A program made the translations under genes and the position numbers. From positions 1 to 39,732 of the forward strand of contig JACMQX010000013.1 of the NCBI GenBank assembly GCA_014376765.1: a stretch of 39,732 bases of DNA, read 5' to 3'. Shown in pieces: positions 1 to 39,732 of the stretch. Within the stretch, counting starts at the first letter, position 1. The number at the start of each line of letters is the position of its first letter. The stretch comes from Ramlibacter sp. (GTDB lineage Bacteria > Pseudomonadota > Gammaproteobacteria > Burkholderiales > Burkholderiaceae_C). The notes beneath the pieces were generated by a model. It worked only from the letters and a program-made list of their open reading frames with translations, made no database searches and was not told the DNA's origin.

Positions 1-41
1 GCGGTAGCAAACAGCATCGCCACTTTATTCAATTTCTTCAT
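1..41 (-). CDS. OmpA-family outer membrane protein, N-terminal fragment
   Basis: Only the first 13 codons and part of the 14th lie in the window; the gene reads off the left edge. They encode MKKLNKVAMLF-AT, a lysine-rich start followed by a hydrophobic stretch, as expected for a secretion signal. A good Shine-Dalgarno (AGGAG on the minus strand, 46-50) sits just upstream. This opening is what I recall for the OmpA/peptidoglycan-associated protein that lies divergent from gyrA in Comamonadaceae. The family call therefore rests on 13 residues and on position. A weak promoter candidate on the minus strand (TTGCTT at 145-150, CACAAT at 123-128, 16-bp spacer) could serve it. Confidence 0.55.
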   Translation of the reverse strand, partial: MKKLNKVAMLFAT

Positions 42-203
42 GGTTCTCCTCTTGGGGAAAAAGCCGCAGCCGCGCTGCGAAACAGGACGTTTAAGGTGAC
101 CATCACCAAAGACGCTGAGGTTATTGTGCCACACGTAACAGGACAAGCAACGACCCAAGGGGCGCTATCGCGTAGGACAAAACCTGATTAGGCCGCATCT
201 GTT

Positions 204-235
204 GCTGCTTAGCTACAGCAGCTTGGCCCTAAAAT
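204..235 (+). promoter_or_regulatory. Candidate gyrA promoter with overlapping inverted repeat
   Basis: TAAAAT at 230-235 matches the sigma70 -10 consensus at five of six positions and lies 32 bp before the gyrA ATG. No good -35 is visible at the usual spacing. Directly upstream, GCTGCT (204-209) and AGCAGC (217-222) form a 6-bp inverted repeat with a 7-base loop. Gyrase promoters respond to supercoiling in other bacteria, but nothing here proves that. This is a weak call. Confidence 0.25.
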
Positions 236-266
236 AAAAGCCTCTCCGCTGCACACGCTTGCCCCC

Positions 267-2906
267 ATGACCCAGTTCGCCAAAGAAACCCTGCCCATCA
301 GTCTTGAAGAGGAAATGCGGCGCAGTTACCTCGACTATGCGATGAGCGTTATTGTGGGCCGGGCGCTGCCGGACGCACGCGATGGTTTGAAGCCAGTGCA
401 CCGGCGCGTGCTGTTTGCCATGCACGAACTGAACAACGACTGGAACCGACCCTACAAGAAGTCAGCCCGTATTGTGGGCGACGTGATCGGCAAATACCAC
501 CCGCACGGTGACCAGTCGGTCTACGACACCATCGTGCGCATGGCCCAGGACTTTTCGCTGCGCCACATGTTGGTGGACGGTCAGGGCAACTTCGGTTCGG
601 TGGATGGTGACAACGCAGCTGCCATGCGTTACACGGAAATTCGCCTTGCCAAGATCACGCACGAGATGCTGGCAGACATCGACAAAGAGACGGTTGACTT
701 CGGACCGAACTACGACGGCAGCGAGAGGGAGCCTCTGGTTCTGCCGAGCAAGTTGCCCAATTTGCTGGTCAACGGTTCGGGCGGCATTGCCGTCGGCATG
801 GCGACTAACATCCCGCCGCACAACCTAAATGAGGTTGTCGATGCCTGCCTCCACCTGCTGCGCAACCCCGAGGCTTCCATCGACGAGCTGATGGAGATCA
901 TCCCCGCGCCTGATTTCCCCACCGCCGGCATCATCTACGGCATCAACGGCGTGAAAGACGGTTACCGCACCGGCCGCGGCAAGGTCGTCATGCGCGCCCG
1001 CTGCCACTTTGAAGACATTGACAAGGGTCAGCGCCAGTCCATCATCGTGGACGAGCTGCCCTACCAGGTCAACAAGAAGACGCTGCAGGAACGGATGGCC
1101 GAGCTGGTCAATGAAAAGAAAATCGAGGGTATCAGCCACATTCAGGACGAGAGCGACAAGTCCGGCATGCGTCTGGTTATTGAACTCAAACGAGGTGAGG
1201 TGCCCGAGGTCGTGCTGAACAACCTGTACAAGCAGACGCAGCTTCAGGACACCTTCGGCATCAACATGGTGGCTCTCATCAATGGCCAGCCGAAACTGTG
1301 CAACCTCAAGGACCTGATTGAGGTGTTCCTTGCGCACCGCCGTGAAGTCGTCACGCGGCGTACGGTCTTCACCCTGCGCAAGGCACGCGAGCGTGGCCAT
1401 GTGCTGGAAGGCCTGGCGGTCGCGCTGGCTAATATTGACGAGTTCATTGCCATCATCCGCAATGCGCCCACCCCGCCGGTGGCCAAGACCGAGCTGATGA
1501 GCAAGCCATGGGACAGCAAGCTGGTGCGCGAGATGCTCACGCGCACCCGTGCCGACGGCGGCGTCATCAATGCAGACGACTACCGGCCTGACGGGATGGA
1601 AAAGATGTTCGGCATGGGCAACGACGGCCTGTACCGCCTGAGTGAAACGCAGGCCCAGGAAATCCTTCAGATGCGCCTGCAGCGCTTGACCGGCCTGGAG
1701 CAGGACAAGATCGTCACCGAGTACAAGGAAGTCATGGGCGAGATCGAGGACTTGCTAAACATCCTGTCCAAGCCAGAACGCGTCTCCACCATCATTTCTG
1801 ATGAGCTGAGCCACATCAAGCAGGAGTTCGGCCAGACCAAGCTGGGCGCTCGCCGCAGCGTGGTTGAACATAGCTCCTATGACTTGTCGACTGAAGACCT
1901 GATCACACCCACCGACATGGTGGTGACCTTGTCGCACAGCGGTTATGTCAAAAGCCAGCCGCTGTCGGAATACCGCGCCCAAAAGCGCGGCGGGCGTGGC
2001 AAACAGGCGACGGCGACCAAGGAAGACGACTGGGTCGACCAGTTGTTCATCGCCAACACCCACGACTACATTCTGTGTTTTTCGAATCGGGGCCGGCTCT
2101 ACTGGCTCAAGGTTTGGGAAGTTCCACAGGGCTCGCGTGGTTCACGCGGCCGGCCCATCGTGAACATGTTCCCCTTGCAGGAAGGCGAGAAGATCAATGT
2201 AGTGCTGCCACTCACGGGCGAAAAGCGCAGCTTCCCGGCCGACCAATACGTATTCATGGCCACCTCCATGGGCACGGTCAAGAAGACGGCGCTTGATGAG
2301 TTCAACAATCCGCGAAAGGGCGGCATCATCGCCGTCAATTTGGACGACGGGGACTATTTGATCGGCGCGGCGCTGACCGACGGCAAGCATGATGTGATGC
2401 TCTTTTCCGACGGCGGCAAAGCCGTGCGCTTTGACGAAGAAGACGTGAGGCCCCTCGGCCGCGCGGCCCGCGGTGTGCGGGGCATGTCGCTGGAAGCCAA
2501 CCAGAGCGTGATCGCCATGCTGGTGGCCGAGGACGAACAGCAAAGCGTGCTCACCGCCACTGAAAACGGGTTTGGCAAGCGAACCAGCATCACCGAGTAC
2601 ACCCGTCACGGCCGCGGCACCAAGGGCATGATTGCCATCCAGCAATCCGAGCGCAATGGCAAGGTCGTGGCCGCCACGCTGGTTCATGTGGATGATGAAA
2701 TCATGCTCATCACCGACAAGGGCGTTCTGGTGCGCACCCGGGTCAGCGAGATCCGCGAACTGGGCAGGGCCACGCAGGGTGTGACGCTAATCGGCCTGGA
2801 CGAAGGCTCCAAGCTTAGCGGCTTGCAGCGTATTGTCGAAAACGACGCCAATCCTGCCGACGACGAAGCCGGCGACGAGGATGGCGGCGACACTGTGTCA
2901 TCCTGA
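267..2906 (+). CDS. gyrA: DNA gyrase subunit A
   Basis: This is the breakage-reunion subunit of DNA gyrase, which works with GyrB to add negative supercoils. The 879-residue length is normal. The N-terminal domain is clearly conserved ([21 protein letters not shown], residues 23-43), and the catalytic tyrosine is Tyr122 in AAMRYTE. The C-terminal third carries the beta-pinwheel DNA-wrapping repeats, including the GyrA-box-like QKRGGRGK, and ends in a short acidic tail ([13 protein letters not shown]). Numbering matches E. coli GyrA one-for-one through the quinolone-resistance region, where position 83 is Gln, 84 is Ser and 87 is Asp. The ATG at 267 gives the family-typical start; its Shine-Dalgarno is weak. 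Next comes pheA after only 16 bp. Confidence 0.98.
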
Positions 2907-2922
2907 TCTGCACCCGCTCCGC

Positions 2923-4005
2923 ATGTCAAAGAACCTCAATGAATTGCGCGTCGAGATTGACGCCATTGACAAGAAGTTGCTTGGAGTCCTGAATCAGCGC
3001 GCTGCGCTGGCGAATGAAGTGGGCGAGATCAAGCGTGCCGAAGGCTCACTAGTCTTCCGCCCTGAACGTGAAGCGCAGGTCATACAGAACCTGCAGACAG
3101 CTAACAAGGGCCCGCTCAAGAACACCAATGTGGCCACGTTGTGGCGCGAGATCATGTCCGCTTGCCGCGCACTGGAGGCACCGCAGCGTGTGGCCTATCT
3201 GGGGCCTGCCGGCACCTACAGCGAGCAGGCCGCCTTACAGTTCTTCGGCTCCACAATAGAGCACGTTCCGTGCGCCAATTTCGACGAGGTATTTCAAGCC
3301 GCCGCGTCCGGCCGTGCTGACTACGGGGTCGTGCCGGTGGAAAACAATACCGAAGGCGTCGTACCCCGATCGCTGGACTTGCTGCTCAACTCGCCGCTTC
3401 ACATTGTCGGTGAAACCAGTTTCCTGATCCGCCACCACCTGTTGCGCCTGCAGCCGTCGATGGAGGACATTGAGGTGGTACTGGCCCACCCGCAGGCCTT
3501 GGCGCAGTGCCACGGCTGGCTCAGCCTGCATTTGCCCAAAGCCGAGAGGCGCGCGGTTTCCAGCAATGCCGAAGGTGCGCGTCTGGCGGCTGGAAACACT
3601 GGCTGGGCCGGCATCGCCAGCGAGCGCGCTGCAGGGGAGTTCGGCCTGCATATAGCCGCCCACGCCATTCAGGATGATGCGTTCAATCGCACGCGGTTTG
3701 CTGTGATCTGCCTGCCGCAGACCTTGGCTGCCCCGCAAGCCTCGGGCAAGGATTGCGTGAGCCTGGTGGTGTCTGTTCCCAACAAGCCAGGGGCGGTACA
3801 CGACATTCTTGCTCCCCTGAAAAAGCACGGCGTGTCAATGACCCGGTTTGAATCCCGGCCGGCACGCTCCGGGCAATGGGAGTACTTTTTCTACATCGAC
3901 CTGCAGGGCCACCCATCGCAGCCCCATGTGGCAGCAGCGCTGCAAGACCTGCAAACGCTCTGCGCTTTCTACAAAGTGCTCGGCACCTACCCGGTGAGCG
4001 AATGA
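2923..4005 (+). CDS. pheA: Bifunctional chorismate mutase / prephenate dehydratase (P-protein)
   Basis: It converts chorismate to prephenate and then to phenylpyruvate, the branch to phenylalanine. I chose the ATG at 2923 (360 aa) because it gives the usual P-protein start (MSKNLNELRVEIDAIDKKLL) and avoids overlap with gyrA; in-frame starts at 2833 and 2881 lie inside gyrA. Residues 1-85 are the AroQ-type chorismate mutase. Residues 89-265 are the prephenate dehydratase, with VAYLGPAGTYSEQAA and the catalytic NRTRF motif at 255-259. Residues 279-355 are an ACT regulatory domain with the phenylalanine-binding ESRP at 310-313, so feedback inhibition by phenylalanine is expected. The serC gene often found between gyrA and pheA in betaproteobacteria is missing here. 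Confidence 0.97.
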   Translation: MSKNLNELRVEIDAIDKKLLGVLNQRAALANEVGEIKRAEGSLVFRPEREAQVIQNLQTANKGPLKNTNVATLWREIMSACRALEAPQRVAYLGPAGTYSEQAALQFFGSTIEHVPCANFDEVFQAAASGRADYGVVPVENNTEGVVPRSLDLLLNSPLHIVGETSFLIRHHLLRLQPSMEDIEVVLAHPQALAQCHGWLSLHLPKAERRAVSSNAEGARLAAGNTGWAGIASERAAGEFGLHIAAHAIQDDAFNRTRFAVICLPQTLAAPQASGKDCVSLVVSVPNKPGAVHDILAPLKKHGVSMTRFESRPARSGQWEYFFYIDLQGHPSQPHVAAALQDLQTLCAFYKVLGTYPVSE

Positions 4006-4065
4006 CAATGAAACAATGCACGCCCTCCCCTCTTCCTCGGCTGTTTTTGCTTGCCTGGTGGCCCC

Positions 4066-4941
4066 ATGTTTGAACAATTAGGACTGATTGGTTGCGGTTT
4101 GATGGGCGGCTCTTTCGCGCTGGCGCTCAAGCGTGCTGGACTGGTCAAGCGCGTCGTCGGTTACAGCAAATCACCTTCCACCACGGAACGCGCGCGCCAA
4201 ATGGGCGTGATTGACGTCGAAGCGCCCTCGGCCCTTCTGGCCGTGTCGGGGGCCGACATCGTACTGATGGCTGTCCCCGTCTCCGCGACGGAAGCAACGT
4301 TCAAGGCCATCCGCCACCTCGTTACACCGAGCACGCTGTACATGGACGTGGGCTCCACCAAGCGTGACGTGGTGGACGCTGCCCGGCGAGTGCTGCGTGA
4401 ACATGTCGGCTCGTTCGTGCCAGCACATCCGATCACAGGCAAGGAAGTGTCAGGCGTAGAACATGCTGACGCGAATCTGTACGCAGGCAAGCAGGTGATA
4501 CTGACGCCGATCGAGCGCACTCTCACCGGCCATCTCAAAAAGGCCACTGACGTGTGGACCGCCCTGGGCTGCAATGTGCTGAGGATGTCACCAGAATCTC
4601 ACGACTCAGCGTTCGCGGCCGTCAGCCACCTGCCGCATCTAATTGCGTTCGCGTTGATCAATGGCATATCGGGCCAGCCTCATGGCAAGGACTACATGTC
4701 ACTCGCGGGCCCGGGCTTTCGCGACTTCACACGCATCGCGGCAAGCGACCCCAAAGTGTGGCGCGACATCCTGATTGCCAACAAGGAAGAACTGTTGGCC
4801 CAATCGAAGATCTTCCAGCGCACATTGCAGGCGCTAGAAGTGATGATCTCGAGCGGTAATGCTGAAGCGCTGGAAGGCCTGATCGACCAAGCCAGCTCGG
4901 CCCGGGCCGACTGGCGGATGAACACCCCCAAGCCGGTCTGA
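4066..4941 (+). CDS. tyrA: Prephenate dehydrogenase
   Basis: This enzyme oxidatively decarboxylates prephenate to 4-hydroxyphenylpyruvate in tyrosine synthesis. The ATG at 4066 gives 291 residues, normal for a monofunctional TyrA; an upstream TTG at 4051 would add five residues without support. A Rossmann dinucleotide-binding motif ([11 protein letters not shown]) occupies residues 6-16. Further family signatures are PAHPITGKE, with the catalytic-type histidine, VSHLPH, and [12 protein letters not shown] in the helical C-terminal domain. No ACT domain is present. It lies 60 bp after pheA and 2 bp before aroA-cmk, so the three aromatic genes probably share a transcript. The hisC-type aminotransferase often found before tyrA in this gene order is absent. 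Confidence 0.96.
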
Positions 4942-4943
4942 TC

Positions 4944-6941
4944 ATGTTCAGTACCGAGTTCCTGGACGTGCCCCATCTGGCCAGCGCGGGAGGCACGGTC
5001 GTCCTGCCGGGTTCCAAGAGCATCTCCAACCGCGTTCTTTTGCTCGCTGCCCTGAGCGCGGGCAAGACCACCGTTCGCGACCTGTTGGACTCCGATGACA
5101 CCCGCGTCATGCTTGATGCCCTTCGCGAACTGGGCTGTGGTGTCAGCGAAGTGGGCGGCACCGTGGTGATTGATGGTCTTTCTGGTCAGGTTCGAACGAC
5201 TCAGGCCCGCCTGTTCATGGGCAATGCCGGCACAGCCATGCGCCCCTTGACCGCGGCGCTGGCGTTGCTGTGCGGCGAGTTTGAGCTGAGCGGCGTGCCC
5301 CGCATGCACGAGCGGCCAATCGGCGATCTGGTGGATGCGTTGCGGCAGCTGGGCTGCACCATCGACTACCTCGGCACCCCTGGATTTCCTCCCCTGCGCA
5401 TCGGTAAACCGACCTTACGGCTGGACGAGCCAATCTCTGTGCGCGGCGATGTGTCCAGCCAGTTCCTGACAGCGCTGCTGATGTCCCTGCCGCTGGTGGC
5501 CTCACGCGATATCACCATCAACGTGTCCGGTGAGCTTATCTCCAAGCCCTACATTGCAATCACGCTCAACCTGCTGGCGCGCTTTGGCATCCAGGTGCGG
5601 CGTGAAGGCTGGCAGCGTTTCGTTATTCCGCAAGGCAGCCGGTATCAGTCGCCTGGTGAGATTCATGTCGAGGCCGACGCGTCATCGGCAAGTTACTTTA
5701 TTGCTTTAGGCGCTCTTGCAGCGGCCACACCGGGGCAATCGGGTATACGCATTGAAGGCGTGGGCGCAGCCTCCATCCAGGGCGACATACGCTTCATCGA
5801 TGCTGCCCAAGCCATGGGCGCGAAGATTGAAAGCGGGCCAAACTGGCTAACCGTTTCGCGCGGCACTTGGCCGTTGAAGGCCATAGACCTCGATTGCAAT
5901 CACATTCCCGACGCGGCCATGACCCTTGCTGTCATGGCCCTGTATGCGAACGGCACCACTACGTTGCGCAACATTGCCAGCTGGAGAGTCAAGGAAACTG
6001 ACCGCATCGCGGCCATGGCTATCGAGTTGCGCAAGCTCGGCGCAACGGTGCAGGGAGGCCAGGACTTTTTGCAGGTCACACCCCCCGCCACCTGGAAGGC
6101 GGCAGGCGTGCACACGTATGACGATCACCGAATGGCGATGTGCTTCTCCCTTGCCGCTTTCAACCCTGCCGGATTGCCAGTGCGCATCCTCGATCCTAAG
6201 TGCGTCGCTAAAACCTTCCCGGACTATTTTGAAACTCTGTTTTCAGTGGTGGTGGCGTCACCCAACTGCGTGCCCGTAATCTGCGTCGACGGCCCGACTG
6301 CGTCCGGGAAAGGCACGCTCGCCTCAGTCCTGGCTCATCGGCTGGGTTACCACTACCTGGACTCTGGGGCCTTGTACCGCCTGACGGCGTTGGCAGCCCT
6401 TCGCGCCGGCATGCTGCTTGACGCAGCGCACGAGGCAGAAATTGCCGCCTTGGCAAAAGGCTTGCCGGTCGTGTTCAAAAGCGGGCTCGCCCTGCTCGGT
6501 GGTCAGGATGTCACTGAAGCCATCCGCACTGAAGAAGCAGGTATGAATGCGTCCAGGGTCTCGGCACTTCCTGCCGTGCGGACCGCGCTCGTCGCCTTGC
6601 AGCTGAGCTTTCGCCAAGCGCCGGGCCTGGTCGCCGATGGGCGCGACATGGGCACTGTGATCTTTCCTGACGCAGCCCTCAAGGTTTTTTTGACCGCCAG
6701 TGCCGCCCATCGCGCGGAAAGACGCCATAAGCAGTTGATTTCAAAGGGTTTTTCCACTACACTCAACAGTCTCCGCGCGGACCTGGAAGCGCGTGATGCA
6801 AGGGATTTTTCCCGCAGCGTCGCGCCATTGAAGCCCGCGCAAGATGCCTTCCAGCTGGACAACTCCGACCTGTCGATTGAAGAATCGGCAATACAGGTGT
6901 TGACCTGGTGGGAGACAAGGCAGCCGTTCACTTCAACCTGA
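4944..6941 (+). CDS. aroA-cmk: Fused EPSP synthase / cytidylate kinase
   Basis: One 665-residue frame encodes two complete enzymes. Residues 1-434 are 3-phosphoshikimate 1-carboxyvinyltransferase (EPSP synthase), sixth step of the shikimate pathway. It has [10 protein letters not shown] at 21-30, the class [11 protein letters not shown] at 93-102, [10 protein letters not shown] at 120-129 and the active-site DAAMTLAV segment. Residues 446-660 are CMP/dCMP kinase, with the P-loop GPTASGKGT at 450-458, [12 protein letters not shown], and [13 protein letters not shown] at 565-577. The linker is only about ten residues ([11 protein letters not shown]). No stop or frameshift lies at the junction, so the fusion is genuine in this sequence. 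In many bacteria aroA and cmk are separate neighbours before rpsA, so this is a collapse of a known gene order. Confidence 0.96.
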
Positions 6942-7104
6942 ACGGCCGCAACCGGTCCACATCGCCCCTTTACGCGCTGCATGCGCACGGGTGGTGTGGT
7001 TGTTGAACGTAACCCGCAGGAACCGCCTGCACAACCGCCGACACGAATCTTAAAAACAGCCGCAATCATGCTGCTGGAAACCTCGTGAACGGATAGGAAA
7101 CTCA
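6942..7104 (+). other. Untranslated leader region before rpsA
   Basis: A 163-bp gap separates aroA-cmk from rpsA. It holds a short symmetric element (GCGC-TGCAT-GCGC, 6974-6986), several GGA trinucleotides (around 7018, 7076 and 7092), and the rpsA Shine-Dalgarno region (GGATAGGAAA). In E. coli the rpsA leader folds into GGA-loop hairpins that let S1 repress its own translation; a similar role here is inferred only. I found no convincing sigma70 promoter. Confidence 0.3.
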
Positions 7105-8790
7105 ATGTCAGAATCATTTGCCGCCCTTTTTGAAGAATCCCTGCAACGCTCCGAAATGCGCACAGGCGAAGTCATCACTGCTGAAGTCGTTCGTATCGAG
7201 CACAGCTTTGTCGTGGTCAACGCTGGCCTCAAGTCCGAAGCCTATGTGCCAATCGAAGAGTTCAAGAGTGACAAGGGCGAAATCGAAGTCCAGGTCGGCG
7301 ACTTTGTCTCTGTGGCCATTGACGCCATCGAAAACGGCTACGGCGACACCATCCTCTCGCGCGACAAGGCCAAACGCCTCGCTTCATGGATGAGCCTGGA
7401 AAAGGCCTTGGAATCGGGTGAATTCGTCACCGGCACCACCAGCGGCAAGGTCAAGGGCGGTCTCACCGTCCTCGTCAACGGCATCCGTGCGTTCCTGCCC
7501 GGCTCGCTCATTGATACCCGCCCGATCAAGGACTTGTCTCCCTACGAGAACAAGACCATGGAATTCAAGGTCATCAAGCTGGATCGCAAGCGCAACAACG
7601 TGGTGTTGAGCCGCCGCGCCGTGGTCGAAGCCTCCATGGGCGAAGAGCGCGCGAAGCTGATGGAAACGCTGAAAGAAGGCTCCGTTGTCCGCGGTGTCGT
7701 CAAGAACATCACCGAATACGGTGCGTTCGTTGACCTCGGCGGCATTGACGGCCTGCTGCACATCACCGACATGGCCTGGCGCCGCGTCCGCCACCCGAGC
7801 GAAGTCGTTCAGGCCGGCCAGGAAATTTCCGCCAAGATCCTCAAGTTCGACACCGAAAAGAACCGTGTCTCGCTGGGTCTCAAGCAAATGGGCGACGACC
7901 CATGGATGGGCGTCAACCGCCGCTACCCGCAAGGCACGCGCATGTTCGGCAAGATCACCAACATCGCCGATTACGGCGCGTTTGTGGAACTTGAACCGGG
8001 TATCGAAGGCCTGGTGCACGTCTCTGAAATGGACTGGACCAACAAGAACGTAGCACCGTCCAAGATCGTGGCTCTGGGCGATGAAGTCGAAGTCATGGTT
8101 CTCGAGATCGACGAAGACAAGCGCCGTATCAGCTTGGGCATGAAGCAGTGCAAGGCCAACCCGTGGCAGGAATTCGCGCAGAACACCAAGCGCGGCGACC
8201 GCGTCAAGGGCCCAATTAAGTCGATCACCGACTTCGGCGTGTTCGTGGGCCTGGCTGCAGGCATCGACGGCCTGGTGCACCTGTCCGACCTGTCCTGGAA
8301 CGAGCCGGGCGAAGCCGCTGTCCGCAATTACAAAAAGGGCCAGGACGTGGAAGCGCTGGTTCTGGCTGTGGACGTGGACCGCGAACGCATCTCGCTGGGT
8401 ATCAAGCAACTCGACGCTGATCCTTTCACCACCTTCGTTTCGATCAACGACAAGGGTCAGATCGTTACCGGCAAGGTCAAGACCGTCGATGCCAAGGGCG
8501 CCGAGATCGACTTGGGCGAAGACATCATCGGCTACTTGCGTGCCTCGGAAATCTCGCGCGATCGCGTCGAAGACGCCCGTAACTTGCTTAAGGAAGGGGA
8601 CGAAGTCACAGCCGTGGTTGTCAACGTCGACCGCAAGACGCGCAACATCCAGTTGTCCATCAAAGCGAAGGACATGGCTGACCAGCAAGAACAGATGACG
8701 AACCTGAGCCAGCAGTCCTCGCGTGAAAATGCGGGTACCACGAGCCTGGGCGCACTTCTGCGCGCCAAGCTGGACAACTCGGAAAAGTAA
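7105..8790 (+). CDS. rpsA: 30S ribosomal protein S1
   Basis: S1 is the large RNA-binding protein of the 30S subunit that helps unfold and dock mRNA. The 561-residue product has six S1/OB-fold repeats, roughly at 18-86, 104-170, 191-259, 276-346, 363-433 and 450-519. Repeats 3 to 5 show the strongest signatures ([38 protein letters not shown], each followed by GL-HxS/TD). The first two repeats are divergent, as usual for the ribosome-binding half. The ATG at 7105 follows GGATAGGAAA and gives the standard [13 protein letters not shown] start. It lies between cmk and ihfB, a gene order shared with enterobacteria. Confidence 0.98.
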
Positions 8791-8800
8791 AAAAGTTGTC

Positions 8801-8854
8801 ATGCCGGTCTCAACCCGGCATCCACACCAACCCCGCAGGACGCTACCTGTGGGG
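8801..8854 (+). other. Two consecutive stem-loops between rpsA and ihfB
   Basis: ATGCCGG (8801-8807) pairs perfectly with CCGGCAT (8815-8821) around a 7-base loop. CCCCGCAGG (8831-8839) pairs with CCTGTGGGG (8846-8854) around a 6-base loop, with one G-U pair. Neither is followed by a run of T, so they are not classical intrinsic terminators. They may protect the rpsA transcript end or reduce read-through into ihfB. The pairing is plain in the sequence; the function is a guess. Confidence 0.5.
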
Positions 8855-8910
8855 GCGATGTGGATTGCGGTCAGAAGGCCGCAGTGACGCTTTCGAATGC
8901 CGCGTCTTCC

Positions 8911-9222
8911 ATGACCCGATCTGACCTTGTCGAAGAACTGGCCGCCCGGTTTAGCCAGCTTACGCACCGCGATGCCGAATATGCCGTCAAGACCATTCTT
9001 GATGCTATGAGCGACGCACTGGTGCGGGGGCACCGCATTGAAATTCGGGGTTTCGGGAGTTTTTCTATTAACCGGCGTCCGCCGCGAATGGGGCGAAATC
9101 CCAGATCCGGCGAGAGTGTGGCTATTCCGGAAAAGCGTGTGCCGCACTTCAAGCCGGGGAAGGCTCTGCGCGAAGCCGTAGATAAGCGGACGGCGGAGAT
9201 CGAAGCCGGGACAAGGCCTTGA
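8911..9222 (+). CDS. ihfB: Integration host factor subunit beta
   Basis: This is the small nucleoid protein that, as a heterodimer with IHF alpha, bends DNA sharply at specific sites in transcription, replication and recombination. I chose the ATG at 8911 (103 aa) because [14 protein letters not shown] is the standard IHF beta start; a GTG at 8860 would add an unsupported 17-residue leader. The HU/IHF fold is complete. The beta-arm contains [14 protein letters not shown] with the intercalating proline, followed by [14 protein letters not shown]. No clear Shine-Dalgarno precedes the ATG. Position directly after rpsA is the conserved arrangement. Confidence 0.95.
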
Positions 9223-9256
9223 TGGCAATAGAATCTCTTCGTCACCGAGGAGATGC

Positions 9257-9547
9257 ATGAAATACCTCATGTGGCTGCTCAAGGCAGCCATTTTTTTTAC
9301 TCTTTTCGCGTTTGCCCTGAACAACCAACAGGACGCAATCGTTCACTTCTTTTTTGGCACGCAGTGGCGTGCACCACTCGTGCTGGTTGTGCTTGCAGCC
9401 TTTGCCATGGGCCTTGTGATAGGGGCGCTGGGCATGGTGCCGCGATGGTGGAACCAACGCGGAGCAGCCAAGCGGGCACGCGCTGGCATGGGCTCACCCG
9501 CAGTTCCCGGCGACGAACCACCCACCACGCTGCACCATGGACTTTGA
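9257..9547 (+). CDS. lapA: LapA family inner membrane protein (DUF1049)
   Basis: This 96-residue protein has two predicted membrane helices (about residues 6-20 and 40-62), with the family-typical FALNNQQDAIVHFFFG between them, and a short polar C-terminus. LapA acts with LapB in assembling lipopolysaccharide and controlling LpxC levels in enterobacteria. The start follows a clear GAGGAG at 9247-9252. Another ATG at 9253 is in a different frame and gives an unlikely peptide. The 3' end overlaps lapB by 11 bp, so translation is probably coupled. Confidence 0.9.
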   Translation: MKYLMWLLKAAIFFTLFAFALNNQQDAIVHFFFGTQWRAPLVLVVLAAFAMGLVIGALGMVPRWWNQRGAAKRARAGMGSPAVPGDEPPTTLHHGL

Positions 9548-10694
9548 CTTGAGCTGGATCCTGCTGGGTCTGCCGCTTGCCTTTGTGCTTGGCTGGGTGG
9601 CCTCGCGCTTTGACCTGCGGCAGCTGCGCATGGAGAACCGTCAGGCACCCAAAGCTTACTTTCGAGGGCTGAACTTCCTTCTTAACGAGCAGCAGGACAA
9701 GGCGATAGATGCCTTCATCGAAGCCGTACAAAACGACCCAGACACCTCCGAGTTGCACTTTGCACTGGGCAATCTTTTCCGGCGGCGCGGCGAGTATGAG
9801 CGTGCGGTACGGGTTCATGAACACCTGCTATCGCGCGGCGACCTGACACGCACCGACCGCGAACGCGCCCAACATGCCCTGGCACTTGATTTCCTGAAGG
9901 CGGGTCTGCTGGATCGCGCTGAGGACGCGCTTAGCAAGCTGGAGGGCACACCATTTGAAGGGCAAGCGCGCCTTGCGCTTCTGGCGATCTACGAACGCTC
10001 ACGCGACTGGGCACACGCAGCAACCATCGCCCAGAAACTTCAAACATCGGGAGAAGGTAATTTCAGTGGGCGCTTGGCTCACTATGTATGTGAAGAGGCT
10101 GCCACACTCGCCGCTGCAGGCCGCCACGCCGATGCGCTGGCACTGCTGGAGCAGGCCATTGCGCAGGCGCCTCAAGCGCCTCGTCCGCGGATAGACCTTG
10201 CCACACTGCGGCACGTCAACGGAGACGCGGACGGCGCATTCAAGACTCTGCAAGACCTTGCGCGTGAAACTCCCGGTGCTGTTCCACTGGTCGCAGCGCG
10301 GCTGGCACAACTGGCTGCTGACGTACAACGTCTAGCCAAAGCACTGACTCTGCTCAAAGACAGCTACGCTCAAGCACCGTCACTTGACGTGCTGGAGGCG
10401 ATCGTTTCACTCCAAACAGCGGCTGGCGCTTCGAGTGAGTCCGCGCGCGAGTGGTACGTCCATCATCTTGAGCGTGAGCCCTCGCTGGTAGCTGCAGCCA
10501 AATGGATTGCGGGCGAAAAGCTCGAGCACGAACAGTTTCATCCCCAAGTGCAGCGTGCGCTGGACCATGCGGTGCGACCTCTGACGCGTTACCGGTGCGC
10601 TGCCTGCGGCTTTGAGGCCAAGCAGCATTTTTGGCAATGCCCGGGCTGCCAGGCCTGGGACAGCTATCCCGCTCGCCGGGTCGAAGAAATATGA
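9537..10694 (+). CDS. lapB: Lipopolysaccharide assembly protein LapB (YciM)
   Basis: LapB is an inner-membrane-anchored TPR protein that recruits the FtsH protease to LpxC and so sets the rate of lipid A synthesis. The 385-residue product begins with one membrane helix (about residues 5-22). A string of tetratricopeptide repeats follows, for example YFRGLNFLLNEQQDKAIDAF and ELHFALGNLFRRRGEYERAV. The end is a rubredoxin-like metal site with two CxxC pairs (CAACG and CPGCQ, within the last 30 residues). All four cysteines are intact. It overlaps lapA by 11 bp and hldA by 4 bp, placing LPS regulation and heptose synthesis in one unit. Confidence 0.95.
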   Translation: MDFDLSWILLGLPLAFVLGWVASRFDLRQLRMENRQAPKAYFRGLNFLLNEQQDKAIDAFIEAVQNDPDTSELHFALGNLFRRRGEYERAVRVHEHLLSRGDLTRTDRERAQHALALDFLKAGLLDRAEDALSKLEGTPFEGQARLALLAIYERSRDWAHAATIAQKLQTSGEGNFSGRLAHYVCEEAATLAAAGRHADALALLEQAIAQAPQAPRPRIDLATLRHVNGDADGAFKTLQDLARETPGAVPLVAARLAQLAADVQRLAKALTLLKDSYAQAPSLDVLEAIVSLQTAAGASSESAREWYVHHLEREPSLVAAAKWIAGEKLEHEQFHPQVQRALDHAVRPLTRYRCAACGFEAKQHFWQCPGCQAWDSYPARRVEEI

Positions 10695-11623
10695 AAAACC
10701 CCAGCAAAAAAGAACTCGCCGCTGCCCGCGTTCTCGTCGTCGGTGATGCCATGCTTGACCGCTACATCTACGGCACGGTCGACCGCATAAGCCCTGAAGC
10801 GCCGGTGCCCGTGGTGCGCGTCACGCACGAGGAAGAACGAATCGGGGCTGCGGCCAATGTGGCGTATAACGTGGTCACACTGGGCGCACAGGCCTCCCTG
10901 CTCACCGTGGTGGGCGACGACGAAGCAAGCCGGAAACTCGAGGCGCTGGTCGCTAGAACGGGCATCAAGCCGCATTTCGGCCGCGACGCGCAATTGCAAA
11001 CCACGGTCAAACTGCGTGTTATCGGGCGTCAGCAACAACTGATTCGCCTGGACTTCGAGAACACGCCCAAGAACGAGGTATTGGCCTCCCAGTCAGAAGC
11101 GTTCACCGCACTGATGTCACAACACGACGCGGTGCTCTTTTCCGACTACGGCAAGGGCGGACTGGCTCATGTAGCGAGCATGATCAAGGCTGCTCGCAAC
11201 GCTGGCAAAGCGGTGCTGATCGACCCAAAGGGCAGCGACTACTCCCGCTACAGCGGCGCCACCATCATCACGCCAAACCGCAACGAACTGCAGCAGGTCA
11301 TTGGCGCCTGGAACGACGATGCTGATCTGCAACACCGGGCGCAAAACCTGCGTGAGCAGTTGGGTCTGGACGCCTTGATTCTTACCCGAAGCGAAGAAGG
11401 CATGACGCTGTTCGACGCGCAGGGCCATTTACATGTGGGCACGGAAGCCCGCGAGGTTTTTGATGTCACGGGTGCGGGTGATACTGTCATCGCTACTATG
11501 GCCGCGCTCGCCGCTGCTGGCCTGACACCGCGCCAATCGATGCCGCTTGCCAATCGAGCGGGCGGTATCGTGGTGGGCAAGTTCGGCACTGCTACCGTCA
11601 GTTATGAGGAGTTGTTCCAATGA
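10691..11623 (+). CDS. hldA: D-glycero-beta-D-manno-heptose-7-phosphate kinase
   Basis: This kinase phosphorylates heptose 7-phosphate at C1 in ADP-heptose synthesis for the LPS inner core. The ATG at 10691 overlaps the lapB stop as ATGA and gives 310 residues; longer in-frame starts lie inside lapB. It is a PfkB/ribokinase fold: [15 protein letters not shown] at 14-28, the [10 protein letters not shown] substrate segment at 52-61, and catalytic DVTGAGDT ending near 265. E. coli HldE carries a fused nucleotidyltransferase domain that is absent here, so the adenylyltransferase (HldC type) should be encoded elsewhere. The split arrangement is usual in betaproteobacteria. Confidence 0.94.
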
Positions 11624-12615
11624 GAATCGTAGTCACCGGCGCGGCCGGCTTTATCGGCAGCAACATTGTGCAGGGGCTCAATGCCCGGGGCATTAACGAC
11701 ATCATTGCGGTAGATGACCTGACTCAAGGTGACAAGTTTCGCAATCTCGCTGACTTGCGAATCGCTGACTATGTGGACGCTGACGCGTTTTATGAACTTT
11801 TTGCGGAGGGCGCCTTCGGCAAAGTGGAAGCCGTATTCCACGAGGGCGCATGCAGCGACACAATGGAAACCGACGGCAAGTACATGATGGTCAACAACTA
11901 CACCTTGTCCTGTGACCTATTCAACGCCTGCCAGGAACGCGGCGCACGACTTCTATACGCCTCCTCCGCAGCGACCTACGGCGGATCGGACAGCTTCCGG
12001 GAAGCACCGGAATTCGAAAAGCCGCTCAATGTTTATGGCTACAGCAAACTCCTGTTTGACCAACGCATGCGCTTGGAGTGTGGGCCAGAGTTCACGCGCA
12101 TGAAGAAGCAGGTTGCAGGCTTTCGATACTTCAACGCGTATGGTCCGCGTGAGCAGCACAAAGGCCGTATGGCCAGCGTCGCGTTTCACCAGTTCAATCA
12201 GCTCAATGCAGAAGGAAAGGTCAAACTGTTTGGCGAATATGGCGGCTACGGCGCTGGCCAGCAAATGCGTGACTTCGTGTTTGTAGATGATGTGGTGGCC
12301 GTTAACTTGTGGTTCTTTGATCATCCGGCAAAGTCAGGCATCTTCAACGTGGGCAGCGGCCATGCCCAGCCATTCAACGATGTGGCGCTTTCAGTGGTCA
12401 ACTCAATGCGCGGGGACTTGCCCAAGTTGGGACTTGCGGATGCCGTAGCGGGTGGCCTGATTGAGTACGTGGCCTTCCCCGAAGCCTTGCGCGGCAAGTA
12501 CCAGTGCTACACCCAAGCCGATCTCACCGCCCTGCGCGTAGTCGGCTGTGAGCATCCTTTTGACAATGTCCAGACTGGAATTGCCAAGTACGTTCATCGG
12601 CTTTCTACGGCCTGA
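11620..12615 (+). CDS. hldD: ADP-L-glycero-D-manno-heptose 6-epimerase
   Basis: It converts ADP-D,D-heptose to ADP-L,D-heptose, the donor for the LPS inner core. The 331-residue product is a classic extended [11 protein letters not shown] at 7-14 for NAD(P), SSAATYGG near 115-122, and the catalytic pair Tyr139/Lys143 (YGYSK). The family-specific [16 protein letters not shown] segment lies at about 75-90, and [17 protein letters not shown] follows the active site. It overlaps hldA by an ATGA. It probably ends the transcript that starts upstream, since a 126-bp gap with a hairpin follows. Confidence 0.97.
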
Positions 12616-12693
12616 TCAATTTTTTGAAGCCAGCACGTCAACGGCTGCAGTGTTTTGAACGTTGAAAACTTGCCTGGAGTTTTGGGCTTAACT

Positions 12694-12720
12694 CCCGGCA
12701 GGCCGTACGCCGGGTTCTCT
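12694..12720 (+). terminator. Possible terminator after hldD
   Basis: CCCGGC (12694-12699) pairs with GCCGGG (12709-12714) around a 9-base loop and is followed by the pyrimidine stretch TTCTCTCTTTT. It sits 80 bp after the hldD stop and about 28 bp before the comEA start. It could be a weak intrinsic terminator or an attenuator in the comEA leader. The stem is short. Confidence 0.35.
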
Positions 12721-12741
12721 CTTTTGATTGAGGACATTTTC

Positions 12742-13101
12742 ATGTTGAAAAAAGTACTGGCCCTCTTGGCCATGATGTACGCCGTAGTATCTTTCGCCGC
12801 CGTTGACGTAAACAAGGCCAGCGCGGCCGAGCTTGATGGTGTCAAAGGGATCGGTCCCACAGCCTCCAGCCGGATTCTCGCGGAGCGTAAAAAAGGTGAA
12901 TTCAAGGACTGGCGTGACTTCACCACTCGCGTAAAAGGCATCAAGGATGCCAAGGCCAAAAAGTACTCAGCCGAAGGCCTAACGGTTAATGGCGCCGCTT
13001 ATAAGGGCGAAGCACCGCCTGCTGAGGACATAAAATCCAAAATTGAGGCGAAAAAGAACAAGGGAGAGAAAGCCGCCCTGACCGAGGTTTCCAAGAAGTA
13101 A
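12742..13101 (+). CDS. ComEA-like helix-hairpin-helix protein
   Basis: This is a small 119-residue protein with a signal peptide (MLKKVLALLAMMYAVVSFAA), followed by a ComEA-type helix-hairpin-helix DNA-binding domain: VDVNKASAAELDGVKGIG, then ARILAERK-like and RVKGIKDAKAKKY segments. The C-terminal 35 residues are lysine-rich and look disordered. ComEA proteins bind incoming double-stranded DNA in the periplasm during natural transformation. Short solo versions like this are common in Burkholderiales, and their role is less certain. The ATG at 12742 has a good Shine-Dalgarno (TTGAGGA). A TTG-started extension from 12655 would remove the N-terminal signal and is rejected. It has its own strong terminator. 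Confidence 0.88.
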   Translation: MLKKVLALLAMMYAVVSFAAVDVNKASAAELDGVKGIGPTASSRILAERKKGEFKDWRDFTTRVKGIKDAKAKKYSAEGLTVNGAAYKGEAPPAEDIKSKIEAKKNKGEKAALTEVSKK

Positions 13102-13116
13102 CCGCAGCCCGACAGC

Positions 13117-13145
13117 AAAGAGCCCGCGTCTGCGGGCTCTTTTGC
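13117..13145 (+). terminator. Intrinsic terminator, probably bidirectional
   Basis: AAAGAGCCCGC (13117-13127) pairs perfectly with GCGGGCTCTTT (13132-13142) around a GTCT loop, running into TTTTGCTTT. It lies 15 bp after the comEA stop. The minus strand also ends in TTTGCT, so it can close the minus-strand catabolic block arriving from 13217. It marks the border between the conserved housekeeping genes and the accessory block. Confidence 0.92.
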
Positions 13146-13216
13146 TTTCAGGGCATGATCGTCACCGGTGAAACCCCATCCGGAAAAAACAGGGACTCAC
13201 CGACAATTTTTTGCGT

Positions 13217-16200
13217 TCAGCCTTTGCCGTATCCGCCACCCCCCGGTGTGTAAATTTCAAACACATCGCCAACAGCCATTTCTGCCTGGGCAATATGACC
13301 AAGTTCCTCGCTCTTGCCATCAACACGCACAAGCCGGTTGATACCCACCTGCCCTGCCTCTCCACCAGCCATACCGAACGCACCATGCTTGCGGCCATTC
13401 GACAGGATGCTGGCGGTCATAGGCTCCAAAAAGCGCACCGAGCGCACACCTCCGTCGCCCCCTTTCCATTTACCTTTGCCACCAGATCCTTTACGAATTT
13501 CATAGCTTTCTAGGCGCACCGGGAAGCGGAACTCAAGAACTTCCGGGTCGGTAAGGCGTGAGTTTGTCATGTGGGTCTGCACCACACTCGTACCGTTAAA
13601 GCCTTGGCCGGCACCTGAGCCACCGCTGATGGTCTCGTAGTACTGATAGCGCGCATTGCCAAAGGTAAAGTTGTTCATGGTGCACTGGCTCGCCGCCATG
13701 ACACCCAGGGCACCATACAAGGCGTTGGTAATACAGCTGGACGTCTCGACATTGCCTGCCACTACTGACGCGGGCGGATTAGGGTTGAGCATTGAACCAG
13801 CGGGAATGATCACCTTAAGCGGCTTGAGGCAACCCGCGTTGAGGGGAATGTCATCGTCCACCAAAGTTCGGAAAACGTACAGCACTGCCGCCATGCACAC
13901 CGCCGTCGGCGCATTGAAATTGTTCATCTGCTGCTGCGACGTCCCGGTGAAATCAATTTCAGCGCTGCGCGCTGCGGCGTTGACGCGAATCGCTACTTTG
14001 ATCTGGGCGCCGTTGTCCAGCGGTAAGGTGAAACTGCCATCCTTCAGACGGGTGACCACCCTTCGTACAGACTCTTCAGCGTTGTCCTGCACGTGGCCCA
14101 TGTAGGCCTGCACTACGTCCAGTCCAAACTGCTCAACCATCTTGCGCAGCTCTTGCACACCCTTTTCGTTAGCCGCTATCTGGGCCTTCAGGTCAGCCAT
14201 GTTCTGCTGGGGATTACGACTCGGATACTTACCGCTCTTCAACAGCTCCACCATCTCAGCTTCCCGCAACACACCCTGCTGCACCAGCTTCACGTTGTTG
14301 ATCTGTACACCTTCTTCCTCGATCAGCGTAGAGAAGGGGGGCATGGATCCCGGCGTGGTTCCCCCGATATCGGCATGGTGGCCTCGCGAGCCTACGTAGA
14401 ACGTGGGTTTGCCTTCCAGATATACCGGCGTGATCACGGTCACATCTGGCAAATGTGTTCCGCCATGGTAGGGATCGTTAAGCGCGTACACGTCCCCCGG
14501 CTGCATAGTGGTCGCATTCTCGCGGACGACAGTTTTGATGCTCTCGCCCATGGAGCCGAGATGCACCGGCATATGCGGCGCATTGGCGATCAAATTGCCT
14601 TGCGCGTCAAACAGTGCACAACTGAAATCCAGCCGTTCCTTGATGTTCACCGAGTAGGCGGTGTTCTGCAGTTGCAGTCCCATCTGCTCAGCGATATTCA
14701 TGAAAAGGTTGTTAAACACCTCCAAGAGCACTGGATCGACTTTTGTACCCGCCGCAAACTTGACGGCGCGGGCCACGCGCCGATCAAGTACCAAATGGTC
14801 AAGTGCTGTCAGCGCCGCCTCCCAACCAGGCTCCACAATGGTCGTGGCATTCTTCTCTGCAATGATGGCAGGACCGGAGATGAGGTCGCCGGCTCGCAAA
14901 TCCTCACGCACCACAAGCGCCGCATCATGCCACTGTCCGCCAGAATACATACGCACGGTCTCACGGCGCGGGACCTCCCGGCGGTCATGCATGGCATGGC
15001 GCGGCTCTACAGGCGCATCGCCTGCAACCACCGCCTCCACTGATACCGCTTCCACAATCAGCCCCTTACCCTGCATCAAAAAGGCAAAACGTTGCCGGTA
15101 CGCCGCTTCAAAGGCGAAACTGATCGCTTCCATCGAGCCAAAGGGGACGATCAGAGCTGAGTCGCTTCCTTCGTAGCGCACATGCACGCGCCGCAGCATC
15201 GTGATTGCACCGTTACCCACTTCCTGGCGAATAAGTTCGCCTTTGGCGTTATCTGCCAGCGCGGCGAGCTTGTCAGCAATGCGAGGCAGCGCATCAGCGG
15301 ACAGCTTGACTTCTACAGCGTGTTCACGGATCACAGACTGATCGGCCAGGCCCATCCCATACGCACTCAATACACCCGCCAGCGGGTGTACAAACACTTT
15401 GGTCATACCCAACGCGTCTGCCACGAGGCATGCATGTTGACCGCCTGCGCCGCCAAAGCACTGCAGCGTGTACCGGGTCACGTCATAGCCGCGCGCAACG
15501 GATATTTTCTTGATTGCGTTAGCCATCTGCTGCACAGCGATGTTGATAAAGCCTTCGGCCACCGCTTCGGCCGAACGACCCGTGCGGTCTGCAAGTTCAT
15601 TGAACCTGACCTGCACAGCCTCAGAATCCAATGCCTCGTCACCCTGCTTGCCGAAAAACTTGGGGAAATATCGCGGCTGGATCTTGCCTACCATGACATT
15701 CGCATCTGTCACAGCGAGGGGCCCGCCGCGCCTGTAGCTGGCAGGCCCAGGATTCGCACCTGCGCTTTGTGGTCCGACGCGAAACCGCGATCCGTCAAAT
15801 TCAAGGATGGAGCCACCGCCCGCTGCAACCGTATGAATGCTCATCATGGGCGCGCGCATCCGAACGCCCGCTATCTGGGTCTCAAACTCCCGTTCGAACT
15901 CACCGGCGTAGTGGCTCACATCGGTAGAAGTGCCACCCATATCAAACCCGATGACCTTCTCATGGCCAGCGATCGTTGCGGTGCGCGCCATACCCACAAT
16001 GCCGCCAGCCGGGCCACTCAAGATCGCATCTTTACCCTGAAAAGCGTGAGCATCAGTAAGGCCGCCGGACGACTGCATGAAAAACAGTTTCACACCGGGC
16101 ATCTCGCTGGCTACCTGCTCAACATAGCGCCGCAGGATTGGCGATAGGTAGGCGTCCACTACGGTAGTGTCCCCGCGGCTCACAAACTTCATCATCGGAC

Positions 16201-16801
16201 TTGTTTCGTGCGAGGTACTCACCTGTAAGAAGCCAACCTCACGAGCTATGCGCGCAGCTGCCTTTTCGTGGTCCATAAACCGGTACCCATGCATAAAGAC
16301 AATTGCCACGCTACGAAGTCCATTCGCGTACTGTGCAACTAGGTCCTGTCGCAGCCGGGAGTCATCCATGGCGCTGATCAGTTCGCCGGTGGCACCGACA
16401 CGCTCATCTACCTCAACTACCGCGCTATAGAGCAGCTCGGGAAGGACAATATTTCGATCGAAAATTCGCGGCCGATTCTGATAAGCAATTCGCAACGCGT
16501 CGCGAAACCCTTTGGTCGTCACCAACAGCGTTGGTTCGCCCTTGCGCTCCAGCAATGCGTTGGTCGCTACAGTCGTGCCCATCTTGACGCACTCCACTAG
16601 CTGCGGCGTCACCGGCTGATCAACTTCCAAACCCAGCAAATGCCGGATTCCTGCCACCGCTGCGTCCTTATACTGTTCCGGATTCTCACTAAGCAGCTTA
16701 TGCGTGATCAGCGAACCGTCGGGACGACGTCCCACCACATCGGTAAATGTACCTCCGCGATCGATCCAGAATTGCCAACGGGGAGAGATGTCTTTCTGCA
16801 T
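13217..16801 (-). CDS. ATP-dependent 5-oxoprolinase / hydantoinase (HyuA-HyuB fusion)
   Basis: It should hydrolyse 5-oxo-L-proline (pyroglutamate) to L-glutamate, or a related cyclic amide such as a hydantoin, using ATP. The 1194 residues hold a full HyuA part (to about 680) and a full HyuB part (about 685-1190), the layout of eukaryotic-type 5-oxoprolinase. HyuA shows the ASKHA-type phosphate loop FWIDRGGTFTDVVGRRPDG near residue 11, VKMGTTVATNALLERKGE, and GFDMGGTSTDVSHY. HyuB shows ALNDPYHGGTHLPDVTV and GSRGHHADIGG. It ends in GGGGYGKG, the usual C-terminus. It is last in a minus-strand row behind an orphan TRAP receptor and a DUF1445 protein, which favours a pyroglutamate-type substrate. 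The exact substrate cannot be read from sequence. Confidence 0.9.
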   Translation of the reverse strand: MQKDISPRWQFWIDRGGTFTDVVGRRPDGSLITHKLLSENPEQYKDAAVAGIRHLLGLEVDQPVTPQLVECVKMGTTVATNALLERKGEPTLLVTTKGFRDALRIAYQNRPRIFDRNIVLPELLYSAVVEVDERVGATGELISAMDDSRLRQDLVAQYANGLRSVAIVFMHGYRFMDHEKAAARIAREVGFLQVSTSHETSPMMKFVSRGDTTVVDAYLSPILRRYVEQVASEMPGVKLFFMQSSGGLTDAHAFQGKDAILSGPAGGIVGMARTATIAGHEKVIGFDMGGTSTDVSHYAGEFEREFETQIAGVRMRAPMMSIHTVAAGGGSILEFDGSRFRVGPQSAGANPGPASYRRGGPLAVTDANVMVGKIQPRYFPKFFGKQGDEALDSEAVQVRFNELADRTGRSAEAVAEGFINIAVQQMANAIKKISVARGYDVTRYTLQCFGGAGGQHACLVADALGMTKVFVHPLAGVLSAYGMGLADQSVIREHAVEVKLSADALPRIADKLAALADNAKGELIRQEVGNGAITMLRRVHVRYEGSDSALIVPFGSMEAISFAFEAAYRQRFAFLMQGKGLIVEAVSVEAVVAGDAPVEPRHAMHDRREVPRRETVRMYSGGQWHDAALVVREDLRAGDLISGPAIIAEKNATTIVEPGWEAALTALDHLVLDRRVARAVKFAAGTKVDPVLLEVFNNLFMNIAEQMGLQLQNTAYSVNIKERLDFSCALFDAQGNLIANAPHMPVHLGSMGESIKTVVRENATTMQPGDVYALNDPYHGGTHLPDVTVITPVYLEGKPTFYVGSRGHHADIGGTTPGSMPPFSTLIEEEGVQINNVKLVQQGVLREAEMVELLKSGKYPSRNPQQNMADLKAQIAANEKGVQELRKMVEQFGLDVVQAYMGHVQDNAEESVRRVVTRLKDGSFTLPLDNGAQIKVAIRVNAAARSAEIDFTGTSQQQMNNFNAPTAVCMAAVLYVFRTLVDDDIPLNAGCLKPLKVIIPAGSMLNPNPPASVVAGNVETSSCITNALYGALGVMAASQCTMNNFTFGNARYQYYETISGGSGAGQGFNGTSVVQTHMTNSRLTDPEVLEFRFPVRLESYEIRKGSGGKGKWKGGDGGVRSVRFLEPMTASILSNGRKHGAFGMAGGEAGQVGINRLVRVDGKSEELGHIAQAEMAVGDVFEIYTPGGGGYGKG

Positions 16802-16839
16802 GATGTCCAGTTGTCGTTTTGAAGCAACCAGTGTTGCTG

Positions 16840-17856
16840 TCAGGGTTGCGTGTAATACGGAATAAAAATGTCATTGGCTTCATTGCCAACTGATCGTACC
16901 CATTCACGGGAGAAGCGCTCGCCCAAGCGTTTGATTTCATGGTCCAGTTCGCCAGGTATGCGTTCAATCTTGACGCCATTGCGCCGAAGCTCTTCGGTCG
17001 CGCTCAGTGCCTGTTGCTGGCTGGCCTCCCAGCCGCGTGTTTCCGCTTCATCAGCAGCCTTGACAACAGCCTTGCGGATATCTGGCTTTAGCGCGCCAAG
17101 CTCCTTGGTGTTGACAAAAACGACGTTCTTTGGGAACCACGCGTTGATTTCATAGTAGTGCTTGATTGAACTCCACACCTTGTTATCCACGCCGGTGACG
17201 GCAGAGGTAATCATGCTGTCCATCCGGCCTTCTGCCAACGCTTTTCCCACGTCGATCATGGGGACGTCAACAGGCGTGGCGCCGAGCAGTTCCGCGATCC
17301 GCACGGTCGTTGCGTTGTAGGTTCGCATACGGGCACCCCTGAAGTCGCTGATGCTGCGGATGGGCTTAACGGAATGCAAGCCTTGTGGCGGCCACGGCAC
17401 GGCGTACAACAGCGTGAGTCCTTGTGCTTCCAGATGCCGCACCATGCCAGGGCGCTGCAATTTCCACATGCGCTTGGCATCCTTGTAGGAACTGACCACG
17501 AACGGCACAGAATCCGCACCTGCAAATGGTATGTCTTTGACCATGCTGGACATGATGGTCTCGCCAGCCTCGACCTTACCCTCCCTGACTGCACGGCTGA
17601 TTTCATTGAGCTTGGCGAGCGTATTGTTGGGGGACACCTGAATGTCCAGTTTCCCTGCAGTCGCCAGTCGGACGTCACGCGCGAACTGAGCTATGTTCTC
17701 TGTGTGAAAGACTTCAGCGCGATAACCTGTTGCCAGTTTCCATACCACGGTTGCTGGAGAAGACACAGGCGCGGCGTTATTGGGCGCTTGTGCAAGTGAA
17801 TTCTGAACGTGACTCAGCAAGGCCACGGAAAGCGCGGCCATCAACAAAAACTTCAT
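16840..17856 (-). CDS. Orphan TRAP transporter solute-binding protein (DctP family)
   Basis: This is a periplasmic receptor of a TRAP transporter: a 338-residue protein with a signal peptide (about 1-22) and the DctP fold. Recognisable segments are FHTENIAQFARDV, the PWPPQGLH loop, and RMRTYNATTVRIAELLGATP, where the family's carboxylate-binding arginine usually lies. The ATG at 17856 follows AGGAG. No DctQ or DctM gene adjoins it. It is visibly paralogous to the receptor at 25208-26176 along its whole length (FHxEN.xQFA.DV, GKL.IQV, WPPQG, IAELxGAxPV, AEARGW/AETRGW). It probably delivers substrate to the same membrane complex (26184-28056), or to one encoded elsewhere. It lies 19 bp after the DUF1445 gene. 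Confidence 0.9.
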   Translation of the reverse strand: MKFLLMAALSVALLSHVQNSLAQAPNNAAPVSSPATVVWKLATGYRAEVFHTENIAQFARDVRLATAGKLDIQVSPNNTLAKLNEISRAVREGKVEAGETIMSSMVKDIPFAGADSVPFVVSSYKDAKRMWKLQRPGMVRHLEAQGLTLLYAVPWPPQGLHSVKPIRSISDFRGARMRTYNATTVRIAELLGATPVDVPMIDVGKALAEGRMDSMITSAVTGVDNKVWSSIKHYYEINAWFPKNVVFVNTKELGALKPDIRKAVVKAADEAETRGWEASQQQALSATEELRRNGVKIERIPGELDHEIKRLGERFSREWVRSVGNEANDIFIPYYTQP

Positions 17857-17875
17857 GATGAACTCCTTGGCGGAC

Positions 17876-18643
17876 CTACCCTTTTAGGTCGGTTACAAAC
17901 ATTTTTCCAGGGGCGTGCGTTATACAGAAAGGTAGCTTGCTGCTTTGGGCCACCCACTGGGGCGTAACACCACAGGCCCAGAACACCGGCACTTCATCTT
18001 CATTGATGCTGACCGCATCACCGTAATCCGGCCGGCTCAGATCGGCAATACCGATAACCGACGGATTGCCGATATGGACCGGCGTACCGTGCGCCAGTGC
18101 ATATCGGCCAGAAATCTTCACCACCATGGCAACGTCTCGGCTTTTGATGGGCCGCATACTCACCACCATCTCGCCACTCAACGAGCCGGATGGAGCACAA
18201 GTAATGTTGGTGCGGTACATAGCCACATTGCGGCCCTGTTCCAAATGCCGCAGAGCAATACCGGCCTGTTCCAAGGCATCTTCAAATGAGAAGCTGCAAC
18301 CAATCAGAAATGTGACGAAGTCCGGTTGCCATAAATACATCACGTCATCGGGCTCCCCAACAAGCTCACCGTTGCGGTAGACGCGATAACCTGGCACATC
18401 GGTGGCGATGTTGGCACCTAATGCGCTCGAGGGCTCGACAGCGCCGGGTGCCAGCACCTCGATCAACGGACACGGTTTTGGATTACGCTGGCAGAACAGC
18501 AGGAAGTCAAAGGCCTGCGCCTGCGGAAGGATCATCAGGTTTGCCTGCAAATACCCTGGCGCGTGACCGGCCGTGGACGACTTGAATTGTCCATCGCGCG
18601 CGGACTTACGTAGAGTCTCAGGTTTTTGGGGATTCGTGATCAT
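17876..18643 (-). CDS. DUF1445/YcsI family protein (D-glutamate cyclase-like hydro-lyase)
   Basis: It belongs to the YcsI/DUF1445 family, whose domain in the mammalian enzyme DGLUCY makes 5-oxo-D-proline from D-glutamate; bacterial members are usually called putative hydro-lyases. The ATG at 18643 gives 255 residues, close to family length, and clears livF by 22 bp; the longer ATG at 18703 would overlap livF. Conserved segments are AGHAPGYLQANL (25-36), RNPKPCPLIEV (53-63), LIGCSFSFEDAL (113-124), VSMRP (161-165), FWACGVTPQ (221-229) and ITHAPGKMFVTDL (241-253). It sits beside a 5-oxoprolinase. In Bacillus subtilis ycsI lies with pxpABC, an unrelated 5-oxoprolinase, so the pairing supports a role around pyroglutamate. 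The activity itself is inferred. Confidence 0.85.
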   Translation of the reverse strand: MITNPQKPETLRKSARDGQFKSSTAGHAPGYLQANLMILPQAQAFDFLLFCQRNPKPCPLIEVLAPGAVEPSSALGANIATDVPGYRVYRNGELVGEPDDVMYLWQPDFVTFLIGCSFSFEDALEQAGIALRHLEQGRNVAMYRTNITCAPSGSLSGEMVVSMRPIKSRDVAMVVKISGRYALAHGTPVHIGNPSVIGIADLSRPDYGDAVSINEDEVPVFWACGVTPQWVAQSSKLPFCITHAPGKMFVTDLKG

Positions 18644-18665
18644 GAAGATACTGGTCAGTGGGCTG

Positions 18666-19370
18666 TCAAAGACCGAGGTATGCCTTCTTGACGCGCTCGT
18701 CATGCAGCAACGTCTGGCCCGCGCCCTCCATCACAATACGCCCCGTCTGAATCACATATCCATAGTCGGCAATATTCAGCGCTTTTTGCAGGTTTTGCTC
18801 CACCAGCAATATAGACACACCGGTCTCGTTGACCTGCTGGATCACATCCAGCACCTTTGTGACAAACTTTGGAGCGATTCCCCAAGAAGGCTCGTCAAGC
18901 ATGAGCAACTTGGGCCGCGCCATCAGGCCGCGCGCAATAGCAAGCATCTGTTGCTCTCCACCGCTCATTGTTCCAGCGAGCTGTGTTGCACGCTCCTTAA
19001 GGATAGGAAAAAGGTCTAGCATCTGACCAATGCCTGCAGCCACCTCATGCTTGTCGTCGCGCGTGTAGGCGCCCAATTCAAGATTGCGCAAGACAGTGAG
19101 CTTGGGAAAGAGACGCCGGCCTTCTGGAACCAGCGAAAGACCGAGCGGCACGCGCCTATGTGCAGGCATTTTGTGTATGGGCTCTCCATTGAAGGTAATG
19201 GTCCCTGCATCGGCCGCATTGAGGCCAGCAACAGCGCGTAGAGTTGTGGACTTGCCATTGCCGTTCCCTCCCACAAGCGCCACGATCTTGCCGGGCTCCA
19301 CAGTCAGGCTGACGTCTGAGATCGCGAGCACGTCGTCGTAACTGACCCGCAGATTGGAAATAGTGAGCAT
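18666..19370 (-). CDS. livF: Branched-chain amino acid-type ABC transporter ATP-binding protein LivF
   Basis: This is one of the two ATPases of a HAAT-family (branched-chain or amide-type) importer. The 234-residue length is standard. Walker A is GGNGNGKST at 34-42, the signature is MSGGEQQ at 135-141, and Walker B is LLMLDEP at 155-161. The usual DEPSLGLAP is DEPSWGIAP here, a mild variant. It starts 4 bp after livG ends and is followed 22 bp later by the DUF1445 gene, so transport and metabolism genes are probably on one transcript. HAAT importers carry branched-chain amino acids, but also amides, urea and other amino acids. Confidence 0.94.
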   Translation of the reverse strand: MLTISNLRVSYDDVLAISDVSLTVEPGKIVALVGGNGNGKSTTLRAVAGLNAADAGTITFNGEPIHKMPAHRRVPLGLSLVPEGRRLFPKLTVLRNLELGAYTRDDKHEVAAGIGQMLDLFPILKERATQLAGTMSGGEQQMLAIARGLMARPKLLMLDEPSWGIAPKFVTKVLDVIQQVNETGVSILLVEQNLQKALNIADYGYVIQTGRIVMEGAGQTLLHDERVKKAYLGL

Positions 19371-19374
19371 TTTT

Positions 19375-20085
19375 TCAATCTCCCAGGTAGGCAGAGATGA
19401 CGACGGAGTCGCTGGAGACTTGTTGTGGCGTGCCCTCAGCGATCTTCAGGCCGCGGTCCAGAACCACGATCTTGTCGGCGATGGGCATGATGCCTTCCAG
19501 CACGTGTTCGACGATCAGGCACGAGATGCCGCGCTCTCGAATTTTCAGCACCACATCGACTGCCTCACGAACCTCAGATGGGTTCAGACCTGCCATGACT
19601 TCATCCATCAACAGGATCTTGGGGCGAATGGCCAACGCTCGGGCCACCGCAAGGCGTCTCTGTTCACTGATCGTCATGCTGTGGGCTGGTCGATCAGCAA
19701 AACGCTCCAGATTTGCAAATACCAGCCATTCCAAGGCCATTGCACGGGCTCGCCCTACATGACGCTCATGAAGCATGGCAGCGGTCATGACGTTCTCGCA
19801 AGCCGTCATGCTGGTAAACGTGCGGGCAATCTGGAAGGTGCGCGCCACGCCGGCGCGAGCACAGGCCTCTGGGGACAGCCCGCCAATGTTGACGCCAGCA
19901 AGTGTGATGGCACCCTCGGTCGGTGCGTAAAAGCCTGCAACGCAATTGAATAGCGTAGTTTTCCCGGCGCCGTTGGGGCCAATCAGACCCACGATCTGTC
20001 CGGCACCCACTGTGAAGGTAACGTCTTGGTTTGCCGTAAGTCCACCGAATCGCTTGCTGACGTTGGTAACTTGAAGCAGGCTCAT
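19375..20085 (-). CDS. livG: Branched-chain amino acid-type ABC transporter ATP-binding protein LivG
   Basis: This is the second ATPase of the importer (236 aa). Walker A is GPNGAGKT at 36-43 and Walker B is ILLMDE at 157-162. The LivG insertion GVARTFQIARTF is present at 79-90. The signature loop is unusual: residues 136-144 read SMTISEQRR where LivG proteins normally have a glycine-containing LSYGQQRR-like motif. The Walker B tail is also altered (DEVMAGLNP rather than DEPAAGLNP). The frame is intact, and the 4-bp overlap with livM is undisturbed, so it is probably a diverged but expressed subunit. Confidence 0.92.
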   Translation of the reverse strand: MSLLQVTNVSKRFGGLTANQDVTFTVGAGQIVGLIGPNGAGKTTLFNCVAGFYAPTEGAITLAGVNIGGLSPEACARAGVARTFQIARTFTSMTACENVMTAAMLHERHVGRARAMALEWLVFANLERFADRPAHSMTISEQRRLAVARALAIRPKILLMDEVMAGLNPSEVREAVDVVLKIRERGISCLIVEHVLEGIMPIADKIVVLDRGLKIAEGTPQQVSSDSVVISAYLGD

Positions 20086-21125
20086 GACACTTCTCCTGCA
20101 GGACGCTGTGAGGCAGAGGTAGGCGATGGCAATCCTTGTGCCACCGCATGCGCAGCGTCCTGTCGAACGGCACTGGCCCTGGCAGTGCGTCGCTCTTTGT
20201 AGTTACGTATCCACCCAATCAATCCCGTGGGGTAGAACACCGCAACAATGATGATGAGACTTGCATAAATGATGACGTCCGTCCCGCGCCCAGTTCCACC
20301 AAATACGATGCGGGTGAATTCCTCAATGCTCGTCAAAACTACAGCTCCGACAACCGGACCCAACAGAGTACCAACTCCGCCAAGGATGGAAACGAGTGCC
20401 ATTTTGATTGACAGGGCCGTGGATAGCACCGAACCCGGATCGATATAGAGCTCTTTCTGCGCATACAGACTCCCACCTGCTGCAGTGAAGAAAGCGCTGA
20501 CCGACAGCGCCACCTGTTTGTAGCGGGCAATGTTGACGCCCACGCTTCGAGCAGCATCGGGCTCATCTTTGATCGCACGGAAGTAGTACCCGAGAAAGCT
20601 GCGTTCGATCCACAGGTTGGCCGCCAAGGTCACACCAAGCAGTCCAAGCGCTAACCAATAGTAGGGAAGCTTGGTCGCAAAGTTCATCCAGATCAGGCCT
20701 TGCTTGTCCATCGGGACATACAAGCCAACCGCTGCGCCGCCGTACTCCCATTCAGTAAAGAATATCTGTACAAGTTCGGCTACAGCAATGGTCGCCATCG
20801 CAAAGTAGTGGCCCTTGAGCCTGAAGCAAGACCAGCCGAAGCCCAGGCTAAGTAGTGCGGCAAATAATCCACCGGCCAGGGTACCAACCCAGGGATTGAT
20901 GCCAAACTTGACCAGTAAAAGCGTGGAGCAATATGCGCCCACTCCGTAGAACGCCGCGTGGCCCAGAGACACCTGGCCGGCATAGCCGCCTACCATGTTC
21001 CACGCCACACCAAGCTGTGCCGCCATTAACACAAGCACAATGAGATTCAAGTGGGATGTGTTGCTCACGACCGTTGGCACGAGCAGCGCAACGAAGGCGG
21101 CAATGAGAAGGAGTAATTTGTTCAT
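20082..21125 (-). CDS. livM: Branched-chain amino acid-type ABC transporter permease LivM
   Basis: This is an inner membrane permease of 347 residues with about nine to ten hydrophobic helices. The family-typical GYAGQVSLGHAAFYGVGAY lies near residues 47-65. The EAA-like coupling loop follows around RAIKDEPDAARSVGVN. The C-terminus carries about 40 extra residues rich in Ala, Arg and Ser after GLIGWIRNYKERR, probably a cytoplasmic tail. Its stop overlaps the livG start as ATGA, and it starts 19 bp after livH ends. Confidence 0.93.
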   Translation of the reverse strand: MNKLLLLIAAFVALLVPTVVSNTSHLNLIVLVLMAAQLGVAWNMVGGYAGQVSLGHAAFYGVGAYCSTLLLVKFGINPWVGTLAGGLFAALLSLGFGWSCFRLKGHYFAMATIAVAELVQIFFTEWEYGGAAVGLYVPMDKQGLIWMNFATKLPYYWLALGLLGVTLAANLWIERSFLGYYFRAIKDEPDAARSVGVNIARYKQVALSVSAFFTAAGGSLYAQKELYIDPGSVLSTALSIKMALVSILGGVGTLLGPVVGAVVLTSIEEFTRIVFGGTGRGTDVIIYASLIIIVAVFYPTGLIGWIRNYKERRTARASAVRQDAAHAVAQGLPSPTSASQRPAGEVS

Positions 21126-21144
21126 GATGAGTCGTTACTTGCAG

Positions 21145-22011
21145 TCAAGCCTTGCCCATCAAGCCCTGAGGCCTGAACATCAGCACACCTAGAAATAGCA
21201 CCAGAACGATGGCGGTCTTGTACTGGGGACCCACAAGCAGGCCACCCATGACTTCGATCACACCAACCAGAATGCCAGCCCAGAAAGCGCCCGTCACGCT
21301 TCCAAAGCCACCGAGATTGACCACCACAAACGCGAGCAAAATAAAGTTGGCTCCGACATCGGGGAAAATCGGGAAAAAAGTTGCGAGAAGAGCGCCTGCA
21401 GCGCCCGCACAAGCAGCGCCAATGCCCCAAGCAAGTGAAAACATTTTGTGGGAGTCGATGCCCATCAATCTGGCAGCTTCCTTGTCCGATGCGGTGGCCT
21501 CAAGTGCGGCACCCACACGCGTCTTGTTGAGAAACATGTAGATGATCGTGGTCACCACGATTGCACCCAAACCAGCAACGAGTTGAGGGGTTCCCAGCTG
21601 AATCCCTGCAAACTTGACGGTCCCGCTGACCGCCGAATTTTCAATCGAGCGAAAGTCTGGTTTCCACAGAAACTGTGCCACACCACGCAGCAAAATCATG
21701 ATCCCAAAGGTCGTGAATATCTGAGAAAGCATGGGCGCGTTGATGATGCGCACGATCACCAGGCGATACAGAAGTACGCCAAAGGCGAAAAGCATCAACA
21801 CTGTGAGGGGCAGGGTCAGCATCGGGTCCAGGGCATAGAGCGCAAAGAGCCAGAAGGTCGAATACATGCCCAGCATCAGGAACTCGCCGTGCGCAAAGTT
21901 CACGATGTCCATGACACCGAAGATCATGGTCAGCCCAATCGCGACGAGCGCGTAGATCAGCCCGATCAATACGCCAGAAGCGAGGGTCTGGATCAGAATT
22001 TCCGGTGTCAT
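21145..22011 (-). CDS. livH: Branched-chain amino acid-type ABC transporter permease LivH
   Basis: This is the partner permease (288 aa), with about eight membrane helices. It carries the LivH signature (SGVLIGLIYALVAIGLTMIFG near the N-terminus), DIVNFAHGEFLMLGMY, and the coupling loop EATASDKEAARLMGID. I chose the ATG at 22011 because it starts at the family position (MTPEILIQTL) and has a GGAAG upstream. The longer frame to 22125 runs into livK. It lies 47 bp after livK. Confidence 0.93.
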   Translation of the reverse strand: MTPEILIQTLASGVLIGLIYALVAIGLTMIFGVMDIVNFAHGEFLMLGMYSTFWLFALYALDPMLTLPLTVLMLFAFGVLLYRLVIVRIINAPMLSQIFTTFGIMILLRGVAQFLWKPDFRSIENSAVSGTVKFAGIQLGTPQLVAGLGAIVVTTIIYMFLNKTRVGAALEATASDKEAARLMGIDSHKMFSLAWGIGAACAGAAGALLATFFPIFPDVGANFILLAFVVVNLGGFGSVTGAFWAGILVGVIEVMGGLLVGPQYKTAIVLVLFLGVLMFRPQGLMGKA

Positions 22012-22058
22012 GGGTACTTCCAGGAAGGTTAAATTACGGCGGGAGGAGAATGTGCCGC

Positions 22059-23324
22059 CTACTTCCGGTCGGCCCATTTGGGCATCGGCCAGATCGGATC
22101 CTGGGTCGCGATGTTGAACGGCCACACTGTGTGATATTTGCCGTCCTTGATTTGAACAAGGATGCCCTGGCCCAGCGTGTTCTGGCCCGTAGCGTCAAAC
22201 CTCACACCCTTCCACGGCATGATCAATTTGTTTCCTGGAATGTCAGTCGTGGCCAACGCCTTACGGATGGCTTCGGGCTCGGTCGAGCCGGCTCGGTTCA
22301 GCGCGTCTGCCAGAACCATCAGGCCGGTGAAAGTACGCGAACTGTTCCCGGTGAAGTTGATTTTGTACCGGGCATTGAAGAGATCATTGACTTGCTTGAT
22401 CAGCGGATTGCGGTTGGCCAGATCCAGCGCCCAAACCTCCCGGGTGATCACGTAGTCGGCATCCTTGCCGAGCGTCTTGATGAAGTCCGTATCGGTGAAA
22501 CCAGCGTTATTGGCCAGAATCATGTCGGGCGAAAAACCGAGCTCCTTGTATGTCTTCATCGACAGAATGGCGTCGGGCGTATAGGAAGATTGCAGCACCA
22601 AATTTGGATTAGCCGCCTTCAACGTCTGAACTTCAGATGTAAGCTGAGTCGTCTTGGCCGGATAAACTATCTGCTTGACGATGGTGTAACCGTAGTCCGG
22701 CGCCAACTTGGCTTGAAGCTTGGTAGTTTCCGTTCCCCACAGCCCGTTTTCGTTGAGTGAGGCAATGTTGCCGGGCTTGACGCCCTTTTTCGCTTGCAAG
22801 TCCTTTAGGAATTCAAAGGCATTGTTTACAAAAAGGTCATCGTGCGGGGTTGTCCGAAAAAACCACTTGAAGTTACGCGCAGTAAGGGAAGCAGAGGACG
22901 ACTCCGGATTCAAAAACGGAATACCCGCCCGCTCCGCTACCTGGCTTGCTGTCGCGGTGACTGCGCTGTTGTAAGCGCCAACGATTGCAACCACACGCTC
23001 CTGGTTGATAAGGCGTTCTGCCTCAGTCGCGCCTGTCTGGGGATTAGCCTGGTGATCAGCAAACACCAGCTTGATCTTTGCACCCTTCAAATTGACAAGG
23101 CCTTTGCCGTCCGCAAATTGAAGCTCTGAAATCCCTTTGGCGCCGTTGTTGATGATGTCGGCGGCAAGCTCAAGAGCACTGCGAAGTTCGGCGCCGACCG
23201 AGGCGCCCGGACCCGTCAAAGGGTATATGACCCCAATTTTTATTTCCTGCTGCGCGTGTGCCGAAATGGCCAGACCAAGACCCGCAAGCAGAGTGGCCAA
23301 TCTGGCCTTGGAGAAAAAACGCAT
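22059..23324 (-). CDS. livK: ABC transporter substrate-binding protein, LivK-like
   Basis: This is the periplasmic binding protein of the HAAT importer, 421 residues. It has a signal peptide (cleavage near AISAHAQQ, residues 20-26) and the type I periplasmic fold: IKIGVIYPLTGPGASVGAEL, then VVAIVGAYNSAVTATASQVAE, where the ligand backbone contacts usually lie. The ATG at 23324 follows a strong GAGGAG. It is the first transporter gene after a 121-bp gap that contains a promoter candidate and an inverted repeat. The ligand is not readable from sequence; the genome context suggests an amino acid, pyroglutamate or a hydantoin-like amide. Confidence 0.92.
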   Translation of the reverse strand: MRFFSKARLATLLAGLGLAISAHAQQEIKIGVIYPLTGPGASVGAELRSALELAADIINNGAKGISELQFADGKGLVNLKGAKIKLVFADHQANPQTGATEAERLINQERVVAIVGAYNSAVTATASQVAERAGIPFLNPESSSASLTARNFKWFFRTTPHDDLFVNNAFEFLKDLQAKKGVKPGNIASLNENGLWGTETTKLQAKLAPDYGYTIVKQIVYPAKTTQLTSEVQTLKAANPNLVLQSSYTPDAILSMKTYKELGFSPDMILANNAGFTDTDFIKTLGKDADYVITREVWALDLANRNPLIKQVNDLFNARYKINFTGNSSRTFTGLMVLADALNRAGSTEPEAIRKALATTDIPGNKLIMPWKGVRFDATGQNTLGQGILVQIKDGKYHTVWPFNIATQDPIWPMPKWADRK

Positions 23325-23371
23325 TTGAAAAACTCCTCACATTGGAAGTGGAGCCACCGAGATGGCCGACG

Positions 23372-23387
23372 TGTCATTGACATGACA
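23372..23387. promoter_or_regulatory. Perfect inverted repeat, candidate operator before livK
   Basis: TGTCAT-TGAC-ATGACA is a perfect 6-bp inverted repeat with a 4-base centre. It also fits the loose T-N11-A LysR-box shape. It lies just downstream of the -10 of the livK promoter candidate, a position more typical of repression than of activation. The natural candidate binder is the LysR regulator encoded directly upstream. Binding is inferred. Confidence 0.45.
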
Positions 23388-23395
23388 TGTGAGTG

Positions 23396-23424
23396 ATTGT
23401 GTTTTTCAGTTGGTTCCAGATCAA
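23396..23424 (-). promoter_or_regulatory. Candidate sigma70 promoter for livKHMGF
   Basis: On the minus strand TTGATC (23419-23424) and CACAAT (23396-23401) are spaced by exactly 17 bp, each matching consensus at four of six positions. It lies 72 bp upstream of the livK ATG, within the only sizeable gap of the block. This would allow the transporter, DUF1445, TRAP receptor and oxoprolinase genes to be expressed apart from lysR. Confidence 0.45.
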
Positions 23425-23445
23425 ACAAGAAATTATTCGCTCAGT

Positions 23446-24405
23446 TCATCGATTTTTTCGCTGGAACTGTTTTTTGGTGGCGGTTTCTTTGAGCTTGCGA
23501 ACACCGGCCTTTGGATGCGGTGCCAGCTCCTGTTTCTCAATGAAGCTGAACACTTCTTTGACCACAGTTTCAACTGCGGTTGAAGTGGGATCGGCGCGAT
23601 AGGTTGCACAAACAGGCAGCGGCAGCAAAGCAGTGCTCGACTTGAGCAGTTTCAGGTTTCTGTGCGCCAGCAAACGCTCGGCTGCTACGCGTGGCAGTGT
23701 GGCAATGCCGAATCCACCTTCCACCAACTGGGTCATTGCCGAGATCGACGAAATCGTATGTACCCGCTTGGGTTCCAGCTCTGCCTGGCGGAACAGATCG
23801 ACAAGCGCTACATGTGGTTGAGAGCCGCGCTGGAAAGTCAGGAGATCGACCTTCGCGAGGTCGCCAAGCGAATACAGACGGTGGCGGTGTTCATTCGCAT
23901 TACCGACGAATACCATTTCCATCGCAGGCAATGAGCGGCTTCGCAAGCCTTCCATTGACGCAGGCAAAGCGGCGAAGATCAAGTCAAGGGCGCCGCGGCG
24001 GATTTGATCCAGCAAAACGGGCGTGGTCTCTACCGTCATTTCCAGTTCCAGATGCGGGTAGTCTTCACGTAACTTTTCCACCATCGGGATCAACCAGGAG
24101 TGCAGCACGGACTCAATGGCGCCCAGGCGCAAAGTCATTGCCTGAGGCGCTTCTGAGCCCAGTTCGGCCTTTACCTCGCGTTGCAATTCAAGCAAACGCT
24201 GTGCATAGGTAAAAAAGCGCAGCCCTGCGACTGTCAAGCGGAACTGTTTGTCACGCCGGTCAAGAAGCAGCACACCCAGTTCTTGTTCCAATGCCGCGAT
24301 ACGGCTTGACATGGCGGACTGCGTAAGGAAAAGTTTTTCGGCTGCACGTGTCACGCTTTTGAGTGAGACCACCCAGAAAAAAGCTTCAACAAATCGGAGG
24401 TTCAT
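23446..24405 (-). CDS. LysR family transcriptional regulator
   Basis: This is a 319-residue LTTR. The winged helix-turn-helix is at the N-terminus (SVTRAAEKLFLTQSAMSSRI, about 17-36), followed by the linker helix and a periplasmic-binding-like effector domain (from about residue 90). The C-terminus is short, basic and probably disordered. The start overlaps the racemase stop as ATGA, so both are read from one transcript. It most likely controls the adjacent liv-oxoprolinase genes and perhaps the divergent TRAP operon; the co-inducer would then be a substrate of this cluster. That is inferred from position only. Confidence 0.92.
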   Translation of the reverse strand: MNLRFVEAFFWVVSLKSVTRAAEKLFLTQSAMSSRIAALEQELGVLLLDRRDKQFRLTVAGLRFFTYAQRLLELQREVKAELGSEAPQAMTLRLGAIESVLHSWLIPMVEKLREDYPHLELEMTVETTPVLLDQIRRGALDLIFAALPASMEGLRSRSLPAMEMVFVGNANEHRHRLYSLGDLAKVDLLTFQRGSQPHVALVDLFRQAELEPKRVHTISSISAMTQLVEGGFGIATLPRVAAERLLAHRNLKLLKSSTALLPLPVCATYRADPTSTAVETVVKEVFSFIEKQELAPHPKAGVRKLKETATKKQFQRKNR

Positions 24406-25184
24406 GGCGCGATCTTCACATGCCAGGGTTGGAAGAGCCGCTGGTCATTCAACAGCGAAATAGTCTTGAGCCCTGTCGCTTGTTCGATTCCAGCGCTATA
24501 CGGCGGCATATTGGTGCACTCCAGGACCACAGAACGCAGGGCAGGCGCGCGCCGCATCAAAGAGACGGCTGCATCGACTACATCCTGCGCAGCTTTCGCA
24601 AGGTCCAGCTCCTGGTGATTACCTAGGATTCGCGTGGCAAACTCCCCTTCGGGATTGACGCCTTGAATCAGCACATCGCCCAACCGCTCGCGCGGCACGC
24701 CGGCTGCGCGCAAATGTTCTTTACCGAGGCTCGCGGCACTGATGGTCAGCACACCCACCTGCTTTTCGTGCGCAAGAAGGCTCGGCAACTGCATCAGGCT
24801 GGACGTTATGACGGGCACCTTGACGCTGGCCTGCAGTTCCTTTTGCAGCAGGACCAAAAATCCACAGCTGGTGGTGATGGCCCGTGCGCCGCGACGCTCC
24901 AGAAGGCGCATCACGCTCACGAAGCTGGGCACCACGCGGCCAGCGCGCAGACCCGCCGCCGACTGCACGACCTTTTCCGGCCAGATACCTCGCACCACAT
25001 GAAAGTCAACTGGCACCCCAAAGGTGCCGGGTGCCCCGATGTCCCCCGGCGGACGCGGAAAGCGGGTGTCCAGCATAACGATGCCAAGAAACCCTCCCGG
25101 GGCGGCAGCGTTGTGGCTTGCGACCAAGGGAAAAGCCGGGGAATCTGGCCCGGGAATTGCATTTATGCTTCGTGCTTCGCTCAT
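24402..25184 (-). CDS. Aspartate/glutamate (hydantoin) racemase family protein
   Basis: This is a 260-residue member of the two-cysteine, cofactor-free Asp/Glu racemase superfamily. Cys107 in AITTSCGFL and Cys223 in VVLECTNMPPYS occupy the two catalytic positions, so it can in principle act as a racemase. Near the N-terminus it has GFLGIVMLDTRFPRPPGDIG (31-50), a hallmark of an uncharacterised subgroup. Other superfamily members are hydantoin racemases and maleate isomerases, so the substrate is open. The ATG at 25184 is preferred over an adjacent TTG. The first 30 residues are not clearly conserved and the true start may be later. It leads the minus-strand block, 23 bp from the divergent dctP. 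Confidence 0.85.
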   Translation of the reverse strand: MSEARSINAIPGPDSPAFPLVASHNAAAPGGFLGIVMLDTRFPRPPGDIGAPGTFGVPVDFHVVRGIWPEKVVQSAAGLRAGRVVPSFVSVMRLLERRGARAITTSCGFLVLLQKELQASVKVPVITSSLMQLPSLLAHEKQVGVLTISAASLGKEHLRAAGVPRERLGDVLIQGVNPEGEFATRILGNHQELDLAKAAQDVVDAAVSLMRRAPALRSVVLECTNMPPYSAGIEQATGLKTISLLNDQRLFQPWHVKIAP

Positions 25185-25207
25185 CAACTCATTGTCCCGG
25201 AGAGCTC

Positions 25208-26176
25208 ATGAATTACAAATTCGGATTAATGGCTGTTGCCGCAACCTTGGCAACCACTGCCTTTTCCCAGACCAAATGGGACCTGCCGGCCGCTTATCCA
25301 GCCAATAACTTCCATAGCGAAAACCTCGTGCAGTTCGCAGCTGACGTGGACAAAGCCTCTGGTGGCAAGCTCAAGATTCAGGTCCACGCCAATGCATCCC
25401 TGTTCAAAGCCAATGAGATCAAGCGTGCGGTGCAAGGCGGCCAGGCGCCCATCGGTGAAGTGTTGCTGGTCAACTCGGAAAACGAAAACCCTATCTATGG
25501 CGCCGACGGCATCCCCTTTCTGGCCACAAGCTATGTAGAAGCCAAGAAACTTGCCATTGCGCAAAAACCTCTGCTCGACAAGCTTCTGGGTGCGCAAGGC
25601 ATGAAATTGCTGTACACGGTTGCTTGGCCGCCACAGGGAATTTATGTCAACAAGGAACTTGCATCCGTGGCCGACATGCGGGGGCTGAAGTGGCGCGCCT
25701 ACAGTCCTGCCACTGCGAAGATTGCCGAGTTGATTGGGGCTCAGCCGGTGACGATCCAGGCTGCAGAGCTGTCACAGGCGTTGGCCACAGGTGTGGTGAA
25801 CAGTTACATGAGTTCGGGCTCGACGGGGTATGACTCCAAGACTTATGAAAGTATCAAATACTGGTATGACACGCAAGCCTGGTTGCCGAAAAACGCAATC
25901 ATCGTGAATCAGAAGGCTTTTGACGCGCTCGACAAACCGACGCAGGAGGCTGTCCTTAAATCCGCCGCGGCAGCGGAAGCCCGTGGCTGGAAAAGCAGTG
26001 AAGAAAAAAATGAGTGGTATGCCAAGGCCCTGACCGAGAAGGGCATGAAGATCATGAAGCCACCACCGAAACTGATGGCCGACCTCAAGCAGGTTGGCGC
26101 GATCATGCTGGCCGATTGGGAAAAGAAAGCCGGCGCAGATGGTGCTGCCGTCATCGCTACTTTCCGGAAACAGTAA
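25208..26176 (+). CDS. dctP: TRAP transporter solute-binding protein (DctP family)
   Basis: This is the periplasmic receptor of a TRAP transporter, 322 residues from the ATG at 25208. That start has GGAG upstream and gives a clean signal peptide (MNYKFGLMAVAATLATTAFSQ); a longer frame to 25118 would bury it. Conserved parts are FHSENLVQFAADV, VAWPPQGIY and KWRAYSPATAKIAELIGAQP. It is the first gene of a dctPQM operon, with 7 bp to dctQ. Its close paralogue at 16840-17856 lies at the far end of the divergent block, so the membrane subunits may serve two receptors. Ligands of this family are mainly organic and amino acids. Confidence 0.93.
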   Translation: MNYKFGLMAVAATLATTAFSQTKWDLPAAYPANNFHSENLVQFAADVDKASGGKLKIQVHANASLFKANEIKRAVQGGQAPIGEVLLVNSENENPIYGADGIPFLATSYVEAKKLAIAQKPLLDKLLGAQGMKLLYTVAWPPQGIYVNKELASVADMRGLKWRAYSPATAKIAELIGAQPVTIQAAELSQALATGVVNSYMSSGSTGYDSKTYESIKYWYDTQAWLPKNAIIVNQKAFDALDKPTQEAVLKSAAAAEARGWKSSEEKNEWYAKALTEKGMKIMKPPPKLMADLKQVGAIMLADWEKKAGADGAAVIATFRKQ

Positions 26177-26183
26177 GCCGGAG

Positions 26184-26717
26184 ATGCGCCGATTCCTCGA
26201 CCGCCTCTATCTAGCCTCTGGCGCCGTGGGCGCCGCCTTCATCGCACTGATATGCATCGTGATGATTGCGCAGAGCATCCTGCGAGAGTTCGGCGTTCGC
26301 ACCGGTGCAGCCAACGACGTGGTGGCCTGGTCTTGCGCAGCCGCGTCTTTCTTTGCAATGGCCCATGCTTTCAAACATGGTGACTTTGTCCGCGTGACTC
26401 TGTTGCTGGAAGCGGTGCCCGCCCGCATCAGGCGCGTGTTGGAGATCACCAGCCTGGCGATCGCCTCCGTCTCTGTTGGCTACCTGGCCTTCTGGGCCAA
26501 TAAATTCACCTACGACAGCTGGCAGTTTGATGAAAAGGCACAGGGACTGCTGGCCATTCCGATCTGGATCCCGCAGATGAGCTTCGCACTGGGGTCCATC
26601 CTGCTTCTGGTCGCCGTGGTCGACGAGCTCATCATCGTACTGCGCGGGGGCCGGCCGAGTTTTGTCGTCGCGGTAGAAGAGCGCCACGCCAAAGGCGATT
26701 TCTCTTCGGACGTTTGA
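26184..26717 (+). CDS. dctQ: TRAP transporter small permease (DctQ family)
   Basis: This is the four-helix small membrane subunit of the TRAP transporter, 177 residues. Hydrophobic helices lie at about 11-31, 45-62, 85-105 and 125-150, with DVVAWSCAAASFFAMAHAFK and the family-typical IWIPQMSFALGS. I chose the ATG at 26184 (GGAG just upstream), as an in-frame start at 26094 lies inside dctP. It is 28 bp from dctM. Confidence 0.9.
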   Translation: MRRFLDRLYLASGAVGAAFIALICIVMIAQSILREFGVRTGAANDVVAWSCAAASFFAMAHAFKHGDFVRVTLLLEAVPARIRRVLEITSLAIASVSVGYLAFWANKFTYDSWQFDEKAQGLLAIPIWIPQMSFALGSILLLVAVVDELIIVLRGGRPSFVVAVEERHAKGDFSSDV

Positions 26718-26745
26718 TCCGGCACAACTCGAAACATCGCACCTT

Positions 26746-28056
26746 ATGGACATTCTTCTTATCGGTGGCCTGCTGCTCGTCGTGATGATGGTGCTGCTTG
26801 CAGGCGGTGTCTGGATCGCGATGACGCTGGCTATTTGCGGCTGGGTCGGCCAGGCCTTCTTCACCACCACGGCAACCGGCAACAACCTGTTTTCGGCCTT
26901 CTGGGAAAGCAATGCCAGTTGGGAGCTTGCTGCGCTTCCGCTTTTCATCTGGATGGGCGAGATTCTTTTTCGCACCAAGCTCAGCGAAGAGATGTTTGAA
27001 GGTCTGCGCCCCTGGCTCAACCGTATACCCGGCCGCCTGATGCACACGACCATTTTGGGGTGCGGCATCTTCGGCTCGGTCTCGGGGTCCTCCGCAGCTA
27101 CATGCGCCACCATCTCGCAAGTCGCCCTGCCCGAGTTGATGAAGCGCGGCTACAGCGAGAAAATTGCCCTGGGCTCCCTGGCTACAGCGGGCACGCTGGG
27201 CATACTGATCCCACCTTCCATCACCATGGTGGTCTATGCCGTGGCGGCAGATGCATCCATCATCCGCATTTTTCTCGCGGGCTTTCTGCCCGGCTTTTTG
27301 CTCATGGCGCTGTTTTCGGGCTACATCATCTGGTGGGCGCTGCGCAACCCCGATCTGCAACCGCCCGCCGATCCGCCCACAACCTTCATGCAGAAGCTGC
27401 GGTTGTCGGGCAACCTGATCCCCTGCGGCGCGCTCATTATCTTCGTTTGCTGGGTGCTGATTTCCGGCTACGCCACGGCCACAGAATGCGCGGCGTATGG
27501 CGTCGTCGGCTCGTTGGGGCTGGCCCTGTGGAGCCGGTCCCTCACCTGGAAAAACTTCTGCGATGGCCTGATGGGCACGACCCGCACCAGCTGCATGATC
27601 ATGTTCATCCTGGCGGGCGCATCCTTCCTCACCAAGACCATGGCCTTCACCGGCATCCCGCGCGAGCTGGCCGAGTGGGTGGACCAGATGCACTTGTCGC
27701 CCTACTCGCTCATTGCCGTCCTGACCGTGGTCTACCTGATTCTGGGGACTGCCCTTGACGGCATCAGCATGATCGTCCTGACCAGCGCTGTCGTGCTACC
27801 CATGATCCAGAAAGCAGGATTTGACCTCATCTGGTTCGGCATCTTCATCGTGCTGCTGGTCGAGATCGCCGAGGTCACGCCACCGGTGGGCTTCAACCTC
27901 TTCGTTCTGCAAAACATGACCGGCAGGGACAGCAACACCATCGCCAAGGCGGCCTTGCCTTTCTTCGCGTGTCTGGTGGTGTGCATTGTGTTAATTACAG
28001 CTTTTCCCCAGATCGTGACCATCCTGCCGGATATGGTCATGGGCAAGGAAAAATAA
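26746..28056 (+). CDS. dctM: TRAP transporter large permease (DctM family)
   Basis: This is the large transport subunit, 436 residues with about eleven to twelve hydrophobic segments. Hallmarks are FGSVSGSSAATCATI near 105-120, GTLGILIPPSITMVVYA, and EIAEVTPPVGFNLFVLQ near the C-terminus. These belong to the ion-transporter superfamily fold that couples uptake to sodium. It completes the dctPQM unit. crcB starts 10 bp downstream in the same direction, so it may be co-transcribed. Confidence 0.95.
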   Translation: MDILLIGGLLLVVMMVLLAGGVWIAMTLAICGWVGQAFFTTTATGNNLFSAFWESNASWELAALPLFIWMGEILFRTKLSEEMFEGLRPWLNRIPGRLMHTTILGCGIFGSVSGSSAATCATISQVALPELMKRGYSEKIALGSLATAGTLGILIPPSITMVVYAVAADASIIRIFLAGFLPGFLLMALFSGYIIWWALRNPDLQPPADPPTTFMQKLRLSGNLIPCGALIIFVCWVLISGYATATECAAYGVVGSLGLALWSRSLTWKNFCDGLMGTTRTSCMIMFILAGASFLTKTMAFTGIPRELAEWVDQMHLSPYSLIAVLTVVYLILGTALDGISMIVLTSAVVLPMIQKAGFDLIWFGIFIVLLVEIAEVTPPVGFNLFVLQNMTGRDSNTIAKAALPFFACLVVCIVLITAFPQIVTILPDMVMGKEK

Positions 28057-28066
28057 AAAAGCGCCA

Positions 28067-28447
28067 ATGCAAGCGGTGATCGCCATTTCCCTTGGCGCCA
28101 GTCTTGGCGCCCTCATGCGCTGGTGGCTGGGACTGTGGCTGACAAACCCGAACGGCATGCTGCCCTGGGGCACACTGGCCGCCAATCTCATTGGTGGCTA
28201 TCTGGTGGGAGTGGCCATAGCCATATTCCAGTCCATGCCCGAGCTTGATCCGGTATGGCGCCTGGCACTCATTACCGGCTTCCTCGGCGGGCTCACCACC
28301 TTTTCAAGTTTCTCGGCTGAAGTTGTGCTGATGCTGCAGCAGGAGCGCTATGGCCTGGCACTGGGCACAGCCTTGCTGCATATGGCCGGCTCGCTTGTGC
28401 TCACCGTGCTGGGCATGAAGACCGTGGCACTCGCGCTGGCGCGCTAG
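28067..28447 (+). CDS. crcB: Fluoride ion channel CrcB/Fluc
   Basis: This is a 126-residue, four-helix dual-topology channel that exports fluoride as a dimer. Family marks are SLGASLGALMRWWLG at the N-terminus, WGTLAANLIGGYLVG with the conserved asparagine, and GFLGGLTTFSSFSAEV with the phenylalanines and polar track of the pore. It starts 10 bp after dctM. No room or sequence for a fluoride riboswitch is visible upstream, so expression may simply follow the TRAP operon or come from a promoter inside dctM. Confidence 0.94.
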   Translation: MQAVIAISLGASLGALMRWWLGLWLTNPNGMLPWGTLAANLIGGYLVGVAIAIFQSMPELDPVWRLALITGFLGGLTTFSSFSAEVVLMLQQERYGLALGTALLHMAGSLVLTVLGMKTVALALAR

Positions 28448-28544
28448 TGCACAGAGCTCTGGCGTTCTCCTACGCTGTTTGAGGCCTTCTGGCCTTCAGA
28501 TCCGCCTAAGAATGGCGCAGACTGGTGGCCCACACTCGCCCGAG

Positions 28545-29084
28545 ATGAACACTTTCAAGAAAGCCATTGGCCGCATCGCCGGCGCCACAGTTGTGCCGTT
28601 GCTGGCGCTGATCCTCATTTTTGAAGAATGGGGCTGGGAGCCGCTCGCGCGCATGCTGGGCATCCTTGCCAAACTGCCGGTGTGGTCGCAGATCGAGCGG
28701 CTCATTTTGCGGTTGCCGCCTTACGCGGCCTTGCTCACCTTCATGGTCCCGGTGCTGGCGCTCATCCCGGTCAAGTTGCTGGCCTGGTACTGGGTCGCGC
28801 AGGGGCACACCATGCTGGGTCTGTCGGTGGTGTTAGGGGCCAAGGTCCTTGGCACAGCGATCATTGCGCGGCTCTTCACCGTCACCCAGCCTGCATTGAT
28901 GCAGCTCTCCTGGTTCGCGTCACTTTATTGGGGATGGAAGCGGTGGAAGGACAGGATCATCGCCCGCGTCAGGTGCTCGCCGCAATGGCTCGCATTTGTC
29001 GTGCGGCGAAGGCGGCTGGCCCGCCAGGTGCGCTGCGCGCTGCTGCGGTTGCGGCGGTCCTTCTCCGCGTACAGGCCAGGGTAG
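28545..29084 (+). CDS. Uncharacterised small membrane protein
   Basis: I do not recognise a named family. From the ATG at 28545 it has 179 residues: an N-terminal helix (about 10-25), a second hydrophobic region (about 60-85, LLTFMVPVLALIPVKLLAWYW), a third (about 95-115), and a long, very basic C-terminus rich in Arg (RRRRLARQVRCALLRLRRS). Earlier in-frame starts at 28479 and 28512 are possible. It lies about 100 bp after crcB and runs convergently into the dehydratase, with 6 bp between the stops. Reading-frame integrity and the clear membrane pattern support a real gene. The cationic tail would be cytoplasmic by the positive-inside rule. Confidence 0.7.
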   Translation: MNTFKKAIGRIAGATVVPLLALILIFEEWGWEPLARMLGILAKLPVWSQIERLILRLPPYAALLTFMVPVLALIPVKLLAWYWVAQGHTMLGLSVVLGAKVLGTAIIARLFTVTQPALMQLSWFASLYWGWKRWKDRIIARVRCSPQWLAFVVRRRRLARQVRCALLRLRRSFSAYRPG

Positions 29085-29090
29085 TCATAC

Positions 29091-30959
29091 TTAATGGTTA
29101 TCGCGCGGGATACCAAAAGTCGCGTGAACCTTCTGGTACTTCACGGCCGGCTTGAGCACCATGCCGTCAGACAGTTCCCCCACAATGCCGCGCTGAATCT
29201 CCTGCCAGGGCGTCTGGCTCGCCGGGTACTTGTAGCCGCCTGCAGCCTCAAGCTTCGCACGCCGCCGGGCCAGCTCGTCTTCGGGCACCAGCATGTTGGC
29301 GGTACGCCTCTTCAGGTCGATGCGCACACGGTCGCCTGTCTGTAGCAGCGCGAGGTTGCCACCCGTGGCAGCCTCGGGCGAGGCATTCAGGATGGAAGGC
29401 GAGCCCGAGGTACCCGACTGCCGCCCGTCGCCAATACAAGCCAGCGCCGTTACGCCCTTCTTCAGCAGGTAATCAGGCGCGCGCATGTTGACCACCTCGG
29501 CCGCGCCGGGGTAACCCACCGGCCCGACACCGCGCATGAACAGCACGCTGTTCTCATTGAGTTTGAGCTTGGGGTCGTCAATACGTTTGTGGTAATCCTC
29601 AGGCCCGTCGAATACGGCCGCAGTGCCTTCGAAGGCCATCAGGTCCGCCGGGTTCTCCAGGTAGCGCTTGTGGAACTCCGGCGTGACTACGCTGGTCTTC
29701 ATGATGGCCGAGTCAAACAGGTTGCCGCTGAAATTCAGGAAGCCCGCGTTCTTCTTCATCGGCTTGTTGTACGGGAAGATGACCTTGCGGTCCCCGGTGA
29801 ACTTGCCTTTGCAGTTGTCAATCAGCGTCTTGCCATTGGCCGTCAAGGCCGGCTGGATCTTGCCCTGCGCGATCAGTTCGGCCACCACAGCCGGCACGCC
29901 GCCCGCGCGGTAGTAGTCTTCCCCCAGGTATTCGCCGGCGGGCTGCAGGTTGACCAGCAGCGGAATCTTGTAGCCATACTTTTCCCAGTCGGCCATGCTG
30001 AGCTCAACACCAATGTGTTTGGCAATCGCCACCAGATGCACCGGCGCGTTGGTCGAGCCGCCAATCGCAGAATTCACCACGATGGCATTTTCAAACGCCG
30101 CGCGAGTGAGGATGTCCGAAGGCTTCAAGTCCTCACGCACCATCTCGACAATCCGCTTGCCCGTCATGTACGCCATCTCCTGGCGGTCGCGGTACGGGGC
30201 GGGGATGGCCGCGCTACCCGGCAGCGTCATGCCCAAGGCCTCGGCGAGAGAGTTCATGGTCGAGGCCGTACCCATGGTGTTGCAATGCCCGGTTGAAGGC
30301 GCCGACGACGCCACAAGTTTCAAAAACTCCTGGTAGCCGATCTCGCCCGCAGCCATCAGCTCGCGCGCCTTCCACACGATGGTGCCCGAGCCCGTCAGCT
30401 CGCCCTTGTACCAGCCGTTGAGCATCGGCCCGGAGTTAAGCGCAATGGCCGGAATGTCGACAGTCGCTGCCGCCATGATCTGCGCCGGTGTGGTCTTGTC
30501 GCAGCCCGTGGTGAGCACCACGCCGTCAATCGGGTAGCCGTACAGCACCTCGACTAGCGAAAGGTATTGCAGATTGCGATCCAGCGCGGCCGTGGGCCGT
30601 TTGCAGGTTTCCTGGATCGGGTGAATCGGGAACTCGAACGCAATGCCGCCCGCATCGCGGATACCCTCGCGCACGCGCTCGGCCAGCACCAGGTGGTGAC
30701 GGTTGCAGGGTGCAATATCAGAGCCCGTCTGCGCAATGCCGATGATGGGCCGGCCCGACTGCAGCTCATCAAAGCCCAGGCCAAAGTTCATGGTGCGCTC
30801 AAGGTACAGCGCAGTCATGTCGGCGTTGTCGGGGTTGTCAAACCAGGCTTGCGAGCGCAGGCTCATCTTGTTTTTGCCTTTCCCCTTGCCTGCGTGCTTG
30901 CCCTTGGTGGAAGTGGCTTTGATAGAAGTGGCTTTGGAGCCGGTCGTGCTTTTTTTCAT
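29091..30959 (-). CDS. IlvD/Edd family sugar-acid dehydratase
   Basis: This Fe-S dehydratase belongs to the group that includes dihydroxy-acid, L-arabinonate and D-xylonate dehydratases; the neighbours favour an aldonic acid. Cluster-ligand cysteines are in place: Cys85 (DIAPCNRHH), Cys153 (TTGCDKTTP) and Cys226 ([11 protein letters not shown]). The C-terminal part has [20 protein letters not shown], also typical of the sugar-acid subgroup. The 622-residue frame starts at an ATG overlapping the stop of the preceding dehydrogenase as ATGA. Its first 31 residues are an odd Lys/Ser/Thr-rich tail. The conserved protein begins at Met32 (30866, [17 protein letters not shown]), which is an alternative start. 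The exact substrate is unresolved. Confidence 0.88.
30910..30936. repeat. Short tandem repeat in the dehydratase N-terminal tail
   Basis: GAAGTGGCTTTG occurs at 30910-30921 and again at 30925-30936, a period of 15 bp that encodes KATSI followed by KATST. It lies in the lysine-rich tail before the conserved start of the dehydratase. In-frame duplication could have built this extension. Confidence 0.6.
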
Positions 30960-31972
30960 TTCATGCCTTTCAATGTCTGGTCAGCCGTGGGCAAGGCCCT
31001 GCAGTCGTCGATGTATTGCCGCACGATGTCCGCAAAATTTTCATGGGGCTTCAAGCCCAGCCGCGCAGCACGAACTGCGCTCGCGCCACCAGGCCAGTTG
31101 CCCACGATGCCCGCCACGCGCTCATCGCGCTCAAAGCGCACCAGCTTGCGAACCTGTGGGCCAGCCACCTCCTCCAGTGCATCGAGCATGTCGCTCACAC
31201 GCACGTTGAGCGCTGGCAGGTTCAAGGCCGTGCGGCCGCAGAACGCCTCGCGCGACGCCTCATACACCGCAATCAAACCGTCCACCGTGCGCGAAGGCGA
31301 CGACATCGGGTGCGACACATCGGCCGACACCGGGCATATCGCCTCCACCCCCGCCAGCGGCTCGCGGATGATGCCGCTGAAGAACGACGAGGCCGCGCCA
31401 TTGGGCTTGCCCGGCCGCACAGTCACCGTCATCAGCCGCGCAGCGCGGCCGTCGATGTAGCCCTTGCGGGTGTAGTCGGCAATCAGGTGTTCGCAGATCA
31501 GTTTTTGCGTGCCGTAAGACGTCTGGGGCGCGGGCAGCGTGTCGTCGGCCACCAGCTTGGGCAGCGGCACCGCCGGGTCCGGCCCAAACACAGCCACCGA
31601 GCTGGAGAACACCAGCCGCGCCACCTTGCCGCCCGCATTCACATGGGCCCGCAAGGCGTCAATCAGCGCACGCGTGCTGTCCAGGTTGGAGCGCAGCCCC
31701 AGATCAAAGTCTGTTTCGCATTCGCCGGAAACGGCCGACGCCAGATGGAACACACCGTCAAATGGCTCGGTACGCAGGGCCTCAGTTTGCGCAAGCAGCG
31801 GCCCGGTGCGTGCCGTCACACGCGGATCAGCCAAGAGGTCGGCGGGAGGCGTCGCAATGTCGGTGAGCACCATGCTGGTAATGGGTCCGCCAGCCAGGGT
31901 GCCGCGTGCCAGCAGGGTGCGGGCCAGGCGCGCGCCAAGAAAGCCGCCACCACCGGTAATCAATATTTTCAT
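30956..31972 (-). CDS. NAD-dependent epimerase/dehydrogenase, DenD-like (D-erythronate dehydrogenase family)
   Basis: This is an extended SDR of 338 residues. The NAD motif is [10 protein letters not shown] at 7-16, the active site includes SSS at about 123-125, and the catalytic pair is Tyr153/Lys157 (YGTQK). The segment [21 protein letters not shown] (76-95) resembles the D-erythronate dehydrogenase (DenD) group. It overlaps the dehydratase by 4 bp and follows the GntR gene by 9 bp. In this context it may oxidise a sugar or sugar acid before the dehydratase acts. The substrate is not certain; DenD itself oxidises D-erythronate at C3. Confidence 0.82.
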
Positions 31973-31981
31973 ATCAGTCCT

Positions 31982-32860
31982 TCAGGTTTTCTTTTGATCG
32001 GATGAGGGCCGCCTGCGCCGCCGGGAAATGACGCCGCCCTCCACGAGCCGCTGCTCGCCGCGAAGAATATGGTCCGTGGCGTAGTGCCGCGCTGCAGCGG
32101 CGTCGCCAGCGGCAATCGCCTCAACAATCGCGCGGTGCTCCAGCTGCACGGCCTGCATGAAGTCGCTGCGCCGCGCCTCGTTGCCACGGGTGATGCGCAT
32201 GCCCTGGCACAGGTACTGCTCCAGGAAACCAATCAGCAGCCGGAACTGCGGGTTGCCGGTGGCCTCACCGATCACCCGGTGAAAAGCCAGGTCTTCTGCC
32301 ACACCGTCGCGCCCCTGCTCAACTGCCGCATCAATCCCCTTGAGCGCGCGGCGCAAAGAGGCCACCTGCGCACGCGTCGCCCGCTCGGCGGCCAGCGCGG
32401 CGATCTCGCCTTCCAGCACGCGGCGCACCTCCACCACATGAACCACCGCCTGCACGGAGGCGAGCACAGCGGGGTCAAAGGCGAGCGGCTGGTTGACGGG
32501 CTTCTCGGCCACAAACACGCCCGAACCCTGGCGCGCCACCACAAGCAGAAGCGACTTGAGCTGGTGCATGGCCTCGCGCACCACGGTACGGGACACGCCA
32601 TGAAGGGCGGCCAGCTGCAGCTCGGTCGGCAGCCTGTCCCCCGGCTTGAGAAGGCCTGACTCGATCTGCGCGACCAGGCGCAGCGCAAGACGGTCAGACA
32701 AACGTTCAGCCACCAAGCGGGTTGGTTCTGCGGGGGGAAGGGCCTGAGGGGCTATGGGCGAATAGAGCACGGTTATCAGGTCATCATACAAATTAAGCTT
32801 AAGTTCGCCATCGGGTTTTCCTGATGGCAAGGCCTGCGCGCTGTGTACATACTGCCCCAT
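31982..32860 (-). CDS. GntR family transcriptional regulator, FCD domain
   Basis: This is a regulator with an N-terminal winged helix ([33 protein letters not shown]) and a C-terminal all-helical FCD ligand domain ([18 protein letters not shown]..., then [18 protein letters not shown] and [20 protein letters not shown]). The FCD metal-site Asp/His residues appear present. The ATG at 32860 gives 292 residues, with an N-terminal extension of about 50 residues over family norm and only 21 bp to the divergent ABC gene. A GTG at 32770 (262 aa) is an attractive alternative that would free a 111-bp regulatory gap. It probably controls both the dehydrogenase-dehydratase genes and the importer, responding to a sugar acid. 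Confidence 0.88.
32793..32802. promoter_or_regulatory. AT-rich palindrome in the regulator/importer divergence
   Basis: TTAAGCTTAA is a perfect 10-bp palindrome in a locally AT-rich stretch (about 32771-32805) amid GC-rich coding DNA. Next to it, TATGAT on the minus strand (32783-32788) resembles a -10 box. This composition fits an operator-promoter better than coding sequence, and bears on the GntR start choice. Ten-base palindromes also occur by chance, so the call is tentative. Confidence 0.35.
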
Positions 32861-32881
32861 CAATCAAAGAGGCTTCAGTCA

Positions 32882-33955
32882 ATGGCCAGTGTCACGATCC
32901 AGGCGGTCAAGAAGAATTTCGGCGAGGTGCCCATCCTTCATGGGGTGGACATTGACATCAAGGACGGCTCCTTCACCGTGCTGGTCGGTCCCTCTGGTTG
33001 CGGCAAGTCCACCTTGCTGCGCATGATTGCCGGGCTGGAGCAGATCAACAGCGGCGAGATCCGCATTGGCGAGCGCCGAGTCAACGATCTCCCCCCCAAG
33101 GAACGCGACATCGCGATGGTGTTCCAGAACTACGCGCTTTACCCGCACATGACGGTGCGCCAGAACATGGCCTTTGCCCTGTCGCTGGCGAAAATGCCGC
33201 AGACCGACATCGACAGCAAGGTCAACCGCGCGGCTGAAATTCTGGGTCTCATGCCGCTGCTGGATCGCTACCCGCGCCAGCTTTCGGGCGGCCAGCGCCA
33301 GCGCGTGGCCATGGGCCGCGCGATCGTGCGCGACCCGCAGGTCTTCCTTTTCGACGAGCCACTCTCCAACCTGGACGCCAAGCTGCGCGTGGCCATGCGC
33401 AGCGAGATCAAGGAACTGCACCAGCGGCTGGGCACCACCTCGATCTACGTCACGCACGACCAGATCGAGGCCATGACCATGGGCGACAAGATCGTCGTCA
33501 TGCGGGACGGCCGCATCGAGCAGACCGGCAGCCCGCTGGAGCTGTACGACAGGCCGGCCAACCAGTTTGTGGCGGGCTTCATCGGCTCACCGGCGATGAA
33601 CTTCCTGCCCGGCACCCTGCGCCGCAATGGAAGCACTGCGACAGTTGAGTTGAATGACGGCACCTTGCTGGACGCGCCGATCGCCGCCGGCGGCACAGAT
33701 GGCCAGCCCGTGGTGTACGGCACCCGCCCGGAGCACCTTTCGCTCTCGGGCAGTGGCGGCATCCCGTCCAAGGTTGTGGTCCTGGAGCCCACCGGCATGG
33801 ACACCTTCGTCGCCTGCCGCCATGAAGGCGCGGAGCTGTCGGCGGTGTTCCGCGAGCGGCACGACTTTGCGCCCGGCGCGCTCATTTATCTGCAGCCTGA
33901 CCTGCAGCGCGCCCACCTTTTTGACGCAGGCACTGGCGAACGGCTGGTGGCTTGA
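32882..33955 (+). CDS. Sugar ABC transporter ATP-binding protein (MalK/UgpC family)
   Basis: This is the ATPase of a CUT1-type carbohydrate importer, 357 residues. Walker A is GPSGCGKST at 36-44, the Q-loop follows in [14 protein letters not shown], the signature is LSGGQ at 134-138, Walker B is FLFDEP at 155-160, and the H-loop is VTHDQ. The C-terminal TOBE/OB-type regulatory domain begins near residue 240 ([11 protein letters not shown]...YGTRPEHL). The ATG at 32882 gives the usual [11 protein letters not shown] start. It is first in a plus-strand importer operon, divergent from the GntR gene. Confidence 0.94.
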
Positions 33956-34001
33956 ATCTTTCCAGTACTCGCCCGTTCAAATTAATTACAGGAGACAGAC
34001 C

Positions 34002-35336
34002 ATGAGTGATTTCAATCGCCGCAAGTTTCTGGAGGGATCCGCCGGTGTGGCCGCTGCGGCAACCATAGGCACCGGCTCGGCCGTGTTTGCGCCTTTTGCT
34101 CAGGCGCAGGCACAGATCATGAGCTTCAAGCCCGAGAAAGACGCCAAGCTCCGCGTGCTGCGCTGGAGCCGCTTTGTGCAGGGCGACATTGACGCCTACA
34201 TGATCAACGTCAAGAAGTTCACCGAAAAAACCGGTGTTGAAGTCCGGGTGGACAACGAAGGCTGGGAAGATGTGCGCCCCAAGGCCGCTGTAGCCGCCAA
34301 CACCGGCGCAGGCCCCGACATCATCCTGTCCACCAACGACGACGCCAACCTGTACCCCGACAAACTGCTCGATGTGACGGACCTGGCCGAATACCTCGGC
34401 AAGAAATACGGTGGCTGGTACCCCGCCGTGCAGCAGTACCTGCGGCCCGATGGCAAGAAGTGGCTGGGCCTGGGCCTGGGCGCCGCCGGGTCCAATATCG
34501 TTTACCGGGACAGCATGGTCAAGGCTGCGGGCTTCAGCACCTTCCCCAAAGACACAGCCGGCTTCCTCGCGCTGCACAAGGCGCTGGCCGCCAAAGGCAC
34601 GCCCGGCGGTTACGCGCTGGGCAATGCGACGGGCGACAGCCTGTGGACCAACTGGCTGATGTGGTCGCACGGCGGCATGCTGGTGGACAAGAACAACAAG
34701 GTGGTGATCGACAGCCCCGAGACCGTCAAGGCGCTGGAATACGGCAAGGAGCTGTATGCCACCTTCATCCCGGGCACGCTGTCCTGGCTGGACCCGAACA
34801 ACAACAAGGCCTTCCTGGACGGGCAGATCAGCGTCACCAACAACGGCATCTCGATCTACTACGCCGCCAAGAACAGCACCGACCCCAAGGTCAAGGAAAT
34901 CGCAGCCGACATCCAGCATGCGTCCTTCCCGGTGGGCCCGGCGGGCGTGCCAACCGAGTCGCATCTGTTCTTCAACCAGATGATCTTCAAGTACACCAAG
35001 TACCCGCAGGCGGCCAAGGAATTCCTGCGCTTCATGATGGAGCGCGAGCAGTTCGACAACTGGCTCATCGGTGCGGGCGGCTACATTGCGCAGCCGCTTG
35101 CAGCGTACGAGTCCTGCCCGATCTGGACGTCTGACCCCAAGCACACGGCCTACCGCGACAGCGTGAAGAACATGCGCCCTTCAGGCCACGCAGGCAGGCT
35201 GGGTTATGCCTCAGCCGGCGCGGGTGCGGACTTCATCGTGGCCAACATGGTGGCTGAAGCCATCAGCGGCGCGAAGACCCCGAGGGAAGCGGTCGAGCGC
35301 GCGCAGAAGCGGGCCGAGCGCTACTACAAGGTCTAG
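34002..35336 (+). CDS. ABC transporter sugar-binding protein with Tat signal
   Basis: This is the periplasmic binding protein of the importer, 444 residues from the ATG at 34002, which has a clear GGAG upstream. A longer frame back to 33654 overlaps the ATPase gene and is rejected. The N-terminus is a twin-arginine signal (NRRKFLEGSAG at 5-15, hydrophobic core, cleavage near FAQAQA), so it is probably exported folded. The rest is a type II SBP_bac_1/8 fold (VLRWSRFVQGDIDAYMINVKKF, GPDIILSTNDD, FNQMIFKYTKYPQAAKEFLRFMM). The stop abuts the next ATG without a gap. The ligand is unknown; the neighbouring dehydrogenase and dehydratase suggest a sugar or aldonate. Confidence 0.93.
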   Translation: MSDFNRRKFLEGSAGVAAAATIGTGSAVFAPFAQAQAQIMSFKPEKDAKLRVLRWSRFVQGDIDAYMINVKKFTEKTGVEVRVDNEGWEDVRPKAAVAANTGAGPDIILSTNDDANLYPDKLLDVTDLAEYLGKKYGGWYPAVQQYLRPDGKKWLGLGLGAAGSNIVYRDSMVKAAGFSTFPKDTAGFLALHKALAAKGTPGGYALGNATGDSLWTNWLMWSHGGMLVDKNNKVVIDSPETVKALEYGKELYATFIPGTLSWLDPNNNKAFLDGQISVTNNGISIYYAAKNSTDPKVKEIAADIQHASFPVGPAGVPTESHLFFNQMIFKYTKYPQAAKEFLRFMMEREQFDNWLIGAGGYIAQPLAAYESCPIWTSDPKHTAYRDSVKNMRPSGHAGRLGYASAGAGADFIVANMVAEAISGAKTPREAVERAQKRAERYYKV

Positions 35337-36242
35337 ATGACAGCGCTCGAGCGATTCCAGAACAGCAGGAATGCACTGGGCTGGGCCTTCATGGTCCCGG
35401 CCACGGTGCTGCTTGTCTTGTTCCTCACCTACCCGCTGGGCCTGGGCACCTGGCTGGGTTTTACCGACGCCAAAATCGGCCGCAGCGGCGAGTGGATCGG
35501 GGTAGAAAACTTCGCCTACCTCATTACCGACAGCGTCACCCAACTGGCGCTGTTCAACACCCTGTTCTACACCGCAGTGGCCAGCGTCGCCAAGTTTGGT
35601 CTGGGCCTGTGGCTGGCGCTGCTTTTGAACAAGCGCCTGCCGTTCCAGAGCTTTTTTCGCGCGGTGGTGTTACTGCCGTGGATCGTGCCCACCGCCCTTT
35701 CGGCGATTGCCTTCTGGTGGATCTTTGATGCGCAGTTTTCCATCATCAGCTGGGTGCTGATCAAGATGGGGCTGATCGACAAATACATCGACTTTCTGGG
35801 CAACCCCTGGAATGCGCGCATTTCCACCATCATCGCCAACGTCTGGCGCGGTATCCCGTTCGTGGCGATCTCGCTACTTGCCGGCCTGCAGACCATCTCG
35901 CCCTCGTACTACGAAGCATCGGCCATTGACGGCGCCACGCCGTGGCAACAGTTCCGCCACATCACCTTGCCGCTGCTCACGCCCATCATCGCGGTGGTGA
36001 TGACGTTCTCGGTGCTGTTCACCTTCACCGACTTCCAGTTGATCTATGTGCTCACGCGCGGCGGGCCGCTCAACGCCACGCACCTCATGGCCACGCTGGC
36101 GTACCAGCGGGCGATCTCGGGTGGCGCCCTGGGTGAAGGCGCGGCCATTGCAACCTTGATGGTGCCCTTCCTGCTGGCGGCCATTGCATTCAGTTATTTC
36201 GGCCTGCAGCGCAGGGCCTGGCAGCAAGGCGGCGACAAATGA
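35337..36242 (+). CDS. Sugar ABC transporter permease (MalF/UgpA type)
   Basis: This is the first inner-membrane permease, 301 residues with about six helices. The EAA coupling loop is EASAIDGATPWQQFRHITLPLL-like, near residues 197-218. The start codon directly follows the stop of the binding protein gene, and the end overlaps the second permease by an ATGA. That is strong translational coupling within the importer operon. Confidence 0.94.
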   Translation: MTALERFQNSRNALGWAFMVPATVLLVLFLTYPLGLGTWLGFTDAKIGRSGEWIGVENFAYLITDSVTQLALFNTLFYTAVASVAKFGLGLWLALLLNKRLPFQSFFRAVVLLPWIVPTALSAIAFWWIFDAQFSIISWVLIKMGLIDKYIDFLGNPWNARISTIIANVWRGIPFVAISLLAGLQTISPSYYEASAIDGATPWQQFRHITLPLLTPIIAVVMTFSVLFTFTDFQLIYVLTRGGPLNATHLMATLAYQRAISGGALGEGAAIATLMVPFLLAAIAFSYFGLQRRAWQQGGDK

Positions 36243-37114
36243 GCAACAAAGACAAAGCCGGCATGGAAGGCATGGACTTCCTGCAGTCCCTGCCGCGGCG
36301 CTGGGTGACCATCTACATTCCCATCGTGTTGTTCGTCATCGTGCTGCTGTTCCCGTTTTACTGGATGGCGATCACCTCGTTCAAGCCCGACAACGAGCTG
36401 CTCTCGCGCACCGGCAATCCGTTCTGGATCATCGGCCCGACGCTGGCGCACTTTGAGAAGCTGCTGTTCAAGACGCAGTACCCCTCGTGGCTGCTCAACA
36501 CCATCATCGTGTCGGTGGTCTCCACCGCCATCTCGCTGGTGGCGTCCATCCTGGCCGCGTATGCAATTGAGCGGCTGCGCTTTCAGGGCGCCAAGCCGGC
36601 GGGCGGCGCGATCTTTCTGGCTTACCTGGTGCCGCCATCGATCCTGTTCATTCCCCTGGCGGCCATCGTCGTCAAGCTGGGTTTGTTTGACAGCCGCATG
36701 GCGCTGATCCTCACCTACCCGACCTTCCTCATCCCGTTTTCCACCTGGCTGCTGATGGGCTACTTTCGGTCCATTCCTTATGAGCTGGAAGAGTGCGCCT
36801 TGATTGACGGCGCCACGCGCTGGCAGATTCTGGTGAAGATTGTGTTGCCTCTGGCCGTGCCGGGGCTGATCTCGGCCGGCATCTTTGCCTTCACGTTGAG
36901 CTGGAACGAGTTCATCTATGCGCTGACTTTCATCTCCTCCAGCGAAAACAAGACTGTGCCTGTGGGGGTGGTGACCGAGCTGGTGGAAGGCGACGTCTAC
37001 CACTGGGGCCCGTTGATGGCCGGGGCTTTGCTCGGCCCCCTGCCCGTGGCGTTTGTGTACTCGTTTTTTGTGGAGTACTACGTGTCGGGGATGACGGGGT
37101 CGGTCAAGGAATAG
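36239..37114 (+). CDS. Sugar ABC transporter permease (MalG/UgpE type)
   Basis: This is the second permease, 291 residues with six hydrophobic helices. It has the MalG-type N-terminal region (FPFYWMAITSFKPDNELL) and an EAA loop EECALIDGATRWQILVKIVLP near 183-203. It begins with an ATGA overlap and closes the four-gene importer operon. A 243-bp palindrome-rich gap follows before glpD. Confidence 0.94.
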   Translation: MSNKDKAGMEGMDFLQSLPRRWVTIYIPIVLFVIVLLFPFYWMAITSFKPDNELLSRTGNPFWIIGPTLAHFEKLLFKTQYPSWLLNTIIVSVVSTAISLVASILAAYAIERLRFQGAKPAGGAIFLAYLVPPSILFIPLAAIVVKLGLFDSRMALILTYPTFLIPFSTWLLMGYFRSIPYELEECALIDGATRWQILVKIVLPLAVPGLISAGIFAFTLSWNEFIYALTFISSSENKTVPVGVVTELVEGDVYHWGPLMAGALLGPLPVAFVYSFFVEYYVSGMTGSVKE

Positions 37115-37169
37115 CAGGGTTTCTGCCCCGCAGGACCGCTACGTTGTTTCACGCTGAGGTCGGACCACC

Positions 37170-37210
37170 ACCGGCGCGCCGGTCAGAGCTTTGGGGATTT
37201 CGCTCTGACC
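37170..37210. repeat. Overlapping palindrome and long inverted repeat before glpD
   Basis: ACCGGCGCGCCGGT (37170-37183) is a perfect 14-bp palindrome. It shares its last three bases with GGTCAGAGC (37181-37189), which pairs perfectly with GCTCTGACC (37202-37210) around a 12-base loop. No T-run follows on either strand. It lies in the 243-bp gap between the importer operon and glpD; otherwise that gap shows nothing recognisable. Operator, transcript-end structure or repeat element are all possible. Confidence 0.6.
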
Positions 37211-37357
37211 ACAATGCGGTCGAGTGAAGAAAATCCTGACTTTCCCGCTAGTGCACGGGGGTCAGCGAGCAAGAGATAAGTCCCATCGCCATCACCTAAA
37301 CTGGCGAATGAAGTCAGACCATTTCTACGCCCCATGTAAGCACCACCTGCCCCGTCA

Positions 37358-38974
37358 ATGACCCCCACCGCAGGCCCCCTGCCCACCCAACGCCAGGCCT
37401 TGTTCGCAAGGCTGGCACAGCAATCCACCTACGACGTCGCCATCGTCGGCGGAGGGGCTACGGGCCTGGGCATTGCACTGGACGCAGCCGCACGCGGATT
37501 CAGCGTCGTACTGGTCGAGTCGCACGACTTTGCCAAGGGCACATCGTCACGCGCCACCAAGCTCGTGCATGGTGGCGTGCGCTACCTGGCGCAAGGCAAC
37601 ATCAGTCTCGTGCGGGAAGCGCTGCACGAACGCTCGACGCTGTTGCACAACGCCCCGCACCTGGCGCAGCCTCTGCCCTTTGTGATGCCCTCCTACAAGT
37701 TCTGGCAGACACCGTTTTACGGCGTAGGCCTCAAGATGTATGACGCGCTGGCGGGCAAAGCCGGCCTGGGGCAAACAGAATTTCTTGATCGCGCCCAAAC
37801 CCTGGCACTGCTGCCCACCGCGCAACCCACAGGCCTCAGGGGCGGCGTCAAGTACTGGGACGGACAGTTTGACGATGCGCGCCTGGCGCTCGCCTTGGCG
37901 CGTACGGCAGCCTCGCGCGGCGCCCTGCTCATCAACTACTGCCGCGCCACCGGCCTGCTGCACGACGGTGGCAAGGTCGCCGGCCTTCAATGCCAGGACC
38001 AGGAGACCGGCGAGCCCTACCGCATTCAGGCGCGCTGCGTCGTCAACGCCACCGGCGTGTGGGTCGATGAACTGCGCCAAGCCGACGCCGAAGCTGCTGG
38101 CCGCACGGCCAGCCCCATGGTCGCGCCTAGCCAGGGCGTGCACCTGGTGGTGGATCGGGGCTTCCTCCCCACAGACCACGCCCTGCTGGTGCCCAAAACA
38201 TCAGACGGCCGCGTGCTCTTTGCCGTGCCCTGGCTGGGCAAGACCATCCTCGGCACCACCGACACGCCCCGCCACGACCTGTCGCGCGAGCCCACGCCGT
38301 TTGCCGATGAAGTGGCCTTCATCCTGACCGAGGCGGGCAAGGCGCTCTCGCGCGCACCATCGCATGCAGACGTGCGCAGCGTCTGGGTCGGCCTGCGCCC
38401 ACTCGTCAAACCGCAGGGAGACGACGAGGATGACGACAACACCCAGGCAATCAGCCGCGAGCATACCGTCAAGGCCAGCCGTTCTGGCCTGGTCACCGTC
38501 ACTGGCGGCAAGTGGACGACCTATCGCGCGATGGCCGAAGACGTGCTGGCGCAATGCTTTGAAAGCGGCCTGCTGAAGCGGCGTGAGGCCGGCGTCACGG
38601 TGGACCTGCGGCTGGTAGGTGGAGACGGCGATGCATCCCGCCACCAGCCCATCAGCGCCGCGCCGGGCTACCACGCCTATGGCAGCGAACAGGCCTTCGT
38701 GCAGTCGCAGTTCCAAAGTCCGGGCGGTAAGCGCACCGACCTCGGCTGCGGCCTGACTGAAGCGATGGTGCGATTTGCCGCACGCTACGAATATGCCCGC
38801 ACAGCAGAAGACATGTTGGCCCGCCGCCACCGCGTGCTGTTCCTGGACGCGCGACTGGCTGCGTCCATGGCACCTGCAGTGAGCGCGATCCTGCGTGAAG
38901 AAACCGGTGTGGACCCCCAGCTCAACGAGTTTGCTGCGCTGGCGGCGCAATACACCAACTTGCCTGCCTCATGA
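37358..38974 (+). CDS. glpD: Aerobic glycerol-3-phosphate dehydrogenase
   Basis: This FAD-dependent membrane-associated enzyme oxidises sn-glycerol 3-phosphate to dihydroxyacetone phosphate and feeds electrons to quinone. The 538-residue product has the dinucleotide motif VAIVGGGATGLGIALDAA (27-44), the family signature HDFAKGTSSRATKLVHGGVR just after it, and the GlpD C-terminal domain (EYARTAEDMLARRHRVLFLD). An acidic insert (GDDEDDDN) interrupts the segment after WVGLRPLVKP. The ATG at 37358 gives a normal N-terminus but lacks a strong Shine-Dalgarno. No glpK or glpF lies in the window. The HAD phosphatase follows after 21 bp. Confidence 0.95.
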   Translation: MTPTAGPLPTQRQALFARLAQQSTYDVAIVGGGATGLGIALDAAARGFSVVLVESHDFAKGTSSRATKLVHGGVRYLAQGNISLVREALHERSTLLHNAPHLAQPLPFVMPSYKFWQTPFYGVGLKMYDALAGKAGLGQTEFLDRAQTLALLPTAQPTGLRGGVKYWDGQFDDARLALALARTAASRGALLINYCRATGLLHDGGKVAGLQCQDQETGEPYRIQARCVVNATGVWVDELRQADAEAAGRTASPMVAPSQGVHLVVDRGFLPTDHALLVPKTSDGRVLFAVPWLGKTILGTTDTPRHDLSREPTPFADEVAFILTEAGKALSRAPSHADVRSVWVGLRPLVKPQGDDEDDDNTQAISREHTVKASRSGLVTVTGGKWTTYRAMAEDVLAQCFESGLLKRREAGVTVDLRLVGGDGDASRHQPISAAPGYHAYGSEQAFVQSQFQSPGGKRTDLGCGLTEAMVRFAARYEYARTAEDMLARRHRVLFLDARLAASMAPAVSAILREETGVDPQLNEFAALAAQYTNLPAS

Positions 38975-38995
38975 GGGACCGCAGCCCTGCCCGCC

Positions 38996-39732
38996 ATGTT
39001 TGCCCTGCCCACCATTCTTGAAGGCGACTTCATCGGCGTCTTCACCGACATCGACGACACGCTCACCACTGAAGGCGCCATCACCCCCGATGCGCTTCAG
39101 GCCCTTGCGCAACTCAAGGCCGCAGGAATGCATGTGATCCCCATTACGGGCCGCCCGGTGGGCTGGAGCGAGCCGTTTGCTGCGCAGTGGCCGGTGGATG
39201 CAATCGTGGCGGAGAACGGCGCGGTGGCGCTGCGGCGCGAGGTAGAGCCCAGAGGCGGCGATACCCGAATTCGCAAGCTCTATCAACAAGACTCCCTCAC
39301 CCGCCAAGCCAACTACACGCGCATGCAGCAGGTCGCAGCGCGCGTGTTGCGTGGAGTGCCGGGCACCACGCTTGCGCAGGACTCGCCTGGCCGGGAGACC
39401 GATATCGCCATCGACCACAGCGAATTTACCCGCCTGCCGCAACCCGCCATCGACGCGGCGTTGCGCATCATGCGGGCTGAAGGCATGACAGCGACTGTCA
39501 GCAGCATCCATGTCAACGGCTGGTACGGCAGCCACAACAAGCTGGAGGGCGCGCGCTGGATCGTGCGCACCCTCTTCGGCCGCGATCTGGACGCAGAGAA
39601 ATCACGCTGGGTGTTTGTTGGCGACTCGACGAATGACGAGCTGATGTTTGACTTTTTTCCCACCAGTGTGGGGGTGGCGAATATCCGGCGATTCGAGCAG
39701 CAGCTGGTGCATAAACCCCTCTATGTCACGCA
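38996..39732 (+). CDS. HAD-IIB family sugar-phosphate phosphatase (3' partial)
   Basis: This open frame starts at the ATG at 38996 and runs past the window end; about 245 codons are visible. It is a Cof/HAD-IIB hydrolase: motif I DIDDT with Asp18 and Asp20, motif II PITGRP at 49-54, the lysine of motif III in HNKLEGARW, and motif IV VFVGDSTNDELMF. The nearest recognised groups are mannosyl-3-phosphoglycerate, sucrose-6-phosphate and trehalose-6-phosphate phosphatases; I cannot choose among them. Position 21 bp after glpD suggests co-transcription and perhaps a phosphorylated sugar or polyol substrate. All catalytic residues seen are intact. Confidence 0.85.
   Translation, partial: MFALPTILEGDFIGVFTDIDDTLTTEGAITPDALQALAQLKAAGMHVIPITGRPVGWSEPFAAQWPVDAIVAENGAVALRREVEPRGGDTRIRKLYQQDSLTRQANYTRMQQVAARVLRGVPGTTLAQDSPGRETDIAIDHSEFTRLPQPAIDAALRIMRAEGMTATVSSIHVNGWYGSHNKLEGARWIVRTLFGRDLDAEKSRWVFVGDSTNDELMFDFFPTSVGVANIRRFEQQLVHKPLYVT

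Follow-up and report, generated by a model that had tools for sequence, protein, structure and literature searches.

A DUF1445 gene in a probable pyroglutamate uptake and utilisation cluster with a putative OplAH-type 5-oxoprolinase in Ramlibacter sp.

The association of DUF1445 with the 5-oxoprolinase PxpABC is prior knowledge from Bacillus subtilis (PMC10448178), whose pxpABC operon also contains ycsG and ycsI. A DUF1445 domain is likewise contained in the mammalian D-glutamate cyclase (9030617O03Rik / C14orf159; PMC5339696, PMC5132392), in which it is joined to DUF4392. Cyclase activity has been reported for the purified cloned two-domain protein, whose racemase-like similarity sits in DUF4392, not in DUF1445 (PMC5339696). 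The present database name of PF07286, the DUF1445 family, is D-Glu_cyclase. Our literature search found no activity assay for bacterial DUF1445 proteins or the HyuAB proteins linked to them.

The window, that is, the whole analyzed stretch of 39,732 nt from Ramlibacter sp., resembles the Bacillus operon in clustering DUF1445 with transporter genes and an ATP-dependent 5-oxoprolinase, predicted in the case of the window (Table 1). Unlike the Bacillus operon, it has an unrelated fused HyuAB, and TRAP and Liv genes replace Nramp. In contrast to PxpABC-type systems, PxpA, PxpB and PxpC are missing from the cluster, no pxp genes being found within about 10 kb of DUF1445; a PxpA relative is encoded on another contig of the genome, while PxpC (PF02626) was not found in this assembly (4.05 Mb, 92.8% complete). 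The only PF07286 match and the only PF02538 match of the genome both lie in the window. Scanning the window against Rfam produced no hits.

Table 1. Genes of the cluster, their location in the window and the basis of their assignment
Feature	Coordinates	Strand	Basis or remark
Fused HyuA-HyuB, putative OplAH-type ATP-dependent 5-oxoprolinase, 1194 aa	13217..16801	-	Pfam domains and motifs
DctP1, TRAP binding protein, between DUF1445 and OplAH-type gene	16840..17856	-	pyroglutamate-binding subfamily
DUF1445 / PF07286 protein	17876..18643	-	255 aa when started at M21 of the longest ORF (17876-18703)
LivF-like ABC ATPase	18666..19370	-	PF00005
LivG-like ABC ATPase	19375..20085	-	PF00005 and PF12399
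LivM-like permease	20082..21125	-	PF02653
LivH-like permease	21145..22125	-	PF02653; real start probably more internal
LivK-like periplasmic binding protein	22059..23324	-	PF13458
LysR-family regulator	23446..24405	-	PF00126 and PF03466
Asp/Glu/hydantoin racemase-like protein (PRK07475)	24402..25187	-	PF01177 and PRK07475
DctP2, second pyroglutamate-type TRAP binding protein	25118..26176	+	nearest solved chains 2PFZ, 6WGM, 2PFY
DctQ	26094..26717	+	PF04290, 68.8 bits
DctM	26746..28056	+	PF06808 and TIGR00786

The genes of LivF, DUF1445, DctP1 and HyuAB follow each other on one strand with gaps of 22, 19 and 38 nt (the DUF1445 start taken at 18643), and because of these short gaps a single operon is likely. 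The first-pass annotation had placed DUF1445 next to the OplAH-type gene: they probably do share a tight operon but are not adjacent, as the dctP1 gene intervenes.

The DUF1445 protein matches PF07286 with 224 bits (cut-off 25) over profile positions 1-143 of 143, and the NCBIfam model PRK05463, "putative hydro-lyase", with 397.8 bits (cut-off 324). Its predicted structure (pLDDT 94.3) matches the solved family members 2PIF (Z 35.4, rmsd 1.6) and 3DB9 (Z 32.6, rmsd 2.0). Beyond the family, the fold clearly resembles just one other structure, that of the NrpR-like MJ0159 (3NEK; Z 9.8 across 167 residues, Foldseek E 3.3e-6); the C5 dicarboxylate 2-oxoglutarate is an effector of NrpR. Foldseek and VIA rows ranked below 3NEK were at noise level and were not used. 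PF07286 is the only Pfam domain of the protein: DUF1445 is shared with the mammalian cyclase, but DUF4392 is absent, and the DUF4392 model PF14336 found nothing in the window genome (92.8% complete), nor in any control genome. The same model matched eight of the 75 other DUF1445 genomes; DUF4392 genes cluster with DUF1445 in some bacteria, as do amidase genes at some loci.

The fused protein contains Hydant_A_N, Hydantoinase_A, Hydant_A_C and Hydantoinase_B in this order in one chain, and is thus likened by domains and by ATP and metal motifs to eukaryotic OPLAH and yeast OXP1, which also combine HyuA and HyuB parts. According to motif definitions taken from PMC8453981, it carries DxGGTxTD (P1, D14), DxGGT (P2, D287), GxxPGP (GANPGP at 348) and a D-H-D-H metal site (D725, H783, D786, H808). 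The six ATP-site and metal-site residues are kept in all 25 distinct fused proteins of DUF1445 loci, the window included. In line with the claimed lack of sequence relationship to PxpABC, blastp of E. coli PxpA, PxpB and PxpC against the window HyuAB gave nothing meaningful (best E 0.12). Judging by its family, its motifs and the exchange with PxpABC described below, the window HyuAB is probably of OplAH type and would convert 5-oxo-L-proline.

The binding proteins provide the best new evidence for the pyroglutamate link, DctP1 being encoded between DUF1445 and HyuAB and DctP2 further along the cluster. DctP1 scores 243 bits against 2PFY, 223 against 2PFZ and 205 against 6WGM (next chain 66), and DctP2 scores 438 against 2PFZ, 280 against 6WGM and 271 against 2PFY (next chain 87), so that both score about threefold or more higher against DctP6 and DctP7 of Bordetella pertussis and the marine protein 6WGM than against any other solved chain. 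The titles of the top three Foldseek matches of DctP1 name pyroglutamic acid or pyroglutamate. By similarity, both proteins belong to the pyroglutamate-binding DctP subfamily, and their close solved relatives point to the same ligand; unlike in those systems, no membrane component dedicated to DctP1 is encoded beside it. Pyroglutamate-type DctPs occur at 8/78 DUF1445 loci of set A, 15/80 of set B and 0/60 TRAP controls (these samples are defined below). They are found beside both oxoprolinase types, OplAH-type and PxpABC, and thus indicate the substrate without dependence on enzyme annotation. The TRAP binding proteins encoded at the family-f63 loci score 64 to 79 bits against the window DctPs, and the one compared with solved structures, from locus L085, has no clear closest subfamily. 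The closest solved chain to the LivK-like protein is 8WCH. For a LivK relative, PA4913, whose identity with 8WCH or orthology to the window LivK is not implied, amino-acid binding is described, pyroglutamate not being among the ligands in the available text (PMC6829864).

Neighbours were counted within about 10 kb of DUF1445. Set A comprises 79 DUF1445 loci of the window's phylum, the window included (78 without it). Set B, reported apart, comprises named loci, the best 80 of at least 593 confirmed candidates, and is tilted to the window's own relatives because it was ordered by match to the window protein. OplAH was counted where a single tblastn segment reached 500 bits or more, and Pxp where two or more of the three subunits had E at most 1e-10; several loci end at contig ends and were retained in the denominators. 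As controls, we used TRAP loci alone, 60 from 49 of the 75 DUF1445 genomes, taken from the highest-scoring DctM matches listed and, where on DUF1445 contigs, at least about 49 kb away from DUF1445.

Separating PxpABC-linked, OplAH-linked and unlinked loci, as the first-pass annotation had proposed, we found in set A without the window two or more pxp genes near 32/78 DUF1445 loci and a fused OplAH-type gene near 9/78; either oxoprolinase was present at 40/78 and neither at 38/78. The enrichment of OplAH that the annotation anticipated is observed, since none of the 60 control TRAP loci has HyuAB or PxpABC. Moreover, the density of scored HyuB matches predicts 0.43 fused loci, with at most three candidates scored per genome and figures taken from the best places listed, and 1.25 if all first-look candidates are counted, compared with nine seen. 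In the window's phylum OplAH-type linkage extends over 7/47 genera and 4/20 families, while 17/47 genera have neither oxoprolinase within about 10 kb; in set B, OplAH-type genes are near 19/80 loci. This limit probably conceals some links, as in Achromobacter L135, L145 and L170 are scored as unlinked and L164 has OplAH at +9.1 kb. A count of any HyuAB (14/79 in set A) was not taken as the headline, as it includes four doubtful loci: L073, whose 94-aa hit is to a single long reference ORF (L121), with none to the window HyuAB, and is probably an artefact of the upstream extension of that ORF; L077, with short OplAH-like pieces directly behind dctM, read as a relic; and L104 and L110, with split pairs of low identity. 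None of these four was counted.

At the genome level, 397 genomes were sampled from the phylum; the 76 with DUF1445 all have HyuB or PxpA, versus 215 of the 321 without DUF1445. DUF1445 was not found in some PxpA-bearing genomes, E. coli and C. glutamicum among them, and of five named control genomes matching PxpA only B. subtilis also matches DUF1445.

The two oxoprolinase types fill the same operon slot. In particular, the order LysR-DUF1445-DctPQM is followed by OplAH in L085 and L097 and by pxp genes in L084, L086 and L093, L085 and L086 belonging to one genus. The Liv context is found with OplAH in the window, L112-L114 and L174, and with Pxp in L053, L061, L075 and L126; the MFS context, with OplAH in L138 and L088, and with Pxp in L038 and L043. 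The Bacillus arrangement described in the first-pass annotation was found in Bacillus tequilensis (pxpA-Nramp-DUF1445-pxpB-pxpC), and the cyanobacterium Goleter has the order hyuA-DUF1445-hyuB. On the DUF1445 tree, built by a quick method with SH-aLRT as the sole support, the linkage needs 11 changes, at least eight of them forced by well-supported branches; such label changes do not separate gain from loss.

Two further candidates were set aside. The racemase-like protein (PF01177, 35.1 bits, cut-off 31; PRK07475, 244 bits, cut-off 231) was rejected as a core part, its relatives among the fetched DUF1445 loci being limited to L112, L113 and L124 (3/80 in set B, and no other set A locus). In set B, two loci have both DUF4392 and an oxoprolinase, 10 only DUF4392, 45 only an oxoprolinase and 23 neither (Fisher 0.003), but we claim no mutual exclusion, because at least six of the DUF4392 loci are from Chloroflexota, and L067 and L068 of set A have both.

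Could the neighbourhood simply reflect general clustering of catabolic and transport genes in such genomes? LysR, TRAP and Liv genes do occur in many places, and genes of hydantoinase type are frequent (179/397 genomes have PF02538, with at most three candidates scored per genome), but the empty TRAP controls from the same genomes and the density estimates given above make this explanation very improbable. It is rather unlikely that DUF1445 is a non-enzymatic sensor or regulator binding 5-oxoproline, glutamate or 2-oxoglutarate. This is what the fold match to 3NEK would suggest, given the ligand-binding role ascribed to the NrpR effector domain; yet Pfam and NCBIfam profile searches found no DNA-binding domain in the window protein, the family has numerous invariant residues, and a LysR or GntR regulator gene is already present at 62/79 set A and 24/80 set B loci (a LysR relative of at least 80 bits at 54/79 and 23/80). 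Moreover, in mammals the homologue belongs to an enzyme (PMC5339696).

The HyuAB family also includes N-methylhydantoinases, caprolactamase and carboxylases (PMC8453981), and the sequence alone leaves the substrate unfixed. At L104, L110, L140, L154 and L167 the neighbours are HyuA and HyuB encoded separately and of low identity. HyuAB might hence open another lactam or hydantoin, with DUF1445 acting on that compound and the likeness to the PxpABC operon being a mere parallel. We consider this improbable: the window HyuAB is far under the cut-offs of the caprolactamase models (CapA 323.7 and CapB 185.8 bits, cut-offs 1000 each) and of the acetophenone carboxylase models, both TRAP binding proteins are of the pyroglutamate subfamily, and the same slot of related operons is taken by PxpABC, a 5-oxoprolinase.

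The window is therefore probably best read as a cluster for uptake and utilisation of pyroglutamate (5-oxoproline), with DUF1445 acting on the same metabolite pool. The substrate would be imported by the TRAP transporter through its pair of pyroglutamate-type binding proteins, whose specificity is suggested by solved relatives, and possibly by the Liv-type ABC transporter as well; the fused HyuAB would then spend ATP to open 5-oxo-L-proline, yielding L-glutamate, as its family, motifs and exchange with PxpABC suggest. The earlier claim that bacterial DUF1445 proteins act on pyroglutamate or its precursor gains support from the OplAH enrichment, the tree changes and the DctPs beside both oxoprolinases, which together predict such an activity. 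Most likely, DUF1445 acts on 5-oxoproline or glutamate and is a subunit of neither oxoprolinase: it accompanies two unrelated enzymes and was not found in some PxpA genomes, which argues for an optional extra enzyme.

5-Oxoprolinases are L-specific, so that 5-oxo-D-proline by itself is a dead end without an epimerase. DUF1445 may make accessible a compound unusable by these enzymes, the simplest case, by analogy with the mammalian two-domain relative, being interconversion of D-glutamate and 5-oxo-D-proline. This reaction, with its substrate, enantiomer and direction, is favoured but unproven, because the mammalian cyclase was assayed with its second domain, the one so rarely found in DUF1445 genomes. 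More tentatively, and with considerable doubt, DUF1445 could be a stereochemical adapter which cyclises D-glutamate, or epimerises or opens 5-oxo-D-proline, so that L-specific oxoprolinases of both types salvage cell-wall D-glutamate; PxpABC and OplAH operons would each have acquired it independently, and in the mammalian enzyme the adapter would be fused to DUF4392.

DUF1445 is a common family whose role in bacteria is predicted from context, and the name D-Glu_cyclase appears to be based on the mammalian two-domain protein. A partner common to two unrelated oxoprolinases and to pyroglutamate-type DctPs reduces the plausible substrates to a few commercially available compounds, and its occurrence beside both enzymes speaks against a role as a structural subunit. 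If the D-glutamate reading is true, it would explain how D-glutamate enters central nitrogen metabolism in bacteria, and would make it easier to decide which half of the mammalian enzyme is catalytic.

The DUF1445 family (PF07286, Pfam name D-Glu_cyclase) is present in 76 of the 397 genomes evenly sampled from Pseudomonadota, the phylum of the window, the window's own genome included. Around all 78 other DUF1445 matches (set A, 79 loci with the window) about 9.8 kb per side were fetched, less at contig ends, and scored by tblastn; loci with at least two of the three PxpABC subunits were considered Pxp-linked, and those with a fused HyuAB match of at least 500 bits OplAH-linked. PxpABC lies within about 10 kb of DUF1445 at 32 of the 78 loci, the sequence-unrelated fused OplAH-type HyuAB at nine (10/79 with the window), and either oxoprolinase at 40, both occurring only at locus L041. 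The same scoring of 60 control TRAP loci, taken among the matches listed around DctM genes away from DUF1445 in 49 of the same 75 genomes, gives 0/60 for HyuAB and 0/60 for Pxp (Fisher's test: OplAH 0.005, Pxp 3e-10, either 3e-13). Gene density predicts 0.43 HyuB-bearing loci, or 1.25 if every first-look candidate is counted, and thus the OplAH enrichment near DUF1445, on which the first-pass annotation had staked its proposal, is borne out. Among the 47 genera, seven are OplAH-linked (4 of 20 families), 25 are Pxp-linked (12 families), and 30 have either link. Set B, the best 80 of at least 593 confirmed candidates from many phyla and hence biased to likeness with the window protein, has 28 Pxp-linked and 19 OplAH-linked loci (47 with either).

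HyuB or PxpA is encoded somewhere in all 76 genomes with DUF1445, compared to 215 of the 321 without it, though the HyuB count also takes in enzymes for other kinds of substrate, and the genomes do not represent independent samples. The reverse dependence is not seen. Among five named control genomes positive for PxpA, the profile search detected DUF1445 only in Bacillus subtilis, and not in Escherichia coli or Corynebacterium glutamicum. As 5-oxo-L-proline supports growth of C. glutamicum with pxpTABC (PMC13274462), DUF1445 looks like an optional addition, dispensable for opening 5-oxo-L-proline.

In the window, DUF1445 and HyuAB belong to one tight gene run (gaps of 22 nt for LivF-DUF1445, 19 nt for DUF1445-DctP1 and 38 nt for DctP1-HyuAB), but they are not immediate neighbors, as the first-pass annotation had put it, since the gene of the TRAP binding protein DctP1 separates them. 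DUF1445 and HyuB each have one copy in this genome (92.8% complete), both in the window. A PxpA-family gene is present on another contig, and PxpC was not detected in the genome at this completeness, so the window HyuAB may be its only complete oxoprolinase. Among the fetched loci (set B being the best 80 of at least 593), relatives of the racemase-like gene occur only at L112, L113 and L124. The adjoining dehydratase and dehydrogenase genes suggest a separate sugar-acid cluster beside the operon.

Genes of the window cluster and further features at DUF1445 loci
Feature	Locus	Position	Strand	Remark
HyuAB	window	13217-16801	-	fused HyuA-HyuB, 1194 aa
DctP1	window	16840-17856	-	TRAP binding protein
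DUF1445	window	17876-18643	-	
LivK, LivH, LivM, LivG, LivF	window	18666-23324	-	Liv-type ABC transporter
LysR regulator	window	23446-24405	-	
Racemase-like gene	window	24402-25187	-	Asp/Glu/hydantoin type; heads the LysR gene
DctP2, DctQ, DctM	window	25118-28056	+	divergent from the minus-strand genes
Dihydroxy-acid dehydratase, D-erythronate dehydrogenase	window	29091-31972	-	adjoining
DUF2848 (PF11010)	L045	9073-9735	-	directly behind DUF1445, then MFS/sugar transporter; neither oxoprolinase at the locus
3195-aa open frame	L073	4-9588	-	beside DUF1445; matches DUF4781 and, in two stretches, DUF4392
Short OplAH-like pieces	L077	13223-13632	+	directly behind dctM; same slot holds whole OplAH in L085

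In the window HyuAB the phosphate motifs are retained (D14, D287), as is the adenosine motif (GANPGP, position 348), and aligning it with 6YRA, the B subunit of caprolactamase, shows that the four metal residues are also present (D725, H783, D786, H808; roles of these motifs in PMC8453981). Both phosphate-site Asp and all four metal residues are conserved in 25 of 25 distinct fused HyuAB proteins (1100 aa or longer) encoded at DUF1445 loci, the window included. With the caprolactamase and acetophenone carboxylase models the window protein scores far under their cut-offs; it is a putative 5-oxoprolinase.

The most telling member of the cluster is DctP1. Compared with all sequences of solved structures, it matches 2PFY, 2PFZ and 6WGM (243, 223 and 205 bits; next chain 66), as does DctP2 (271, 438 and 280 bits; next chain 87), and a structure search with the predicted DctP1 model (mean pLDDT 89.7) ranks the same three first. 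The entries for the Bordetella pertussis proteins DctP7 and DctP6 have 'binding pyroglutamic acid' in the title, and that for 6WGM has 'specific for pyroglutamate'; according to a review, pyroglutamic acid is bound in crystals of both Bordetella proteins (PMC5812351). Independently of enzyme annotation, this kinship makes pyroglutamate the likely substrate of the cluster. DctP proteins of this type (scoring 150 bits or more with DctP1 or DctP2, with an empty score gap from 82 to 240 bits) are found in set A at 8 of the 78 loci, both on the OplAH side (L041, L044, L048, L057, L063) and on the Pxp side (L071, L078, L092), at 15 of the best 80 of at least 593 in set B, and at none of the 60 TRAP controls, though 27 of these have some DctP match.

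One operon frame can hold either enzyme. In the TRAP frame, LysR-DUF1445-DctPQM is followed by OplAH in L085 and L097, and by pxp genes in L084, L086, L093 (PxpB and PxpC only) and others; L085 and L086 come from one genus, whose third locus, L094, has neither. The Liv frame contains OplAH in the window, the Burkholderiales loci L112, L113 and L114 (from the closest named relatives of the window's genome), and L174, and Pxp in L053, L061, L075 and L126; the MFS frame contains OplAH in L138 and L088, and Pxp in L038 and L043. The cyanobacterium Goleter apudmare (L146) has the order hyuA-DUF1445-hyuB. On the tree of 159 DUF1445 proteins, OplAH-linked and Pxp-linked members are intermixed: the OplAH label requires 11 changes, at least 8 of them forced by branches with good support. 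Still, the label is more clustered than in shuffles (mean 27), as expected from inheritance. The OplAH-like pieces of L077 are probably a relic of the enzyme.

Amidase-signature proteins (PF01425) are also observed near DUF1445, at 23/79 set A loci (L040, L043, L050, L070, L072, L074, L081-L083, L090, L098-L100 among them), 11/80 set B loci, again the best 80 of at least 593 (L135, L145, L157, L164, L165, L170, L185 among them), and 1/60 controls; the matches are weak (62 to 85 bits) in 10 and 4 of these, respectively. The amidase is a possible third, unrelated amide-opening partner.

DUF4392 (PF14336) was found in 8 of the 75 DUF1445 genomes other than the window's, in six of them within about 10 kb of DUF1445, and was undetected by profile search in the window's genome (92.8% complete). 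Being neighbors in some bacteria supports a common pathway of the two families, and the rarity of DUF4392 means that most of these DUF1445 proteins must act without it. By locus, DUF4392 occurs at 6/79 in set A (L066, L067, L068, L073, L076 and, by Pfam only, L077), at 12/80 in set B, best of at least 593 (L119, L120, L127, L130, L133, L139, L141, L148, L153, L161, L176, L191), and at 0/60 controls. L077 has it at the end of a 1412-aa frame; in such G+C-rich DNA the upstream part of the long L073 and L077 frames may be spurious.

The position of ycsI (DUF1445) within the pxp operon of B. subtilis has already been described (PMC10448178). A literature search, mostly of papers open without subscription, revealed in the parts available no report tying DUF1445 to OplAH-type enzymes or pyroglutamate-binding TRAP proteins; the single pieces are of known kinds, and the OplAH form of the operon together with the enzyme exchange looks new.

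Since DUF1445 accompanies two unrelated enzymes, it probably does not form part of HyuAB or PxpABC as a subunit, and the connection is more simply explained by a metabolite in common. The predicted DUF1445 model (pLDDT 94.3) matches both solved DUF1445 proteins, and outside the family its only clear fold match is NrpR-like MJ0159, with Z 9.8 and an rmsd of 4.2 over 167 residues, the following match having Z 4.7. NrpR is a sensor of 2-oxoglutarate, and a 2005 paper names the two together in its title; the modeled fold may thus point to a pocket that accommodates a C5 dicarboxylate. The purified cloned mammalian 9030617O03Rik, which contains a DUF1445 and a DUF4392 domain with the racemase-like similarity in DUF4392, is reported to convert D-glutamate to 5-oxo-D-proline (PMC5339696). 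The Pfam name of the family agrees with this activity and presumably derives from it. DUF1445 may handle either enantiomer, in either direction; as 5-oxoprolinases are held to be L-specific, the most useful role imaginable for an optional DUF1445 protein would be that of an adapter for the D series.
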